NCBI RefSeq assembly: GCF_019334315.1
Contig: NZ_JAHWGL010000001.1
Coordinates: forward strand, 62,001 to 126,000
Direction: 5' to 3'
DNA length: 64,000 nucleotides
From: Hymenobacter profundi
GTDB lineage: Bacteria; Bacteroidota; Bacteroidia; Cytophagales; Hymenobacteraceae
Shown here: piece after piece, positions 1 to 64,000 of the stretch
How the letters are laid out: each line of letters starts with the position of its first letter
Numbering within the stretch: position 1 is the first letter of the stretch
The notes under the pieces: generated by a model
What the model was told of the DNA's origin: nothing
Database searches by the model: none
What the model saw: only the letters and a program-made list of their open reading frames with translations
Translations under genes and position numbers: made by a program

Positions 1-653
1 TGGGCGAGGGTAACCAGCTCGCGGGGGCTGGGCTGAAAGCTGGCGATGCGCAGAAAACGGGGCGTAGTGGGATCCAGCGCGGCGGCGGCTGTGAAAGCGG
101 CCGTGTCATCCATCGTCGTAAAGTCGATGTGCCAGTCGGCATCTTCCCAATAGCCAACCTGCTGCTGCCGAAAGTCGAACAGGGGAATGTTGTAGGTCAG
201 TACTTCAGCGAAGGCCCCGTTGAGGATAGACGTAGCGGCGATAGGGGCTTGGTCGAGGCGGCTCTGAAACTCGCGCCGCAGATCAAAATTGCGGTTCGCG
301 CCGGGAGCCTGCTGGGTGTAGTCGCTGCAAAAATCAGAGGGAATGAAACGAGGCACGTCGGCTGCTACGGCTGCCTGAAGCAGCTGGGTTTGCGCTTCCA
401 CAATGACTTCTCGCAAACCCGCCAGCACCGACACCACGCAGTCGGCCCCAGTGCAGGCTTGGGTGAGGGTAGGGAGGTCCGCAAAGTCGACGCGGCGCAC
501 CTCGATGCCCTGCTGGGTTAGGCTGTCAACTTTGGTGGAATTGGTTTCGGGGCGCACCAGCACCCGCACATGTGCACCACGCTGCTGCAGGGCATTTACA
601 ATACGGCTGCCAAGGTTACCCGTCGCGCCGGCCACTACAAGTAGAGGATTCAT
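1..653 (-). CDS. NmrA-like NAD(P)-binding oxidoreductase (3' end cut by window)
   Basis: The frame opens with ATG at 651-653 and stays open to the left edge, giving 217 visible residues with the C-terminus missing. A Rossmann glycine motif GATGNLG lies at residues 9-15. RFIPSDF at 102-108 matches the R-F-x-P-S-x-F motif of isoflavone-reductase/NmrA-like atypical short-chain dehydrogenases. Members either reduce small aromatic or quinone substrates or act as NAD(P) sensors, and the sequence does not decide between these. It lies 133 bp downstream of an AraC-type regulator on the same strand, which may control it. That link is inference. Full-length relatives are about 290-310 residues, so roughly 80-90 residues are probably missing. 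Confidence 0.85.
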   Translation of the reverse strand, partial: MNPLLVVAGATGNLGSRIVNALQQRGAHVRVLVRPETNSTKVDSLTQQGIEVRRVDFADLPTLTQACTGADCVVSVLAGLREVIVEAQTQLLQAAVAADVPRFIPSDFCSDYTQQAPGANRNFDLRREFQSRLDQAPIAATSILNGAFAEVLTYNIPLFDFRQQQVGYWEDADWHIDFTTMDDTAAFTAAAALDPTTPRFLRIASFQPSPRELVTLA

Positions 654-786
654 AGAAAGAGGGAAGAGGAAGAAACAGCCGCTTTGCCGCGGCCACTTTA
701 ACTACCCCAAAGGTCCTCAACCCTCTCTCGGCCCAACGCCTGATTCTTGCGCTTTACTTACACATTCTTGCGCTTGTGCGGCTAGC

Positions 787-1665
787 CTAGCCCTGCTGAA
801 ACGCACGCGGACTCTGACCCGTGGCCCGCTTAAAGGCAGCCGCAAAATGCGCCGGCGAGGCAAAGCCCAGCGCGTCGCCAATAGCCGCCACGGGCAGCTC
901 GCCGGCCCGCAGCAGGGCGCGGGCTTGTCGGATTTTCCAATCCAGCACGTACTGGTAGGGCGAGCGGCCAGTGGTGTGCTTGAAGCGGCGGGCGAAGTGA
1001 AAGACACTCAAATTGGCTAAGTCAGCCAGCGCTTCCAGCGTGATGGGTATCTCCGCGTGCGCCTCCAGATACGCGTCTATGCGCGTCAGAACTGCCGTGG
1101 GTAGGCGGCCCTGGGTCTGCCCCGGTAGGCGACGCTCAAAGGTAGCGTGGTGCTCAATCAAATGGTAGGAGAGGGCCGTGACCAACGACTCAGCATAAAG
1201 CTGACCCAGGGTATGCGCCCGCCCAGCCGCCGCAAGCAACTGCTGGCCTACTTGCGCCAATAGTCCGTCCTCGCTGCGAAACCGCTCGCGCAAAGCGAAG
1301 TACGCGAGGTCCAAATCGCGGCGGGCGCGTGTTTCCAGAGCCTGCGCATCCAAGTGCACATGAATGATGTCCGCGGGGCCATCCCACCCAAACGGACCAT
1401 ACTCTCCCTGTGGGTATAGACCGACATCTCCCCGACGAAACTGGTCAGCCTCCACATGCGCGCCAGTGCGCCTGCTGGCTACTACCGGCTGCTCCCCCTG
1501 GTGCACGAGTAGGAGGTGTTGCTCGTGGTAGTGCGCGGGTAGGGTCATTGCGTCCAGCTGATAGCGCTCAAGCCGCACCCCCGGCCAGTCCAGCGCCTGA
1601 GTGGTTGTCAGGGCCGGACGGTCGTATAGCTCGGAGGTGTAGACATGGGTAGTGAAGGCCGCCAT
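787..1665 (-). CDS. AraC family transcriptional regulator
   Basis: This is a 292-residue cytoplasmic DNA-binding protein. The N-terminal half resembles the cupin-like effector-binding domain of AraC proteins. The C-terminal ~100 residues form the double helix-turn-helix domain, with LEALADLANLSVFHFARRFK as the first helix pair and GFASPAHFAAAFKRATGQSP as the typical second one. ATG at 1665 is preferred over a TTG three codons upstream. It precedes the NmrA-like gene on the same strand, a common pairing of regulator and small-molecule reductase. The effector is unknown. Confidence 0.9.
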   Translation of the reverse strand: MAAFTTHVYTSELYDRPALTTTQALDWPGVRLERYQLDAMTLPAHYHEQHLLLVHQGEQPVVASRRTGAHVEADQFRRGDVGLYPQGEYGPFGWDGPADIIHVHLDAQALETRARRDLDLAYFALRERFRSEDGLLAQVGQQLLAAAGRAHTLGQLYAESLVTALSYHLIEHHATFERRLPGQTQGRLPTAVLTRIDAYLEAHAEIPITLEALADLANLSVFHFARRFKHTTGRSPYQYVLDWKIRQARALLRAGELPVAAIGDALGFASPAHFAAAFKRATGQSPRAFQQG

Positions 1666-1801
1666 AAGGAGCAAGGTATACCGTGAAACAGGTAGATAGC
1701 AAAGCTGTTTAACAGGTCATTTTAGATCATTCTGACCATTACGATTCAGCAAACGGACGCCAGATCAAGCTGACAGTTAGAGACCTAAACAGCTTTAGTG
1801 C

Positions 1802-2437
1802 CTACCTAAAGTTGTAGGGGTAGCCGATGCCTTGTAGGTCTGCCTCTAGCTCGGCCCAGTCTTCTAGTTCGCTGTTGATAGCTAGAGCCGTGTCTTTTGT
1901 GAGTGATTCATGACGATAAATGGCCGCTACGGCGTCAGCAGCAATGGGCTGCCGGTCGGTTTCGTCGAGGTAGTACTCGGTGGCCCACTCGGTGTAGGTA
2001 GCAGGTTGTTGGTCGAAGATGAATAATAGCTCCTCGGAGCCATCGTCTTCGTTTTCTACTACGCCGGTTTGCCAGCCGTGCGCAGGCGTGTACCACAGGC
2101 AAAACGTGGTGCCAATAGAGTTGACCGGCTCCCCAAACATGAACTCATCAAACGCATCGGGTAGGCCGCGGGTCACCTGTGCTTTGTCGGGTTGGTCGTA
2201 GTCGGCAAGGAAACCGTTGATGACGCAGCCTTCCGGTCGGAATAGCACCAGCATCTGGTCGCCTTCGCCATCAGCCATTTCAAATAACTCCTCACTTTCA
2301 TCCCACGCCGGGTTGTAGGTGTAATACCGATACTCAGGCTCCGGAGCATTAACGGCATCCAGCACCGCCAGCGACTGGCACAAGCGGCGTAGAGCGTCTA
2401 TATCAGGTAGGGCAGTTGGATTTAGGGTAGAAAGCAT
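1802..2437 (-). CDS. conserved protein of unknown function
   Basis: A 211-residue acidic, soluble protein starting at ATG 2437, with no signal peptide or membrane segment. It is rich in Asp, Glu, Trp and Tyr, with blocks such as EYRYYTYNPAWDE near residue 35 and GTTFCLWYTP near 108. The overall look resembles small cytoplasmic Bacteroidota proteins related to 2-cysteine-less immunity or SMI1-like families, but I cannot assign a named domain. It is divergent from the next gene at 2526, with 88 bp between them. Confidence 0.6.
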   Translation of the reverse strand: MLSTLNPTALPDIDALRRLCQSLAVLDAVNAPEPEYRYYTYNPAWDESEELFEMADGEGDQMLVLFRPEGCVINGFLADYDQPDKAQVTRGLPDAFDEFMFGEPVNSIGTTFCLWYTPAHGWQTGVVENEDDGSEELLFIFDQQPATYTEWATEYYLDETDRQPIAADAVAAIYRHESLTKDTALAINSELEDWAELEADLQGIGYPYNFR

Positions 2438-2525
2438 AGGTAGGCGGAATGCGTGATAAAAGGGTCAACGGAAAGCGGCAGGATGAGGCTGGGTAGGTTA
2501 TCTTGGCGGCTCACCTCGTTTTCAA

Positions 2526-3407
2526 ATGCAAGTATACTCTTATTGGGCACGCGCCACCCTCGATTGTGCCGATGCGGTGGGTTTGCCCTACCACCTCACG
2601 GCATACGCCGGCAGCGACGACAGTGATGCAGCGGCTAAACAGGCCGTTGGGCAGCTCCTGCATACGCGCCATGCCCGTCTGCTGGCCAACCAGGCGCTGG
2701 CCGAATACCCTACGGGTAGCGCTCCGCTCCGGGAAGAGCTGATACAGCGCCTACACAGCAAGCAGGGCGAATTAGTAGGAGCCCTCACGCGCAACCACTA
2801 CGGAAGCATCGTGCTGAATACGCTGGCCGTTATGTTTCTGGATATAGATGCAGTAGACCTACGGGAGCGAATTTATCCAACACCGCCACCACTCAGCGTA
2901 GCCGAGTTTTTTCGACGGCTTTTCAGTCCGCCGCCAGCCCCAGTATACCGCGACTTGGATGAGTCGCTGCAACTGCGCCTCACGGCTTGGCTGCACCAGC
3001 ACCCCGACTGGAATTTTCGGGTGTACCGCACCCGGTTGGGGTTCCGGCTGTTGGTCACCCATCAGCTCCTGACTCCTGACACTGCCGCCGCACAAGCCGT
3101 CTTCACCGCGTTCCGCACCGATGCTACGTACGTGCGCCTGTGTCAGAAACAGCATTGCTACCGTGCCCGGCTTAGTCCGAAGCCTTGGCGCGTGGGGTGG
3201 CAGCGTCCCCGGTTGGTGTTCCCCTACGACACGCCCGCGCAGCAGCAAGAGCAACGAGAATGGGAACAGGAGTACGCAGACCGCAGCGCTGTTTACTCCG
3301 TGTGTGAGTGGGTAGGTGAATATGGAAGCGGCCAGGTGTGCCCAGACGCCGCACAAGTGATTGAACTACACGACGCCGCTTGCCTTGGAAAAGGCAAACT
3401 GGCGTAG
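2526..3407 (+). CDS. conserved protein of unknown function
   Basis: A 293-residue soluble protein starting at ATG 2526. It has a recognisable but unnamed conserved core: ITRNHYG-like and LNTLAVMFLDID (about residues 88-110), then WNFRVYRTRLGFRLLVTHQ at about 160-178. The LD-D acidic triad followed by a basic R-x-YRT stretch recalls a nucleotidyl or primase-like fold, but that is only a guess. It ends 4 bp from the convergent mnmE gene. Its 3' part (3193-3407) is the outermost visible stretch of the giant inverted repeat and recurs at 63786-64000. Confidence 0.65.
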   Translation: MQVYSYWARATLDCADAVGLPYHLTAYAGSDDSDAAAKQAVGQLLHTRHARLLANQALAEYPTGSAPLREELIQRLHSKQGELVGALTRNHYGSIVLNTLAVMFLDIDAVDLRERIYPTPPPLSVAEFFRRLFSPPPAPVYRDLDESLQLRLTAWLHQHPDWNFRVYRTRLGFRLLVTHQLLTPDTAAAQAVFTAFRTDATYVRLCQKQHCYRARLSPKPWRVGWQRPRLVFPYDTPAQQQEQREWEQEYADRSAVYSVCEWVGEYGSGQVCPDAAQVIELHDAACLGKGKLA

Positions 3408-3411
3408 GCCA

Positions 3412-4803
3412 CTACTTCCCGATACAAAACTGCGTGAAGATGCTGGTCAGCAGGTCGTCGTTGGAAATCTCACCGGTGATTTCGCCCAGCGCAGCTAGGG
3501 CCTGGCGCAGGTCGGCGGCAACCAGCTCGGTACCGGCGCCGGTGGCAAGGCCTACCAGCACCGCATCAAGGGCCACGATGGTGGCTTCGAGGCTGCGGGC
3601 GTGGCGCAGGTTGGTGACGATGGTGCTGCTGCCGGTGCGGTCGAGGCCGGCGCCGCGGACGTGCTCGAGCAAAGCCGTTTGGAGCTCGTCGAGACCGTCG
3701 CCGCGGGAGGCGGCAATAAGCACGGTATCGGGACGGGCGCTGAAGGTGCTGATTTCGTCGTCGGAAGCCACGTCGAGCTTGTTGCCCACGGCCACTACCG
3801 GCACGCCGGTGGGTAGGCGCAGGTCCTCAATCTCTGCTTCAAGTTGCGCGGGTGAAGTGCTCGTAATATCAAATAGATACAACACAACGGCCGCTTGCAA
3901 TACGCGCTGGCGAGTGCGCTCTACCCCAATGGATTCCACCACGTCGGTGGTGTCGCGCAGGCCGGCCGTATCCACAAAGCGGAAGCGGATGCCGTCGATG
4001 CTTACCTCATCCTCAATCAGGTCGCGAGTGGTACCGGCAATGGCCGATACGATGGCGCGCTCCTCGTGCAGTAGGGCATTCAGGAGGGTAGACTTGCCCG
4101 CGTTGGGACGGCCGGCAATAACGGTGGTTACGCCGTTTTTGATGACGTTGCCTAGCTCAAACGAGCGCAGCAGCTTGCGCACCAGCGTCTGCACTTCCTG
4201 GCTCAATGCCACCAAACCGGTGCGGTCGGCAAATTCTACGTCCTCTTCGCCAAAGTCCAGCTCCAGTTCCAGCAACGAGGCAAACTGCACCAGCCGCGCC
4301 CGCAAGTCGCGCAGCTCACGCGAGAAGCCGCCGCGCATCTGCTGCATAGCTACCTGGTGCGACAAGGCTGAGTCGGCCGCAATGAGGTCAGCCACGGCTT
4401 CGGCCTGGGCCAGATCGAGGGCACCACGCAGAAAAGCCCGCTTGGTGAACTCGCCGGGCTCGGCTAGCCGGGCGCCGCAGCGCACCAGCAGCATCAGCAA
4501 CTGCTGCACAATGTAGTTGGAGCCGTGGCAGCTGATTTCCACCACATCCTCGCGGGTGTAGGAGCGCGGTCCTCGAAACAACGACACCACCACCTCGTCA
4601 ATAATTCTACCCTCGTCGCGGATGGTGCCATAGTGCATCGTGTGGCCGCGCTGGTCGGACAGCTGATGGCCGTGAAACACTAGGTCCGTAATGCCAATGG
4701 CCGACGGACCAGAGAGGCGCAGCACCGCAATGGCGCCCGCGCCCGGCGGCGTCGACAGGGCAATGATGGTATCAGAAAGGGTAGGGGGAAGGAAAGCAGC
4801 CAC
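3412..4803 (-). CDS. mnmE: tRNA modification GTPase MnmE (TrmE)
   Basis: MnmE acts with MnmG to add the carboxymethylaminomethyl group at C5 of the wobble uridine of certain tRNAs. The protein has 463 residues, normal for the family. Its N-terminal folate-binding domain opens with DTIIALSTPPGAGAIAVLRLSG-type sequence. The inserted G domain carries GRPNAGKS at 231-238, GTTRD at 257-261, DTAG at 278-281 and a GNKLD guanine-specificity motif. The C-terminus ends CIGK, the invariant C-[IL]-G-K with its essential Cys. The start is GTG at 4803. It is convergent with the gene ending at 3407. Confidence 0.97.
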   Translation of the reverse strand: MAAFLPPTLSDTIIALSTPPGAGAIAVLRLSGPSAIGITDLVFHGHQLSDQRGHTMHYGTIRDEGRIIDEVVVSLFRGPRSYTREDVVEISCHGSNYIVQQLLMLLVRCGARLAEPGEFTKRAFLRGALDLAQAEAVADLIAADSALSHQVAMQQMRGGFSRELRDLRARLVQFASLLELELDFGEEDVEFADRTGLVALSQEVQTLVRKLLRSFELGNVIKNGVTTVIAGRPNAGKSTLLNALLHEERAIVSAIAGTTRDLIEDEVSIDGIRFRFVDTAGLRDTTDVVESIGVERTRQRVLQAAVVLYLFDITSTSPAQLEAEIEDLRLPTGVPVVAVGNKLDVASDDEISTFSARPDTVLIAASRGDGLDELQTALLEHVRGAGLDRTGSSTIVTNLRHARSLEATIVALDAVLVGLATGAGTELVAADLRQALAALGEITGEISNDDLLTSIFTQFCIGK

Positions 4804-4906
4804 GGAGAAAAATCTAAGCTAATTCGGTCGTAAAAATACGTATGTTACCCTAACACGGATTGTGGAGGCAGCGTGCCGCCAGACAGGGTAGAAGGGGGCA
4901 CTGCCC

Positions 4907-5566
4907 CTACTGCGTCACCATCAGATTGCGGCTTACTTCCGCCGAAATCAATGCTTTTTGCTGTTGGTTAACCCTGATTTCAAGCGAATTATCAAAGTCT
5001 ACCTTATCCAGTACTTCAAGCTGCGCGCCCAGGCTCAGGCCTACCTTATCTAGGTAACGCAGGAAAGCAGGTGAGGTGTCTTTCACGGCTACCACGGTGC
5101 CGTGCTCGCCGGGTGTGAGGTCGGCTACTAGGCGGCTGCGGGGGCGCTGCACGGCGCCATCCTCGCTCGGAATCGGGTCGCCGTGGGGGTCGAGTTGGGG
5201 GAAGCCCAAGAATTCGTCGAGCCGGCGCAGCAGCAAGGGCGACTGCAAATGTTCCATTTCCTCGGCTACCTCGTGCACCTCGTCCCAGTTGAAGCCCAGC
5301 GTTTGGACTAGAAACACTTCCCACAGCCGGTGCCGCCGAATAGTGAGCAAGGCCACCTGCCTACCCTCGCGGGTGAGGGTAGCCCCCCGGTAGCGCTGGT
5401 AATCCAGCAACCCTTTCTCCCCGAGGCGGCGCAGCATGTCTGTCACCGAGGCCGCCCGCGTTTGCAACGCCTCCGCAATGCGGTTGGTGCTGACCTCCAC
5501 ACCGGGCTCGGCTTCAGAGAGTTTGTAGATGGCCTTTAGGTAATTTTCCTCGGTGAAGCTAGGCAA
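4907..5566 (-). CDS. DtxR/MntR-family metal-dependent transcriptional repressor
   Basis: This 219-residue protein has the three-part DtxR layout. A winged helix covers about residues 1-64 (FTEENYLKAIYKLSE, then RAASVTDMLRRLGEKGLL). The dimerisation and metal domain contains RRHRLWE and EVAEEMEHLQSP, with His and Glu ligands. A C-terminal FeoA/SH3-like domain covers about 145-219. The family represses iron or manganese uptake genes when metal-loaded; which metal applies here is not decidable. The start is TTG at 5566, chosen because translation then begins exactly at the conserved family start and no ATG is available. It follows mnmE on the same strand with the mnmE start 103 bp downstream. 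Confidence 0.9.
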   Translation of the reverse strand: MPSFTEENYLKAIYKLSEAEPGVEVSTNRIAEALQTRAASVTDMLRRLGEKGLLDYQRYRGATLTREGRQVALLTIRRHRLWEVFLVQTLGFNWDEVHEVAEEMEHLQSPLLLRRLDEFLGFPQLDPHGDPIPSEDGAVQRPRSRLVADLTPGEHGTVVAVKDTSPAFLRYLDKVGLSLGAQLEVLDKVDFDNSLEIRVNQQQKALISAEVSRNLMVTQ

Positions 5567-5647
5567 GGGGAAATGGTGAAATTGTGGGATAGTGAAAAGG
5601 TGAGTTTTCGTTCTGTCATTATAGGCTGTCTGTTAGCTTAAACCCGT

Positions 5648-5758
5648 CCCTCTGTCATCCTGAGCTTGCGAAGTACCTTATGGCAATTGAACGAGTCGTT
5701 GTTACGAATATCGTTCACGCGTGAGAAGGTCCTTCGCTCCTCTCAGGATGACAGAGGG
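5648..5758. repeat. dispersed hairpin repeat, TGTCATCCTGAG family
   Basis: An imperfect inverted repeat. The arms begin CCCTCTGTCATCCTGAG on both strands, continue with GCGAAG(T/G)ACCTT, and surround an asymmetric core containing GTTCAATTGCC-type sequence and AACGAGTCGTT. The same design occurs at 26031-26147 and at the palindrome axis (33541-33652). There is no coding capacity. It lies between fabH and the DtxR-type gene. Confidence 0.85.
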
Positions 5759-5796
5759 TACGGTTCGAGATGACAGCCAAGCTAACAGGTGATGAT

Positions 5797-6807
5797 TTAC
5801 CACTTAATCAGAGCCGATGCCCAGGTGAAGCCGGAGCCGAAGGCAGCCAGGCAAACCAAATCGCCGCGCTTTACTTTGCCTTCTTGTACGGCTTCGCTCA
5901 GCGCAATTGGAATAGAAGCGGCGGTAGTATTACCGTAACGCTGAATGTTGCTGAAGATTTTATCGTCCGATAAACCCATTTTCTGCTGCACGTACTGCGT
6001 AATGCGCAGGTTGGCTTGGTGCGGGATCAGCATATCGATGTCCTGAGGCTGCATGCCATTCTGGTCCAGTGCTTCCTTGATGACCTGCGGAAAGCGCACT
6101 ACAGCGTGCTTGAACACGTTCTGGCCGTTCATGTAGGGGTACATATCGGGCTCATGGGCAATGGCGTAATCTACGCGGCCTTCGCGGTTCGAGCCGGGCT
6201 CTTTCACAATCAGCTCCTCGGCGTGCTCGCCCTGGGAGTGCAGGTGGGTGCTCAGGATGCCGTGGCCTTCCTGGGTGCTGGGACGCAGTACCACGGCGCC
6301 AGCGCCATCGCCAAAAATAACGGATACAGCCCGCCCACGCGTCGATTTATCGAGGCCCGAGGAGTGAATTTCGGAGCCTACCACCAGTACCGTATCATAC
6401 ATGCCGGTCTTGATGAACTGATCAGCCATGGAAAGCGAGTAGATGAAGCCCGAACACTGGTTGCGCACGTCGAACGCCGGGGTAGCTTCTTTCATACCCA
6501 GCTCGCGCTGCAACAGCACCCCCGAGCCAGGGAAAAAGTAGTCGGGAGAGAGGGTAGCAAACACGATGAGCTGCACATCGTCGGGGGTGAGGCCGGCGGC
6601 TTCTAGAGCCCGGCGGGCGGCTTTGGCGCCCATGTTGGCGGTGGTGTCTACGCCTTCCGTAAACCAGCGCCGCTCCTTGATGCCCGTGCGCTCCTGAATC
6701 CAGGCATCGGTGGTTTCCATGAGCTGTTCAATGTCGGCATTGGTCACCACACGCTCGGGTACATAGTGACCGACGCCGGCAATTTCAGAATAACGCAGAG
6801 TAGACAT
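5797..6807 (-). CDS. fabH: 3-oxoacyl-ACP synthase III (KAS III)
   Basis: FabH condenses acetyl-CoA (or branched acyl-CoA) with malonyl-ACP to start fatty-acid synthesis. The catalytic triad is visible: Cys118 in NQCSGF, His in LIPHQANLRI and Asn in RYGNTTAASIP. FGDGAGAVVL and a C-terminal GSGFTWASALIKW complete the thiolase-fold signature. ATG at 6807 gives 336 residues, the usual length. A longer frame would add 27 residues unlike the family. Bacteroidota often carry several FabH copies, so a role in a secondary lipid pathway is possible. Confidence 0.95.
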   Translation of the reverse strand: MSTLRYSEIAGVGHYVPERVVTNADIEQLMETTDAWIQERTGIKERRWFTEGVDTTANMGAKAARRALEAAGLTPDDVQLIVFATLSPDYFFPGSGVLLQRELGMKEATPAFDVRNQCSGFIYSLSMADQFIKTGMYDTVLVVGSEIHSSGLDKSTRGRAVSVIFGDGAGAVVLRPSTQEGHGILSTHLHSQGEHAEELIVKEPGSNREGRVDYAIAHEPDMYPYMNGQNVFKHAVVRFPQVIKEALDQNGMQPQDIDMLIPHQANLRITQYVQQKMGLSDDKIFSNIQRYGNTTAASIPIALSEAVQEGKVKRGDLVCLAAFGSGFTWASALIKW

Positions 6808-6909
6808 AGGGGGAGAGAGTTTGGGTGGGCAGCGAAACAAAGAAAACAGGTGGTCGAAGGTAAAAAAAACGCCGACCCTATTATGCAAACGGGTCGCGAA
6901 GGTCGGTAG

Positions 6910-8052
6910 TTACCGGATAGCATCTACTACGGACCACAATTTTGCCGCTTCCGAAGCCCAGAATACATCCGTAGGAATGCCATGAGGGTAGAAACGAGTT
7001 GCCCGCAGATCGGCTGCTAAAGCGGTTGCGTTGGGCTGCGCGAAATCTGCGCAGGGTAGGGCCGCCGTGTATGCCTGCGTTGCGGCCAGCCACAGCGCAT
7101 TGTAGGGTAGCAGCATGGGGAGGCCGTGGGCAGCGTACTCAAACAGTTTAGTGGGCACGCAACGCCAGCTACTCGGGTGAGGCTGGTAGGGCAACAGTCC
7201 CAGGTGGCTACGCTGGATGACCCGAACCACCTCGCGGTGCGGCACGAGCTGGTCGCCGCCAAGCAGCGTCAATGCCTCGGGGGCCGCCGTCACGGCTTGT
7301 TGCAGGCGGCGCAGCACCTCCGGCTGCTGGCAAAAGCCGATGATGGTGAGGCGGGCCGTGGGCCATACCTGCCTGAATGCGTGCGTGAAGGCAATGGCGT
7401 CGAACACGCCATTCAGCTCCGAAATGGTGCCGGAGTACAGCAGTTCCAGCGGTGCCGGGAGCATGGGTAGGGCGTGCGGCGCGGCAGAAGCAGGCTCGTT
7501 GGGTGGCGGCTGGTACTTGTTTTCCAGAATAACCGAGTTGTTGAGTGTGGCAAAGGGTAGCTCCTCGGCGTAGCTGCGTTCGGCCAGCACCAGGGCAGCG
7601 GCCCGCCGTGTCGCTGCCGTTTCGATGCGGCGCACCAACTTGGCCAGCAGCTGCCGCAGTACATGCGGGTAGACCTGCTGGGTCAGGATGTTGAGGGCGT
7701 AGTTTTCCCGCACATCATATATAAAATGACGCTCCCTACCCTGGCTGCACCATAGCCGCGTGAGCGGGAGCAGCTCTGGCGCGTGCACGAATACCAACTG
7801 TGGTCGTAGCTGACGCAACAATTGCCAGTAGCGCCACTGCGCGGCTAGGCGCTGCCAACTCAGGCGCGAGCCGGCCAGCAGCTCGTGGGTGTGCAGGTTA
7901 GTTGGCGCACCGGGTGGGTGCGGAGCGCGGCGGCCGGCTACGTGCACCTGTATCCCGAGCCGCTCAGCCAGCGTACGGCCAAACTTCCCGAACATACGGG
8001 TGTCGTCGAGGGGCTTAAGGACGGAGGCAAGTAGGATCGTAGTAGGCGGCAT
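6910..8052 (-). CDS. glycosyltransferase, GT4/GT-B type
   Basis: A 380-residue predicted cytoplasmic glycosyltransferase. The N-terminus MPPTTILLASVLKPLDDTRMFGKFG and the C-terminal half YSGTISELNGVFDA, LTIIGFC and PTKLFEYAAHGLPMLLP follow the GT-B layout. The last segment is the nucleotide-sugar binding E-x7-like region with Glu in KLFEYAAHGLP. ATG 8052 is chosen. A longer open frame to 8151 only translates the flanking repeat at 8107-8149. It lies 102 bp upstream of fabH on the same strand. Substrates are unknown. Confidence 0.85.
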   Translation of the reverse strand: MPPTTILLASVLKPLDDTRMFGKFGRTLAERLGIQVHVAGRRAPHPPGAPTNLHTHELLAGSRLSWQRLAAQWRYWQLLRQLRPQLVFVHAPELLPLTRLWCSQGRERHFIYDVRENYALNILTQQVYPHVLRQLLAKLVRRIETAATRRAAALVLAERSYAEELPFATLNNSVILENKYQPPPNEPASAAPHALPMLPAPLELLYSGTISELNGVFDAIAFTHAFRQVWPTARLTIIGFCQQPEVLRRLQQAVTAAPEALTLLGGDQLVPHREVVRVIQRSHLGLLPYQPHPSSWRCVPTKLFEYAAHGLPMLLPYNALWLAATQAYTAALPCADFAQPNATALAADLRATRFYPHGIPTDVFWASEAAKLWSVVDAIR

Positions 8053-8106
8053 CGTTGGGGCCAAAGATGCCGGTTTTAGGGCGGGTTTGAAAGGGTAAGC
8101 GTATTT

Positions 8107-8149
8107 GTCATTCTGAGCGTAGCGAGGAGTCTGAATCCGTAGTTCAGAC
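8107..8149. repeat. half copy of GTCATTC(C/T)GAG-type repeat
   Basis: GTCATTCTGAGCGTAGCGAG followed by GAGTCTGA is nearly the same as one arm of the inverted repeat at 23844-23967. Here only one arm is present, ending in a short TCTGAA/TTCAGA inversion. It lies in the divergent gap between the glycosyltransferase and the M28 peptidase, so it could affect the promoters, but no function is evident. Confidence 0.7.
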
Positions 8150-8224
8150 AATCCCTAGCCTGACAAACTGGTTTCTTTTCTCTATCATAGCCTTCCGCAT
8201 CTATTTATCTATTCTCTCCTCCGC

Positions 8225-9733
8225 ATGAACATCACGCACAAAGCTGCCATGAGCTGCCTGCTGCTAGGCCTCACGCTCACGGCCCCACACGCTGCCACAG
8301 CCCAGAAAAAAGTCCGTCAATTGACCACCAAAGCTCCCAAAGCCGAAGCCGCCATCCGCGAAGCCGACATCAAGCGCGACCTGTATGTGCTGGCCGACGA
8401 CAAGTACCGGGGTAGGGAAGGCGGCACCCTCGACGAGCTACGCGCCTCTGCCTGGATAGCCGAGCAAATACGCGCCATTGGCCTAGAGCCGGCCGGCGAC
8501 GACGGTACATATTTCCAGTTTTTTCAGCTCCAGCGCACCCGCCTCACGTCCGCCAGCACGCTCCGCATCGGCTCTCACCAGCTCCGGCCCAACCACGATG
8601 CCGTGATTGTAGCACCTACCAACGCCAGCATCACGGCCCCATTAGTCTTTGTGGGTACGGCCACGCCGGCCGAGGTAGGGAAGGTAGACGTGAAGGGCAA
8701 AGCCGTGGCCTTGCAGATTTCCGGGGCGCCCACCGATGGCATCAGCTACCGGCGCTACCTGTTTGCCAAACTGCGCGACCAGGCCGCCGAGCTAACCAAG
8801 GCAGGTGCCGTGGCCGTGGTATTTGTGTCTGATGAGAAGGCTCAGGCTATTTACGACCACTGGAGCCACATCTTCGAGCGGGGCCGCTACGGTCTGCCCG
8901 GCGACGCCAACGTGAAGGTGCCAGCCGACCAAACGCCTGTGGTGTGGCTGCCCGCCAATGCCCTAGGCTGGGTGCAGCAAGCCGGCCAGCAGTTCAGCAC
9001 CGAGCTGAAAGTGGAAACTTTCGCCTACCCCTCGGTGAACATTGTGGCCAAGATGCCCGGCACCGATGCGCAACTGAAAAAGGAATACGTGCTCTTCAGC
9101 ACCCACCAAGACCACGACGGCGCCCGCGCCCCCGTAGCCGGCGACTCCATCTACAACGGCGCCGACGACAACGCTACCGGCTGCGCGGCGTTGCTGGCTA
9201 TCATGCGGGCCTTCAAGCAGCAGCCCGCCCGTCGCTCGGCCTTGTTTGTGTACCACGGCGCCGAGGAGCGGGGTTTGCTGGGCTCGCGCTACTACTCGGC
9301 TAATCCTACCGTGCCGCAGGAGTCGATTGTGGCCGTGCTGAACGCCGAGATGATGGGCCGCAACGACCCCGATAGTGCCGCCCTGCTAGGCTCTACGCCG
9401 CCCCACCGCAACTCTCAAGACCTGGTGGATATAGCCCTGGCCGCCAACCAGGCTGGGCCCAAGTTCAAGCTCGATACTGAGTGGGACAAAGCCACCCACC
9501 CCGAGGGCTGGTACTTCCGCTCCGACCACCTGCCCTACGCCCGCTTGGGCATTCCGGCCGTGATGTACACCTCCCTGCTGCACATCGACTACCACACGCC
9601 CAAAGACGAAGCCAGCCGTATCGACTACCCCAAGCTCACTAAAATGACGCAGTGGATGTACCTCACCGGCTGGCAGGTAGCCAACCGCGACCAGCGCCCG
9701 GCGCGGGAAGCAGGCTTTAAACTGGAGCGGTAG
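8225..9733 (+). CDS. exported M28-family zinc aminopeptidase with PA domain
   Basis: The protein has 502 residues with a signal peptide at about 1-26 (cleavage near ATA-Q). A protease-associated insert lies at about 130-240. The M28 di-zinc core has FSTHQDHDG (His294, Asp296), GADDNATG (Asp314), the catalytic pair Glu347-Glu348 in YHGAEERG, NAEMMGR (Glu375) and a final HIDYHT His. The family removes N-terminal residues from peptides in the periplasm or outside the cell. The gene is monocistronic in appearance, 105 bp ahead of dapD on the same strand. The exact substrate is unknown. Confidence 0.93.
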   Translation: MNITHKAAMSCLLLGLTLTAPHAATAQKKVRQLTTKAPKAEAAIREADIKRDLYVLADDKYRGREGGTLDELRASAWIAEQIRAIGLEPAGDDGTYFQFFQLQRTRLTSASTLRIGSHQLRPNHDAVIVAPTNASITAPLVFVGTATPAEVGKVDVKGKAVALQISGAPTDGISYRRYLFAKLRDQAAELTKAGAVAVVFVSDEKAQAIYDHWSHIFERGRYGLPGDANVKVPADQTPVVWLPANALGWVQQAGQQFSTELKVETFAYPSVNIVAKMPGTDAQLKKEYVLFSTHQDHDGARAPVAGDSIYNGADDNATGCAALLAIMRAFKQQPARRSALFVYHGAEERGLLGSRYYSANPTVPQESIVAVLNAEMMGRNDPDSAALLGSTPPHRNSQDLVDIALAANQAGPKFKLDTEWDKATHPEGWYFRSDHLPYARLGIPAVMYTSLLHIDYHTPKDEASRIDYPKLTKMTQWMYLTGWQVANRDQRPAREAGFKLER

Positions 9734-9838
9734 GGAACGGGTAGGAAACCCGCAGCCCGAATGTTTTCCGGTCGGGCATTGGGAACATAACCACCGCCGG
9801 CGCTAGTTTTGCCGCTCATTCCGTTTTCAAAAATTGAT

Positions 9839-10669
9839 ATGAATACTTCCGAACTGCAAACTATCATTGAAGCCGCCTGGGCCGACCGCAGCCTGTTGCA
9901 GCAAGCTGCCACCACCGACGCCATTCACGCTGTGATCGAAGAGCTGGACAAGGGCCGTCTGCGCGTGGCGCAGCCCATCGAAGGCAAAGACGGCGAGTGG
10001 CAGGTAAACGACTGGGTGAAGAAGTCCGTTATCCTGTACTTCCCCATTCAGCAGATGGAAACCATCGAGCTGACGCCCTTCGAGTACCGCGATAAAATGC
10101 GCCTCAAGACCGATTATGCCGGCCAAGGCGTGCGCGTGGTACCGCCCGCTACGGCCCGCTACGGCGCCTACCTGGCTCCCGGCGTTATTCTGATGCCCAG
10201 CTACACCAACATCGGTGCGTGGGTAGGCGAGGGCACCATGGTGGATACCTGGGCCACGGTAGGCTCGTGCGCGCAAATTGGCGCGGGCGTGCACCTGAGC
10301 GGCGGCGTGGGCATTGGCGGTGTGCTAGAACCCGTGCAAGCCGCTCCGGTAATTGTGGAAGACGGTGCCTTCATCGGCTCGCGTAGCATTCTGGTAGAAG
10401 GCTGCCACATCGGCAAAGAAGCCGTTATCGGCGCAGGCGTTACCATCACCGGCAGCACCAAAATCATCGACGTAACGGGCTCTGAGCCTAAGGAGTACAA
10501 AGGCATGGTACCGGCTCGTTCGGTGGTCATTCCTGGTTCCTACACCAAGCAGTTCCCCGCTGGCGAGTACCAGGTGCCTTGCGCCCTCATCATCGGCCAG
10601 CGCAAGCCCAGCACGGACTTGAAAACGTCGTTGAACGACGCTTTGCGCGAGCACAACGTGGCCGTCTGA
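9839..10669 (+). CDS. dapD: 2,3,4,5-tetrahydropyridine-2,6-dicarboxylate N-succinyltransferase
   Basis: DapD transfers succinyl from succinyl-CoA to tetrahydrodipicolinate in the succinylase branch of lysine and diaminopimelate synthesis. ATG 9839 gives 276 residues, normal for the family. An upstream TTG would add 10 residues with no support. The C-terminal two thirds shows the left-handed beta-helix hexapeptide pattern (IGAWVGEGTMVDTWATVGSCAQIGAGVHLSGG-like, then IGSRSILVEGCHIGKEAVIGAG). The stop codon is supplied by the first bases of the repeat element at 10664. Confidence 0.96.
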   Translation: MNTSELQTIIEAAWADRSLLQQAATTDAIHAVIEELDKGRLRVAQPIEGKDGEWQVNDWVKKSVILYFPIQQMETIELTPFEYRDKMRLKTDYAGQGVRVVPPATARYGAYLAPGVILMPSYTNIGAWVGEGTMVDTWATVGSCAQIGAGVHLSGGVGIGGVLEPVQAAPVIVEDGAFIGSRSILVEGCHIGKEAVIGAGVTITGSTKIIDVTGSEPKEYKGMVPARSVVIPGSYTKQFPAGEYQVPCALIIGQRKPSTDLKTSLNDALREHNVAV

Positions 10670-10834
10670 ACCACGGATTCGCTCAGATGTTGAGGATTAT
10701 CTGGATTTCGTGTACGACCACAAGCAACCGAACCAAAACAAAAAGAGCTTGCCATTTGGCAAGCTCTTTTTGTTTTATACTGATCCACAAAATCCGCGTA
10801 ATCCTTAACATCCGAGCGAATCCGTGGTTCAGAC
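10664..10834. repeat. imperfect inverted repeat (GTCTGAACCACGGATTCG type) filling the dapD-msrA gap
   Basis: Both ends read GTCTGAACCACGGATTCG inward, with related inner arms (GAGGATTATCTGGATTTCGTG against the complement of AATCCGCGTAATCCTTAACA) and a perfect terminator hairpin at the centre. The element runs exactly from the dapD stop codon to the msrA stop codon. A weaker relative of the inner arm (AGCTGGATTTCGCGG read on the minus strand) sits near 22255-22290. Confidence 0.8.
10735..10776. terminator. bidirectional terminator, dapD / msrA
   Basis: Perfect 20-bp arms AAAACAAAAAGAGCTTGCCA and their complement around a 2-bp loop. The A/T-rich outer ends provide a U-run on either strand, suiting the two convergent genes. 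Confidence 0.85.
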
Positions 10835-11485
10835 CTACTTAGTTGCCGAAGCGGTTTTCTTCAGCTTATCGCCAAATACGGCTTTCACCTTGTCTACTTT
10901 CGGTTTCACTACAAACTGGCAATAAGGCTGGGTGCCGTTCAGGTTATAGTAGTCCTGGTGATAGTTTTCGGCCTTGTAGAAGGTAGGCGCAGCGCTAATT
11001 TCCGTTACCACGGGGTTGGGGAAAGCGTGAGCGTCGTTGAGCTTCTTCTTATACTCCTCAGCTAGTTGCTTTTGCTCGTCGTTGTGGTAGTACACCACCG
11101 AGCGGTACTGCGTGCCCACGTCGTTGCCCTGGCGGTTGAGGGTAGTAGGATCGTGGGTTTTCCAGAATATTTCCAGCAACTCCTTGAAGCTGATTTTGCC
11201 GGGGTCGTAGGTGATGTTGATGACTTCAGCGTGGCCTGTCAGGCCCGAGCATACTTCCTTATAGGTAGGGTTGGCGATGCGCCCGCCGGCATAGCCCGAT
11301 TCCACTTTTTCCACACCTTCGAGGTCCTGAAAAACGGCCTCGGTGCACCAGAAGCAGCCGGCGCCAAATGTTGCTAATTCCATTTTCTTGGTTGTCTTGG
11401 TAGAGGGTTTAACCGCTTTGCTTTGGGCGAGGCTGCCGTAGCAGAAGCTCAACAGCAGGAGCGCGGTAGTAAGCAGCTTGATCAT
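10835..11485 (-). CDS. msrA: exported peptide-methionine (S)-S-oxide reductase
   Basis: MsrA reduces methionine-S-sulfoxide in proteins. The protein has 216 residues with a signal peptide at about 1-20 (LLLLSFCYGSLAQ), so it acts in the periplasm or is membrane-anchored. The catalytic motif GAGCFWCTEAVFQ has nucleophile Cys44. ESGYAGG, EVINITYDP and the QYRSVVYYHN block follow the family. No fused MsrB domain is present. The start is ATG 11485. It is convergent with dapD, and a strong terminator at 11571-11615 separates it from the upstream dehydrogenase. Confidence 0.95.
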   Translation of the reverse strand: MIKLLTTALLLLSFCYGSLAQSKAVKPSTKTTKKMELATFGAGCFWCTEAVFQDLEGVEKVESGYAGGRIANPTYKEVCSGLTGHAEVINITYDPGKISFKELLEIFWKTHDPTTLNRQGNDVGTQYRSVVYYHNDEQKQLAEEYKKKLNDAHAFPNPVVTEISAAPTFYKAENYHQDYYNLNGTQPYCQFVVKPKVDKVKAVFGDKLKKTASATK

Positions 11486-11570
11486 ACGATAGAAAGGAAA
11501 TTTCAGGTAAAAAAGTTTAACTACACGGCCCAGAAGCTATATTGGGCTCATTTTATGCAGCTTAAAAATA

Positions 11571-11615
11571 GCCCGGCCCGCCGTCGACTATGTATACGTC
11601 GGCGGCGGGCCGGGC
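11571..11615 (-). terminator. Rho-independent terminator of the 3-hydroxyacyl-CoA dehydrogenase gene
   Basis: An 18-bp GC-rich stem with one mismatch (GCCCGGCCCGCCGTCGAC against GTCGGCGGCGGGCCGGGC) and a 9-base loop. On the minus strand it is followed by a T-run (CTATTTTTAAG). Confidence 0.8.
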
Positions 11616-11701
11616 AGATTTACCGGGGTTGTAATTTTGGGGGCGGGCGCCACTACCGCCTACCCTATAAATTTTTGAACAGGGTAGGCGGCACGACCGA
11701 G

Positions 11702-12592
11702 CTACTTGCGAAAACGCTCGGCTACTACCAGCTCCTTGGTGCCATGGCTCCACGTGTAGAAGCCTTCGCCCGATTTCACGCCGAGTCGGCCGGCCATTAC
11801 CATATTCACCAGTAGGGGGCAGGGCGCGTATTTGGGGTTGCCCAGGCCGTCGTGCAGTACCCGCAGAATGGCCAGGCACACGTCCAACCCGATAAAGTCG
11901 GCGAGTTGCAGCGGGCCCATGGGGTGAGCCATGCCCAGCTTCATCACCGTATCGATTTCCTCTACGCCAGCCACGCCCTCAAACAGCGAATAGATGGCCT
12001 CGTTGATCATCGGCATCAGAATGCGGTTGGCTACAAAGCCGGGGTAGTCGTTCACCTCCGTGGGCGTTTTCTCCAACTGGCGCGCAAGGTCCATCACCTG
12101 CGCCGTCACCTCGTCGGAGGTAGCGTAGCCCCGAATCACCTCTACCAGCTTCATCACCGGCACGGGGTTCATAAAGTGCATGCCAATCACCTGCTGGGGG
12201 CGCTGGGTGGCGGCCGCAATTTTGGTGATGGAAATCGACGAAGTATTGCTGGCCAGAATGGCCTCGGCGGGCGCGTGCTGGTCTAGGTCGCGGAAGATTT
12301 GCAGCTTCAGGGCCTCGTTTTCGGTGGCGGCTTCCACTACCAGCTGGGCGTTGCGCACGCCGTCGGGTAGGGACGTAAAGGTGGTGATGCGCCCGAGCGT
12401 ATCGGTTTTATCGGTCTCGGCGAGGGTGCCTTTGGCTACTTGGCGGTCGAGGTTTTTGCCAATGGTGCCCAGCGCCTTGTCTAGTGCGGGCTGGTTGATA
12501 TCAATCAGATGAACTGAAAATCCGTGCTGGGCAAAAACGTGGGCAATGCCGTTGCCCATCGTGCCCGAGCCAATAACGGCAACTTGCAACAT
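11702..12592 (-). CDS. 3-hydroxybutyryl-CoA / 3-hydroxyacyl-CoA dehydrogenase
   Basis: This is an NAD(P)-dependent dehydrogenase interconverting 3-hydroxyacyl-CoA and 3-oxoacyl-CoA in fatty-acid or butyrate-type metabolism. The N-terminal Rossmann motif is GSGTMGNGIA at residues 8-17. The catalytic region SNTSSISITKIA...HFMNPVPVMKLVEVI contains the conserved His. The C-terminal 3HCDH domain reads DYPGFVANRILMPMINEA. At 296 residues it is the stand-alone form, not the multifunctional FadB. The start is ATG 12592. There is no adjacent thiolase or enoyl-CoA hydratase. Confidence 0.93.
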   Translation of the reverse strand: MLQVAVIGSGTMGNGIAHVFAQHGFSVHLIDINQPALDKALGTIGKNLDRQVAKGTLAETDKTDTLGRITTFTSLPDGVRNAQLVVEAATENEALKLQIFRDLDQHAPAEAILASNTSSISITKIAAATQRPQQVIGMHFMNPVPVMKLVEVIRGYATSDEVTAQVMDLARQLEKTPTEVNDYPGFVANRILMPMINEAIYSLFEGVAGVEEIDTVMKLGMAHPMGPLQLADFIGLDVCLAILRVLHDGLGNPKYAPCPLLVNMVMAGRLGVKSGEGFYTWSHGTKELVVAERFRK

Positions 12593-12948
12593 AGTGTGAG
12601 AAGTGGGTGGGAAAAATGAGGTGAGCCAAGTAAGTCAAGCAGTTGCCCATCAGAGCAGTAATTGCTGTAAGGGCTGAGTGAGCCGGCCTCCTTTGCCCGC
12701 TAAATTACGGGAAATACCGGTCCACCTTGTAGTAGGGAGGTAGCAGGCATGGTAGGGGCGAACAAGCAGCCAAAAAATAGTAGTTGCACTCTCGCAATAA
12801 AAAATTTTCTTTTCAGCATATATCCTTCCAGGGAAAGTACCCGTACAAGACCACAAGCACCTGTTTTACTCTTGCTACCAATCAGGAACAGACAGATTGC
12901 CTAGTGTTTCTCTCTCCCTTCATTCATCCCTAACTTAACTCCACCACC
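12593..12948. other. 356-bp divergent intergenic region
   Basis: This separates the dehydrogenase (minus) from the small membrane peptide gene (plus), so it must hold both promoters. It has an A/T-rich patch near 12768-12825 with a short TTGC-ACTCTC-GCAA hairpin. I found no convincing gene and no exact Bacteroidota promoter (TAnnTTTG). Confidence 0.6.
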
Positions 12949-13104
12949 ATGGGAAATCTGTTGTATATCATCGCCGTTGTTTTGGTCATCATTTGGGCCA
13001 TTAGCTTCTTCGGAGGTTTCGTAAGCGGTAGCATCATTCACGTGCTGCTGGTTATTGCCATCATTGCTGTATTGCTGCGTCTGATCCGCGGCAGCTCTGT
13101 GTAG
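12949..13104 (+). CDS. 51-residue membrane peptide, lmo0937-like
   Basis: ATG 12949 to TAG 13104 encodes a 51-residue protein. It starts MGNLLYIIAVVLVIIWAISF and ends HVLLVIAIIAVLLRLIRG plus a few residues. Two hydrophobic helices are joined by FFGGFVSGSI, so it is an inner-membrane hairpin. Layout and length match the lmo0937 / small stress-induced membrane protein family, whose role is unknown. The gene is followed by a perfect palindromic terminator. Confidence 0.8.
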   Translation: MGNLLYIIAVVLVIIWAISFFGGFVSGSIIHVLLVIAIIAVLLRLIRGSSV

Positions 13105-13130
13105 CATTTGCGCACAAGCTGCTCGTCTGA

Positions 13131-13178
13131 AAACACAAAAAGGCCGCTCCCGATATCGGGAGCGGCCTTTTTGTGTTT
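13131..13178. terminator. 48-bp perfect palindromic bidirectional terminator
   Basis: A perfect palindrome centred on GAT|ATC: AAACACAAAAAGGCCGCTCC and onward, followed by its complement. It serves the convergent small membrane peptide gene and the beta-barrel gene. Confidence 0.9.
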
Positions 13179-13196
13179 GCTCGGCATCGGGAAAGA

Positions 13197-14063
13197 CTAT
13201 TTTCCGATGTCGAACAGGAAGTTGAATCGGATTTCGGGCTGCCCGTAGGGAGAGTTGCGATACCCGCCACTATCAAGGCCATCATTGAAGTTGTATAATA
13301 TCACAATGTCCGCCGCAAAACGGTCGCCAAGCTGGGTGCGGTAGCCAGCACCGCCCAACAAGGTATTGGCTACCTGATGCCCTTTGCTGATTCTGCCATT
13401 TGAATCAGTAGCTGTTGCATTTAGCTGGGTTACCTCGTATTCACCATGCAGAAAGAATTGCTTGTACACGATGAACTGTGCAAACCCTTTCACTCCGACG
13501 TTGTGGTAGTGAATCTTAGCGGGGTAGCCATTCACAGACTGTGTTAGGGCCGAATAGTTGGCACTAATGTAACTATAGCTGATACCCGGCCCAATGGCAA
13601 AGCGTTCTGACACCCGGTAGCCAATAGCGGGAGCAACCCCAATATTAAATTGACCATCTCCATAGAAACTGCTGTAACCCAACCCAAAGTTGCTGTATAC
13701 AAAATAGCGCCGCAAAGGCTTGGGCTGCTCGCTGGCCCGGCTACCCGGCGGGAACTCCAACCCCGACGGACTGTTGGGGTTCGGCCGGTATACGGGCGCG
13801 CCGGGCTGGTCGGCTGGCACGCCCGGCTGCGGCGTGGGCGTAGCCGGGGTAGGGGCCGGCGTGGTTACCTCGTAGCCGCGGGCTGGCGCGGGAGTAGGGG
13901 CTGGCGCCTGCCGCGCGGGCGCACCGGGCGGGGCTGTGTTCAGCTGGGGCTTGGCCTGCTGCGTGCGGGTGGTATCGGGGGTGGGGGTAGTCTGGGCCTG
14001 GGAAAGGGTAGGAGCCAAACCGGCCCCTACCACCACGCCCAGCACGAGCAAAAGCTTTTTCAT
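13197..14063 (-). CDS. outer-membrane beta-barrel protein with Pro-rich N-terminal linker
   Basis: The protein has 288 residues with a signal peptide at 1-23 (LSQAQ). A low-complexity Pro/Thr/Ala linker spans about 24-110. A C-terminal porin-like region of about 175 residues has alternating aromatic strands (YFVYSNFGLGYSSFYGDGQFNIG, GYRVSERFAIGPGISYSY) and ends on FLFDIGK. This is the OmpA-barrel-like layout common in Bacteroidota. Function is unknown; the linker could span toward peptidoglycan. It starts 17 bp after the ABC-F gene on the same strand, suggesting cotranscription. Confidence 0.85.
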   Translation of the reverse strand: MKKLLLVLGVVVGAGLAPTLSQAQTTPTPDTTRTQQAKPQLNTAPPGAPARQAPAPTPAPARGYEVTTPAPTPATPTPQPGVPADQPGAPVYRPNPNSPSGLEFPPGSRASEQPKPLRRYFVYSNFGLGYSSFYGDGQFNIGVAPAIGYRVSERFAIGPGISYSYISANYSALTQSVNGYPAKIHYHNVGVKGFAQFIVYKQFFLHGEYEVTQLNATATDSNGRISKGHQVANTLLGGAGYRTQLGDRFAADIVILYNFNDGLDSGGYRNSPYGQPEIRFNFLFDIGK

Positions 14064-14080
14064 ACGGAGCCTAAACGTTA

Positions 14081-15703
14081 TTACGATACAAGTTGGTACA
14101 TGCGCTTGCGCTGCGCCTTCAAATGGTCGTCAGCCAGGTATTCCTCGTAGCTCATGCGCCGGTCCAAGATGCCGTCGGGCGTGAGCTCGATGATGCGATT
14201 GGCGATGGTGTCGATGAACTGCAAGTCGTGGGAAGTGAACAGCAGCGTGCCCGAAAAGTCGCGCAGGGAGTTGTTCAGAGCCTGAATGCTTTCCAGGTCC
14301 AGGTGGTTCGTGGGGTCGTCGAGCACCAGCACGTTGCCGGCTTCCATCATCATCTTGGAGAGCATGCAGCGCACTTTCTCGCCCCCGCTTAGCACGTTGG
14401 ATTTCTTCTGCGACTCCTCGCCCGAGAACAGCATGCGGCCCAAGAACCCGCGTATAAACGACTCGTCTTTTTCCGTGGAATACTGCCGCAGCCAATCCAC
14501 TAGGTTCAGGTCGGTGTCGAAGAACTCGGTGTTTTCCTTGGGGAAGTAGCTGGGCGTGATGGTGGTGCCCCAGTTGAATTTGCCCTTATCGGCTTTCACC
14601 TGCTCGAACAGAATATCAAACAGCAGCGAAGCCGCCCGGTCGTCGCGGCTCACAATGGCTACCTTATCGCCCTTGTCGAGCGTAAAGGACACGTTGCGGA
14701 AAATAGAGCGGCCGTCTATCGAGGCCGCCAGGTCTTCCGTCGTCAGCAGCTGGTTGCCTGCCTCGCGTTCCGATTTGAAGGCGATATAAGGATACTTGCG
14801 CGACGAAGGCTTGATTTCTTCCAGCGTCAGCTTTTGCAGCAGCTTCTGGCGCGAAGTAGCCTGTTTGGATTTGGAAGCGTTGGCCGAGAAGCGGCGCACA
14901 AATTCTTCCAGCTCCTTGCGCTTGTCCTCCGTCTTCTTGTTCACCTCCTGGCGCTGACGCAAGGCCAACTGGCTGCTCTCGTACCAGAACGAGTAGTTGC
15001 CGGGGTACATGGTGATTTTCGAGAAGTCCAGGTCGGCCATATAGTTACACACGGCGTCCAGGAAGTGGCGGTCGTGGCTCACTACGATTACTGTGTTCTG
15101 GAAGGAATCGAGGAAGTTCTCCAGCCACAGCACGGTTTCGGCGTCGAGGCCGTTGGTGGGTTCGTCCAGCAGCAGCACGTCGGGGTTGCCGAAAAGGGCC
15201 TGGGCCAGCAGCACGCGCACCTTATCGGAGGTGCCCAGGTCGCCCATCAGGGTTTGGTGCTTGTCTTCCGAAATGCCTAGGCCGGAGAGCAGCTCAGCGG
15301 CTTCGTACTCAGCGTTCCAGCCTTCCAGGTCGGCAAACTCGCCTTCCAGCTCGGCGGCCCGCTCGCCGTCGGCGTCCGAGAAGTCGGCCTTGGCGTAGAT
15401 GGCGTCTTTTTCTTCCATCACCTTCCACAGGCGCGTGTGACCCATAATCACGGTCTGGAGCACCGGAAAAGCATCGGCCGCAAACTGGTCCTGCTTCAGC
15501 ACCGAGAGGCGGGCGCCCTTGGGCATATCCACCGAGCCGGTATTGGGCTCAATCTCACCCGACAGGATTTTTAGGAAGGTAGACTTGCCCGCACCGTTGG
15601 CCCCAATGAGGCCATACACGTTGCCGGGCATAAACTTGATGGTGACATCTTCAAACAGCACGCGCTTGCCGTAGCGCAGGCTCACGTTGGAGGTACTAAT
15701 CAT
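14081..15703 (-). CDS. ABC-F family ATPase (YbiT-like) with degenerate second nucleotide site
   Basis: This is a soluble protein with two ABC domains and no membrane domain, 540 residues from ATG 15703 (MISTSNVSLRYGKRVLF). ABC-F proteins act on the ribosome during translation. Domain 1 has Walker A GANGAGKST (34-42) and Walker B VLLLDEPTNGLD (176-187), but a weak signature LGTSDKVRV. The linker carries RRFSANASKSKQATSR (about 270-285), as in YbiT. Domain 2 has a good signature LSGGEK (438-443). Its Walker A position reads IVSRDDRAAS (350-359) without Gly-Lys-Ser/Thr, and its catalytic Glu is Asp (LDDPTNHLD). One composite site therefore looks active and one inactive. Confidence 0.93.
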   Translation of the reverse strand: MISTSNVSLRYGKRVLFEDVTIKFMPGNVYGLIGANGAGKSTFLKILSGEIEPNTGSVDMPKGARLSVLKQDQFAADAFPVLQTVIMGHTRLWKVMEEKDAIYAKADFSDADGERAAELEGEFADLEGWNAEYEAAELLSGLGISEDKHQTLMGDLGTSDKVRVLLAQALFGNPDVLLLDEPTNGLDAETVLWLENFLDSFQNTVIVVSHDRHFLDAVCNYMADLDFSKITMYPGNYSFWYESSQLALRQRQEVNKKTEDKRKELEEFVRRFSANASKSKQATSRQKLLQKLTLEEIKPSSRKYPYIAFKSEREAGNQLLTTEDLAASIDGRSIFRNVSFTLDKGDKVAIVSRDDRAASLLFDILFEQVKADKGKFNWGTTITPSYFPKENTEFFDTDLNLVDWLRQYSTEKDESFIRGFLGRMLFSGEESQKKSNVLSGGEKVRCMLSKMMMEAGNVLVLDDPTNHLDLESIQALNNSLRDFSGTLLFTSHDLQFIDTIANRIIELTPDGILDRRMSYEEYLADDHLKAQRKRMYQLVS

Positions 15704-16000
15704 GCAGTAGTAGAAAACGAAGTAACAATGTGAAGGTGCGCCGGGCACCGCAACGACCCGCGAAAATACGCAAATTGACCGGGAGGCTTCTATAACCCGT
15801 GGCAACGTCTCGGGGCTAACATCTATAAAATGCTGGGCTAGCTACTAAAAAAGGCAGCTGGGCACAACATCCAATTGACAATTAAAGTATAAAAAGACCG
15901 ATTGTGGCCCGTATGCCCGGCGTTTGGTCAACAGCCAACCCTAGGTAGCAGTTCCGCACACCTACCTCTTCCTTTTCAACTCTCTCTTCGACCTACCCTC

Positions 16001-16471
16001 ATGAGTGACACTCGCCTAACATCCGAAAAAAATGGCCTCCGCTACGGCATCTACACCACAGGCGCCATGATTATCTATTTCCTCGTTGCTTCTTTGTTTG
16101 ATCTTACAGACCGCATCGAGTTCAGTTTTCTAAACGGCATTATCATGTCTATTGGCGTAACCCTGGCTATCCGCCACTTTAAGTATGCCAAGGACGACCA
16201 CATGGCCTACCTGCAAGGTCTTGGTACAGGCATTATCACAGGTGCAGTAGCCGGTGTGCTATTTGGCCTGTTCTTCGTTATCTACGCTACTATTAATCCG
16301 GCCCTGATGGACCAGATTTCCGCCCGCGACCTGTTTGGATATGACCTGTCGGTGGTTATTGCTTTCTTAGCCATTGTATTGCAAAGTTTCATGGGAGCCA
16401 GCATTGTGGCACTTATTGCAATGCAATATTATAAGAGCCCCGATCATAAGCCCATTGAAGAAGTAGAGTAA
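16001..16471 (+). CDS. DUF4199-like integral membrane protein
   Basis: ATG 16001 gives 156 residues; an upstream frame adds 33 unsupported residues. Four hydrophobic helices are visible: GIYTTGAMIIYFLVASLF, FLNGIIMSIGVTLAI, GLGTGIITGAVAGVLFGLFF and LSVVIAFLAIVLQSFMGASI. The layout and length fit the Bacteroidota DUF4199 family, whose function is unknown. A terminator follows at 16504. Confidence 0.75.
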   Translation: MSDTRLTSEKNGLRYGIYTTGAMIIYFLVASLFDLTDRIEFSFLNGIIMSIGVTLAIRHFKYAKDDHMAYLQGLGTGIITGAVAGVLFGLFFVIYATINPALMDQISARDLFGYDLSVVIAFLAIVLQSFMGASIVALIAMQYYKSPDHKPIEEVE

Positions 16472-16503
16472 GCTAATTGCTCACTATTTCTAGGACTACA
16501 TGC

Positions 16504-16534
16504 AGGCCAGCTTCTTACGAAGCCGGCCTTTTTT
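16504..16534 (+). terminator. terminator of the DUF4199-like gene
   Basis: Stem GGCCAGCTTC / GAAGCCGGCC (one mismatch), loop TTAC, then six T residues. Confidence 0.8.
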
Positions 16535-16619
16535 GCTTTTGTATAAAAAGAATTGGACGTATCCGTAACTTTTTATGAAAAAAAAACGATATAGTGCATG
16601 AACTTTAATTATAGTAACA

Positions 16620-16627
16620 TACATTTG
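16620..16627 (+). promoter_or_regulatory. candidate Bacteroidota -7 element
   Basis: TACATTTG matches the Bacteroidota consensus TAnnTTTG in an A/T-rich stretch about 90 bp before the start at 16715. No clear TTTG is visible at -33, so support is partial. Confidence 0.35.
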
Positions 16628-16714
16628 TATTATTAGGGGCAAGCTGAGGGTAGCCTATAGGCCCAAGCTCCGAGTAAGGCAACATCACCATCCGTGATAC
16701 TTCTTTCAGAATAA

Positions 16715-17122
16715 ATGAAAACGGCATTCTTTACGCTCCTGCTTACCTGTGCACTTGTTGGTTCTGCCTCGGCACAAAAGCAGCAGAGCCTACTGGCGGA
16801 ACTGCCCGGCACCAATGAAATCCCTGCCGAACGGGTAGAGGCCCTGACGCGTGCTATGGCGACTACCCTGCACCTCAATGAAGGCCAGTATATGCGCCTA
16901 CGCGAGGCAAACCGCATCAAGCTCACCCGCCTCGACGAGATTCAGTGGCAGACCCGCGACAACGTGGCCCAGCAGCAAGCGCAAACTTTGGAGTTGCAGG
17001 CACAATACGAAACGGAATGCAGCCGCATTCTGTCGCCGTCTCAGTTGATGGCCCTGCGCGAGGAGCAGCAGAAGAAAGGCCAGCAGCCCAAGCGCGACCC
17101 CAGCATAGGTGGGGTAGGCTAG
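16715..17122 (+). CDS. small exported protein of unknown function (LTXXQ-like layout)
   Basis: The protein has 135 residues with a clear signal peptide (MKTAFFTLLLTCALVGSASAQ). The mature part is helical and Gln-rich: LHLNEGQYMRLREANRIKL, then a Gln/Glu coiled stretch and ILSPSQLMALREEQQKK. The repeated L-x-x-x-Q/L-S-P-x-Q pattern recalls Spy/CpxP LTXXQ periplasmic chaperone-like proteins, but the resemblance is loose. It is convergent with the lipoprotein gene at 17213. Confidence 0.7.
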   Translation: MKTAFFTLLLTCALVGSASAQKQQSLLAELPGTNEIPAERVEALTRAMATTLHLNEGQYMRLREANRIKLTRLDEIQWQTRDNVAQQQAQTLELQAQYETECSRILSPSQLMALREEQQKKGQQPKRDPSIGGVG

Positions 17123-17149
17123 GCCCTCTCCCAATTAAACAATATAAAT

Positions 17150-17185
17150 GAAGGGCGGCCGCATCAGATGATGCAGCCGCCCTTC
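17150..17185. terminator. bidirectional terminator
   Basis: GAAGGGCGGCCGCATCA pairs with TGATGCAGCCGCCCTTC, with one mismatch and a 2-base loop. It lies between two convergent genes. Confidence 0.8.
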
Positions 17186-17212
17186 GTTGTTGATAGAGGG
17201 TAGGAAAGGCGG

Positions 17213-17599
17213 TTACGGCTGATAGAGTACCTCGCTCACGACGCCCGTTGGACTGAAGCGCAGACGCAGCTTGCTGGCTGCCGAGCGCGGGTGGCGCGGC
17301 TCACACTGGGCGCCGGGCGCCACGTAATAGATATAAATCTTCTCGGTTTGTTCGCTCAACTCGTTTTCGTCGGGGTGGCCCAGCAGGGCGTCGATGGCGT
17401 CGGTGCGGGTATCGTAGAGCAGGTCGCGGTGCTGGAGCAGGGCGGGGAGTAGGGCAGCACGCTGGTTACGACAGGCATAAGCATCCTGCCGCCACGCCGC
17501 CGCATCGAAGCCCGGAATAGCGCGCAAATCGTGCCCGCACGCACTCAGCAGCACCAGGCAAACAGCAAAGGCAAACAGGCGGCGAAGGGTAGGGAGCAT
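17213..17599 (-). CDS. small lipoprotein of unknown function
   Basis: The protein has 128 residues. MLPTLRRLFAFAVCLVLLSACG is a lipoprotein signal peptide with lipobox LSAC. The mature domain contains a conserved-looking DALLGHPDENE segment and KIYIYYVAPGAQCEP, followed by a C-terminal strand LRLRFSPTGVVSEVLYQP. This resembles the BamE/SmpA-like fold order (helices, then strands, with a G-x-P turn). That similarity is weak and offered only as a possibility. ATG 17599. Confidence 0.7.
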   Translation of the reverse strand: MLPTLRRLFAFAVCLVLLSACGHDLRAIPGFDAAAWRQDAYACRNQRAALLPALLQHRDLLYDTRTDAIDALLGHPDENELSEQTEKIYIYYVAPGAQCEPRHPRSAASKLRLRFSPTGVVSEVLYQP

Positions 17600-17794
17600 A
17601 GAAAACGCAATAGAAATTTAGGCAGAAAGAGCAGGGTGAGTAGCTCGGCAGAACGCAAAGTAACGCAGATTTAATCGGCCTGCTACGGGGGTAGGCTGGG
17701 TGTAGTTCCGCTATTTCTGTTAAATTTGGCAAGCCAGTTCTATGGAATAGCTCTCCGCGTACCGATATCTGTTCATCTCGACTACTCACAGCCT

Positions 17795-18598
17795 ATGTCC
17801 TACCTGCCGACTGTTAGCGCTAGCCTGCTCTTGTCCGCTCTCTCGTTTCTGCCCACCAACAGCGCGCCCGTAGCGGCCGCGCCGGCCCCTACTGCGGTGG
17901 TCGTAGAGGCGCCATCTTCCCGCGCCCTGGCCACAGCTGCCTTCGAGCAACATATTTTGCAAAGCTACGCCCAGAGTGGTTTGGTGACTTCTGGCCTACC
18001 CGTCTTGGTGTTCCGCGAGGCGCTGATTGGATTCTACAACCTGCGACAGCAAGGCAAAATAGCACCCGACCAGCACGTGCTCACGGTTATCGATTTCAGT
18101 CAGTCGAGCAAGGCGCAGCGGTTTTGGGTGATTGATCTGGAAAAGCAGCGCCTGCTGTTCCGCACCCTGGTAGCGCACGGCAAAAATACTGGCGAGGAGT
18201 TCGCCCAAACTTTCTCCAACCGCGAAGGCTCCGAAATGAGCAGCCTGGGTTTCTACCGCACCGGGCGCACCTACCAGGGAAAGCACGGCCTGTCGCTGAA
18301 GCTGCACGGACTTGATACGAATTACAATACCAACGCCTACGACCGGGCCGTGGTAGTGCACGGTGCCAGCTACGTGAGCGAAGACTTTGTCCGGCAACAT
18401 GGCCGGTTGGGTCGCAGCCAGGGCTGCCCCGCTCTACCCGTGGGCGAGTCGTCGGACATTATTCGGGCCATCAAAAACGGCTCCGTGGTGTATGCACACG
18501 GGCCTGCTCAGGCCAGCTACGCCTCCAACTGGCTGAACCTGGAGCCCGCCGTGCTGGCCTTTGCCGGCACTACGGGTAGGGTAGTAGCCGGACAATAG
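17795..18598 (+). CDS. exported murein L,D-transpeptidase-like protein (YkuD_2 type)
   Basis: ATG 17795 gives 267 residues with a hydrophobic signal segment (SYLPTVSASLLLSALSFLPT). The C-terminal catalytic region has His189-Gly190 in VVVHGASYV and the Cys motif S-Q-G-C at 208-211 within LGRSQGCPALP. This is the H-x(n)-S-x-G-C signature of L,D-transpeptidase folds. Such enzymes cross-link or trim peptidoglycan in the periplasm. A longer frame to 17726 lacks a plausible signal peptide. A palindromic terminator follows 16 bp downstream. Confidence 0.88.
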   Translation: MSYLPTVSASLLLSALSFLPTNSAPVAAAPAPTAVVVEAPSSRALATAAFEQHILQSYAQSGLVTSGLPVLVFREALIGFYNLRQQGKIAPDQHVLTVIDFSQSSKAQRFWVIDLEKQRLLFRTLVAHGKNTGEEFAQTFSNREGSEMSSLGFYRTGRTYQGKHGLSLKLHGLDTNYNTNAYDRAVVVHGASYVSEDFVRQHGRLGRSQGCPALPVGESSDIIRAIKNGSVVYAHGPAQASYASNWLNLEPAVLAFAGTTGRVVAGQ

Positions 18599-18614
18599 CG
18601 TTATAATTATGCTG

Positions 18615-18664
18615 ATAAGCAACAACGCCCCGCGGCCAATTGGCCGCGGGGCGTTGTTGCTTAT
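18615..18664. terminator. 50-bp perfect palindromic bidirectional terminator
   Basis: A perfect palindrome centred on CCAA|TTGG: ATAAGCAACAACGCCCCGCG and onward, followed by its complement. It closes two convergent genes. Confidence 0.9.
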
Positions 18665-18678
18665 TGGGGTGGAAGCAG

Positions 18679-18873
18679 TTAGGCCCGGTCGCTGGTTGTT
18701 TTTACCAGGTTGATGCCGGCAAAAAAGAAAATCAGGCCCACCAGGAAGGGAACAAAAGAGTTCATCTTGCCTAAACCGATGCCGCCGACGCCAAGAAAGC
18801 CCATGGCGCCAATGATGATACCAACGATGCCTAGAACCGTGAGGATAGTGCCGAACGTGCGTTTCTGATTCAT
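18679..18873 (-). CDS. 64-residue two-helix membrane protein
   Basis: Two membrane segments are visible: FGTILTVLGIVGIIIGAMGF and FVPFLVGLIFFFAGINLV. A Gly-rich turn (GVGGIGLGKMN) joins them, and the ends are charged. The start is ATG 18873. Small proteins of this look are common in Hymenobacter-like genomes, but function is unknown. It is divergent from the M48 protease gene. Confidence 0.75.
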   Translation of the reverse strand: MNQKRTFGTILTVLGIVGIIIGAMGFLGVGGIGLGKMNSFVPFLVGLIFFFAGINLVKTTSDRA

Positions 18874-18950
18874 GAGAAGGGAGAGTTAAAATGGGAGAAT
18901 AGGAAGACGGGAGAGTCTATTTTGACCTGATACGTGAACAAACAGAATTT

Positions 18951-18962
18951 GGCTATATAGCC
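18951..18962. promoter_or_regulatory. 12-bp perfect palindrome GGCTATATAGCC, possible operator
   Basis: This lies in the 177-bp divergent region between the 64-residue membrane protein gene and the M48 gene, about 80-90 bp from each start. Only symmetry and position support an operator role. Confidence 0.3.
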
Positions 18963-19050
18963 GAAAGCAACCCTGCGTGCCGGCCGTCGTTAGTAAGCCC
19001 AACAAGGCCTACCAATCGGCCTACTCACTCCCTTTTTACTGCCCTACACC

Positions 19051-19860
19051 ATGAGAGGACTTCTGCGCTATGTGGTCGCCGCTGTGCTGGCCCTATCCGC
19101 ATTCATCACCTATTACTGCAACTCCACCACCAACGAGGTGACCGGCGAAACGCAGCACGTGGCCATGACCACCGACGAGGAAATTGCCCTGGGCCTGCAA
19201 GCCGCGCCCCAAATGGCCCAACAGTACGGCGGCCTATCGCAGGATGCGCAGGCGCGGGCCGTAGTGGAGCGCGTAGGAGAAAAGATTATCAGTAGCACCA
19301 AGGCCGGCCAGACGCCCTACAAGTTTCAGTTTCACTTGCTGGCCGATCCGAAAACCATTAATGCCTTTGCGCTGCCCGGCGGGCAGGTGTTTATCACCGA
19401 AGGTCTGTTGCGCAGCCTGACTTCCGAAGGGGAGCTGGCCGGCGTGCTGGCCCACGAGGTAGGGCACGTGGTAGGCCGGCACTCGGCCGAGCAGGTAGCG
19501 AAGTCCAAGCTCACACAAGGCCTGAGCGGGGCCGCCGCCATTGCTGCATACGACCCCGACCGTCCGGCCACGGCCGCAGGTGGAGCCGTAGCCGCTGCTA
19601 TTTCCAAACTCCTAACCCTGCGTTACGGCCGCGACGATGAATTGGAAGCCGATAAGCTGGCCGTCGATTTCACACCCCAGGCCGGGTACGACCCTCGCTC
19701 TATGATCAAGGTGATGGAGATTCTGGACCAGAAAGCCGGGGGCAGCAACCCACCCGAGTTCCTGAGCACGCACCCCAACCCCAGCAACCGCATTGGGCAC
19801 TTGCAGGAAGAAATTGCCGCCGAGTTTCCCCAGGGCGTACCCTCCAATCTGAAGCAATAG
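19051..19860 (+). CDS. M48 family zinc metalloprotease
   Basis: The protein has 269 residues. The N-terminal segment LLRYVVAAVLALSAFITYYC is an export signal or anchor; the Cys could be lipidated but the lipobox is not canonical. The protease core has HEVGH at 135-139 and third zinc ligand Glu199 in DELEADKLAVDF, as in BepA/YfgC-like periplasmic M48 proteases that clear misfolded outer-membrane proteins. No TPR domain follows. It is 8 bp ahead of the lipid-kinase gene, so probably cotranscribed. Confidence 0.92.
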   Translation: MRGLLRYVVAAVLALSAFITYYCNSTTNEVTGETQHVAMTTDEEIALGLQAAPQMAQQYGGLSQDAQARAVVERVGEKIISSTKAGQTPYKFQFHLLADPKTINAFALPGGQVFITEGLLRSLTSEGELAGVLAHEVGHVVGRHSAEQVAKSKLTQGLSGAAAIAAYDPDRPATAAGGAVAAAISKLLTLRYGRDDELEADKLAVDFTPQAGYDPRSMIKVMEILDQKAGGSNPPEFLSTHPNPSNRIGHLQEEIAAEFPQGVPSNLKQ

Positions 19861-19868
19861 CCCCTGTC

Positions 19869-20768
19869 ATGGCTGAGCAACTGCGCCACTTGCTGTTTGT
19901 GCTGAATCCCGTTTCCGGTGATATTGACAAGGATAAATTGGAAACTACCTTGCAGCAAACCTGTACCGAGCACGGCCGCACGGCCGCGTTCTGGCACACG
20001 ACTGGCGAGGATGACCTGCAAAAGCTGACCCAGCACCTGGCTAGGCAGCGCTACGACGCCGTGTTTGCCGTGGGCGGTGATGGTACTGTGAAACTGGTGG
20101 CTGAAGCTTTGCTGACTACGGACTCCATATTGGGTATCCTACCCATGGGATCAGGCAATGGCCTCTCCAAAGACTTGCGTATTCCGCAGGACACGGATGA
20201 AGCGCTGGAGCTGATCTGGGACCACGAAGTGCAGGCCATTGACACAGTGCGTGTCAATGGCCAATTCTCCGCCCACCTAGCCGACCTGGGTTTCAATGCT
20301 TTAGTAGTGAAAAAGTTCTGCGAGGGCGATACGCGCGGGCCGGGCGCCTACGTGCGTATCGCGCTGGCTGAGTATGGGGAATACGAGCCATTGCGCTACC
20401 GCATCGAAACCGATGAGGAAGAGGTAGAGACGGAAGCGTTTATGCTGACCATTGCCAACGCCAACACCTTCGGTAGCAATGTCGTTATCAACCCTAATAG
20501 CCGGTTAGATGACGGAAAGTTTGAAATCTGTTTGGTGGCACCCTTTCCGGCCGAGGCTGCGCCGGGCTTACTCTACCGCCTATACACGCAGGCATTCGAC
20601 ACCTCGGATTACACCCGGCGTCTATCGTGTCGGCGGGCTACTATTCGTGTGCCAGGGCATGAAAAGGCCCTGGTGCAGGTAGATGGTGAGCCTCTAGAAT
20701 TGGAACTGCCTATCACCGTTGAAATCAGCCCACAGAGCCTGCGCGTGCTGACGCCGCGGCAGGGGTAG
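19869..20768 (+). CDS. diacylglycerol-kinase-family lipid kinase (YegS/DgkB type)
   Basis: The protein has 299 residues from ATG 19869. The DAGK catalytic domain begins with FVLNPVSG and carries the ATP-binding GGDGT at 69-73 and ILPMGSGNGLSKDL. The C-terminal beta-rich domain ends in DGEPLELELPITVEI. The family phosphorylates diacylglycerol or related lipids at the membrane. A 12-bp perfect hairpin (20234-20262) sits inside the coding sequence. The last 44 bp overlap the convergent metallophosphoesterase gene. Confidence 0.9.
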   Translation: MAEQLRHLLFVLNPVSGDIDKDKLETTLQQTCTEHGRTAAFWHTTGEDDLQKLTQHLARQRYDAVFAVGGDGTVKLVAEALLTTDSILGILPMGSGNGLSKDLRIPQDTDEALELIWDHEVQAIDTVRVNGQFSAHLADLGFNALVVKKFCEGDTRGPGAYVRIALAEYGEYEPLRYRIETDEEEVETEAFMLTIANANTFGSNVVINPNSRLDDGKFEICLVAPFPAEAAPGLLYRLYTQAFDTSDYTRRLSCRRATIRVPGHEKALVQVDGEPLELELPITVEISPQSLRVLTPRQG

Positions 20769-21996
20769 GCGCTATGGCTTCGCTCGGAGCGGCGGCAGTA
20801 TACAGGCGGCTTCGGAAGGGCTCGGTGGCGCGCACTGCACCCGTCTGGTTGCCTGGCTCCAAGGTGCGGAGCCAGGCTTCGCCGTTGGCATAAAACTCTA
20901 TCACGAAGAAGCCTTTGTGCTCGTGCGTGAAGGTAGCTTTGCCTCCCTTCTGCACGAAAGCCGTTTTGCTACCCGAGCCACTCACCAGATAGTGCCCCCC
21001 GCGCCGCTGGAAATATTGCAGGTTGTGGTCGTGGCCGGCGGCGTAGATGACGTTGGGAAAATCGCGCAGCACCCGGAGCAAGCGCCGCCGCATGGCGCGG
21101 TAGCGCGGGTGGGCCATGTCCTCGGCCGCGCCTACCACCCGCCGGTACGCCGGAAACAATGACCCCACCACGGGTAGGGGCACATATGCCTTTTTGTGGA
21201 CCGCCAGTAGCGGAAACACGTGCTGCTTGGTGGTGAACTGGCCGCCGTGCATGGCATTAGAATACAGCGGGTGATGCCCGGCTACCACAATGCGCTGGTG
21301 CTGGTTGGCGGCCAGCACTTGGCGCAACTGCTCAAACGGCTCCCGGCTGGTAGTGGCTGTGCATCCGTAGGCATCACCCAAGGGGCGCGTGCCATGTTGC
21401 ACCCACCATTGGGTATTCAACACTACCAACAACACATTGCCAGGAAGTTGCAGGGTAGCGGGGCCGGGGCAGCCGCGAGCGGGTAGATAGTGCGCTGTAG
21501 GTAAGTTGTCGCGCACATAAGCCTCCTGGCGCAGCAGATATTCGTAGCCGTCGCGGCGACCTTTGTTCCAATCGTGGTTGCCGCTGAGGAATATCACGCG
21601 TCCTGCAAACGGCCGCAGGGCGTCCAACTGGGCGTTGAGGCGGTGCTCGGCATCGGCGCGGCCGGGGTGGGTAGGGGCCGGCAGACCGGTAGGGTAGATA
21701 TTATCGCCCAGAATAACTACTGCTCCTGCTTCGCCCGTTTGTTGCTGCCAGTCTTGCAGTAGGTTAATCACTGGGTCGCGGCCGTTGGTGGCTACGGCGC
21801 CCAGGTCGCCTACCAGCGCGATACTGTAGGCCGGCGTTTCAGATGGGGTAGGGGCAGCCGCTCCCGCACGGGCAGTAGAAGATACGTAGGGCTGACGCCG
21901 GTAGCGGCGTTCCTGCCCATAGCGATACAGCAGCCACAGGGCAGTTGCGCCAGCCAGGCCAACCAGCGCATACACCAGAATGAAAGTGAAGGACAT
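20725..21996 (-). CDS. membrane-anchored metallophosphoesterase
   Basis: ATG 21996 gives 423 residues. A single N-terminal membrane segment (FILVYALVGLAGATALWLLY) precedes a calcineurin-like phosphoesterase domain. Its metal ligands are GD (63-64), GDNIYP (97-102), GNHDWN (139-144), AGHHPLYS and AGHDHN. The family hydrolyses phosphomonoesters or diesters; the substrate is unknown. Its 3' end overlaps the DAG-kinase-family gene tail to tail by 44 bp. A longer frame to 22047 adds 17 residues before the membrane segment and is less likely. Confidence 0.9.
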   Translation of the reverse strand: MSFTFILVYALVGLAGATALWLLYRYGQERRYRRQPYVSSTARAGAAAPTPSETPAYSIALVGDLGAVATNGRDPVINLLQDWQQQTGEAGAVVILGDNIYPTGLPAPTHPGRADAEHRLNAQLDALRPFAGRVIFLSGNHDWNKGRRDGYEYLLRQEAYVRDNLPTAHYLPARGCPGPATLQLPGNVLLVVLNTQWWVQHGTRPLGDAYGCTATTSREPFEQLRQVLAANQHQRIVVAGHHPLYSNAMHGGQFTTKQHVFPLLAVHKKAYVPLPVVGSLFPAYRRVVGAAEDMAHPRYRAMRRRLLRVLRDFPNVIYAAGHDHNLQYFQRRGGHYLVSGSGSKTAFVQKGGKATFTHEHKGFFVIEFYANGEAWLRTLEPGNQTGAVRATEPFRSRLYTAAAPSEAIAPTPAAASARAGSVG

Positions 21997-22288
21997 ACTA
22001 CGGGTACGCAAAACAGCGCCACCAAGTACGGAGTGGAAGCGTAACATTTTGCGTTCCAGGGCACGGTAGTACTACGCGGCTGGTTCACCTCACCCCTCCA
22101 CCCCATCTCTTATAAAGGTATAAAGGGAGAGGAGGAGCCATGAAGGTTCTTATCTGACTTGTTTTTCTGATGCGGCTTTCACTTCGTTTTCAATGATGAA
22201 GCGAACCGCGCGGGCATTTCGAAATCAGGTACTTGAAATCGAAGTTGCGAAGAAGCCGCGAAATCCAGCTAACCTGCACCATCTGTGA

Positions 22289-22924
22289 TTAGAAGTTGGG
22301 CGGCGTAAGGTTTTTGAAATGACCGTTCAGCCGGGCGCGGTCCTTCAGGCGCTCAGTTTCCATGAGTACGGGTAGGGTTTGGTCGAGGTGTTCGCGCACG
22401 AGTTCTTGGCGTTCCAGCTCGCTGGTGGCGGCCAGTAGCTGGTATTCCTGTGTCTGGCTCATGCCCAAATGATGGGCTACATCGAAAATACGGTAGTCGG
22501 TTGGGAGGTCGAGCAGGAGCTTGCGCAGGCCCAGGATGTCGTAGAGACGGCGTACCTGCTCCGAGATACGCTCTTGCAGCACGGGGTCGCCCACGGCATC
22601 GTCTTGAATATCCTCTATCTTGCCAGCGGCATATAACTTGTTGGGGGCCTGACGATAGAACTCCCGAATGCGGAACACGCCCACGCCCTGCGTCCGAATG
22701 TCCATCTCGCCGGAGGGATACACCTTCTCCACTTCCAGCAATTTCACTTCGGTGCCTAGTTGGCCCACGCTGTTATTTAAGTAGGGCGGAATACCGAAGG
22801 TAATGCCCTCCTCGATGCAGTCGCGCACCAGTTGCCGGTAGCGGGGCTCAAAGATGTGTAGATTCAGCTTTTCCCCCGGAAAAACTATCAAATTCAACGG
22901 AAACAAGGCCAACAGACGTGCCAT
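22289..22924 (-). CDS. Lon substrate-binding (LAN) domain protein
   Basis: ATG 22924 gives 211 residues; the frame extends upstream without support. FPLNLIVFPGEKLNLHIFEPRYRQLVRDC is the typical opening of the Lon N-terminal (PUA-like) domain found alone in many bacteria. The remainder is helical (SEQVRRLYDILGLRKLL, then LERQELVREHLDQTLPVL). There is no ATPase or protease domain, so it is a stand-alone domain, presumably binding peptides or unfolded protein. It is divergent from mtgA by 131 bp. Confidence 0.88.
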   Translation of the reverse strand: MARLLALFPLNLIVFPGEKLNLHIFEPRYRQLVRDCIEEGITFGIPPYLNNSVGQLGTEVKLLEVEKVYPSGEMDIRTQGVGVFRIREFYRQAPNKLYAAGKIEDIQDDAVGDPVLQERISEQVRRLYDILGLRKLLLDLPTDYRIFDVAHHLGMSQTQEYQLLAATSELERQELVREHLDQTLPVLMETERLKDRARLNGHFKNLTPPNF

Positions 22925-23055
22925 ACAAGCAAGGAAGATAAGAACCGAAAGGTACCGGAAAATTGAAAACAGCGGCCATCGGCAACGCAAATCGCCTACT
23001 TTTGCGCTGGTGTCCGGTGGACGCTGGTAGGCATTAAACGGAATTCTCGTCGGTA

Positions 23056-23802
23056 GTGGCGGATTATACACAACTAGCGCGCCGCACAGGGCGCATCGTG
23101 CTGCAAGTAGCGGCGGCTTTGTTTCTGGCTTCGGTGGCCTGGGTGCTGGTGTACCGCTGGGTGGCACCGCCCGCCACCTGGATTATGCTGGAGCGCCGCG
23201 CGCACCCGCCTATCGGCCGCGGCTACTACGGCATCCGCCCCGAGGGCGACCGGCAGATTCGCTACACGTTCTGTTCGTTGGACGAAGTATCGCCCAACGT
23301 GCCGCTAGCCCTGGTAGCCGCCGAGGACCAGCGCTTCCTGGTGCATCACGGCTTCGATGGCGGCGCGCTGTGGCAGGCTGCCAAGCACAACTGGGAGGGA
23401 GGCAGTAAGCTGGTAGGGGGTAGCACCATCTCGCAGCAAGTGGCCAAAAACGTATTTCTGTGGCATGGCCGCAGCTACGTGCGCAAAGCCGCCGAGGCCT
23501 ACTTTACGGTGCTGATTGAGGTGCTATGGAACAAGCGACGCATCATGGAAATGTACATGAGCGTGGCCGAGATGGGCGACTGTATGTTTGGGGTGGAAGC
23601 CGCCTCGCAGCAGTATTTCCACAAATCGGCCAGCAAGCTCACGCAGGCCGAGGCCGCGCTGCTGGCCGGCGTGCTACCCAATCCGCTACGCTTCCGGGCC
23701 AGCAACCCCGGCCCCCAGGCCCGCGCCAAGCAGCAGCGCGTGGTGCGCCGGATGCGGGCGCTGCGCGGGTCGGTCTATGTGAAGGAGTTGATGGAAAAGT
23801 AG
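23056..23802 (+). CDS. mtgA: monofunctional peptidoglycan glycosyltransferase
   Basis: MtgA polymerises lipid II into glycan strands at the outer face of the inner membrane. The protein has 248 residues. The N-terminal membrane anchor is IVLQVAAALFLASVAWVLVY. The GT51 motifs are AAEDQRF (catalytic Glu90), GGSTISQQVAKN (121-132) and the KRRIMEMYMSVAEMG region with the second Glu. No transpeptidase domain is present. The start is GTG at 23056; no ATG fits. The stop codon is followed at once by a perfect terminator. Confidence 0.95.
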   Translation: MADYTQLARRTGRIVLQVAAALFLASVAWVLVYRWVAPPATWIMLERRAHPPIGRGYYGIRPEGDRQIRYTFCSLDEVSPNVPLALVAAEDQRFLVHHGFDGGALWQAAKHNWEGGSKLVGGSTISQQVAKNVFLWHGRSYVRKAAEAYFTVLIEVLWNKRRIMEMYMSVAEMGDCMFGVEAASQQYFHKSASKLTQAEAALLAGVLPNPLRFRASNPGPQARAKQQRVVRRMRALRGSVYVKELMEK

Positions 23803-23846
23803 ACAAACAAAAAAGCCGGACCATAGGTCCGGCTTTTTTGTTTGTC
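23802..23846. terminator. perfect terminator hairpin of mtgA
   Basis: 21-bp perfect arms (GACAAACAAAAAAGCCGGAC and one more pair) around loop ATA. It overlaps the last base of the mtgA stop and the first bases of the adjacent repeat. Confidence 0.88.
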
Positions 23847-23967
23847 ATTCCGAGTGTAGCGAGGAATCTGAGTAAACTTGCTACTTGTGCTCCAGCCCGC
23901 AGAAAAACGGCATCTTTTTATTACAAGCAATAGTTTTACTCAGATTCCTCGCTACACTCGGAATGAC
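23844..23967. repeat. inverted repeat, GTCATTCCGAGTGTAGCGAG family
   Basis: Arms of about 33 bp (23844-23876 and 23935-23967) begin GTCATTCCGAGTGTAGCGAG and end in TCTGAGTAAA. They surround a 58-bp core with no inner symmetry. A single-arm relative lies at 8107-8149. It fills the gap between convergent mtgA and the oxidoreductase. Confidence 0.85.
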
Positions 23968-23970
23968 AGA

Positions 23971-25437
23971 TTATGCGCCCAGCTTCCAGCCCTGGCGGTA
24001 GTCGCGCTTCACAAACTGATTCACAGCGTCCAGGTTGGTTACTTTCAACTGCTTAGGATCCCAGATCAGCTCTACGTTGCGGCCGGGGTAGTTGGAGCCT
24101 TTGCCGTCGGCTTTGGGCGTTTGCACGTCGTAGCCGCGCACGGCCAGATTGGCAATCAGTAGCGTTTCGGTGAGCGGACCAGCAATGTCGAAGGGCGAGC
24201 TAACCTCTTTTTTGCCGTGGCCGGCAATGGCAGCCTCCACCCACTGGGCGTAGTGGCCATTGGCGCCGCCGGGTACGCGGGCAAACTTCTCGGGCACCTT
24301 GGTGGTAGCCGTGAGGGAGGTAGGCAGCAGGCGCGGATTCTCGGCGTAGGTGCTGGCCATCATCTTGCCTTTGTCGCCGATGAACAGAATGCCGTTGCCG
24401 CCGTCGCCAAATACCTCGTTGGGGCCCAGCTCGGCGGGGCGCTCGGGCTGAATGCCACCGTCCATCCAGTGCAGGGTAATATCGCCTTTGGTCTTGGCGG
24501 TTTTCGGGAATTTGAGGATAACGTGGCTGGAAGGCGGGCAGCTCTTGGGGAAGTAACCACGCTTGAACTCATCCACATACACGCTGCCCACGCTGGCCGC
24601 TACCGACTTGGGATAACCTAGGTCCAGCACCCGGAACGGAGCTTCTACCAGGTGGCAACCCATGTCGCCGAGGGCGCCGGTGCCGTATTCCCACCAACCA
24701 CGCCAGTTGAAGGGAACCAGCTTCTCGATGTAGTTTTCTTTGGGCGCCGTGCCCAGCCACAGGTCCCAGTCGAGGGTAGAGGGCACGGGCGCGGCTTTGT
24801 CGGGCCAGGCAATGCCCTGGGGCCACACGGGGCGGTCGGTCCAGCAGTATACGGTATGCACGTCGCCGAGCAGGCCAGCGTCGTACCACTCGCGCAGTAG
24901 GCGGGCACCGTCGTTGGAAGCGCCCTGGTTGCCCATCTGCGTTACTACTTTGTACTTACGTGCTGCCTCGGTGAGGGCGCGGGCCTCGTAGATGTCGTGG
25001 GTAAGCGGCTTCTGCACATACACGTGCTTGCCCAGCTGCATGGCCGCCATAGCCGGCGCGGCGTGGTTGTGGTCGGGGGTAGACACCGAAACGGCGTCAA
25101 TGTGCTTGTGCTCTTTGTCGAGCATCTGGCGCCAATCCTTGTAGTACTTGGCCTTTGGGAACGACTTAATCGTTTTAGCAGCGCGCTGATCATCTACGTC
25201 GCAGAGGTAGGCAATATCTGCCTTACCGCTCTTCGAGAAGTTCATGATGTCGCTTTCGCCCTTGCCACCTACACCGATACCAGCTACAACCAGCCGGTCG
25301 CTGGGGGCGACGTAGCCCTTGCCACCCAGTACGAAGCGGGGTACAATCATGAAGCTAGCAGCCGCAACGGCGCCTTGTTGGAGAAATTTGCGCCTCGATT
25401 CGGGGGAGGTAGGGGGGGTGGGATTTGGTTTTGCCAT
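23971..25437 (-). CDS. Tat-exported Gfo/Idh/MocA family oxidoreductase
   Basis: The protein has 488 residues. The N-terminus carries a Tat signal, SRRKFLQQGAVAAASF (twin Arg 15-16). The NAD(P)-binding Rossmann domain begins VVAGIGVGGKG, with VQKPLTHDIYEA as the usual E-K-P-like block. The C-terminal domain includes WWEYGTGALGDMGCHLVEAPF. Exported members in Bacteroidota act on sugars or glycosides; the substrate cannot be named here. The start is ATG 25437. It is divergent from the SnoaL-like lipoprotein gene. Confidence 0.92.
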   Translation of the reverse strand: MAKPNPTPPTSPESRRKFLQQGAVAAASFMIVPRFVLGGKGYVAPSDRLVVAGIGVGGKGESDIMNFSKSGKADIAYLCDVDDQRAAKTIKSFPKAKYYKDWRQMLDKEHKHIDAVSVSTPDHNHAAPAMAAMQLGKHVYVQKPLTHDIYEARALTEAARKYKVVTQMGNQGASNDGARLLREWYDAGLLGDVHTVYCWTDRPVWPQGIAWPDKAAPVPSTLDWDLWLGTAPKENYIEKLVPFNWRGWWEYGTGALGDMGCHLVEAPFRVLDLGYPKSVAASVGSVYVDEFKRGYFPKSCPPSSHVILKFPKTAKTKGDITLHWMDGGIQPERPAELGPNEVFGDGGNGILFIGDKGKMMASTYAENPRLLPTSLTATTKVPEKFARVPGGANGHYAQWVEAAIAGHGKKEVSSPFDIAGPLTETLLIANLAVRGYDVQTPKADGKGSNYPGRNVELIWDPKQLKVTNLDAVNQFVKRDYRQGWKLGA

Positions 25438-25560
25438 TGAATGAGGGGATTGGAAGTGGAAAGATGAAGTAGATTCAATAGTTTGCCTATAATAGTACTA
25501 CTATTTTCCGACCGCAAAAGCATGGCGGACTGGATTTTCCGTAGTCCATTTCTAAACCCA

Positions 25561-26001
25561 ATGACAAAGAACTTATCCGGGGGCTGCATGATGCTCCTGC
25601 TAACGGCCTGTGCCACCACACGGCCCGCCGCTGTACAGGGGCCCATCCGGCAGGTGCTCACCACCCAAGCCGCCGCCTGGAACCGCGGCGACATACCCGC
25701 CTTTATGGAGGGCTACTGGCGCTCCGATTCTTTGGTATTCTTGGGGCGTAAGGGTCCTACCTACGGCTGGCAGCAAACCCTCGACAACTACCGTCGCGGC
25801 TACCCCGATGCTGCCGCTATGGGCCAACTCGCCTTTTCCGACCTCCACATCACCCCTGATGGCCCTCAGGCTGCCCACGTGGTAGGCCGCTGGCACCTGA
25901 CCCGCCCCACCGCCGGCGATATAGGCGGGCACTTCTTATTGGTTTTTCGACAAGTGAAAGGCCAGTGGGTGATTGTAGCCGACCACACGAATAATGAATA
26001 G
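25561..26001 (+). CDS. SnoaL/DUF4440-like lipoprotein
   Basis: ATG 25561 gives 146 residues with lipoprotein signal GGCMMLLLTAC (lipobox Cys17). The mature part matches the small cone-fold SnoaL/NTF2-like layout: QVLTTQAAAWNRGDIPAFMEGYW, SLVFLGRKGPTYGWQQTLDNY, then HVVGRWHLTR and HFLLVFRQVKGQWVIVADH. This family binds or modifies small molecules in various ways and the role is unknown. An alternative start at 25483 would place the lipobox too deep. Confidence 0.83.
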   Translation: MTKNLSGGCMMLLLTACATTRPAAVQGPIRQVLTTQAAAWNRGDIPAFMEGYWRSDSLVFLGRKGPTYGWQQTLDNYRRGYPDAAAMGQLAFSDLHITPDGPQAAHVVGRWHLTRPTAGDIGGHFLLVFRQVKGQWVIVADHTNNE

Positions 26002-26030
26002 GTGGTGAAGTGGTGGGATAGTAAATTAAA

Positions 26031-26147
26031 AAAGCGTGTGTCATCCTGAGCTTGCGAAGGACCTTCTGCCAGTTGAACGAGTCGTTGTTACACTTGTCGT
26101 TCTACCGTGATAAGGTCCTTCGCTGCGCTCAGGATGACAGACGCTTT
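26031..26147. repeat. dispersed hairpin repeat, TGTCATCCTGAG family
   Basis: Imperfect arms beginning AAAAAGCGTGTGTCATCC flank a core containing AGTTGAACGAGTCGTT. Short GTGGTGAAGT-type words continue the inversion outside. This copy differs from its mirror (41046-41162) at 26068, 26088, 26092, 26093 and 26095, the only substitutions found between the two arms apart from the central stem. Confidence 0.88.
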
Positions 26148-26183
26148 TTACTTCACCACTTCACCATCTCACTACTTCACCAC

Positions 26184-27323
26184 CTACTCCTCTGCTGTTT
26201 CGTCTTTTTGCTTTTCGCTTTCGACGGCGGGAATGGCTTCGGTGAAGATGAGGTTATGGGCAGCGGCGTGCTCGGCGGCTTGCACGGTATCCTGCACCAG
26301 CAGCATTTCCACGTTTTCGTCGCGCAGGTCGTCGGATACTTTTTCTACTAATTGGGCACGGTTAGGAAGCTGCACGTCGCGGATGTAGATGGCCAGCACG
26401 CGGCCGGGGTGGCGGCGCACCACCTCCCGGTAGATGTTGGCATCTTCCTGGCCCGAGTCGCCGATAAGCACGAAAGGCAGCTTGGGGTAGGTGAGCAGCA
26501 GGTTGTCGATTTCTTTGAGCTTGTGGCCGTGGTGGGCCGACTCAGCTTTCTTATCGGCGCGTTTCAGGCCCATATCACGCAGCAGGAGCGGGCCGGGCGG
26601 AATATCGTTGAGGTGCAAGAAATCTTCCAGTAAATCGTACAAATTCCAGGGCGAGCTGCTGACGTAGAAGAAGGGATTATTGCGCTTGCCATTGCGTCCT
26701 AGCTGTAGCTGCCTATAGAACTCGGCTACCCCCTTGAAGGGTAGGCGCGAGCGGGCATTGCGCAGCAACACTGTGCGCGCCATACGCAGCAAGTGCGTAG
26801 CAGAAGTCTGAATGACGGTATCATCCAGATCGGAGATAATGCCGTATTCGGCGTCGTCGGGTGGGATGAGCACATGGGCCTGGGCGCGAAGGCCATCGGG
26901 GAGCGTGAAGGGCGCCGGCACCTGTTGTAGCAGCGTGTCTACCGGGTACCAGAGGTAGTCGATGGGCTCGGGCAGGCGCTCGGGGGCCAGGTTCACCGTA
27001 AAGTAGCCCTCATCGTCCGTCAGAACCGGGTGCTCAACGCCATCGGCCGCCCGCACGATAACCTGCGCGCCGCGAATTTCGTCGCTATCAAAGCGCCGGT
27101 ACATGTTCAGCAGGTTGTGGAGGCGCGAGTCGTTGGAGTCGGGCTCGGTGATGCCTTTGTCGGTGAGTAGGCGGCCCTTCACGTAGAGGCGGTTGGGGGT
27201 GCCGTAACTGCGGTAGGGAAGCAGCTGCAACGGCGCCAGCATACCCAGGCGCTGGCGAGTGCGTGTCAAAAAGTCGTCGGCCCGCTCGGCTAGGTCGCTG
27301 ATTTTATCGCGGAGAGAAGTCAT
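26184..27323 (-). CDS. App1-family phosphatase (DUF2183), phosphatidate-phosphatase-like
   Basis: The protein has 379 residues. An N-terminal region with a beta-rich domain (about 45-150) is followed by the App1 catalytic domain, opening with D-x-D-x-T at 165-169 (SDLDDTVIQTS). Then come NPFFYVSSSPWNLYDLL, FLHLNDIPPGPLLLRD and a GDSGQEDANIY block with the late acidic residues. Family members dephosphorylate phosphatidate in yeast; bacterial substrates are largely unknown. ATG 27323. No signal peptide. Confidence 0.9.
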   Translation of the reverse strand: MTSLRDKISDLAERADDFLTRTRQRLGMLAPLQLLPYRSYGTPNRLYVKGRLLTDKGITEPDSNDSRLHNLLNMYRRFDSDEIRGAQVIVRAADGVEHPVLTDDEGYFTVNLAPERLPEPIDYLWYPVDTLLQQVPAPFTLPDGLRAQAHVLIPPDDAEYGIISDLDDTVIQTSATHLLRMARTVLLRNARSRLPFKGVAEFYRQLQLGRNGKRNNPFFYVSSSPWNLYDLLEDFLHLNDIPPGPLLLRDMGLKRADKKAESAHHGHKLKEIDNLLLTYPKLPFVLIGDSGQEDANIYREVVRRHPGRVLAIYIRDVQLPNRAQLVEKVSDDLRDENVEMLLVQDTVQAAEHAAAHNLIFTEAIPAVESEKQKDETAEE

Positions 27324-27392
27324 AGGGTGCGAAAAGAAAACGAGTAATCTTCCTACCCTACGGGCCGTACGGGGTAGGAAGTTGCCCCGCCC

Positions 27393-28136
27393 CTACGTCC
27401 AACGACTCAAAAACTGCGTGAAGGCCTCCTTGTACTGGTCACTCACGGGCAGCGTCTGGTCCTCAATCTGCACCGAGTTGCGCGTCACGGCCCGGATTTT
27501 ATCCAGGGCTACAATGGTAGAGCGGTGAATGCGCATGAAGCGCCGGGCGGGCAGCTTTTCTTCCAGCACCTTCAGGCTGGTGAGCGAGAGCAGGGGCCGC
27601 GCGTCACCCGTGAGATGCACCTTCACATAGTCCTTCAGTCCTTCTATATAGAGTATGTCCTGGAAGGCCACGCGCACCAATTGATATTCAATTTTCAGAA
27701 AGAGGTACTCTTCCTCGGGCTCGGGTGGGGCGGCGGGTAGGGCAGTTGGCTGCGCAAGCGTAGCATAGGCGTGGGCCTTGGTGGCCGCCCGCAAAAACTC
27801 CTCGTAGTTGAACGGCTTTACGAGGTAGTCCAGCGCATCGACGCGGTAGCCATCCAGGGCAAACTGGTTGTAGGCGGTAGTGAAAATGATGCGCGGCCCC
27901 GTGCCCGGCCGGCCCCGGTCGAGCACCCGTGCCAGCTCTAGGCCGCTGAGGTCGGGCATTTGGATGTCCAGGAAAATCAGGTCGATGTCGGGTAGCTGGT
28001 GCAGGCCCTGCAAGGCTTCCACGGCGCTGCTGTAGCGGCCTACCAGCTCTAGGAAAGGCGTTTGCTCCACAAACGCGCACACCAGCCCCAGGGCCAGCGG
28101 CTCATCATCAACGGCAATGCAACGGAGGGTTTTCAA
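27393..28136 (-). CDS. LytTR-family DNA-binding response regulator
   Basis: The protein has 247 residues. The receiver domain has the acidic pair Asp10-Asp11, phosphoacceptor Asp57 in LIFLDIQMPD and Lys in DYLVKPF. The C-terminal LytTR DNA-binding domain covers about 147-246 (FLKIEYQLVRVAFQDILYIEGLKDYVKVHL, RFMRIHRSTIVALDKI). The start is TTG 28136; it begins exactly at MKTLRCIAVDDE and no ATG is near. It lies 43 bp after the sensor kinase gene, forming a two-component pair. Confidence 0.93.
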   Translation of the reverse strand: MKTLRCIAVDDEPLALGLVCAFVEQTPFLELVGRYSSAVEALQGLHQLPDIDLIFLDIQMPDLSGLELARVLDRGRPGTGPRIIFTTAYNQFALDGYRVDALDYLVKPFNYEEFLRAATKAHAYATLAQPTALPAAPPEPEEEYLFLKIEYQLVRVAFQDILYIEGLKDYVKVHLTGDARPLLSLTSLKVLEEKLPARRFMRIHRSTIVALDKIRAVTRNSVQIEDQTLPVSDQYKEAFTQFLSRWT

Positions 28137-28179
28137 GTAAAAAGTAAGAAGTAAGAATTAGAAATTGGTCTTTCAGTGC

Positions 28180-29307
28180 TCATTCAGCGTCCGCGGATGC
28201 CAAATGGGGCTTGACGGCTTGTACGCTAGGCACCACTTCCAAGCTAAGCAATACCCGAAACTCGTGGCCGGCCGTGGCTTCTTCTACGCTGAGCTGGTAG
28301 CGCTGGGGGTAGAGCAAATCGAGGCGACGGCGGGTGTTGGTGAGGCCAATGCCGCTGCCTACCTCCTCTACGGCGGGGCGCTTGTCGGGGAACACGGTGT
28401 TGCGCACCTCCAGCGTGAGCGTGCCGTTGTGCTGGTGCAGGCCAATGTAGATCTGGCTGGGTAGGGTGGCACTCACGCCGTGCTTAAAGGCATTCTCCAC
28501 AAACGGCAGCAGCAGCATGGGGGCAATGGGTACGTCGCGCAGCAGGGGGGTAGGGCGCTCGAAGGTGACGGTCACTTTATCCGTCAGGCGCAGTTGCATC
28601 AGCGAAATATAGTCCTGCACGAAGGATACCTCCTGGCTAAGCAGGGTAGTGCTAGACTGGGTTTCGTAGAGCACGTAGCGCATCATGCGCGAAAGCGTGT
28701 GAATGGCCTGCCGGGCCAGCTCACCGTTCACCACCGTGAGGGCGTAGATGTTGTTAAGCGTATTAAAAAAGAAGTGCGGGTTGATCTGCGCTTTCAGAAA
28801 CGACAGCTCGGCGGTGGTTTGCTGCTGCTCCAACTCGCGCCGGATTTGCGCGTCGTTTTGCCACTTGCGCACCACTGCCACGCTTGTACTGATGCCCAGC
28901 ACCAGCATCGAAATCAGTAGCGTGCCCATATCGAACCACCCCGCCGACGACCGGCGCCGCGACGGGCTGCCATCTGGGTGAAACGCTTTATGCATCAGCT
29001 CGGGCAGATGCAGCAGGTTTTCGATAAGTGAGTTGAGCGCCAGCACCGCCACCAACGAAGCAGCCAGCACCGCAATAAACCAGCCCGTGTGCCCCCGAAA
29101 TAACAAGCGCGGCACCGCCACCTGCGCATTAAAATAAAACAGGGCTACCCACAGCAGGAGCAGCAAAGACTGGCGCACCCAAAACTGCGGGGGCAGCTGC
29201 ACACTCCAGGTAAGCGGCTGGGCAAGCAGCAGGGCCGAGCCAAACATCACCCACAAAAGCGGGCGCGAAAAGCGTTGTGCGAAGTGCCGAAAGGTGAAAG
29301 AAGTCAT
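28180..29307 (-). CDS. LytS-type sensor histidine kinase
   Basis: The protein has 375 residues with four hydrophobic segments (about 17-32, 44-60, 75-95, 128-146). A His_kinase (PF06580-like) domain has phosphoacceptor His178 in LKAQINPHFFFNTLNNIY, and a C-terminal HATPase has PFVENAFKHGV and GSGIGLTNTRRRL. No extracellular sensor domain is apparent, so it probably senses through the membrane part. It is cotranscribed with the LytTR regulator and divergent from the receptor gene. Confidence 0.93.
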   Translation of the reverse strand: MTSFTFRHFAQRFSRPLLWVMFGSALLLAQPLTWSVQLPPQFWVRQSLLLLLWVALFYFNAQVAVPRLLFRGHTGWFIAVLAASLVAVLALNSLIENLLHLPELMHKAFHPDGSPSRRRSSAGWFDMGTLLISMLVLGISTSVAVVRKWQNDAQIRRELEQQQTTAELSFLKAQINPHFFFNTLNNIYALTVVNGELARQAIHTLSRMMRYVLYETQSSTTLLSQEVSFVQDYISLMQLRLTDKVTVTFERPTPLLRDVPIAPMLLLPFVENAFKHGVSATLPSQIYIGLHQHNGTLTLEVRNTVFPDKRPAVEEVGSGIGLTNTRRRLDLLYPQRYQLSVEEATAGHEFRVLLSLEVVPSVQAVKPHLASADAE

Positions 29308-29633
29308 AAGGAAAGGAGCATCAGGCTACCAAACATACCGTGCCCTGGGTACCCCAAGTGCTTGCCTCGCCGGTTCCGCAGATTTCACCGACCGATGCAG
29401 GGTATTTTATCTGCCAATAGGTCCCTGAATCACCAGTGCAACATCAATCGGTACAAACGCCCCAACTCATCGGCGTTTGCGGCGAGGCAATCTATTTGTT
29501 TTAGTTGGAAGCAACCCATCTTGTTGTTTTGGGTACTCTGTCGTGAGTCCAAAAAAGTAAAACCAGTATCGGTAGCTGGCTTTGCACGACTTACGTACAC
29601 GCCCCTGACTTCTCTTTTTATTATAACTACTTC
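29308..29633. other. 326-bp divergent intergenic region
   Basis: This lies between the histidine kinase (minus) and the receptor gene (plus) and so should hold both promoters and any LytTR target site. I found no exact TAnnTTTG element or obvious direct repeat, and no gene. Confidence 0.6.
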
Positions 29634-32294
29634 ATGAAAAAGCCTTTATCCTTTGTGAGTTTGTTGCTGTGCGGCCACGTGGCGCTGGCACAAACAACGC
29701 CCGCGGGTCTTACCCTCGTGGGCGGTTCCCGGCCGATGGGCGCAGCCCCGGCAGGAGCCACAAAGGCCGCTGCCGCCGATGCCCGCATCACGGGTACCGT
29801 CGTGGATGCTGGTACCAAAAAGCCGGTACCGTTTGCCACAGTTGCTCTTATTGACACCTCCACCGGTAAGCCTATTGATGGCGCGGCCTGCGACGACGCG
29901 GGTAAGTTTACCATCAGCGGCGTGGCCGCTGGCAGCTACCAGCTTCAGTTCAGCTTCATTGGCTACAAGACGGTAGAGAAACCCATTACGGTAGGCAACG
30001 GCAATCTGAACGTGGGCACCGTATCGCTGGTTTCGGCTACCCAGCAGCTGGCCGAGGTGCGCGTGGAGGGTCAACGCTCTCTGATTGAAGAGAAGGTAGA
30101 CCGCACCGTATACAACGCCGAGCAGGACCAGACCACCCGCGGCGGCGACGCCACCGACGTACTCAAGCGCGTGCCCCTGCTCACGGTAGACCTCGACGGC
30201 AACGTGAGCCTGCGCGGCAACCAAAACGTGCGCGTGCTCATCAACAACAAGCCTTCTACCATCACGGCCAGCAGCATTTCCGACGCGCTGAAGCAGATTC
30301 CGGCCGACGAGATTAAGTCGGTGGAAGTGATTACCTCACCCTCGGCCAAGTACGACGCCGAAGGCTCGGGCGGTATCATCAACATCGTTACCAAGAAAAA
30401 CAACCTGCAAGGCAAAACCCTCAGCGTTGATACCAGCGTGGGCAACCGCTCCTCCAACCTGGGCCTGAACGGGGGCTACCGGGTAGGGCGCATGGGCTTC
30501 TCGCTGGGTGGCTGGGGCCGCACCAGCTACAACACGCCCGGCTCGTTCTCCAACGATCAGCAGACGTTTAATGAGTCCGGCGCGCTGGCTTCTACTACCC
30601 GCCAGCAGGCTGATACGCGTTCTAACAACACCTTCGGGCGCTATACGCTGGGTTGGGATTTCGACATTAACAAGTACAACTCCCTGGCAGCCTCTGTGCG
30701 CTACGGGCTGCGCAGTGGCGTCGACTACCAGGACGACCTGCTCACGCGCTCCGAGTTCTACGGCGAATCGGGTGCCATCCTGCGCCGTACCGGCGACACG
30801 CGCAACGTACGCACCAACGACAAGTCGAACAACGTGGACCTGAGCCTGGGCTACACCCACACCACCGACAAGCCCCAGCAGGAATTTAGCTTCCTGGGCG
30901 TATACAGCCGCAACAACCGCAACAACGACTTCACCAACACCATTACCGATATAATCAATACAACTTCCGGCGCTAGCACTACGCCGTATCGCCTCAAAAA
31001 CCTGAACGAGAACTACAACGAGGAACTGACCGTGCAGGCCGACTACCAGACGCCCATCGGCGACAAGCAGCTGGTAGAGTTTGGGGTGAAGGACATTATG
31101 CGCAAGGTGAACAGCGACTACACCTACCTGCGCGCCGAGGGCTTGTCGGAAGGTGCGTTTGTGCCGCTCGAAAACGCGGGCCTTAATAACGTATTCGACT
31201 ACAAGCAGAACGTGGCTGCCGCCTACGCCGCCTACACGCTTAGCTTCCTGAAGCAGTACACCTTGAAGGCCGGTGCCCGCTACGAGTACACGACCATTGA
31301 TGCCACGTTTGCCAACGAGGCTACCGATACCACCAACATTCCGTCGTACGGGGTGCTGGTGCCCAGCGTAAACCTTTCGCGCAAGCTGGCCAACGGCAAC
31401 GTGATTAAGGCCGCCTACAACCGCCGGATTCAGCGCCCTTCGCTGCGCTACCTGAACCCCAACGTGCAGGCTTCCAACACGCGTAGCCCTTCACAGGGTA
31501 ATCCAACACTGGATCCAGAGTACACCAACAACTACGAGTTGGGCTACAGCACTTTCATCAAAAATATTCTGCTGAATATGTCGGTGTTTGCGCGTAATAC
31601 CACGGGCTCTATTCAGGCAGTGCGCCGGCCGGCCACGCAGCAGGAAATTGAGTCGTACAATTTGTCGCCGGGTGCCATCTTCACCACCTACGACAACATC
31701 GGGCAGGAAAACGCTTACGGCGGTAGCCTGTTTGTGAATGCCAAGATTGGCAACAAATTCACGCTGAACGGTGGCCCCGATTTCTACTACGCCGTGCTGC
31801 GCAACAACGTGGATGACCGCATCTATAACGCCAGTAATGAAGGCTTTGTGATTAGCGGCCGCTTATTTGGTACCTACAATCTCAACGACAATTGGAGCTT
31901 GCAGGCCTTCGGCTTTGCCCGCGGCCGCCAGGTGCAGCTGCAAGGCTACCAGAGCGGGTTTGGGGTATACAGCCTCAGCATCCGCCGCGAGTTTGCAGAG
32001 AAGCGCGGCAGCATTGGCCTGGGCGCCGAAAACTTCTTCTCGCCCAAAATCCCGATTCGTACCGAATTCACCTCGCCGCTGCTGGTGCAAAACAGCGAAA
32101 ACATCCCGAACCGCCTGAATTTCAAAGTAAACTTCAGCTACCGGATTGGCAAGCTGAGCGTGGCCGACGCGCAGCCTCGCCGCCGCCGTCGCTCCGTCAA
32201 CAACGACGACCTGAAAGAGGGTGGCGAAGGCGCCGACCCAAGCACCACGCCAGCTCCGCAGCCAGCGGGCGGTGGTGGCCGCGGCCAGCGCTAA
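29634..32294 (+). CDS. TonB-dependent-type outer-membrane receptor (OMP_b-brl_3 family)
   Basis: The protein has 886 residues with a signal peptide MKKPLSFVSLLLCGHVALAQ. A carboxypeptidase-regulatory-like domain (about 51-140, RITGTVVDAGTKKPVPFATVALID) is followed by a plug domain (DVLKRVPLLTVDLDGNVSLRG) and a large beta barrel. After the last strand (FKVNFSYRIGKLSV) comes a basic, Gly-rich tail, RRRRRSVNNDDLKEGGEG, of the kind seen in this family. The ligand is unknown. No TonB box is obvious. It is divergent from the LytS/LytTR pair, which may regulate it. Confidence 0.93.
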   Translation: MKKPLSFVSLLLCGHVALAQTTPAGLTLVGGSRPMGAAPAGATKAAAADARITGTVVDAGTKKPVPFATVALIDTSTGKPIDGAACDDAGKFTISGVAAGSYQLQFSFIGYKTVEKPITVGNGNLNVGTVSLVSATQQLAEVRVEGQRSLIEEKVDRTVYNAEQDQTTRGGDATDVLKRVPLLTVDLDGNVSLRGNQNVRVLINNKPSTITASSISDALKQIPADEIKSVEVITSPSAKYDAEGSGGIINIVTKKNNLQGKTLSVDTSVGNRSSNLGLNGGYRVGRMGFSLGGWGRTSYNTPGSFSNDQQTFNESGALASTTRQQADTRSNNTFGRYTLGWDFDINKYNSLAASVRYGLRSGVDYQDDLLTRSEFYGESGAILRRTGDTRNVRTNDKSNNVDLSLGYTHTTDKPQQEFSFLGVYSRNNRNNDFTNTITDIINTTSGASTTPYRLKNLNENYNEELTVQADYQTPIGDKQLVEFGVKDIMRKVNSDYTYLRAEGLSEGAFVPLENAGLNNVFDYKQNVAAAYAAYTLSFLKQYTLKAGARYEYTTIDATFANEATDTTNIPSYGVLVPSVNLSRKLANGNVIKAAYNRRIQRPSLRYLNPNVQASNTRSPSQGNPTLDPEYTNNYELGYSTFIKNILLNMSVFARNTTGSIQAVRRPATQQEIESYNLSPGAIFTTYDNIGQENAYGGSLFVNAKIGNKFTLNGGPDFYYAVLRNNVDDRIYNASNEGFVISGRLFGTYNLNDNWSLQAFGFARGRQVQLQGYQSGFGVYSLSIRREFAEKRGSIGLGAENFFSPKIPIRTEFTSPLLVQNSENIPNRLNFKVNFSYRIGKLSVADAQPRRRRRSVNNDDLKEGGEGADPSTTPAPQPAGGGGRGQR

Positions 32295-32352
32295 TAGCCA
32301 GCACACGAAAAGCAGCAGATCTGGCGTACCTACTCTCCCTTTTCTGCGTAAG

Positions 32353-32388
32353 AAAGCTCCGCTCACCAGCTTCGGTGAGCGGAGCTTT
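32353..32388. terminator. terminator of receptor gene, 5 nt before topB start
   Basis: Perfect 15-bp arms AAAGCTCCGCTCACC / GGTGAGCGGAGCTTT with loop AGCTTC, then TGTTT and the ATG of the topoisomerase gene. Confidence 0.82.
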
Positions 32389-32393
32389 TGTTT

Positions 32394-33506
32394 ATGTCGA
32401 CTACTACCACCCCCCGCCCCAAAACCAAGAAGAAGCGCCTCGACCCATTGGAAGAAGCGCACTTGCTCTACAAAGACCCCGCTCGCCAAGCCGAGCTGGC
32501 CGGCCTGCGCTACGCCACCGACGACAAACCGGGCATTACGCGCAAGGCCACTCGCGCCGGAAACTTCACCTATACCTCCGCCAAAGGCGAGAAAATAACC
32601 GATCAGAAGGTGCTGGACCGCATCCACGGCTATGTGATACCGCCGGCCTGGACGGACGTCTGGATTTCGCCTTCGGCGAATGCCCACTTGCAGGTAACTG
32701 GGCGCGATGCCAAGGGCCGCAAGCAGTACCGCTACCACCCGGCCTGGGACCAGGCGCGCAGCCTCACCAAATTCAGCCGGTTACGTGCTTTTGGCGAGCA
32801 ACTGCCCGCCCTGCGCCAGCGCTTGCGCAAAGACCTGGGCCGCCCCAAGCTGGACAAGCAGAAGGTGATTGCGCTGGTGTTGCTGCTGATGGATCAGTCC
32901 TTCATTCGGGTAGGGAACCGGGAGTATGCCAAGAAAAACAAGAGCTACGGCCTGACTACCCTGCGCGACAAGCACGTGAAAATTGAAGGCGACGACGTAC
33001 GCTTCAGCTTTGTGGGCAAAAAAGGCGTACCCCACGACGTGACCTTACACGACCGGAAGCTGGCCCGCCTGGTGCGCAAGTGCAAGGATATACCCGGCCA
33101 GCACTTGTTTCAGTATTATGATGCCACCGGCCACCGCGCCGAGCTGGAATCGGGCGACGTGAACGACTACCTGCACGAGGTAACGGGCATGGCCTTGTCG
33201 GCCAAAGACTTTCGCACCTGGGGCGGCACCGTAAAAATGGTGACGTGTCTGGAAGCCATTCTGGAAGAAGAGCCCGACCTGCCGAAAGACAAAGTACTGA
33301 AGCGTGCCGTGAAGGACGTAGCCGCCGGCCTGGGTAACACGCCCACGGTGTGCTCCAAATACTACATTCACCCCCAAGTAGTCGACTTATTCAAGTCCGA
33401 TAAGCTCATCGACTACCTCCGCCGCCACGACGTAGACCCCACCGAAAATGACCTGCTTTCCCCTACTGAGCACATGGTGCTGGATATGCTAGCGGAAGTG
33501 AAATAG
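32394..33506 (+). CDS. DNA topoisomerase IB (poxvirus-like)
   Basis: Topoisomerase IB relaxes supercoils by a 3'-phosphotyrosyl intermediate. The protein has 370 residues from ATG 32394; the first ~17 residues are a Thr/Pro/Lys tail. Conserved blocks are IPPAWTDVWISP, GRDAKGRKQYRYHPAWD (103-119), IRVGN, KDFRTWGGT and NTPTVCSKYYIHP, the last holding the catalytic Tyr. The start follows a terminator hairpin by only 5 nt. The two copies converge on the palindrome axis. Confidence 0.95.
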   Translation: MSTTTTPRPKTKKKRLDPLEEAHLLYKDPARQAELAGLRYATDDKPGITRKATRAGNFTYTSAKGEKITDQKVLDRIHGYVIPPAWTDVWISPSANAHLQVTGRDAKGRKQYRYHPAWDQARSLTKFSRLRAFGEQLPALRQRLRKDLGRPKLDKQKVIALVLLLMDQSFIRVGNREYAKKNKSYGLTTLRDKHVKIEGDDVRFSFVGKKGVPHDVTLHDRKLARLVRKCKDIPGQHLFQYYDATGHRAELESGDVNDYLHEVTGMALSAKDFRTWGGTVKMVTCLEAILEEEPDLPKDKVLKRAVKDVAAGLGNTPTVCSKYYIHPQVVDLFKSDKLIDYLRRHDVDPTENDLLSPTEHMVLDMLAEVK

Positions 33507-33540
33507 TGAGTGGTGAATTTGTGAAGTGGTGCATGCAAAA

Positions 33541-33652
33541 GCGGCTGTCATCCTGAGCAGCGCGAAGGACCTTATGCCAGTTGAACGAGTCGTTAACACG
33601 ATTATCGTTCTTGTGTGAGAAGGTCCTTCGTGCTGCTCAGGATGACAGCCGC
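33541..33652. repeat. dispersed hairpin repeat at the palindrome axis
   Basis: Stem 33541-33573 pairs with 33620-33652 with a single mismatch (33562 G against 33631 T). The 46-bp core 33574-33619 is asymmetric and reads like the core of the 5648 and 26031 copies (CCAGTTGAACGAGTCGTT). Outside the stem the giant inverted repeat continues perfectly into both topoisomerase genes. Confidence 0.93.
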
Positions 33653-33686
33653 TTTTGCATGCACCACTTCACAAATTCACCACTCA

Positions 33687-34799
33687 CTATTTCACTTCCG
33701 CTAGCATATCCAGCACCATGTGCTCAGTAGGGGAAAGCAGGTCATTTTCGGTGGGGTCTACGTCGTGGCGGCGGAGGTAGTCGATGAGCTTATCGGACTT
33801 GAATAAGTCGACTACTTGGGGGTGAATGTAGTATTTGGAGCACACCGTGGGCGTGTTACCCAGGCCGGCGGCTACGTCCTTCACGGCACGCTTCAGTACT
33901 TTGTCTTTCGGCAGGTCGGGCTCTTCTTCCAGAATGGCTTCCAGACACGTCACCATTTTTACGGTGCCGCCCCAGGTGCGAAAGTCTTTGGCCGACAAGG
34001 CCATGCCCGTTACCTCGTGCAGGTAGTCGTTCACGTCGCCCGATTCCAGCTCGGCGCGGTGGCCGGTGGCATCATAATACTGAAACAAGTGCTGGCCGGG
34101 TATATCCTTGCACTTGCGCACCAGGCGGGCCAGCTTCCGGTCGTGTAAGGTCACGTCGTGGGGTACGCCTTTTTTGCCCACAAAGCTGAAGCGTACGTCG
34201 TCGCCTTCAATTTTCACGTGCTTGTCGCGCAGGGTAGTCAGGCCGTAGCTCTTGTTTTTCTTGGCATACTCCCGGTTCCCTACCCGAATGAAGGACTGAT
34301 CCATCAGCAGCAACACCAGCGCAATCACCTTCTGCTTGTCCAGCTTGGGGCGGCCCAGGTCTTTGCGCAAGCGCTGGCGCAGGGCGGGCAGTTGCTCGCC
34401 AAAAGCACGTAACCGGCTGAATTTGGTGAGGCTGCGCGCCTGGTCCCAGGCCGGGTGGTAGCGGTACTGCTTGCGGCCCTTGGCATCGCGCCCAGTTACC
34501 TGCAAGTGGGCATTCGCCGAAGGCGAAATCCAGACGTCCGTCCAGGCCGGCGGTATCACATAGCCGTGGATGCGGTCCAGCACCTTCTGATCGGTTATTT
34601 TCTCGCCTTTGGCGGAGGTATAGGTGAAGTTTCCGGCGCGAGTGGCCTTGCGCGTAATGCCCGGTTTGTCGTCGGTGGCGTAGCGCAGGCCGGCCAGCTC
34701 GGCTTGGCGAGCGGGGTCTTTGTAGAGCAAGTGCGCTTCTTCCAATGGGTCGAGGCGCTTCTTCTTGGTTTTGGGGCGGGGGGTGGTAGTAGTCGACAT
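33687..34799 (-). CDS. DNA topoisomerase IB (mirror copy)
   Basis: Identical in protein sequence to the copy at 32394-33506, here on the opposite strand and also pointing at the axis. ATG at 34799. The two topoisomerase IB genes end 180 bp apart, tail to tail. Confidence 0.94.
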   Translation of the reverse strand: MSTTTTPRPKTKKKRLDPLEEAHLLYKDPARQAELAGLRYATDDKPGITRKATRAGNFTYTSAKGEKITDQKVLDRIHGYVIPPAWTDVWISPSANAHLQVTGRDAKGRKQYRYHPAWDQARSLTKFSRLRAFGEQLPALRQRLRKDLGRPKLDKQKVIALVLLLMDQSFIRVGNREYAKKNKSYGLTTLRDKHVKIEGDDVRFSFVGKKGVPHDVTLHDRKLARLVRKCKDIPGQHLFQYYDATGHRAELESGDVNDYLHEVTGMALSAKDFRTWGGTVKMVTCLEAILEEEPDLPKDKVLKRAVKDVAAGLGNTPTVCSKYYIHPQVVDLFKSDKLIDYLRRHDVDPTENDLLSPTEHMVLDMLAEVK

Positions 34800-34804
34800 A
34801 AACA

Positions 34805-34840
34805 AAAGCTCCGCTCACCGAAGCTGGTGAGCGGAGCTTT
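34805..34840. terminator. terminator of receptor gene (mirror copy)
   Basis: Same 15-bp perfect stem as at 32353-32388, located 5 nt before the minus-strand topoisomerase start. Confidence 0.82.
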
Positions 34841-34898
34841 CTTACGCAGAAAAGGGAGAGTAGGTACGCCAGATCTGCTGCTTTTCGTGTGCTGGCTA

Positions 34899-37559
34899 TT
34901 AGCGCTGGCCGCGGCCACCACCGCCCGCTGGCTGCGGAGCTGGCGTGGTGCTTGGGTCGGCGCCTTCGCCACCCTCTTTCAGGTCGTCGTTGTTGACGGA
35001 GCGACGGCGGCGGCGAGGCTGCGCGTCGGCCACGCTCAGCTTGCCAATCCGGTAGCTGAAGTTTACTTTGAAATTCAGGCGGTTCGGGATGTTTTCGCTG
35101 TTTTGCACCAGCAGCGGCGAGGTGAATTCGGTACGAATCGGGATTTTGGGCGAGAAGAAGTTTTCGGCGCCCAGGCCAATGCTGCCGCGCTTCTCTGCAA
35201 ACTCGCGGCGGATGCTGAGGCTGTATACCCCAAACCCGCTCTGGTAGCCTTGCAGCTGCACCTGGCGGCCGCGGGCAAAGCCGAAGGCCTGCAAGCTCCA
35301 ATTGTCGTTGAGATTGTAGGTACCAAATAAGCGGCCGCTAATCACAAAGCCTTCATTACTGGCGTTATAGATGCGGTCATCCACGTTGTTGCGCAGCACG
35401 GCGTAGTAGAAATCGGGGCCACCGTTCAGCGTGAATTTGTTGCCAATCTTGGCATTCACAAACAGGCTACCGCCGTAAGCGTTTTCCTGCCCGATGTTGT
35501 CGTAGGTGGTGAAGATGGCACCCGGCGACAAATTGTACGACTCAATTTCCTGCTGCGTGGCCGGCCGGCGCACTGCCTGAATAGAGCCCGTGGTATTACG
35601 CGCAAACACCGACATATTCAGCAGAATATTTTTGATGAAAGTGCTGTAGCCCAACTCGTAGTTGTTGGTGTACTCTGGATCCAGTGTTGGATTACCCTGT
35701 GAAGGGCTACGCGTGTTGGAAGCCTGCACGTTGGGGTTCAGGTAGCGCAGCGAAGGGCGCTGAATCCGGCGGTTGTAGGCGGCCTTAATCACGTTGCCGT
35801 TGGCCAGCTTGCGCGAAAGGTTTACGCTGGGCACCAGCACCCCGTACGACGGAATGTTGGTGGTATCGGTAGCCTCGTTGGCAAACGTGGCATCAATGGT
35901 CGTGTACTCGTAGCGGGCACCGGCCTTCAAGGTGTACTGCTTCAGGAAGCTAAGCGTGTAGGCGGCGTAGGCGGCAGCCACGTTCTGCTTGTAGTCGAAT
36001 ACGTTATTAAGGCCCGCGTTTTCGAGCGGCACAAACGCACCTTCCGACAAGCCCTCGGCGCGCAGGTAGGTGTAGTCGCTGTTCACCTTGCGCATAATGT
36101 CCTTCACCCCAAACTCTACCAGCTGCTTGTCGCCGATGGGCGTCTGGTAGTCGGCCTGCACGGTCAGTTCCTCGTTGTAGTTCTCGTTCAGGTTTTTGAG
36201 GCGATACGGCGTAGTGCTAGCGCCGGAAGTTGTATTGATTATATCGGTAATGGTGTTGGTGAAGTCGTTGTTGCGGTTGTTGCGGCTGTATACGCCCAGG
36301 AAGCTAAATTCCTGCTGGGGCTTGTCGGTGGTGTGGGTGTAGCCCAGGCTCAGGTCCACGTTGTTCGACTTGTCGTTGGTGCGTACGTTGCGCGTGTCGC
36401 CGGTACGGCGCAGGATGGCACCCGATTCGCCGTAGAACTCGGAGCGCGTGAGCAGGTCGTCCTGGTAGTCGACGCCACTGCGCAGCCCGTAGCGCACAGA
36501 GGCTGCCAGGGAGTTGTACTTGTTAATGTCGAAATCCCAACCCAGCGTATAGCGCCCGAAGGTGTTGTTAGAACGCGTATCAGCCTGCTGGCGGGTAGTA
36601 GAAGCCAGCGCGCCGGACTCATTAAACGTCTGCTGATCGTTGGAGAACGAGCCGGGCGTGTTGTAGCTGGTGCGGCCCCAGCCACCCAGCGAGAAGCCCA
36701 TGCGCCCTACCCGGTAGCCCCCGTTCAGGCCCAGGTTGGAGGAGCGGTTGCCCACGCTGGTATCAACGCTGAGGGTTTTGCCTTGCAGGTTGTTTTTCTT
36801 GGTAACGATGTTGATGATACCGCCCGAGCCTTCGGCGTCGTACTTGGCCGAGGGTGAGGTAATCACTTCCACCGACTTAATCTCGTCGGCCGGAATCTGC
36901 TTCAGCGCGTCGGAAATGCTGCTGGCCGTGATGGTAGAAGGCTTGTTGTTGATGAGCACGCGCACGTTTTGGTTGCCGCGCAGGCTCACGTTGCCGTCGA
37001 GGTCTACCGTGAGCAGGGGCACGCGCTTGAGTACGTCGGTGGCGTCGCCGCCGCGGGTGGTCTGGTCCTGCTCGGCGTTGTATACGGTGCGGTCTACCTT
37101 CTCTTCAATCAGAGAGCGTTGACCCTCCACGCGCACCTCGGCCAGCTGCTGGGTAGCCGAAACCAGCGATACGGTGCCCACGTTCAGATTGCCGTTGCCT
37201 ACCGTAATGGGTTTCTCTACCGTCTTGTAGCCAATGAAGCTGAACTGAAGCTGGTAGCTGCCAGCGGCCACGCCGCTGATGGTAAACTTACCCGCGTCGT
37301 CGCAGGCCGCGCCATCAATAGGCTTACCGGTGGAGGTGTCAATAAGAGCAACTGTGGCAAACGGTACCGGCTTTTTGGTACCAGCATCCACGACGGTACC
37401 CGTGATGCGGGCATCGGCGGCAGCGGCCTTTGTGGCTCCTGCCGGGGCTGCGCCCATCGGCCGGGAACCGCCCACGAGGGTAAGACCCGCGGGCGTTGTT
37501 TGTGCCAGCGCCACGTGGCCGCACAGCAACAAACTCACAAAGGATAAAGGCTTTTTCAT
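34899..37559 (-). CDS. TonB-dependent-type outer-membrane receptor (mirror copy)
   Basis: 886 residues, identical to 29634-32294: signal peptide, carboxypeptidase-like domain, plug, barrel and the basic SVNNDDLKEGGEG tail are all intact. Divergent from the kinase copy at 37886. Confidence 0.93.
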   Translation of the reverse strand: MKKPLSFVSLLLCGHVALAQTTPAGLTLVGGSRPMGAAPAGATKAAAADARITGTVVDAGTKKPVPFATVALIDTSTGKPIDGAACDDAGKFTISGVAAGSYQLQFSFIGYKTVEKPITVGNGNLNVGTVSLVSATQQLAEVRVEGQRSLIEEKVDRTVYNAEQDQTTRGGDATDVLKRVPLLTVDLDGNVSLRGNQNVRVLINNKPSTITASSISDALKQIPADEIKSVEVITSPSAKYDAEGSGGIINIVTKKNNLQGKTLSVDTSVGNRSSNLGLNGGYRVGRMGFSLGGWGRTSYNTPGSFSNDQQTFNESGALASTTRQQADTRSNNTFGRYTLGWDFDINKYNSLAASVRYGLRSGVDYQDDLLTRSEFYGESGAILRRTGDTRNVRTNDKSNNVDLSLGYTHTTDKPQQEFSFLGVYSRNNRNNDFTNTITDIINTTSGASTTPYRLKNLNENYNEELTVQADYQTPIGDKQLVEFGVKDIMRKVNSDYTYLRAEGLSEGAFVPLENAGLNNVFDYKQNVAAAYAAYTLSFLKQYTLKAGARYEYTTIDATFANEATDTTNIPSYGVLVPSVNLSRKLANGNVIKAAYNRRIQRPSLRYLNPNVQASNTRSPSQGNPTLDPEYTNNYELGYSTFIKNILLNMSVFARNTTGSIQAVRRPATQQEIESYNLSPGAIFTTYDNIGQENAYGGSLFVNAKIGNKFTLNGGPDFYYAVLRNNVDDRIYNASNEGFVISGRLFGTYNLNDNWSLQAFGFARGRQVQLQGYQSGFGVYSLSIRREFAEKRGSIGLGAENFFSPKIPIRTEFTSPLLVQNSENIPNRLNFKVNFSYRIGKLSVADAQPRRRRRSVNNDDLKEGGEGADPSTTPAPQPAGGGGRGQR

Positions 37560-37885
37560 GAAGTAGTTATAATAAAAAGAGAAGTCAGGGGCGTGTACGT
37601 AAGTCGTGCAAAGCCAGCTACCGATACTGGTTTTACTTTTTTGGACTCACGACAGAGTACCCAAAACAACAAGATGGGTTGCTTCCAACTAAAACAAATA
37701 GATTGCCTCGCCGCAAACGCCGATGAGTTGGGGCGTTTGTACCGATTGATGTTGCACTGGTGATTCAGGGACCTATTGGCAGATAAAATACCCTGCATCG
37801 GTCGGTGAAATCTGCGGAACCGGCGAGGCAAGCACTTGGGGTACCCAGGGCACGGTATGTTTGGTAGCCTGATGCTCCTTTCCTT
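37560..37885. other. 326-bp divergent intergenic region (mirror copy)
   Basis: Reverse complement of 29308-29633. It holds the promoters of the receptor and kinase copies; nothing further is recognised. Confidence 0.6.
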
Positions 37886-39013
37886 ATGACTTCTTTCACC
37901 TTTCGGCACTTCGCACAACGCTTTTCGCGCCCGCTTTTGTGGGTGATGTTTGGCTCGGCCCTGCTGCTTGCCCAGCCGCTTACCTGGAGTGTGCAGCTGC
38001 CCCCGCAGTTTTGGGTGCGCCAGTCTTTGCTGCTCCTGCTGTGGGTAGCCCTGTTTTATTTTAATGCGCAGGTGGCGGTGCCGCGCTTGTTATTTCGGGG
38101 GCACACGGGCTGGTTTATTGCGGTGCTGGCTGCTTCGTTGGTGGCGGTGCTGGCGCTCAACTCACTTATCGAAAACCTGCTGCATCTGCCCGAGCTGATG
38201 CATAAAGCGTTTCACCCAGATGGCAGCCCGTCGCGGCGCCGGTCGTCGGCGGGGTGGTTCGATATGGGCACGCTACTGATTTCGATGCTGGTGCTGGGCA
38301 TCAGTACAAGCGTGGCAGTGGTGCGCAAGTGGCAAAACGACGCGCAAATCCGGCGCGAGTTGGAGCAGCAGCAAACCACCGCCGAGCTGTCGTTTCTGAA
38401 AGCGCAGATCAACCCGCACTTCTTTTTTAATACGCTTAACAACATCTACGCCCTCACGGTGGTGAACGGTGAGCTGGCCCGGCAGGCCATTCACACGCTT
38501 TCGCGCATGATGCGCTACGTGCTCTACGAAACCCAGTCTAGCACTACCCTGCTTAGCCAGGAGGTATCCTTCGTGCAGGACTATATTTCGCTGATGCAAC
38601 TGCGCCTGACGGATAAAGTGACCGTCACCTTCGAGCGCCCTACCCCCCTGCTGCGCGACGTACCCATTGCCCCCATGCTGCTGCTGCCGTTTGTGGAGAA
38701 TGCCTTTAAGCACGGCGTGAGTGCCACCCTACCCAGCCAGATCTACATTGGCCTGCACCAGCACAACGGCACGCTCACGCTGGAGGTGCGCAACACCGTG
38801 TTCCCCGACAAGCGCCCCGCCGTAGAGGAGGTAGGCAGCGGCATTGGCCTCACCAACACCCGCCGTCGCCTCGATTTGCTCTACCCCCAGCGCTACCAGC
38901 TCAGCGTAGAAGAAGCCACGGCCGGCCACGAGTTTCGGGTATTGCTTAGCTTGGAAGTGGTGCCTAGCGTACAAGCCGTCAAGCCCCATTTGGCATCCGC
39001 GGACGCTGAATGA
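37886..39013 (+). CDS. LytS-type sensor histidine kinase (mirror copy)
   Basis: 375 residues, identical to 28180-29307, with four membrane segments and His178 in INPHFFFNTLNN. ATG 37886. Followed after 43 bp by its LytTR regulator. Confidence 0.93.
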   Translation: MTSFTFRHFAQRFSRPLLWVMFGSALLLAQPLTWSVQLPPQFWVRQSLLLLLWVALFYFNAQVAVPRLLFRGHTGWFIAVLAASLVAVLALNSLIENLLHLPELMHKAFHPDGSPSRRRSSAGWFDMGTLLISMLVLGISTSVAVVRKWQNDAQIRRELEQQQTTAELSFLKAQINPHFFFNTLNNIYALTVVNGELARQAIHTLSRMMRYVLYETQSSTTLLSQEVSFVQDYISLMQLRLTDKVTVTFERPTPLLRDVPIAPMLLLPFVENAFKHGVSATLPSQIYIGLHQHNGTLTLEVRNTVFPDKRPAVEEVGSGIGLTNTRRRLDLLYPQRYQLSVEEATAGHEFRVLLSLEVVPSVQAVKPHLASADAE

Positions 39014-39056
39014 GCACTGAAAGACCAATTTCTAATTCTTACTTCTTACTTTTTAC

Positions 39057-39800
39057 TTGAAAACCCTCCGTTGCATTGCCGTTGATGATGAGCCGCTGGC
39101 CCTGGGGCTGGTGTGCGCGTTTGTGGAGCAAACGCCTTTCCTAGAGCTGGTAGGCCGCTACAGCAGCGCCGTGGAAGCCTTGCAGGGCCTGCACCAGCTA
39201 CCCGACATCGACCTGATTTTCCTGGACATCCAAATGCCCGACCTCAGCGGCCTAGAGCTGGCACGGGTGCTCGACCGGGGCCGGCCGGGCACGGGGCCGC
39301 GCATCATTTTCACTACCGCCTACAACCAGTTTGCCCTGGATGGCTACCGCGTCGATGCGCTGGACTACCTCGTAAAGCCGTTCAACTACGAGGAGTTTTT
39401 GCGGGCGGCCACCAAGGCCCACGCCTATGCTACGCTTGCGCAGCCAACTGCCCTACCCGCCGCCCCACCCGAGCCCGAGGAAGAGTACCTCTTTCTGAAA
39501 ATTGAATATCAATTGGTGCGCGTGGCCTTCCAGGACATACTCTATATAGAAGGACTGAAGGACTATGTGAAGGTGCATCTCACGGGTGACGCGCGGCCCC
39601 TGCTCTCGCTCACCAGCCTGAAGGTGCTGGAAGAAAAGCTGCCCGCCCGGCGCTTCATGCGCATTCACCGCTCTACCATTGTAGCCCTGGATAAAATCCG
39701 GGCCGTGACGCGCAACTCGGTGCAGATTGAGGACCAGACGCTGCCCGTGAGTGACCAGTACAAGGAGGCCTTCACGCAGTTTTTGAGTCGTTGGACGTAG
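39057..39800 (+). CDS. LytTR-family response regulator (mirror copy)
   Basis: 247 residues, identical to 27393-28136. The TTG start reads directly on this strand: TTGAAAACCCTCCGTTGC at 39057. Receiver Asp57 and the LytTR domain are intact. Confidence 0.92.
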   Translation: MKTLRCIAVDDEPLALGLVCAFVEQTPFLELVGRYSSAVEALQGLHQLPDIDLIFLDIQMPDLSGLELARVLDRGRPGTGPRIIFTTAYNQFALDGYRVDALDYLVKPFNYEEFLRAATKAHAYATLAQPTALPAAPPEPEEEYLFLKIEYQLVRVAFQDILYIEGLKDYVKVHLTGDARPLLSLTSLKVLEEKLPARRFMRIHRSTIVALDKIRAVTRNSVQIEDQTLPVSDQYKEAFTQFLSRWT

Positions 39801-39869
39801 GGGCGGGGCAACTTCCTACCCCGTACGGCCCGTAGGGTAGGAAGATTACTCGTTTTCTTTTCGCACCCT

Positions 39870-41009
39870 ATGACTTCTCTCCGCGATAAAATCAGCGACC
39901 TAGCCGAGCGGGCCGACGACTTTTTGACACGCACTCGCCAGCGCCTGGGTATGCTGGCGCCGTTGCAGCTGCTTCCCTACCGCAGTTACGGCACCCCCAA
40001 CCGCCTCTACGTGAAGGGCCGCCTACTCACCGACAAAGGCATCACCGAGCCCGACTCCAACGACTCGCGCCTCCACAACCTGCTGAACATGTACCGGCGC
40101 TTTGATAGCGACGAAATTCGCGGCGCGCAGGTTATCGTGCGGGCGGCCGATGGCGTTGAGCACCCGGTTCTGACGGACGATGAGGGCTACTTTACGGTGA
40201 ACCTGGCCCCCGAGCGCCTGCCCGAGCCCATCGACTACCTCTGGTACCCGGTAGACACGCTGCTACAACAGGTGCCGGCGCCCTTCACGCTCCCCGATGG
40301 CCTTCGCGCCCAGGCCCATGTGCTCATCCCACCCGACGACGCCGAATACGGCATTATCTCCGATCTGGATGATACCGTCATTCAGACTTCTGCTACGCAC
40401 TTGCTGCGTATGGCGCGCACAGTGTTGCTGCGCAATGCCCGCTCGCGCCTACCCTTCAAGGGGGTAGCCGAGTTCTATAGGCAGCTACAGCTAGGACGCA
40501 ATGGCAAGCGCAATAATCCCTTCTTCTACGTCAGCAGCTCGCCCTGGAATTTGTACGATTTACTGGAAGATTTCTTGCACCTCAACGATATTCCGCCCGG
40601 CCCGCTCCTGCTGCGTGATATGGGCCTGAAACGCGCCGATAAGAAAGCTGAGTCGGCCCACCACGGCCACAAGCTCAAAGAAATCGACAACCTGCTGCTC
40701 ACCTACCCCAAGCTGCCTTTCGTGCTTATCGGCGACTCGGGCCAGGAAGATGCCAACATCTACCGGGAGGTGGTGCGCCGCCACCCCGGCCGCGTGCTGG
40801 CCATCTACATCCGCGACGTGCAGCTTCCTAACCGTGCCCAATTAGTAGAAAAAGTATCCGACGACCTGCGCGACGAAAACGTGGAAATGCTGCTGGTGCA
40901 GGATACCGTGCAAGCCGCCGAGCACGCCGCTGCCCATAACCTCATCTTCACCGAAGCCATTCCCGCCGTCGAAAGCGAAAAGCAAAAAGACGAAACAGCA
41001 GAGGAGTAG
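39870..41009 (+). CDS. App1-family phosphatase (mirror copy)
   Basis: 379 residues, identical to 26184-27323, with the DLDDT catalytic motif at 165-169. Starts at ATG 39870, 69 bp after the response regulator on the same strand. Confidence 0.9.
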   Translation: MTSLRDKISDLAERADDFLTRTRQRLGMLAPLQLLPYRSYGTPNRLYVKGRLLTDKGITEPDSNDSRLHNLLNMYRRFDSDEIRGAQVIVRAADGVEHPVLTDDEGYFTVNLAPERLPEPIDYLWYPVDTLLQQVPAPFTLPDGLRAQAHVLIPPDDAEYGIISDLDDTVIQTSATHLLRMARTVLLRNARSRLPFKGVAEFYRQLQLGRNGKRNNPFFYVSSSPWNLYDLLEDFLHLNDIPPGPLLLRDMGLKRADKKAESAHHGHKLKEIDNLLLTYPKLPFVLIGDSGQEDANIYREVVRRHPGRVLAIYIRDVQLPNRAQLVEKVSDDLRDENVEMLLVQDTVQAAEHAAAHNLIFTEAIPAVESEKQKDETAEE

Positions 41010-41045
41010 GTGGTGAAGTAGTGAGATGGTGAAGTGGTGAAGTAA

Positions 41046-41162
41046 AAAGCGTCTGTCATCCTGAGCGCAGCGAAGGACCTTATCACGGTAGAACGACCAC
41101 CGTACCAACGACTCGTTCAACTGGTAGAAGGTCCTTCGCAAGCTCAGGATGACACACGCTTT
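41046..41162. repeat. dispersed hairpin repeat (mirror copy, five substitutions)
   Basis: Mirror of 26031-26147 but changed at 41098, 41100, 41101, 41105 and 41125, all inside the 28-bp core. The plus strand here reads GAACGACCACCGTACCAACG. Four of the five changes are to C on this strand (G on the other). Confidence 0.88.
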
Positions 41163-41191
41163 TTTAATTTACTATCCCACCACTTCACCAC

Positions 41192-41632
41192 CTATTCATT
41201 ATTCGTGTGGTCGGCTACAATCACCCACTGGCCTTTCACTTGTCGAAAAACCAATAAGAAGTGCCCGCCTATATCGCCGGCGGTGGGGCGGGTCAGGTGC
41301 CAGCGGCCTACCACGTGGGCAGCCTGAGGGCCATCAGGGGTGATGTGGAGGTCGGAAAAGGCGAGTTGGCCCATAGCGGCAGCATCGGGGTAGCCGCGAC
41401 GGTAGTTGTCGAGGGTTTGCTGCCAGCCGTAGGTAGGACCCTTACGCCCCAAGAATACCAAAGAATCGGAGCGCCAGTAGCCCTCCATAAAGGCGGGTAT
41501 GTCGCCGCGGTTCCAGGCGGCGGCTTGGGTGGTGAGCACCTGCCGGATGGGCCCCTGTACAGCGGCGGGCCGTGTGGTGGCACAGGCCGTTAGCAGGAGC
41601 ATCATGCAGCCCCCGGATAAGTTCTTTGTCAT
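41192..41632 (-). CDS. SnoaL/DUF4440-like lipoprotein (mirror copy)
   Basis: 146 residues from ATG 41632, identical to 25561-26001, with lipobox LTAC (Cys17) and the SnoaL-like fold pattern. Confidence 0.82.
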   Translation of the reverse strand: MTKNLSGGCMMLLLTACATTRPAAVQGPIRQVLTTQAAAWNRGDIPAFMEGYWRSDSLVFLGRKGPTYGWQQTLDNYRRGYPDAAAMGQLAFSDLHITPDGPQAAHVVGRWHLTRPTAGDIGGHFLLVFRQVKGQWVIVADHTNNE

Positions 41633-41755
41633 TGGGTTTAGAAATGGACTACGGAAAATCCAGTCCGCCATGCTTTTGCGGTCGGAAAATAGTAGTACTA
41701 TTATAGGCAAACTATTGAATCTACTTCATCTTTCCACTTCCAATCCCCTCATTCA

Positions 41756-43222
41756 ATGGCAAAACCAAATCCCACCCCCCCTACCTCCCCCGAATCGAGG
41801 CGCAAATTTCTCCAACAAGGCGCCGTTGCGGCTGCTAGCTTCATGATTGTACCCCGCTTCGTACTGGGTGGCAAGGGCTACGTCGCCCCCAGCGACCGGC
41901 TGGTTGTAGCTGGTATCGGTGTAGGTGGCAAGGGCGAAAGCGACATCATGAACTTCTCGAAGAGCGGTAAGGCAGATATTGCCTACCTCTGCGACGTAGA
42001 TGATCAGCGCGCTGCTAAAACGATTAAGTCGTTCCCAAAGGCCAAGTACTACAAGGATTGGCGCCAGATGCTCGACAAAGAGCACAAGCACATTGACGCC
42101 GTTTCGGTGTCTACCCCCGACCACAACCACGCCGCGCCGGCTATGGCGGCCATGCAGCTGGGCAAGCACGTGTATGTGCAGAAGCCGCTTACCCACGACA
42201 TCTACGAGGCCCGCGCCCTCACCGAGGCAGCACGTAAGTACAAAGTAGTAACGCAGATGGGCAACCAGGGCGCTTCCAACGACGGTGCCCGCCTACTGCG
42301 CGAGTGGTACGACGCTGGCCTGCTCGGCGACGTGCATACCGTATACTGCTGGACCGACCGCCCCGTGTGGCCCCAGGGCATTGCCTGGCCCGACAAAGCC
42401 GCGCCCGTGCCCTCTACCCTCGACTGGGACCTGTGGCTGGGCACGGCGCCCAAAGAAAACTACATCGAGAAGCTGGTTCCCTTCAACTGGCGTGGTTGGT
42501 GGGAATACGGCACCGGCGCCCTCGGCGACATGGGTTGCCACCTGGTAGAAGCTCCGTTCCGGGTGCTGGACCTAGGTTATCCCAAGTCGGTAGCGGCCAG
42601 CGTGGGCAGCGTGTATGTGGATGAGTTCAAGCGTGGTTACTTCCCCAAGAGCTGCCCGCCTTCCAGCCACGTTATCCTCAAATTCCCGAAAACCGCCAAG
42701 ACCAAAGGCGATATTACCCTGCACTGGATGGACGGTGGCATTCAGCCCGAGCGCCCCGCCGAGCTGGGCCCCAACGAGGTATTTGGCGACGGCGGCAACG
42801 GCATTCTGTTCATCGGCGACAAAGGCAAGATGATGGCCAGCACCTACGCCGAGAATCCGCGCCTGCTGCCTACCTCCCTCACGGCTACCACCAAGGTGCC
42901 CGAGAAGTTTGCCCGCGTACCCGGCGGCGCCAATGGCCACTACGCCCAGTGGGTGGAGGCTGCCATTGCCGGCCACGGCAAAAAAGAGGTTAGCTCGCCC
43001 TTCGACATTGCTGGTCCGCTCACCGAAACGCTACTGATTGCCAATCTGGCCGTGCGCGGCTACGACGTGCAAACGCCCAAAGCCGACGGCAAAGGCTCCA
43101 ACTACCCCGGCCGCAACGTAGAGCTGATCTGGGATCCTAAGCAGTTGAAAGTAACCAACCTGGACGCTGTGAATCAGTTTGTGAAGCGCGACTACCGCCA
43201 GGGCTGGAAGCTGGGCGCATAA
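41756..43222 (+). CDS. Tat-exported Gfo/Idh/MocA oxidoreductase (mirror copy)
   Basis: 488 residues, identical to 23971-25437. The twin-arginine signal (SRRKFLQQG) and the nucleotide-binding domain are intact. ATG 41756. Confidence 0.92.
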   Translation: MAKPNPTPPTSPESRRKFLQQGAVAAASFMIVPRFVLGGKGYVAPSDRLVVAGIGVGGKGESDIMNFSKSGKADIAYLCDVDDQRAAKTIKSFPKAKYYKDWRQMLDKEHKHIDAVSVSTPDHNHAAPAMAAMQLGKHVYVQKPLTHDIYEARALTEAARKYKVVTQMGNQGASNDGARLLREWYDAGLLGDVHTVYCWTDRPVWPQGIAWPDKAAPVPSTLDWDLWLGTAPKENYIEKLVPFNWRGWWEYGTGALGDMGCHLVEAPFRVLDLGYPKSVAASVGSVYVDEFKRGYFPKSCPPSSHVILKFPKTAKTKGDITLHWMDGGIQPERPAELGPNEVFGDGGNGILFIGDKGKMMASTYAENPRLLPTSLTATTKVPEKFARVPGGANGHYAQWVEAAIAGHGKKEVSSPFDIAGPLTETLLIANLAVRGYDVQTPKADGKGSNYPGRNVELIWDPKQLKVTNLDAVNQFVKRDYRQGWKLGA

Positions 43223-43225
43223 TCT

Positions 43226-43349
43226 GTCATTCCGAGTGTAGCGAGGAATCTGAGTAAAACTATTGCTTGTAATAAAAAGATGCCGTTTTTCTGCGGGCTG
43301 GAGCACAAGTAGCAAGTTTACTCAGATTCCTCGCTACACTCGGAATGAC
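43226..43349. repeat. inverted repeat, GTCATTCCGAGTGTAGCGAG family (mirror copy)
   Basis: Reverse complement of 23844-23967, unchanged, between the convergent oxidoreductase and mtgA copies. Confidence 0.85.
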
Positions 43350-43391
43350 AAACAAAAAAGCCGGACCTATGGTCCGGCTTTTTTGTTTGTC
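43347..43391. terminator. terminator of mtgA (mirror copy)
   Basis: Same 21-bp perfect stem as 23802-23846. Confidence 0.87.
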
Positions 43392-44137
43392 TACTTTTCC
43401 ATCAACTCCTTCACATAGACCGACCCGCGCAGCGCCCGCATCCGGCGCACCACGCGCTGCTGCTTGGCGCGGGCCTGGGGGCCGGGGTTGCTGGCCCGGA
43501 AGCGTAGCGGATTGGGTAGCACGCCGGCCAGCAGCGCGGCCTCGGCCTGCGTGAGCTTGCTGGCCGATTTGTGGAAATACTGCTGCGAGGCGGCTTCCAC
43601 CCCAAACATACAGTCGCCCATCTCGGCCACGCTCATGTACATTTCCATGATGCGTCGCTTGTTCCATAGCACCTCAATCAGCACCGTAAAGTAGGCCTCG
43701 GCGGCTTTGCGCACGTAGCTGCGGCCATGCCACAGAAATACGTTTTTGGCCACTTGCTGCGAGATGGTGCTACCCCCTACCAGCTTACTGCCTCCCTCCC
43801 AGTTGTGCTTGGCAGCCTGCCACAGCGCGCCGCCATCGAAGCCGTGATGCACCAGGAAGCGCTGGTCCTCGGCGGCTACCAGGGCTAGCGGCACGTTGGG
43901 CGATACTTCGTCCAACGAACAGAACGTGTAGCGAATCTGCCGGTCGCCCTCGGGGCGGATGCCGTAGTAGCCGCGGCCGATAGGCGGGTGCGCGCGGCGC
44001 TCCAGCATAATCCAGGTGGCGGGCGGTGCCACCCAGCGGTACACCAGCACCCAGGCCACCGAAGCCAGAAACAAAGCCGCCGCTACTTGCAGCACGATGC
44101 GCCCTGTGCGGCGCGCTAGTTGTGTATAATCCGCCAC
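43391..44137 (-). CDS. mtgA: monofunctional peptidoglycan glycosyltransferase (mirror copy)
   Basis: 248 residues, identical to 23056-23802: GTG start at 44137, membrane anchor, AAEDQRF with Glu90 and GGSTISQQ. Confidence 0.94.
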   Translation of the reverse strand: MADYTQLARRTGRIVLQVAAALFLASVAWVLVYRWVAPPATWIMLERRAHPPIGRGYYGIRPEGDRQIRYTFCSLDEVSPNVPLALVAAEDQRFLVHHGFDGGALWQAAKHNWEGGSKLVGGSTISQQVAKNVFLWHGRSYVRKAAEAYFTVLIEVLWNKRRIMEMYMSVAEMGDCMFGVEAASQQYFHKSASKLTQAEAALLAGVLPNPLRFRASNPGPQARAKQQRVVRRMRALRGSVYVKELMEK

Positions 44138-44268
44138 TACCGACGAGAATTCCGTTTAATGCCTACCAGCGTCCACCGGACACCAGCGCAAAAGTAGGCG
44201 ATTTGCGTTGCCGATGGCCGCTGTTTTCAATTTTCCGGTACCTTTCGGTTCTTATCTTCCTTGCTTGT

Positions 44269-44904
44269 ATGGCACGTCTGTTGGCCTTGTTTCCGTTGAA
44301 TTTGATAGTTTTTCCGGGGGAAAAGCTGAATCTACACATCTTTGAGCCCCGCTACCGGCAACTGGTGCGCGACTGCATCGAGGAGGGCATTACCTTCGGT
44401 ATTCCGCCCTACTTAAATAACAGCGTGGGCCAACTAGGCACCGAAGTGAAATTGCTGGAAGTGGAGAAGGTGTATCCCTCCGGCGAGATGGACATTCGGA
44501 CGCAGGGCGTGGGCGTGTTCCGCATTCGGGAGTTCTATCGTCAGGCCCCCAACAAGTTATATGCCGCTGGCAAGATAGAGGATATTCAAGACGATGCCGT
44601 GGGCGACCCCGTGCTGCAAGAGCGTATCTCGGAGCAGGTACGCCGTCTCTACGACATCCTGGGCCTGCGCAAGCTCCTGCTCGACCTCCCAACCGACTAC
44701 CGTATTTTCGATGTAGCCCATCATTTGGGCATGAGCCAGACACAGGAATACCAGCTACTGGCCGCCACCAGCGAGCTGGAACGCCAAGAACTCGTGCGCG
44801 AACACCTCGACCAAACCCTACCCGTACTCATGGAAACTGAGCGCCTGAAGGACCGCGCCCGGCTGAACGGTCATTTCAAAAACCTTACGCCGCCCAACTT
44901 CTAA
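44269..44904 (+). CDS. Lon substrate-binding domain protein (mirror copy)
   Basis: 211 residues from ATG 44269, identical to 22289-22924 (FPLNLIVFPGEKLNLHIFEP opening). Confidence 0.87.
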   Translation: MARLLALFPLNLIVFPGEKLNLHIFEPRYRQLVRDCIEEGITFGIPPYLNNSVGQLGTEVKLLEVEKVYPSGEMDIRTQGVGVFRIREFYRQAPNKLYAAGKIEDIQDDAVGDPVLQERISEQVRRLYDILGLRKLLLDLPTDYRIFDVAHHLGMSQTQEYQLLAATSELERQELVREHLDQTLPVLMETERLKDRARLNGHFKNLTPPNF

Positions 44905-45196
44905 TCACAGATGGTGCAGGTTAGCTGGATTTCGCGGCTTCTTCGCAACTTCGATTTCAAGTACCTGATTTCGAAATGCCCGCGCGGTTCGCTTCATCAT
45001 TGAAAACGAAGTGAAAGCCGCATCAGAAAAACAAGTCAGATAAGAACCTTCATGGCTCCTCCTCTCCCTTTATACCTTTATAAGAGATGGGGTGGAGGGG
45101 TGAGGTGAACCAGCCGCGTAGTACTACCGTGCCCTGGAACGCAAAATGTTACGCTTCCACTCCGTACTTGGTGGCGCTGTTTTGCGTACCCGTAGT

Positions 45197-46468
45197 ATGT
45201 CCTTCACTTTCATTCTGGTGTATGCGCTGGTTGGCCTGGCTGGCGCAACTGCCCTGTGGCTGCTGTATCGCTATGGGCAGGAACGCCGCTACCGGCGTCA
45301 GCCCTACGTATCTTCTACTGCCCGTGCGGGAGCGGCTGCCCCTACCCCATCTGAAACGCCGGCCTACAGTATCGCGCTGGTAGGCGACCTGGGCGCCGTA
45401 GCCACCAACGGCCGCGACCCAGTGATTAACCTACTGCAAGACTGGCAGCAACAAACGGGCGAAGCAGGAGCAGTAGTTATTCTGGGCGATAATATCTACC
45501 CTACCGGTCTGCCGGCCCCTACCCACCCCGGCCGCGCCGATGCCGAGCACCGCCTCAACGCCCAGTTGGACGCCCTGCGGCCGTTTGCAGGACGCGTGAT
45601 ATTCCTCAGCGGCAACCACGATTGGAACAAAGGTCGCCGCGACGGCTACGAATATCTGCTGCGCCAGGAGGCTTATGTGCGCGACAACTTACCTACAGCG
45701 CACTATCTACCCGCTCGCGGCTGCCCCGGCCCCGCTACCCTGCAACTTCCTGGCAATGTGTTGTTGGTAGTGTTGAATACCCAATGGTGGGTGCAACATG
45801 GCACGCGCCCCTTGGGTGATGCCTACGGATGCACAGCCACTACCAGCCGGGAGCCGTTTGAGCAGTTGCGCCAAGTGCTGGCCGCCAACCAGCACCAGCG
45901 CATTGTGGTAGCCGGGCATCACCCGCTGTATTCTAATGCCATGCACGGCGGCCAGTTCACCACCAAGCAGCACGTGTTTCCGCTACTGGCGGTCCACAAA
46001 AAGGCATATGTGCCCCTACCCGTGGTGGGGTCATTGTTTCCGGCGTACCGGCGGGTGGTAGGCGCGGCCGAGGACATGGCCCACCCGCGCTACCGCGCCA
46101 TGCGGCGGCGCTTGCTCCGGGTGCTGCGCGATTTTCCCAACGTCATCTACGCCGCCGGCCACGACCACAACCTGCAATATTTCCAGCGGCGCGGGGGGCA
46201 CTATCTGGTGAGTGGCTCGGGTAGCAAAACGGCTTTCGTGCAGAAGGGAGGCAAAGCTACCTTCACGCACGAGCACAAAGGCTTCTTCGTGATAGAGTTT
46301 TATGCCAACGGCGAAGCCTGGCTCCGCACCTTGGAGCCAGGCAACCAGACGGGTGCAGTGCGCGCCACCGAGCCCTTCCGAAGCCGCCTGTATACTGCCG
46401 CCGCTCCGAGCGAAGCCATAGCGCCTACCCCTGCCGCGGCGTCAGCACGCGCAGGCTCTGTGGGCTGA
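45197..46468 (+). CDS. membrane-anchored metallophosphoesterase (mirror copy)
   Basis: 423 residues from ATG 45197, identical to 20725-21996. GDN, GNHD and GHDH metal motifs are intact. The 44-bp tail overlap with the lipid-kinase-family gene is conserved (46425-46468). Confidence 0.9.
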   Translation: MSFTFILVYALVGLAGATALWLLYRYGQERRYRRQPYVSSTARAGAAAPTPSETPAYSIALVGDLGAVATNGRDPVINLLQDWQQQTGEAGAVVILGDNIYPTGLPAPTHPGRADAEHRLNAQLDALRPFAGRVIFLSGNHDWNKGRRDGYEYLLRQEAYVRDNLPTAHYLPARGCPGPATLQLPGNVLLVVLNTQWWVQHGTRPLGDAYGCTATTSREPFEQLRQVLAANQHQRIVVAGHHPLYSNAMHGGQFTTKQHVFPLLAVHKKAYVPLPVVGSLFPAYRRVVGAAEDMAHPRYRAMRRRLLRVLRDFPNVIYAAGHDHNLQYFQRRGGHYLVSGSGSKTAFVQKGGKATFTHEHKGFFVIEFYANGEAWLRTLEPGNQTGAVRATEPFRSRLYTAAAPSEAIAPTPAAASARAGSVG

Positions 46469-47324
46469 TTTCAACGGTGATAGGCAGTTCCAATTCTAGA
46501 GGCTCACCATCTACCTGCACCAGGGCCTTTTCATGCCCTGGCACACGAATAGTAGCCCGCCGACACGATAGACGCCGGGTGTAATCCGAGGTGTCGAATG
46601 CCTGCGTGTATAGGCGGTAGAGTAAGCCCGGCGCAGCCTCGGCCGGAAAGGGTGCCACCAAACAGATTTCAAACTTTCCGTCATCTAACCGGCTATTAGG
46701 GTTGATAACGACATTGCTACCGAAGGTGTTGGCGTTGGCAATGGTCAGCATAAACGCTTCCGTCTCTACCTCTTCCTCATCGGTTTCGATGCGGTAGCGC
46801 AATGGCTCGTATTCCCCATACTCAGCCAGCGCGATACGCACGTAGGCGCCCGGCCCGCGCGTATCGCCCTCGCAGAACTTTTTCACTACTAAAGCATTGA
46901 AACCCAGGTCGGCTAGGTGGGCGGAGAATTGGCCATTGACACGCACTGTGTCAATGGCCTGCACTTCGTGGTCCCAGATCAGCTCCAGCGCTTCATCCGT
47001 GTCCTGCGGAATACGCAAGTCTTTGGAGAGGCCATTGCCTGATCCCATGGGTAGGATACCCAATATGGAGTCCGTAGTCAGCAAAGCTTCAGCCACCAGT
47101 TTCACAGTACCATCACCGCCCACGGCAAACACGGCGTCGTAGCGCTGCCTAGCCAGGTGCTGGGTCAGCTTTTGCAGGTCATCCTCGCCAGTCGTGTGCC
47201 AGAACGCGGCCGTGCGGCCGTGCTCGGTACAGGTTTGCTGCAAGGTAGTTTCCAATTTATCCTTGTCAATATCACCGGAAACGGGATTCAGCACAAACAG
47301 CAAGTGGCGCAGTTGCTCAGCCAT
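46425..47324 (-). CDS. diacylglycerol-kinase-family lipid kinase (mirror copy)
   Basis: 299 residues, identical to 19869-20768, with GGDGT at 69-73. The intragenic 12-bp hairpin is at 46931-46959. Confidence 0.9.
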   Translation of the reverse strand: MAEQLRHLLFVLNPVSGDIDKDKLETTLQQTCTEHGRTAAFWHTTGEDDLQKLTQHLARQRYDAVFAVGGDGTVKLVAEALLTTDSILGILPMGSGNGLSKDLRIPQDTDEALELIWDHEVQAIDTVRVNGQFSAHLADLGFNALVVKKFCEGDTRGPGAYVRIALAEYGEYEPLRYRIETDEEEVETEAFMLTIANANTFGSNVVINPNSRLDDGKFEICLVAPFPAEAAPGLLYRLYTQAFDTSDYTRRLSCRRATIRVPGHEKALVQVDGEPLELELPITVEISPQSLRVLTPRQG

Positions 47325-47332
47325 GACAGGGG

Positions 47333-48142
47333 CTATTGCTTCAGATTGGAGGGTACGCCCTGGGGAAACTCGGCGGCAATTTCTTCCTGCAAGTGCCCAA
47401 TGCGGTTGCTGGGGTTGGGGTGCGTGCTCAGGAACTCGGGTGGGTTGCTGCCCCCGGCTTTCTGGTCCAGAATCTCCATCACCTTGATCATAGAGCGAGG
47501 GTCGTACCCGGCCTGGGGTGTGAAATCGACGGCCAGCTTATCGGCTTCCAATTCATCGTCGCGGCCGTAACGCAGGGTTAGGAGTTTGGAAATAGCAGCG
47601 GCTACGGCTCCACCTGCGGCCGTGGCCGGACGGTCGGGGTCGTATGCAGCAATGGCGGCGGCCCCGCTCAGGCCTTGTGTGAGCTTGGACTTCGCTACCT
47701 GCTCGGCCGAGTGCCGGCCTACCACGTGCCCTACCTCGTGGGCCAGCACGCCGGCCAGCTCCCCTTCGGAAGTCAGGCTGCGCAACAGACCTTCGGTGAT
47801 AAACACCTGCCCGCCGGGCAGCGCAAAGGCATTAATGGTTTTCGGATCGGCCAGCAAGTGAAACTGAAACTTGTAGGGCGTCTGGCCGGCCTTGGTGCTA
47901 CTGATAATCTTTTCTCCTACGCGCTCCACTACGGCCCGCGCCTGCGCATCCTGCGATAGGCCGCCGTACTGTTGGGCCATTTGGGGCGCGGCTTGCAGGC
48001 CCAGGGCAATTTCCTCGTCGGTGGTCATGGCCACGTGCTGCGTTTCGCCGGTCACCTCGTTGGTGGTGGAGTTGCAGTAATAGGTGATGAATGCGGATAG
48101 GGCCAGCACAGCGGCGACCACATAGCGCAGAAGTCCTCTCAT
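47333..48142 (-). CDS. M48 family zinc metalloprotease (mirror copy)
   Basis: 269 residues, identical to 19051-19860, with HEVGH at 135-139. Lies 8 bp upstream of the lipid-kinase-family gene. Confidence 0.92.
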   Translation of the reverse strand: MRGLLRYVVAAVLALSAFITYYCNSTTNEVTGETQHVAMTTDEEIALGLQAAPQMAQQYGGLSQDAQARAVVERVGEKIISSTKAGQTPYKFQFHLLADPKTINAFALPGGQVFITEGLLRSLTSEGELAGVLAHEVGHVVGRHSAEQVAKSKLTQGLSGAAAIAAYDPDRPATAAGGAVAAAISKLLTLRYGRDDELEADKLAVDFTPQAGYDPRSMIKVMEILDQKAGGSNPPEFLSTHPNPSNRIGHLQEEIAAEFPQGVPSNLKQ

Positions 48143-48230
48143 GGTGTAGGGCAGTAAAAAGGGAGTGAGTAGGCCGATTGGTAGGCCTTGTTGGGCTTAC
48201 TAACGACGGCCGGCACGCAGGGTTGCTTTC

Positions 48231-48242
48231 GGCTATATAGCC
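48231..48242. promoter_or_regulatory. GGCTATATAGCC palindrome, possible operator (mirror copy)
   Basis: Mirror of 18951-18962 in the same divergent spacer. Confidence 0.3.
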
Positions 48243-48319
48243 AAATTCTGTTTGTTCACGTATCAGGTCAAAATAGACTCTCCCGTCTTCCTATTCTCCC
48301 ATTTTAACTCTCCCTTCTC

Positions 48320-48514
48320 ATGAATCAGAAACGCACGTTCGGCACTATCCTCACGGTTCTAGGCATCGTTGGTATCATCATTGGCGCCATGGGCTTTCTT
48401 GGCGTCGGCGGCATCGGTTTAGGCAAGATGAACTCTTTTGTTCCCTTCCTGGTGGGCCTGATTTTCTTTTTTGCCGGCATCAACCTGGTAAAAACAACCA
48501 GCGACCGGGCCTAA
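48320..48514 (+). CDS. 64-residue two-helix membrane protein (mirror copy)
   Basis: Identical to 18679-18873. Starts MNQKRTFGTILTVLGIVGII at ATG 48320. Confidence 0.75.
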   Translation: MNQKRTFGTILTVLGIVGIIIGAMGFLGVGGIGLGKMNSFVPFLVGLIFFFAGINLVKTTSDRA

Positions 48515-48528
48515 CTGCTTCCACCCCA

Positions 48529-48578
48529 ATAAGCAACAACGCCCCGCGGCCAATTGGCCGCGGGGCGTTGTTGCTTAT
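48529..48578. terminator. 50-bp perfect palindromic terminator (mirror copy)
   Basis: Reverse complement of 18615-18664. Being a perfect palindrome, it reads identically on this strand. Confidence 0.9.
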
Positions 48579-48594
48579 CAGCATAATTATAACG

Positions 48595-49398
48595 CTATTG
48601 TCCGGCTACTACCCTACCCGTAGTGCCGGCAAAGGCCAGCACGGCGGGCTCCAGGTTCAGCCAGTTGGAGGCGTAGCTGGCCTGAGCAGGCCCGTGTGCA
48701 TACACCACGGAGCCGTTTTTGATGGCCCGAATAATGTCCGACGACTCGCCCACGGGTAGAGCGGGGCAGCCCTGGCTGCGACCCAACCGGCCATGTTGCC
48801 GGACAAAGTCTTCGCTCACGTAGCTGGCACCGTGCACTACCACGGCCCGGTCGTAGGCGTTGGTATTGTAATTCGTATCAAGTCCGTGCAGCTTCAGCGA
48901 CAGGCCGTGCTTTCCCTGGTAGGTGCGCCCGGTGCGGTAGAAACCCAGGCTGCTCATTTCGGAGCCTTCGCGGTTGGAGAAAGTTTGGGCGAACTCCTCG
49001 CCAGTATTTTTGCCGTGCGCTACCAGGGTGCGGAACAGCAGGCGCTGCTTTTCCAGATCAATCACCCAAAACCGCTGCGCCTTGCTCGACTGACTGAAAT
49101 CGATAACCGTGAGCACGTGCTGGTCGGGTGCTATTTTGCCTTGCTGTCGCAGGTTGTAGAATCCAATCAGCGCCTCGCGGAACACCAAGACGGGTAGGCC
49201 AGAAGTCACCAAACCACTCTGGGCGTAGCTTTGCAAAATATGTTGCTCGAAGGCAGCTGTGGCCAGGGCGCGGGAAGATGGCGCCTCTACGACCACCGCA
49301 GTAGGGGCCGGCGCGGCCGCTACGGGCGCGCTGTTGGTGGGCAGAAACGAGAGAGCGGACAAGAGCAGGCTAGCGCTAACAGTCGGCAGGTAGGACAT
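48595..49398 (-). CDS. exported L,D-transpeptidase-like protein (mirror copy)
   Basis: 267 residues from ATG 49398, identical to 17795-18598, with His189 and Cys211 (SQGC) present. Confidence 0.87.
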   Translation of the reverse strand: MSYLPTVSASLLLSALSFLPTNSAPVAAAPAPTAVVVEAPSSRALATAAFEQHILQSYAQSGLVTSGLPVLVFREALIGFYNLRQQGKIAPDQHVLTVIDFSQSSKAQRFWVIDLEKQRLLFRTLVAHGKNTGEEFAQTFSNREGSEMSSLGFYRTGRTYQGKHGLSLKLHGLDTNYNTNAYDRAVVVHGASYVSEDFVRQHGRLGRSQGCPALPVGESSDIIRAIKNGSVVYAHGPAQASYASNWLNLEPAVLAFAGTTGRVVAGQ

Positions 49399-49593
49399 AG
49401 GCTGTGAGTAGTCGAGATGAACAGATATCGGTACGCGGAGAGCTATTCCATAGAACTGGCTTGCCAAATTTAACAGAAATAGCGGAACTACACCCAGCCT
49501 ACCCCCGTAGCAGGCCGATTAAATCTGCGTTACTTTGCGTTCTGCCGAGCTACTCACCCTGCTCTTTCTGCCTAAATTTCTATTGCGTTTTCT

Positions 49594-49980
49594 ATGCTCC
49601 CTACCCTTCGCCGCCTGTTTGCCTTTGCTGTTTGCCTGGTGCTGCTGAGTGCGTGCGGGCACGATTTGCGCGCTATTCCGGGCTTCGATGCGGCGGCGTG
49701 GCGGCAGGATGCTTATGCCTGTCGTAACCAGCGTGCTGCCCTACTCCCCGCCCTGCTCCAGCACCGCGACCTGCTCTACGATACCCGCACCGACGCCATC
49801 GACGCCCTGCTGGGCCACCCCGACGAAAACGAGTTGAGCGAACAAACCGAGAAGATTTATATCTATTACGTGGCGCCCGGCGCCCAGTGTGAGCCGCGCC
49901 ACCCGCGCTCGGCAGCCAGCAAGCTGCGTCTGCGCTTCAGTCCAACGGGCGTCGTGAGCGAGGTACTCTATCAGCCGTAA
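49594..49980 (+). CDS. small lipoprotein of unknown function (mirror copy)
   Basis: 128 residues, identical to 17213-17599, with LSAC lipobox. ATG 49594. Confidence 0.7.
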   Translation: MLPTLRRLFAFAVCLVLLSACGHDLRAIPGFDAAAWRQDAYACRNQRAALLPALLQHRDLLYDTRTDAIDALLGHPDENELSEQTEKIYIYYVAPGAQCEPRHPRSAASKLRLRFSPTGVVSEVLYQP

Positions 49981-50007
49981 CCGCCTTTCCTACCCTCTAT
50001 CAACAAC

Positions 50008-50043
50008 GAAGGGCGGCTGCATCATCTGATGCGGCCGCCCTTC
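50008..50043. terminator. bidirectional terminator (mirror copy)
   Basis: Mirror of 17150-17185 between convergent genes. Confidence 0.8.
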
Positions 50044-50070
50044 ATTTATATTGTTTAATTGGGAGAGGGC

Positions 50071-50478
50071 CTAGCCTACCCCACCTATGCTGGGGTCGCG
50101 CTTGGGCTGCTGGCCTTTCTTCTGCTGCTCCTCGCGCAGGGCCATCAACTGAGACGGCGACAGAATGCGGCTGCATTCCGTTTCGTATTGTGCCTGCAAC
50201 TCCAAAGTTTGCGCTTGCTGCTGGGCCACGTTGTCGCGGGTCTGCCACTGAATCTCGTCGAGGCGGGTGAGCTTGATGCGGTTTGCCTCGCGTAGGCGCA
50301 TATACTGGCCTTCATTGAGGTGCAGGGTAGTCGCCATAGCACGCGTCAGGGCCTCTACCCGTTCGGCAGGGATTTCATTGGTGCCGGGCAGTTCCGCCAG
50401 TAGGCTCTGCTGCTTTTGTGCCGAGGCAGAACCAACAAGTGCACAGGTAAGCAGGAGCGTAAAGAATGCCGTTTTCAT
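50071..50478 (-). CDS. small exported protein, LTXXQ-like layout (mirror copy)
   Basis: 135 residues, identical to 16715-17122; signal peptide and Gln-rich helices as there. ATG 50478. Confidence 0.7.
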   Translation of the reverse strand: MKTAFFTLLLTCALVGSASAQKQQSLLAELPGTNEIPAERVEALTRAMATTLHLNEGQYMRLREANRIKLTRLDEIQWQTRDNVAQQQAQTLELQAQYETECSRILSPSQLMALREEQQKKGQQPKRDPSIGGVG

Positions 50479-50565
50479 TTATTCTGAAAGAAGTATCACG
50501 GATGGTGATGTTGCCTTACTCGGAGCTTGGGCCTATAGGCTACCCTCAGCTTGCCCCTAATAATA

Positions 50566-50573
50566 CAAATGTA
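50566..50573 (-). promoter_or_regulatory. candidate Bacteroidota -7 element (mirror copy)
   Basis: TACATTTG on the minus strand, about 90 bp upstream of the start at 50478. Confidence 0.35.
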
Positions 50574-50658
50574 TGTTACTATAATTAAAGTTCATGCACT
50601 ATATCGTTTTTTTTTCATAAAAAGTTACGGATACGTCCAATTCTTTTTATACAAAAGC

Positions 50659-50689
50659 AAAAAAGGCCGGCTTCGTAAGAAGCTGGCCT
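50659..50689 (-). terminator. terminator of the DUF4199-like gene (mirror copy)
   Basis: Mirror of 16504-16534, with a T-run on the minus strand. Confidence 0.8.
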
Positions 50690-50721
50690 GCATGTAGTCC
50701 TAGAAATAGTGAGCAATTAGC

Positions 50722-51192
50722 TTACTCTACTTCTTCAATGGGCTTATGATCGGGGCTCTTATAATATTGCATTGCAATAAGTGCCACAATGCTGGCTCCC
50801 ATGAAACTTTGCAATACAATGGCTAAGAAAGCAATAACCACCGACAGGTCATATCCAAACAGGTCGCGGGCGGAAATCTGGTCCATCAGGGCCGGATTAA
50901 TAGTAGCGTAGATAACGAAGAACAGGCCAAATAGCACACCGGCTACTGCACCTGTGATAATGCCTGTACCAAGACCTTGCAGGTAGGCCATGTGGTCGTC
51001 CTTGGCATACTTAAAGTGGCGGATAGCCAGGGTTACGCCAATAGACATGATAATGCCGTTTAGAAAACTGAACTCGATGCGGTCTGTAAGATCAAACAAA
51101 GAAGCAACGAGGAAATAGATAATCATGGCGCCTGTGGTGTAGATGCCGTAGCGGAGGCCATTTTTTTCGGATGTTAGGCGAGTGTCACTCAT
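50722..51192 (-). CDS. DUF4199-like membrane protein (mirror copy)
   Basis: 156 residues from ATG 51192, identical to 16001-16471, with four membrane helices. Confidence 0.75.
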   Translation of the reverse strand: MSDTRLTSEKNGLRYGIYTTGAMIIYFLVASLFDLTDRIEFSFLNGIIMSIGVTLAIRHFKYAKDDHMAYLQGLGTGIITGAVAGVLFGLFFVIYATINPALMDQISARDLFGYDLSVVIAFLAIVLQSFMGASIVALIAMQYYKSPDHKPIEEVE

Positions 51193-51489
51193 GAGGGTAG
51201 GTCGAAGAGAGAGTTGAAAAGGAAGAGGTAGGTGTGCGGAACTGCTACCTAGGGTTGGCTGTTGACCAAACGCCGGGCATACGGGCCACAATCGGTCTTT
51301 TTATACTTTAATTGTCAATTGGATGTTGTGCCCAGCTGCCTTTTTTAGTAGCTAGCCCAGCATTTTATAGATGTTAGCCCCGAGACGTTGCCACGGGTTA
51401 TAGAAGCCTCCCGGTCAATTTGCGTATTTTCGCGGGTCGTTGCGGTGCCCGGCGCACCTTCACATTGTTACTTCGTTTTCTACTACTGC

Positions 51490-53112
51490 ATGATTAGTAC
51501 CTCCAACGTGAGCCTGCGCTACGGCAAGCGCGTGCTGTTTGAAGATGTCACCATCAAGTTTATGCCCGGCAACGTGTATGGCCTCATTGGGGCCAACGGT
51601 GCGGGCAAGTCTACCTTCCTAAAAATCCTGTCGGGTGAGATTGAGCCCAATACCGGCTCGGTGGATATGCCCAAGGGCGCCCGCCTCTCGGTGCTGAAGC
51701 AGGACCAGTTTGCGGCCGATGCTTTTCCGGTGCTCCAGACCGTGATTATGGGTCACACGCGCCTGTGGAAGGTGATGGAAGAAAAAGACGCCATCTACGC
51801 CAAGGCCGACTTCTCGGACGCCGACGGCGAGCGGGCCGCCGAGCTGGAAGGCGAGTTTGCCGACCTGGAAGGCTGGAACGCTGAGTACGAAGCCGCTGAG
51901 CTGCTCTCCGGCCTAGGCATTTCGGAAGACAAGCACCAAACCCTGATGGGCGACCTGGGCACCTCCGATAAGGTGCGCGTGCTGCTGGCCCAGGCCCTTT
52001 TCGGCAACCCCGACGTGCTGCTGCTGGACGAACCCACCAACGGCCTCGACGCCGAAACCGTGCTGTGGCTGGAGAACTTCCTCGATTCCTTCCAGAACAC
52101 AGTAATCGTAGTGAGCCACGACCGCCACTTCCTGGACGCCGTGTGTAACTATATGGCCGACCTGGACTTCTCGAAAATCACCATGTACCCCGGCAACTAC
52201 TCGTTCTGGTACGAGAGCAGCCAGTTGGCCTTGCGTCAGCGCCAGGAGGTGAACAAGAAGACGGAGGACAAGCGCAAGGAGCTGGAAGAATTTGTGCGCC
52301 GCTTCTCGGCCAACGCTTCCAAATCCAAACAGGCTACTTCGCGCCAGAAGCTGCTGCAAAAGCTGACGCTGGAAGAAATCAAGCCTTCGTCGCGCAAGTA
52401 TCCTTATATCGCCTTCAAATCGGAACGCGAGGCAGGCAACCAGCTGCTGACGACGGAAGACCTGGCGGCCTCGATAGACGGCCGCTCTATTTTCCGCAAC
52501 GTGTCCTTTACGCTCGACAAGGGCGATAAGGTAGCCATTGTGAGCCGCGACGACCGGGCGGCTTCGCTGCTGTTTGATATTCTGTTCGAGCAGGTGAAAG
52601 CCGATAAGGGCAAATTCAACTGGGGCACCACCATCACGCCCAGCTACTTCCCCAAGGAAAACACCGAGTTCTTCGACACCGACCTGAACCTAGTGGATTG
52701 GCTGCGGCAGTATTCCACGGAAAAAGACGAGTCGTTTATACGCGGGTTCTTGGGCCGCATGCTGTTCTCGGGCGAGGAGTCGCAGAAGAAATCCAACGTG
52801 CTAAGCGGGGGCGAGAAAGTGCGCTGCATGCTCTCCAAGATGATGATGGAAGCCGGCAACGTGCTGGTGCTCGACGACCCCACGAACCACCTGGACCTGG
52901 AAAGCATTCAGGCTCTGAACAACTCCCTGCGCGACTTTTCGGGCACGCTGCTGTTCACTTCCCACGACTTGCAGTTCATCGACACCATCGCCAATCGCAT
53001 CATCGAGCTCACGCCCGACGGCATCTTGGACCGGCGCATGAGCTACGAGGAATACCTGGCTGACGACCATTTGAAGGCGCAGCGCAAGCGCATGTACCAA
53101 CTTGTATCGTAA
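51490..53112 (+). CDS. ABC-F family ATPase, YbiT-like (mirror copy)
   Basis: 540 residues from ATG 51490, identical to 14081-15703, including the degenerate second Walker A (IVSRDDRAAS). The beta-barrel gene follows 17 bp downstream. Confidence 0.93.
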   Translation: MISTSNVSLRYGKRVLFEDVTIKFMPGNVYGLIGANGAGKSTFLKILSGEIEPNTGSVDMPKGARLSVLKQDQFAADAFPVLQTVIMGHTRLWKVMEEKDAIYAKADFSDADGERAAELEGEFADLEGWNAEYEAAELLSGLGISEDKHQTLMGDLGTSDKVRVLLAQALFGNPDVLLLDEPTNGLDAETVLWLENFLDSFQNTVIVVSHDRHFLDAVCNYMADLDFSKITMYPGNYSFWYESSQLALRQRQEVNKKTEDKRKELEEFVRRFSANASKSKQATSRQKLLQKLTLEEIKPSSRKYPYIAFKSEREAGNQLLTTEDLAASIDGRSIFRNVSFTLDKGDKVAIVSRDDRAASLLFDILFEQVKADKGKFNWGTTITPSYFPKENTEFFDTDLNLVDWLRQYSTEKDESFIRGFLGRMLFSGEESQKKSNVLSGGEKVRCMLSKMMMEAGNVLVLDDPTNHLDLESIQALNNSLRDFSGTLLFTSHDLQFIDTIANRIIELTPDGILDRRMSYEEYLADDHLKAQRKRMYQLVS

Positions 53113-53129
53113 TAACGTTTAGGCTCCGT

Positions 53130-53996
53130 ATGAAAAAGCTTTTGCTCGTGCTGGGCGTGGTGGTAGGGGCCGGTTTGGCTCCTACCCTTTCCCAGGCCCA
53201 GACTACCCCCACCCCCGATACCACCCGCACGCAGCAGGCCAAGCCCCAGCTGAACACAGCCCCGCCCGGTGCGCCCGCGCGGCAGGCGCCAGCCCCTACT
53301 CCCGCGCCAGCCCGCGGCTACGAGGTAACCACGCCGGCCCCTACCCCGGCTACGCCCACGCCGCAGCCGGGCGTGCCAGCCGACCAGCCCGGCGCGCCCG
53401 TATACCGGCCGAACCCCAACAGTCCGTCGGGGTTGGAGTTCCCGCCGGGTAGCCGGGCCAGCGAGCAGCCCAAGCCTTTGCGGCGCTATTTTGTATACAG
53501 CAACTTTGGGTTGGGTTACAGCAGTTTCTATGGAGATGGTCAATTTAATATTGGGGTTGCTCCCGCTATTGGCTACCGGGTGTCAGAACGCTTTGCCATT
53601 GGGCCGGGTATCAGCTATAGTTACATTAGTGCCAACTATTCGGCCCTAACACAGTCTGTGAATGGCTACCCCGCTAAGATTCACTACCACAACGTCGGAG
53701 TGAAAGGGTTTGCACAGTTCATCGTGTACAAGCAATTCTTTCTGCATGGTGAATACGAGGTAACCCAGCTAAATGCAACAGCTACTGATTCAAATGGCAG
53801 AATCAGCAAAGGGCATCAGGTAGCCAATACCTTGTTGGGCGGTGCTGGCTACCGCACCCAGCTTGGCGACCGTTTTGCGGCGGACATTGTGATATTATAC
53901 AACTTCAATGATGGCCTTGATAGTGGCGGGTATCGCAACTCTCCCTACGGGCAGCCCGAAATCCGATTCAACTTCCTGTTCGACATCGGAAAATAG
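53130..53996 (+). CDS. outer-membrane beta-barrel protein with Pro-rich linker (mirror copy)
   Basis: 288 residues, identical to 13197-14063: signal peptide, Pro/Thr linker and C-terminal barrel. ATG 53130. Confidence 0.85.
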   Translation: MKKLLLVLGVVVGAGLAPTLSQAQTTPTPDTTRTQQAKPQLNTAPPGAPARQAPAPTPAPARGYEVTTPAPTPATPTPQPGVPADQPGAPVYRPNPNSPSGLEFPPGSRASEQPKPLRRYFVYSNFGLGYSSFYGDGQFNIGVAPAIGYRVSERFAIGPGISYSYISANYSALTQSVNGYPAKIHYHNVGVKGFAQFIVYKQFFLHGEYEVTQLNATATDSNGRISKGHQVANTLLGGAGYRTQLGDRFAADIVILYNFNDGLDSGGYRNSPYGQPEIRFNFLFDIGK

Positions 53997-54014
53997 TCTT
54001 TCCCGATGCCGAGC

Positions 54015-54062
54015 AAACACAAAAAGGCCGCTCCCGATATCGGGAGCGGCCTTTTTGTGTTT
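54015..54062. terminator. 48-bp perfect palindromic terminator (mirror copy)
   Basis: Same perfect palindrome as 13131-13178. Confidence 0.9.
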
Positions 54063-54088
54063 TCAGACGAGCAGCTTGTGCGCAAATG

Positions 54089-54244
54089 CTACACAGAGCT
54101 GCCGCGGATCAGACGCAGCAATACAGCAATGATGGCAATAACCAGCAGCACGTGAATGATGCTACCGCTTACGAAACCTCCGAAGAAGCTAATGGCCCAA
54201 ATGATGACCAAAACAACGGCGATGATATACAACAGATTTCCCAT
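54089..54244 (-). CDS. 51-residue membrane peptide, lmo0937-like (mirror copy)
   Basis: Start ATG at 54244, stop at 54089. Identical to 12949-13104, a two-helix hairpin. Confidence 0.8.
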   Translation of the reverse strand: MGNLLYIIAVVLVIIWAISFFGGFVSGSIIHVLLVIAIIAVLLRLIRGSSV

Positions 54245-54600
54245 GGTGGTGGAGTTAAGTTAGGGATGAATGAAGGGAGAGAGAAACACTAGGCAATCTG
54301 TCTGTTCCTGATTGGTAGCAAGAGTAAAACAGGTGCTTGTGGTCTTGTACGGGTACTTTCCCTGGAAGGATATATGCTGAAAAGAAAATTTTTTATTGCG
54401 AGAGTGCAACTACTATTTTTTGGCTGCTTGTTCGCCCCTACCATGCCTGCTACCTCCCTACTACAAGGTGGACCGGTATTTCCCGTAATTTAGCGGGCAA
54501 AGGAGGCCGGCTCACTCAGCCCTTACAGCAATTACTGCTCTGATGGGCAACTGCTTGACTTACTTGGCTCACCTCATTTTTCCCACCCACTTCTCACACT
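54245..54600. other. 356-bp divergent intergenic region (mirror copy)
   Basis: Mirror of 12593-12948. Presumed promoters of the membrane peptide and dehydrogenase copies; nothing else is recognised. Confidence 0.6.
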
Positions 54601-55491
54601 ATGTTGCAAGTTGCCGTTATTGGCTCGGGCACGATGGGCAACGGCATTGCCCACGTTTTTGCCCAGCACGGATTTTCAGTTCATCTGATTGATATCAACC
54701 AGCCCGCACTAGACAAGGCGCTGGGCACCATTGGCAAAAACCTCGACCGCCAAGTAGCCAAAGGCACCCTCGCCGAGACCGATAAAACCGATACGCTCGG
54801 GCGCATCACCACCTTTACGTCCCTACCCGACGGCGTGCGCAACGCCCAGCTGGTAGTGGAAGCCGCCACCGAAAACGAGGCCCTGAAGCTGCAAATCTTC
54901 CGCGACCTAGACCAGCACGCGCCCGCCGAGGCCATTCTGGCCAGCAATACTTCGTCGATTTCCATCACCAAAATTGCGGCCGCCACCCAGCGCCCCCAGC
55001 AGGTGATTGGCATGCACTTTATGAACCCCGTGCCGGTGATGAAGCTGGTAGAGGTGATTCGGGGCTACGCTACCTCCGACGAGGTGACGGCGCAGGTGAT
55101 GGACCTTGCGCGCCAGTTGGAGAAAACGCCCACGGAGGTGAACGACTACCCCGGCTTTGTAGCCAACCGCATTCTGATGCCGATGATCAACGAGGCCATC
55201 TATTCGCTGTTTGAGGGCGTGGCTGGCGTAGAGGAAATCGATACGGTGATGAAGCTGGGCATGGCTCACCCCATGGGCCCGCTGCAACTCGCCGACTTTA
55301 TCGGGTTGGACGTGTGCCTGGCCATTCTGCGGGTACTGCACGACGGCCTGGGCAACCCCAAATACGCGCCCTGCCCCCTACTGGTGAATATGGTAATGGC
55401 CGGCCGACTCGGCGTGAAATCGGGCGAAGGCTTCTACACGTGGAGCCATGGCACCAAGGAGCTGGTAGTAGCCGAGCGTTTTCGCAAGTAG
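54601..55491 (+). CDS. 3-hydroxybutyryl-CoA / 3-hydroxyacyl-CoA dehydrogenase (mirror copy)
   Basis: 296 residues, identical to 11702-12592, with GSGTMGNGIA at 8-17. ATG 54601. Confidence 0.93.
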   Translation: MLQVAVIGSGTMGNGIAHVFAQHGFSVHLIDINQPALDKALGTIGKNLDRQVAKGTLAETDKTDTLGRITTFTSLPDGVRNAQLVVEAATENEALKLQIFRDLDQHAPAEAILASNTSSISITKIAAATQRPQQVIGMHFMNPVPVMKLVEVIRGYATSDEVTAQVMDLARQLEKTPTEVNDYPGFVANRILMPMINEAIYSLFEGVAGVEEIDTVMKLGMAHPMGPLQLADFIGLDVCLAILRVLHDGLGNPKYAPCPLLVNMVMAGRLGVKSGEGFYTWSHGTKELVVAERFRK

Positions 55492-55577
55492 CTCGGTCGT
55501 GCCGCCTACCCTGTTCAAAAATTTATAGGGTAGGCGGTAGTGGCGCCCGCCCCCAAAATTACAACCCCGGTAAATCT

Positions 55578-55622
55578 GCCCGGCCCGCCGCCGACGTATA
55601 CATAGTCGACGGCGGGCCGGGC
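55578..55622 (+). terminator. terminator of the dehydrogenase gene (mirror copy)
   Basis: GC-rich 18-bp stem followed by TATTTTTAAG on this strand. Confidence 0.8.
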
Positions 55623-55707
55623 TATTTTTAAGCTGCATAAAATGAGCCCAATATAGCTTCTGGGCCGTGTAGTTAAACTTTTTTACCTGAAATTTCCTTT
55701 CTATCGT

Positions 55708-56358
55708 ATGATCAAGCTGCTTACTACCGCGCTCCTGCTGTTGAGCTTCTGCTACGGCAGCCTCGCCCAAAGCAAAGCGGTTAAACCCTCTACCAAGACA
55801 ACCAAGAAAATGGAATTAGCAACATTTGGCGCCGGCTGCTTCTGGTGCACCGAGGCCGTTTTTCAGGACCTCGAAGGTGTGGAAAAAGTGGAATCGGGCT
55901 ATGCCGGCGGGCGCATCGCCAACCCTACCTATAAGGAAGTATGCTCGGGCCTGACAGGCCACGCTGAAGTCATCAACATCACCTACGACCCCGGCAAAAT
56001 CAGCTTCAAGGAGTTGCTGGAAATATTCTGGAAAACCCACGATCCTACTACCCTCAACCGCCAGGGCAACGACGTGGGCACGCAGTACCGCTCGGTGGTG
56101 TACTACCACAACGACGAGCAAAAGCAACTAGCTGAGGAGTATAAGAAGAAGCTCAACGACGCTCACGCTTTCCCCAACCCCGTGGTAACGGAAATTAGCG
56201 CTGCGCCTACCTTCTACAAGGCCGAAAACTATCACCAGGACTACTATAACCTGAACGGCACCCAGCCTTATTGCCAGTTTGTAGTGAAACCGAAAGTAGA
56301 CAAGGTGAAAGCCGTATTTGGCGATAAGCTGAAGAAAACCGCTTCGGCAACTAAGTAG
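55708..56358 (+). CDS. msrA: exported peptide-methionine (S)-S-oxide reductase (mirror copy)
   Basis: 216 residues, identical to 10835-11485, with signal peptide and GAGCFWC (Cys44). ATG 55708. Confidence 0.95.
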   Translation: MIKLLTTALLLLSFCYGSLAQSKAVKPSTKTTKKMELATFGAGCFWCTEAVFQDLEGVEKVESGYAGGRIANPTYKEVCSGLTGHAEVINITYDPGKISFKELLEIFWKTHDPTTLNRQGNDVGTQYRSVVYYHNDEQKQLAEEYKKKLNDAHAFPNPVVTEISAAPTFYKAENYHQDYYNLNGTQPYCQFVVKPKVDKVKAVFGDKLKKTASATK

Positions 56359-56529
56359 GTCTGAACCACGGATTCGCTCGGATGTTAAGGATTACGCGGA
56401 TTTTGTGGATCAGTATAAAACAAAAAGAGCTTGCCAAATGGCAAGCTCTTTTTGTTTTGGTTCGGTTGCTTGTGGTCGTACACGAAATCCAGATAATCCT
56501 CAACATCTGAGCGAATCCGTGGTTCAGAC
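56359..56529. repeat. GTCTGAACCACGGATTCG-type inverted repeat (mirror copy)
   Basis: Mirror of 10664-10834. It again runs from the msrA stop to the dapD stop. Confidence 0.8.
56417..56458. terminator. bidirectional terminator, dapD / msrA (mirror copy)
   Basis: Same 20-bp perfect stem as 10735-10776. Confidence 0.85.
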
Positions 56530-57354
56530 GGCCACGTTGTGCTCGCGCAAAGCGTCGTTCAACGACGTTTTCAAGTCCGTGCTGGGCTTGCGCTGGCCGA
56601 TGATGAGGGCGCAAGGCACCTGGTACTCGCCAGCGGGGAACTGCTTGGTGTAGGAACCAGGAATGACCACCGAACGAGCCGGTACCATGCCTTTGTACTC
56701 CTTAGGCTCAGAGCCCGTTACGTCGATGATTTTGGTGCTGCCGGTGATGGTAACGCCTGCGCCGATAACGGCTTCTTTGCCGATGTGGCAGCCTTCTACC
56801 AGAATGCTACGCGAGCCGATGAAGGCACCGTCTTCCACAATTACCGGAGCGGCTTGCACGGGTTCTAGCACACCGCCAATGCCCACGCCGCCGCTCAGGT
56901 GCACGCCCGCGCCAATTTGCGCGCACGAGCCTACCGTGGCCCAGGTATCCACCATGGTGCCCTCGCCTACCCACGCACCGATGTTGGTGTAGCTGGGCAT
57001 CAGAATAACGCCGGGAGCCAGGTAGGCGCCGTAGCGGGCCGTAGCGGGCGGTACCACGCGCACGCCTTGGCCGGCATAATCGGTCTTGAGGCGCATTTTA
57101 TCGCGGTACTCGAAGGGCGTCAGCTCGATGGTTTCCATCTGCTGAATGGGGAAGTACAGGATAACGGACTTCTTCACCCAGTCGTTTACCTGCCACTCGC
57201 CGTCTTTGCCTTCGATGGGCTGCGCCACGCGCAGACGGCCCTTGTCCAGCTCTTCGATCACAGCGTGAATGGCGTCGGTGGTGGCAGCTTGCTGCAACAG
57301 GCTGCGGTCGGCCCAGGCGGCTTCAATGATAGTTTGCAGTTCGGAAGTATTCAT
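56524..57354 (-). CDS. dapD: tetrahydrodipicolinate N-succinyltransferase (mirror copy)
   Basis: 276 residues from ATG 57354, identical to 9839-10669, with the hexapeptide beta-helix intact. Confidence 0.96.
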   Translation of the reverse strand: MNTSELQTIIEAAWADRSLLQQAATTDAIHAVIEELDKGRLRVAQPIEGKDGEWQVNDWVKKSVILYFPIQQMETIELTPFEYRDKMRLKTDYAGQGVRVVPPATARYGAYLAPGVILMPSYTNIGAWVGEGTMVDTWATVGSCAQIGAGVHLSGGVGIGGVLEPVQAAPVIVEDGAFIGSRSILVEGCHIGKEAVIGAGVTITGSTKIIDVTGSEPKEYKGMVPARSVVIPGSYTKQFPAGEYQVPCALIIGQRKPSTDLKTSLNDALREHNVAV

Positions 57355-57459
57355 ATCAATTTTTGAAAACGGAATGAGCGGCAAAACTAGCGCCGGCGGT
57401 GGTTATGTTCCCAATGCCCGACCGGAAAACATTCGGGCTGCGGGTTTCCTACCCGTTCC

Positions 57460-58968
57460 CTACCGCTCCAGTTTAAAGCCTGCTTCCCGCGCCGGGCGCT
57501 GGTCGCGGTTGGCTACCTGCCAGCCGGTGAGGTACATCCACTGCGTCATTTTAGTGAGCTTGGGGTAGTCGATACGGCTGGCTTCGTCTTTGGGCGTGTG
57601 GTAGTCGATGTGCAGCAGGGAGGTGTACATCACGGCCGGAATGCCCAAGCGGGCGTAGGGCAGGTGGTCGGAGCGGAAGTACCAGCCCTCGGGGTGGGTG
57701 GCTTTGTCCCACTCAGTATCGAGCTTGAACTTGGGCCCAGCCTGGTTGGCGGCCAGGGCTATATCCACCAGGTCTTGAGAGTTGCGGTGGGGCGGCGTAG
57801 AGCCTAGCAGGGCGGCACTATCGGGGTCGTTGCGGCCCATCATCTCGGCGTTCAGCACGGCCACAATCGACTCCTGCGGCACGGTAGGATTAGCCGAGTA
57901 GTAGCGCGAGCCCAGCAAACCCCGCTCCTCGGCGCCGTGGTACACAAACAAGGCCGAGCGACGGGCGGGCTGCTGCTTGAAGGCCCGCATGATAGCCAGC
58001 AACGCCGCGCAGCCGGTAGCGTTGTCGTCGGCGCCGTTGTAGATGGAGTCGCCGGCTACGGGGGCGCGGGCGCCGTCGTGGTCTTGGTGGGTGCTGAAGA
58101 GCACGTATTCCTTTTTCAGTTGCGCATCGGTGCCGGGCATCTTGGCCACAATGTTCACCGAGGGGTAGGCGAAAGTTTCCACTTTCAGCTCGGTGCTGAA
58201 CTGCTGGCCGGCTTGCTGCACCCAGCCTAGGGCATTGGCGGGCAGCCACACCACAGGCGTTTGGTCGGCTGGCACCTTCACGTTGGCGTCGCCGGGCAGA
58301 CCGTAGCGGCCCCGCTCGAAGATGTGGCTCCAGTGGTCGTAAATAGCCTGAGCCTTCTCATCAGACACAAATACCACGGCCACGGCACCTGCCTTGGTTA
58401 GCTCGGCGGCCTGGTCGCGCAGTTTGGCAAACAGGTAGCGCCGGTAGCTGATGCCATCGGTGGGCGCCCCGGAAATCTGCAAGGCCACGGCTTTGCCCTT
58501 CACGTCTACCTTCCCTACCTCGGCCGGCGTGGCCGTACCCACAAAGACTAATGGGGCCGTGATGCTGGCGTTGGTAGGTGCTACAATCACGGCATCGTGG
58601 TTGGGCCGGAGCTGGTGAGAGCCGATGCGGAGCGTGCTGGCGGACGTGAGGCGGGTGCGCTGGAGCTGAAAAAACTGGAAATATGTACCGTCGTCGCCGG
58701 CCGGCTCTAGGCCAATGGCGCGTATTTGCTCGGCTATCCAGGCAGAGGCGCGTAGCTCGTCGAGGGTGCCGCCTTCCCTACCCCGGTACTTGTCGTCGGC
58801 CAGCACATACAGGTCGCGCTTGATGTCGGCTTCGCGGATGGCGGCTTCGGCTTTGGGAGCTTTGGTGGTCAATTGACGGACTTTTTTCTGGGCTGTGGCA
58901 GCGTGTGGGGCCGTGAGCGTGAGGCCTAGCAGCAGGCAGCTCATGGCAGCTTTGTGCGTGATGTTCAT
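57460..58968 (-). CDS. exported M28-family zinc aminopeptidase (mirror copy)
   Basis: 502 residues, identical to 8225-9733. Signal peptide, PA insert and all zinc ligands (FSTHQDHDG, GADDNATG, GAEERG) are present. Confidence 0.93.
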   Translation of the reverse strand: MNITHKAAMSCLLLGLTLTAPHAATAQKKVRQLTTKAPKAEAAIREADIKRDLYVLADDKYRGREGGTLDELRASAWIAEQIRAIGLEPAGDDGTYFQFFQLQRTRLTSASTLRIGSHQLRPNHDAVIVAPTNASITAPLVFVGTATPAEVGKVDVKGKAVALQISGAPTDGISYRRYLFAKLRDQAAELTKAGAVAVVFVSDEKAQAIYDHWSHIFERGRYGLPGDANVKVPADQTPVVWLPANALGWVQQAGQQFSTELKVETFAYPSVNIVAKMPGTDAQLKKEYVLFSTHQDHDGARAPVAGDSIYNGADDNATGCAALLAIMRAFKQQPARRSALFVYHGAEERGLLGSRYYSANPTVPQESIVAVLNAEMMGRNDPDSAALLGSTPPHRNSQDLVDIALAANQAGPKFKLDTEWDKATHPEGWYFRSDHLPYARLGIPAVMYTSLLHIDYHTPKDEASRIDYPKLTKMTQWMYLTGWQVANRDQRPAREAGFKLER

Positions 58969-59043
58969 GCGGAGGAGAGAATAGATAAATAGATGCGGAA
59001 GGCTATGATAGAGAAAAGAAACCAGTTTGTCAGGCTAGGGATT

Positions 59044-59086
59044 GTCTGAACTACGGATTCAGACTCCTCGCTACGCTCAGAATGAC
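59044..59086. repeat. half copy of GTCATTC(C/T)GAG-type repeat (mirror copy)
   Basis: Mirror of 8107-8149, upstream of the glycosyltransferase start. Confidence 0.7.
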
Positions 59087-59140
59087 AAATACGCTTACCC
59101 TTTCAAACCCGCCCTAAAACCGGCATCTTTGGCCCCAACG

Positions 59141-60283
59141 ATGCCGCCTACTACGATCCTACTTGCCTCCGTCCTTAAGCCCCTCGACGACACCCGTATG
59201 TTCGGGAAGTTTGGCCGTACGCTGGCTGAGCGGCTCGGGATACAGGTGCACGTAGCCGGCCGCCGCGCTCCGCACCCACCCGGTGCGCCAACTAACCTGC
59301 ACACCCACGAGCTGCTGGCCGGCTCGCGCCTGAGTTGGCAGCGCCTAGCCGCGCAGTGGCGCTACTGGCAATTGTTGCGTCAGCTACGACCACAGTTGGT
59401 ATTCGTGCACGCGCCAGAGCTGCTCCCGCTCACGCGGCTATGGTGCAGCCAGGGTAGGGAGCGTCATTTTATATATGATGTGCGGGAAAACTACGCCCTC
59501 AACATCCTGACCCAGCAGGTCTACCCGCATGTACTGCGGCAGCTGCTGGCCAAGTTGGTGCGCCGCATCGAAACGGCAGCGACACGGCGGGCCGCTGCCC
59601 TGGTGCTGGCCGAACGCAGCTACGCCGAGGAGCTACCCTTTGCCACACTCAACAACTCGGTTATTCTGGAAAACAAGTACCAGCCGCCACCCAACGAGCC
59701 TGCTTCTGCCGCGCCGCACGCCCTACCCATGCTCCCGGCACCGCTGGAACTGCTGTACTCCGGCACCATTTCGGAGCTGAATGGCGTGTTCGACGCCATT
59801 GCCTTCACGCACGCATTCAGGCAGGTATGGCCCACGGCCCGCCTCACCATCATCGGCTTTTGCCAGCAGCCGGAGGTGCTGCGCCGCCTGCAACAAGCCG
59901 TGACGGCGGCCCCCGAGGCATTGACGCTGCTTGGCGGCGACCAGCTCGTGCCGCACCGCGAGGTGGTTCGGGTCATCCAGCGTAGCCACCTGGGACTGTT
60001 GCCCTACCAGCCTCACCCGAGTAGCTGGCGTTGCGTGCCCACTAAACTGTTTGAGTACGCTGCCCACGGCCTCCCCATGCTGCTACCCTACAATGCGCTG
60101 TGGCTGGCCGCAACGCAGGCATACACGGCGGCCCTACCCTGCGCAGATTTCGCGCAGCCCAACGCAACCGCTTTAGCAGCCGATCTGCGGGCAACTCGTT
60201 TCTACCCTCATGGCATTCCTACGGATGTATTCTGGGCTTCGGAAGCGGCAAAATTGTGGTCCGTAGTAGATGCTATCCGGTAA
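59141..60283 (+). CDS. glycosyltransferase, GT4/GT-B type (mirror copy)
   Basis: 380 residues from ATG 59141, identical to 6910-8052. fabH follows on the same strand. Confidence 0.85.
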   Translation: MPPTTILLASVLKPLDDTRMFGKFGRTLAERLGIQVHVAGRRAPHPPGAPTNLHTHELLAGSRLSWQRLAAQWRYWQLLRQLRPQLVFVHAPELLPLTRLWCSQGRERHFIYDVRENYALNILTQQVYPHVLRQLLAKLVRRIETAATRRAAALVLAERSYAEELPFATLNNSVILENKYQPPPNEPASAAPHALPMLPAPLELLYSGTISELNGVFDAIAFTHAFRQVWPTARLTIIGFCQQPEVLRRLQQAVTAAPEALTLLGGDQLVPHREVVRVIQRSHLGLLPYQPHPSSWRCVPTKLFEYAAHGLPMLLPYNALWLAATQAYTAALPCADFAQPNATALAADLRATRFYPHGIPTDVFWASEAAKLWSVVDAIR

Positions 60284-60385
60284 CTACCGACCTTCGCGAC
60301 CCGTTTGCATAATAGGGTCGGCGTTTTTTTTACCTTCGACCACCTGTTTTCTTTGTTTCGCTGCCCACCCAAACTCTCTCCCCCT

Positions 60386-61396
60386 ATGTCTACTCTGCGT
60401 TATTCTGAAATTGCCGGCGTCGGTCACTATGTACCCGAGCGTGTGGTGACCAATGCCGACATTGAACAGCTCATGGAAACCACCGATGCCTGGATTCAGG
60501 AGCGCACGGGCATCAAGGAGCGGCGCTGGTTTACGGAAGGCGTAGACACCACCGCCAACATGGGCGCCAAAGCCGCCCGCCGGGCTCTAGAAGCCGCCGG
60601 CCTCACCCCCGACGATGTGCAGCTCATCGTGTTTGCTACCCTCTCTCCCGACTACTTTTTCCCTGGCTCGGGGGTGCTGTTGCAGCGCGAGCTGGGTATG
60701 AAAGAAGCTACCCCGGCGTTCGACGTGCGCAACCAGTGTTCGGGCTTCATCTACTCGCTTTCCATGGCTGATCAGTTCATCAAGACCGGCATGTATGATA
60801 CGGTACTGGTGGTAGGCTCCGAAATTCACTCCTCGGGCCTCGATAAATCGACGCGTGGGCGGGCTGTATCCGTTATTTTTGGCGATGGCGCTGGCGCCGT
60901 GGTACTGCGTCCCAGCACCCAGGAAGGCCACGGCATCCTGAGCACCCACCTGCACTCCCAGGGCGAGCACGCCGAGGAGCTGATTGTGAAAGAGCCCGGC
61001 TCGAACCGCGAAGGCCGCGTAGATTACGCCATTGCCCATGAGCCCGATATGTACCCCTACATGAACGGCCAGAACGTGTTCAAGCACGCTGTAGTGCGCT
61101 TTCCGCAGGTCATCAAGGAAGCACTGGACCAGAATGGCATGCAGCCTCAGGACATCGATATGCTGATCCCGCACCAAGCCAACCTGCGCATTACGCAGTA
61201 CGTGCAGCAGAAAATGGGTTTATCGGACGATAAAATCTTCAGCAACATTCAGCGTTACGGTAATACTACCGCCGCTTCTATTCCAATTGCGCTGAGCGAA
61301 GCCGTACAAGAAGGCAAAGTAAAGCGCGGCGATTTGGTTTGCCTGGCTGCCTTCGGCTCCGGCTTCACCTGGGCATCGGCTCTGATTAAGTGGTAA
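60386..61396 (+). CDS. fabH: 3-oxoacyl-ACP synthase III (mirror copy)
   Basis: 336 residues from ATG 60386, identical to 5797-6807. Cys118, the LIPHQAN His and the GNTTAAS Asn are intact. Confidence 0.95.
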   Translation: MSTLRYSEIAGVGHYVPERVVTNADIEQLMETTDAWIQERTGIKERRWFTEGVDTTANMGAKAARRALEAAGLTPDDVQLIVFATLSPDYFFPGSGVLLQRELGMKEATPAFDVRNQCSGFIYSLSMADQFIKTGMYDTVLVVGSEIHSSGLDKSTRGRAVSVIFGDGAGAVVLRPSTQEGHGILSTHLHSQGEHAEELIVKEPGSNREGRVDYAIAHEPDMYPYMNGQNVFKHAVVRFPQVIKEALDQNGMQPQDIDMLIPHQANLRITQYVQQKMGLSDDKIFSNIQRYGNTTAASIPIALSEAVQEGKVKRGDLVCLAAFGSGFTWASALIKW

Positions 61397-61434
61397 ATCA
61401 TCACCTGTTAGCTTGGCTGTCATCTCGAACCGTA

Positions 61435-61545
61435 CCCTCTGTCATCCTGAGAGGAGCGAAGGACCTTCTCACGCGTGAACGATATTCGTAACAACGACTC
61501 GTTCAATTGCCATAAGGTACTTCGCAAGCTCAGGATGACAGAGGG
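61435..61545. repeat. dispersed hairpin repeat, TGTCATCCTGAG family (mirror copy)
   Basis: Mirror of 5648-5758. Read base by base, it shows no change, unlike the copy at 41046. Confidence 0.85.
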
Positions 61546-61626
61546 ACGGGTTTAAGCTAACAGACAGCCTATAATGACAGAACGAAAACTCACCTTTTCA
61601 CTATCCCACAATTTCACCATTTCCCC

Positions 61627-62286
61627 TTGCCTAGCTTCACCGAGGAAAATTACCTAAAGGCCATCTACAAACTCTCTGAAGCCGAGCCCGGTGTGGAGGT
61701 CAGCACCAACCGCATTGCGGAGGCGTTGCAAACGCGGGCGGCCTCGGTGACAGACATGCTGCGCCGCCTCGGGGAGAAAGGGTTGCTGGATTACCAGCGC
61801 TACCGGGGGGCTACCCTCACCCGCGAGGGTAGGCAGGTGGCCTTGCTCACTATTCGGCGGCACCGGCTGTGGGAAGTGTTTCTAGTCCAAACGCTGGGCT
61901 TCAACTGGGACGAGGTGCACGAGGTAGCCGAGGAAATGGAACATTTGCAGTCGCCCTTGCTGCTGCGCCGGCTCGACGAATTCTTGGGCTTCCCCCAACT
62001 CGACCCCCACGGCGACCCGATTCCGAGCGAGGATGGCGCCGTGCAGCGCCCCCGCAGCCGCCTAGTAGCCGACCTCACACCCGGCGAGCACGGCACCGTG
62101 GTAGCCGTGAAAGACACCTCACCTGCTTTCCTGCGTTACCTAGATAAGGTAGGCCTGAGCCTGGGCGCGCAGCTTGAAGTACTGGATAAGGTAGACTTTG
62201 ATAATTCGCTTGAAATCAGGGTTAACCAACAGCAAAAAGCATTGATTTCGGCGGAAGTAAGCCGCAATCTGATGGTGACGCAGTAG
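61627..62286 (+). CDS. DtxR/MntR-family repressor (mirror copy)
   Basis: 219 residues, identical to 4907-5566. The TTG start reads directly as TTGCCTAGCTTCACC at 61627. Confidence 0.9.
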   Translation: MPSFTEENYLKAIYKLSEAEPGVEVSTNRIAEALQTRAASVTDMLRRLGEKGLLDYQRYRGATLTREGRQVALLTIRRHRLWEVFLVQTLGFNWDEVHEVAEEMEHLQSPLLLRRLDEFLGFPQLDPHGDPIPSEDGAVQRPRSRLVADLTPGEHGTVVAVKDTSPAFLRYLDKVGLSLGAQLEVLDKVDFDNSLEIRVNQQQKALISAEVSRNLMVTQ

Positions 62287-62389
62287 GGGCAGTGCCCCCT
62301 TCTACCCTGTCTGGCGGCACGCTGCCTCCACAATCCGTGTTAGGGTAACATACGTATTTTTACGACCGAATTAGCTTAGATTTTTCTCC

Positions 62390-63781
62390 GTGGCTGCTTT
62401 CCTTCCCCCTACCCTTTCTGATACCATCATTGCCCTGTCGACGCCGCCGGGCGCGGGCGCCATTGCGGTGCTGCGCCTCTCTGGTCCGTCGGCCATTGGC
62501 ATTACGGACCTAGTGTTTCACGGCCATCAGCTGTCCGACCAGCGCGGCCACACGATGCACTATGGCACCATCCGCGACGAGGGTAGAATTATTGACGAGG
62601 TGGTGGTGTCGTTGTTTCGAGGACCGCGCTCCTACACCCGCGAGGATGTGGTGGAAATCAGCTGCCACGGCTCCAACTACATTGTGCAGCAGTTGCTGAT
62701 GCTGCTGGTGCGCTGCGGCGCCCGGCTAGCCGAGCCCGGCGAGTTCACCAAGCGGGCTTTTCTGCGTGGTGCCCTCGATCTGGCCCAGGCCGAAGCCGTG
62801 GCTGACCTCATTGCGGCCGACTCAGCCTTGTCGCACCAGGTAGCTATGCAGCAGATGCGCGGCGGCTTCTCGCGTGAGCTGCGCGACTTGCGGGCGCGGC
62901 TGGTGCAGTTTGCCTCGTTGCTGGAACTGGAGCTGGACTTTGGCGAAGAGGACGTAGAATTTGCCGACCGCACCGGTTTGGTGGCATTGAGCCAGGAAGT
63001 GCAGACGCTGGTGCGCAAGCTGCTGCGCTCGTTTGAGCTAGGCAACGTCATCAAAAACGGCGTAACCACCGTTATTGCCGGCCGTCCCAACGCGGGCAAG
63101 TCTACCCTCCTGAATGCCCTACTGCACGAGGAGCGCGCCATCGTATCGGCCATTGCCGGTACCACTCGCGACCTGATTGAGGATGAGGTAAGCATCGACG
63201 GCATCCGCTTCCGCTTTGTGGATACGGCCGGCCTGCGCGACACCACCGACGTGGTGGAATCCATTGGGGTAGAGCGCACTCGCCAGCGCGTATTGCAAGC
63301 GGCCGTTGTGTTGTATCTATTTGATATTACGAGCACTTCACCCGCGCAACTTGAAGCAGAGATTGAGGACCTGCGCCTACCCACCGGCGTGCCGGTAGTG
63401 GCCGTGGGCAACAAGCTCGACGTGGCTTCCGACGACGAAATCAGCACCTTCAGCGCCCGTCCCGATACCGTGCTTATTGCCGCCTCCCGCGGCGACGGTC
63501 TCGACGAGCTCCAAACGGCTTTGCTCGAGCACGTCCGCGGCGCCGGCCTCGACCGCACCGGCAGCAGCACCATCGTCACCAACCTGCGCCACGCCCGCAG
63601 CCTCGAAGCCACCATCGTGGCCCTTGATGCGGTGCTGGTAGGCCTTGCCACCGGCGCCGGTACCGAGCTGGTTGCCGCCGACCTGCGCCAGGCCCTAGCT
63701 GCGCTGGGCGAAATCACCGGTGAGATTTCCAACGACGACCTGCTGACCAGCATCTTCACGCAGTTTTGTATCGGGAAGTAG
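62390..63781 (+). CDS. mnmE: tRNA modification GTPase MnmE (mirror copy)
   Basis: 463 residues, identical to 3412-4803. GTG start at 62390 (CTCCGTGGCTGCTTTCC) and C-terminal CIGK are present. Confidence 0.96.
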   Translation: MAAFLPPTLSDTIIALSTPPGAGAIAVLRLSGPSAIGITDLVFHGHQLSDQRGHTMHYGTIRDEGRIIDEVVVSLFRGPRSYTREDVVEISCHGSNYIVQQLLMLLVRCGARLAEPGEFTKRAFLRGALDLAQAEAVADLIAADSALSHQVAMQQMRGGFSRELRDLRARLVQFASLLELELDFGEEDVEFADRTGLVALSQEVQTLVRKLLRSFELGNVIKNGVTTVIAGRPNAGKSTLLNALLHEERAIVSAIAGTTRDLIEDEVSIDGIRFRFVDTAGLRDTTDVVESIGVERTRQRVLQAAVVLYLFDITSTSPAQLEAEIEDLRLPTGVPVVAVGNKLDVASDDEISTFSARPDTVLIAASRGDGLDELQTALLEHVRGAGLDRTGSSTIVTNLRHARSLEATIVALDAVLVGLATGAGTELVAADLRQALAALGEITGEISNDDLLTSIFTQFCIGK

Positions 63782-63785
63782 TGGC

Positions 63786-64000
63786 CTACGCCAGTTTGCC
63801 TTTTCCAAGGCAAGCGGCGTCGTGTAGTTCAATCACTTGTGCGGCGTCTGGGCACACCTGGCCGCTTCCATATTCACCTACCCACTCACACACGGAGTAA
63901 ACAGCGCTGCGGTCTGCGTACTCCTGTTCCCATTCTCGTTGCTCTTGCTGCTGCGCGGGCGTGTCGTAGGGGAACACCAACCGGGGACGCTGCCACCCCA
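63786..64000 (-). CDS. C-terminal part of unknown-function protein (mirror copy, cut by window)
   Basis: Mirror of 3193-3407. About 71 residues are visible, ending DAACLGKGKLA; the 5' part lies outside the window. Confidence 0.65.
   Translation of the reverse strand, partial: GWQRPRLVFPYDTPAQQQEQREWEQEYADRSAVYSVCEWVGEYGSGQVCPDAAQVIELHDAACLGKGKLA

What the first reader, a model, noticed from the sequence alone, without database searches (positions are those of the whole stretch)
33541..33652. The turn-around sits exactly in the hairpin of a dispersed repeat
The axis falls in a TGTCATCCTGAG-family hairpin whose 46-bp core is asymmetric and normal for the family, so the core is a single native copy. 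The stem mismatch 33562/33631 suggests the first 12 or so bases of the right stem are still native and that the switch to copying the left arm happened outside 33631. This is the footprint expected if a 3' end folded back through its own short inverted repeat and primed synthesis. An MDA chimera or an assembler crossing the stem k-mers would look the same. Because the core is an ordinary dispersed element, a dedicated telomere is less likely.
Basis: partly seen in the sequence, partly recalled or inferred. Interest (0 to 1): 0.75.

Follow-up and report, generated by a model that had tools for sequence, protein, structure and literature searches.

The report
Palindromic contig from assembly error
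A 191-kb bacterial contig that reads the same on both strands was very probably made by the assembly software turning round inside a common hairpin repeat; the real neighbouring DNA sits on another contig, so there is most likely no giant palindrome or chromosome end here.

Summary
In detail: the mirror axis lies in the loop of a dispersed hairpin repeat (stems 33528-33573 and 33620-33665, loop 33574-33619). The palindrome itself is almost certainly not real. The whole contig C110 (191,192 b) is its own reverse complement from first to last base. Outside the axis hairpin, its arms differ only inside two other hairpin copies of the same family, and there the right arm shares exact words with copies on other contigs. 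The true right neighbour of topoisomerase IB is very probably contig C197. C197 ends in the same hairpin, and its terminal genes follow topoisomerase IB in 37 of 39 relatives with room to see and in a relative whose main contig is 5.14 Mb. In the listed matches of 81 genus genomes only this one has topoisomerase IB face to face. Sampled contig ends overlap by exactly 77 b, as in a k=77 de Bruijn graph, and the repeat is over-represented at contig starts. The sister species' contig begins the same turn at the orthologous hairpin and stops 6 b past the divergence, so fold-back or loop-flipped reads, or low-k carry-over, may have fed the error; this is unresolved.

The parts
3193..33561 (+). left arm (X) of the contig-wide palindrome as it lies in the window; taken as native single-copy chromosome
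   Evidence: self-comparison; both ends of X lie on one contig, about 101 and 94 kb apart, in H. citatus and G027 (the middle was not compared)
33666..64000 (-). right arm: false reverse-complement copy of X in place of the native right flank
33528..33573 (+). left stem of the dispersed hairpin (X-side stem, G at 33562 as in relative G027)
33574..33619 (+). asymmetric 46-b loop holding the mirror axis (near 33596.5)
33620..33665 (-). right stem, identical over 46 b to the end of contig C197 (Y-side stem)
33632..33665 (.). 34-b stretch shared by both stems; the false switch from native flank to copied arm lies here
   Evidence: mismatch at 33631 on its inner side, divergence from C197 at 33666 on its outer side
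32388..33506 (+). DNA topoisomerase IB gene, last native gene before the hairpin
   Evidence: PF01028, PF21338
33687..34805 (-). false second copy of the topoisomerase IB gene
26068..26095 (+). loop of another family copy in the left arm where the arms differ by 5 bases
41098..41125 (-). mirror of 26068-26095 in the right arm; the right-arm copy shares a 60-b exact stretch with a different repeat copy on contig C198

Best explanation
The palindrome is an assembly error. In the cell the chromosome most likely runs topoisomerase IB, hairpin repeat, then the genes now at the end of contig C197. A short-read de Bruijn assembler (final word length 77) entered the hairpin from the topoisomerase side, passed the loop and left through the copy of the stem that leads back into its own reverse complement. 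The 95.6-kb contig was thereby written out twice, head to head, and the real right flank was left as the separate contig C197. Shown: the end-to-end palindrome, a neighbour on C197 with genus-wide gene order, 77-b contig overlaps, enrichment of the repeat at contig starts, and repeat-only differences between arms that share exact words with other copies. Inferred: that the assembler made the turn, and why the graph offered the wrong exit, either merging of the 34-b identical stem words at small k, or a minority of fold-back or loop-flipped reads at the hairpin.
For: C110 is palindromic from base 1 to 191,192; its first 300 b recur in full only at its other end. Arms are identical except at the axis and in two other family hairpins; there the right-arm copy shares exact stretches with other copies, 60 b with C198 and 28 b with C68, the latter inside a broken loop. 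C197 ends in this hairpin with the Y-side stem. Relatives of its terminal genes lie downstream of topoisomerase IB on the opposite strand in 37 of 39 Hymenobacteraceae loci with room to see; 0 of 41 loci (flanks up to 10 kb) has a second topoisomerase IB. G027 (main contig 5,140,525 b) shows topoisomerase IB, hairpin, 533-aa, 536-aa and exonuclease genes. In the listed matches of 81 genus genomes only G000 has the inverted pair. Four contig-end pairs overlap or coincide by exactly 77 b: C33/C199, C216/C35, C121/C195, C1/C220. The repeat's 13-mer lies within 120 b of the start of 21 of the 49 contigs C1-C49, about 0.5 expected. C110's outer end, from its base 149, maps mid-contig in two relatives.
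Against: The natively joined sequence holds no word longer than 34 b on both strands, so a k=77 graph of purely native reads should have passed straight through; something non-native must have entered. C197's last 77 bases carry the loop in the orientation seen from the topoisomerase side, and with stem base A, a combination neither simple orientation gives. The sister species' topoisomerase contig also turns back at the orthologous hairpin, for exactly 77 b, while none of 64 sampled ends of G000 turns back for more than 28 b; a biological or library cause that recurs at this hairpin is not excluded. 2 of 39 relatives (L049, L050) have the partner genes on the other side of topoisomerase IB. 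The hairpin itself is seen at the site in three genomes (G000, H. citatus, G027) and not in G032 or G046. No reads were available.
Confidence: 0.94

Rival explanations
1. Library fold-back: during library making a 3' end in the right stem annealed to the left stem and copied back into X; such chimeric reads created the false edge, which the assembler then followed. This is a possible contributing cause of the error, not an alternative to an unreal palindrome.
For: The hairpin is very strong. X contigs of two species (G000, H. citatus) both turn back at it. Chimeric reads from inverted repeats are described for sonicated human libraries (PMC10908179, abstract) and inverted chimeras dominate MDA (PMC1855051, abstract).
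Against: None of 64 sampled ends of G000, many of which stop in the same repeat, turns back on itself for more than 28 b. Reads are unavailable.
Confidence: 0.35
2. The hairpin loop flips in the living population by exchange between its two stems, so reads hold both loop orientations next to each flank; the resulting symmetric graph was resolved wrongly. Also a contributing cause.
For: Both the topoisomerase side and C197 read into the same loop orientation in G000, and likewise C11 and C10 in H. citatus, which native DNA of one orientation should not give at k=77.
Against: Fold-back reads or low-k carry-over give the same ends. C197's stem base A followed by that loop fits neither pure orientation exactly. 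Only three species were compared at this site.
Confidence: 0.2
3. A true 95.6-kb-arm inverted duplication or palindromic replicon made in vivo by template switching at the hairpin.
For: A short inverted repeat at the axis is what that pathway needs (ODIRA in yeast, PMC10766183, abstract).
Against: The contig ends mirror each other to the base. A short-read assembler would be expected to collapse true identical arms (inference). C197 holds a native flank. No complete junction in the relatives examined. The outer end is not a terminus in two relatives.
Confidence: 0.03
4. A covalently closed hairpin telomere of a linear replicon, assembled through its closed end.
For: Reading through a closed hairpin end would give such a palindrome.
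Against: The core is an ordinary copy of a high-copy family. No ResT/TelK domain is detected in the genome (of the 14 control genomes only Synechococcus elongatus gave a match, so sensitivity is not proven there). The site is internal to a 5.14-Mb contig in G027.
Confidence: 0.01

Closest known systems
Palindromic (self-reverse-complement) misassembly at an inverted repeat in a de Bruijn graph (recalled as a kind; no paper describing it was read)
   Same: Contig equals its own reverse complement, the axis is in an inverted repeat, the ends are identical, a native neighbour is left as a separate contig, and contig overlaps equal k
   Different: Nothing essential; arm differences confined to repeats and sharing words with other repeat copies are an extra sign of post-assembly correction or local filling
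Fold-back or inverted chimeras of library preparation and MDA (PMC10908179, PMC1855051; abstracts read)
   Same: Turn at a short inverted repeat or short complementary stretch
   Different: Those are single molecules or reads; a 95.6-kb mirrored arm ending at the same base on both sides needs an assembler
Repetitive extragenic palindromes (REP/BIME-like elements)
   Same: High-copy, dispersed, hairpin-forming; this copy is intergenic
   Different: The unit here is about 140-200 b with 46-b stems and a 46-b loop; PMC3733652 describes REPs as 20-40 b (search listing only). A link to a transposase was not tested

Membership tests
palindromic assembly misjoin | contig is its own reverse complement over its full length | tested here: met
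   192 b, 99.967%
palindromic assembly misjoin | native flank exists elsewhere in the same assembly and ends at the same repeat | tested here: met
   C197; gene order in 37 of 39 relatives; G027
palindromic assembly misjoin | graph-type assembly with constant end overlaps | tested here: met
   four contig-end pairs with exactly 77 b among 67 sampled ends (3 of them all N)
palindromic assembly misjoin | single read depth over the arm and no read support across the axis | not testable with these tools
   no reads held
hairpin telomere of a linear replicon | telomere resolvase (ResT/TelK) encoded | tested here: not met
   PF16684, 0 of 1 genome; control matched in 1 of 14 genomes (Synechococcus elongatus)
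hairpin telomere of a linear replicon | site is a terminus | tested here: not met
   orthologous site is internal in G027 and a right flank is known (C197)
in vivo inverted duplication | novel inverted junction present in cellular DNA | not testable with these tools
   needs reads or PCR
in vivo inverted duplication | junction seen in related genomes | tested here: not met
   0 of 80 other genus genomes in the listed matches, (weak matches not listed); 0 of 41 loci with two topoisomerase IB genes; but the H. citatus contig turns for 6 b past the divergence and ends
REP/BIME-type dispersed repeat | hundreds of dispersed hairpin copies | tested here: met
   13-mer 236 per strand, control 0; about 40 scored places
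REP/BIME-type dispersed repeat | associated REP-type (RAYT) transposase | not tested
   no search made

The most novel reading that the evidence does not exclude
The 46-b loop of this hairpin, and perhaps of other copies of the family, flips orientation in living Hymenobacter cells by exchange between the stems, or fold-back junctions form at it in vivo at a level that enters sequencing data. That would explain why two species' assemblies fail in the same way at the same orthologous hairpin.
Probability: 0.12. Interest if true: 0.4.

Novelty: not a real feature. Interest (0 to 1): 0.1.

Why it matters
It removes a false 95.6-kb inverted duplication and a false giant palindrome from consideration and names the likely correct join (C110 left half to reverse-complemented C197). 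As a caution, high-copy hairpin repeats in Hymenobacter break short-read assemblies and can fold a contig back on itself, here duplicating about 1.8% of a draft genome, which may add to its apparent contamination (4.99; the link was not tested).

Tried and rejected
Telomere: rejected because the core is a common repeat, no ResT/TelK domain was found, and the site is internal in G027. Real inverted duplication: rejected for the end-to-end symmetry, the C197 flank and the congeners without it. An explanation by k=77 merging of native stems alone was rejected, because the longest both-strand word of the native joint is 34 b (71 b in H. citatus, 27 b in the G027 stretch). I first thought the native loop orientation might be the reverse of the window's + strand, since C197 reads into the same loop orientation as X. 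G027 has the window's orientation next to topoisomerase IB (alignment score 21 against 12), so I take the left half as native; C197's loop stays unexplained. Rfam: no family at the gathering score in 33400-33800. Paper searches on palindromic contigs, Hymenobacter repeats, de Bruijn hairpins and the 13-mer listed no title or abstract start on this repeat; only the listed rows were seen, and the three papers holding the 13-mer are, by title, on unrelated subjects. led to the fold-back and MDA papers. Of 70 loci, 29 outside Hymenobacteraceae were set aside before the counts. The contig-end sample is not random: many contigs were chosen because one search had hit them; three of its 67 ends read only N, and 33 of 67 hold the core motif within 200 b, so about half do not. 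Of 39 H. citatus ends, five besides C11_3 start with palindromes of 22-66 b (C2_5 66, C15_5 33, C8_5 27, C25_5 23, C28_3 22) without the repeat motif.

Full report
What is there. The mirror axis of the window lies in the 46-b loop (33574-33619) of a hairpin with two 46-b stems (33528-33573, 33620-33665) that differ at one pair, 33562/33631. The fold is far stronger than that of shuffled sequence (z -16.69). The element belongs to a high-copy dispersed family.

The palindrome is the whole contig. The window is C110:62001-126000 of a 220-contig, 5.24-Mb draft. C110 is 191,192 b and aligns to its own reverse complement from the first to the last base at 99.967%. Its first 300 bases recur in full only at its other end; three further matches are 23-37 b. 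It is the longest contig among those whose length was shown; the next is 120,555 b. Of 30 contigs with both ends sampled only C110 has mirrored ends.

Where the arms differ. Apart from the axis, the two arms differ only at contig 88068-88095 versus 103098-103125 (window 26068-26095 versus 41098-41125) and 13413-13441 versus 177753-177780, each inside the loop of another copy of the same family. At the first site a 22-b word of the right-arm version occurs in the assembly only there and on C198; the right-arm copy is 93% identical to the C198 copy, with a 60-b exact stretch, against 89% for the left-arm copy. At the second site a 27-b word occurs only there and on C68; 28 b match the C68 copy exactly, inside a right-arm loop whose remaining order is broken, while the left-arm copy aligns to C68 over its length at 87%. 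Mutation of a real second arm would scatter; borrowing from other repeat copies only inside repeats is what correction or gap filling with misplaced short reads would do. That last sentence is inference.

The native neighbour. Contig C197 (25,239 b) ends inside this hairpin. Its reverse complement and the window's right stem are identical over 33620-33665 and part at 33666. C197's terminal genes, read away from the hairpin, are a 533-aa protein (opposite strand to topoisomerase IB), a 536-aa protein (both without a Pfam match) and an exonuclease/GIY-YIG protein. Among 41 Hymenobacteraceae loci of topoisomerase IB (40 Hymenobacter, 1 Solirubrum), two contigs stop within 204 b. Of the other 39, 37 carry the 533-aa relative downstream on the opposite strand followed by the 536-aa relative (in L070 after about 3 kb of other sequence), and 36 of these 37 also carry the exonuclease. 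L049 and L050 have these genes on the other side. None of the 41 has a second topoisomerase IB within its flanks. In G027 (3 contigs; C1 is 5,140,525 b) the order is topoisomerase IB (95% identical), a hairpin of the same family, the 533-aa (85%), 536-aa (88%) and exonuclease (98% over the 195 aa inside the stretch) genes. G032 and G046 have the gene order but not this hairpin. All of 81 genus genomes, the window's own and H. citatus included, have the topoisomerase IB end, and in the listed matches only G000 has it twice face to face; G004 has two same-strand hits far apart on one contig (its list is cut at weak matches).

Position of the switch. The X side and the C197 side share 34 identical bases outside the mismatch; in the right stem these are 33632-33665, and the switch to the copied arm must lie there. 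G027 has the G-type stem and the window's loop orientation next to topoisomerase IB, so the left half plus the hairpin to 33665 is taken as native.

The outer end. The first 2 kb of C110, from base 149, map inside long contigs of both relatives (H. citatus C11 at 456 kb of 557 kb; G027 C1 at 1.94 Mb), about 101 and 94 kb from topoisomerase IB. The two ends of X thus lie on one contig at a fitting distance, and the outer end is an ordinary break; the middle was not compared.

How the error arose. Four pairs of contig ends in the sample overlap or coincide by exactly 77 b, and five pairs of H. citatus ends share exactly their first 77 b; this is the mark of a de Bruijn graph with k = 77. The family's 13-mer lies within 120 b of the start of 21 of the 49 contigs C1-C49, about 0.5 expected from 472 matches in 5.24 Mb, so the family is a main breaker of this assembly. 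The natively joined site has no word longer than 34 b on both strands. Merging can thus occur at k up to 34 (33 is, from memory, a standard intermediate step of SPAdes) but not at 77 from native reads alone. C197's final 77 bases align to C110:95528-95604, beginning exactly where X and the C197 flank part, with one mismatch, and continue into the same loop orientation as X. H. citatus shows the same: its Y contig C10 ends at a 77-mer shared with X, and its X contig C11 continues through the loop and 6 b into its own reverse complement, its last 77 b being the reverse complement of its own sequence. So non-native joins were probably in both graphs. Library fold-backs, loop flipping in the cell, or carry-over from low k could supply them; I cannot choose without reads. 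None of these makes the 95.6-kb second arm real.

Literature seen. PMC10908179, PMC10766183 and PMC1855051: abstract and outline only. PMC3733652 and the rest: search listings only. SPAdes behaviour and the notion of palindromic misassembly are recalled, not looked up.

Verdict. Ordinary assembly artefact at a common hairpin repeat. The finding's observation stands, its cautious preference against a telomere stands, and in vivo fold-back synthesis is neither shown nor needed.

Noticed in passing
window 5653-5755, 26039-26141, 33528-33665; G000 genome-wide: High-copy hairpin repeat family (236 exact 13-mers on each strand) also present in H. citatus and G027. First-look candidate counts, a crude proxy, are high in these two (352 for G061, 325 for G027), also high in a few others (295, 278) and near 30-60 in many congeners. 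How it spreads is unknown.
   Followed up: partly
window 33528-33665 versus L141 (H. citatus) and L220 (G027): At the orthologous site the two stems have changed together between species (for example CATCC/GGATG here and CCTCC/GGAGG in G027), as if one stem is repaired from the other.
   Followed up: no
L140, L141 (H. citatus BT507 contigs C10 and C11): An independent assembly breaks at the same hairpin and its topoisomerase IB contig turns back on itself for exactly 77 b.
   Followed up: yes
C197 3' end (L040): C197 carries stem base A (Y type) followed by the loop in X orientation, a combination that neither simple orientation of the native hairpin gives.
   Followed up: partly
L049, L050: In two Hymenobacter genomes the partner genes of topoisomerase IB lie upstream instead of downstream, a local rearrangement.
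   Followed up: no
G000:C99, C111, C132 first 400 b: These contig starts begin with N (withheld or masked stretches), so they could not be tested.
   Followed up: no
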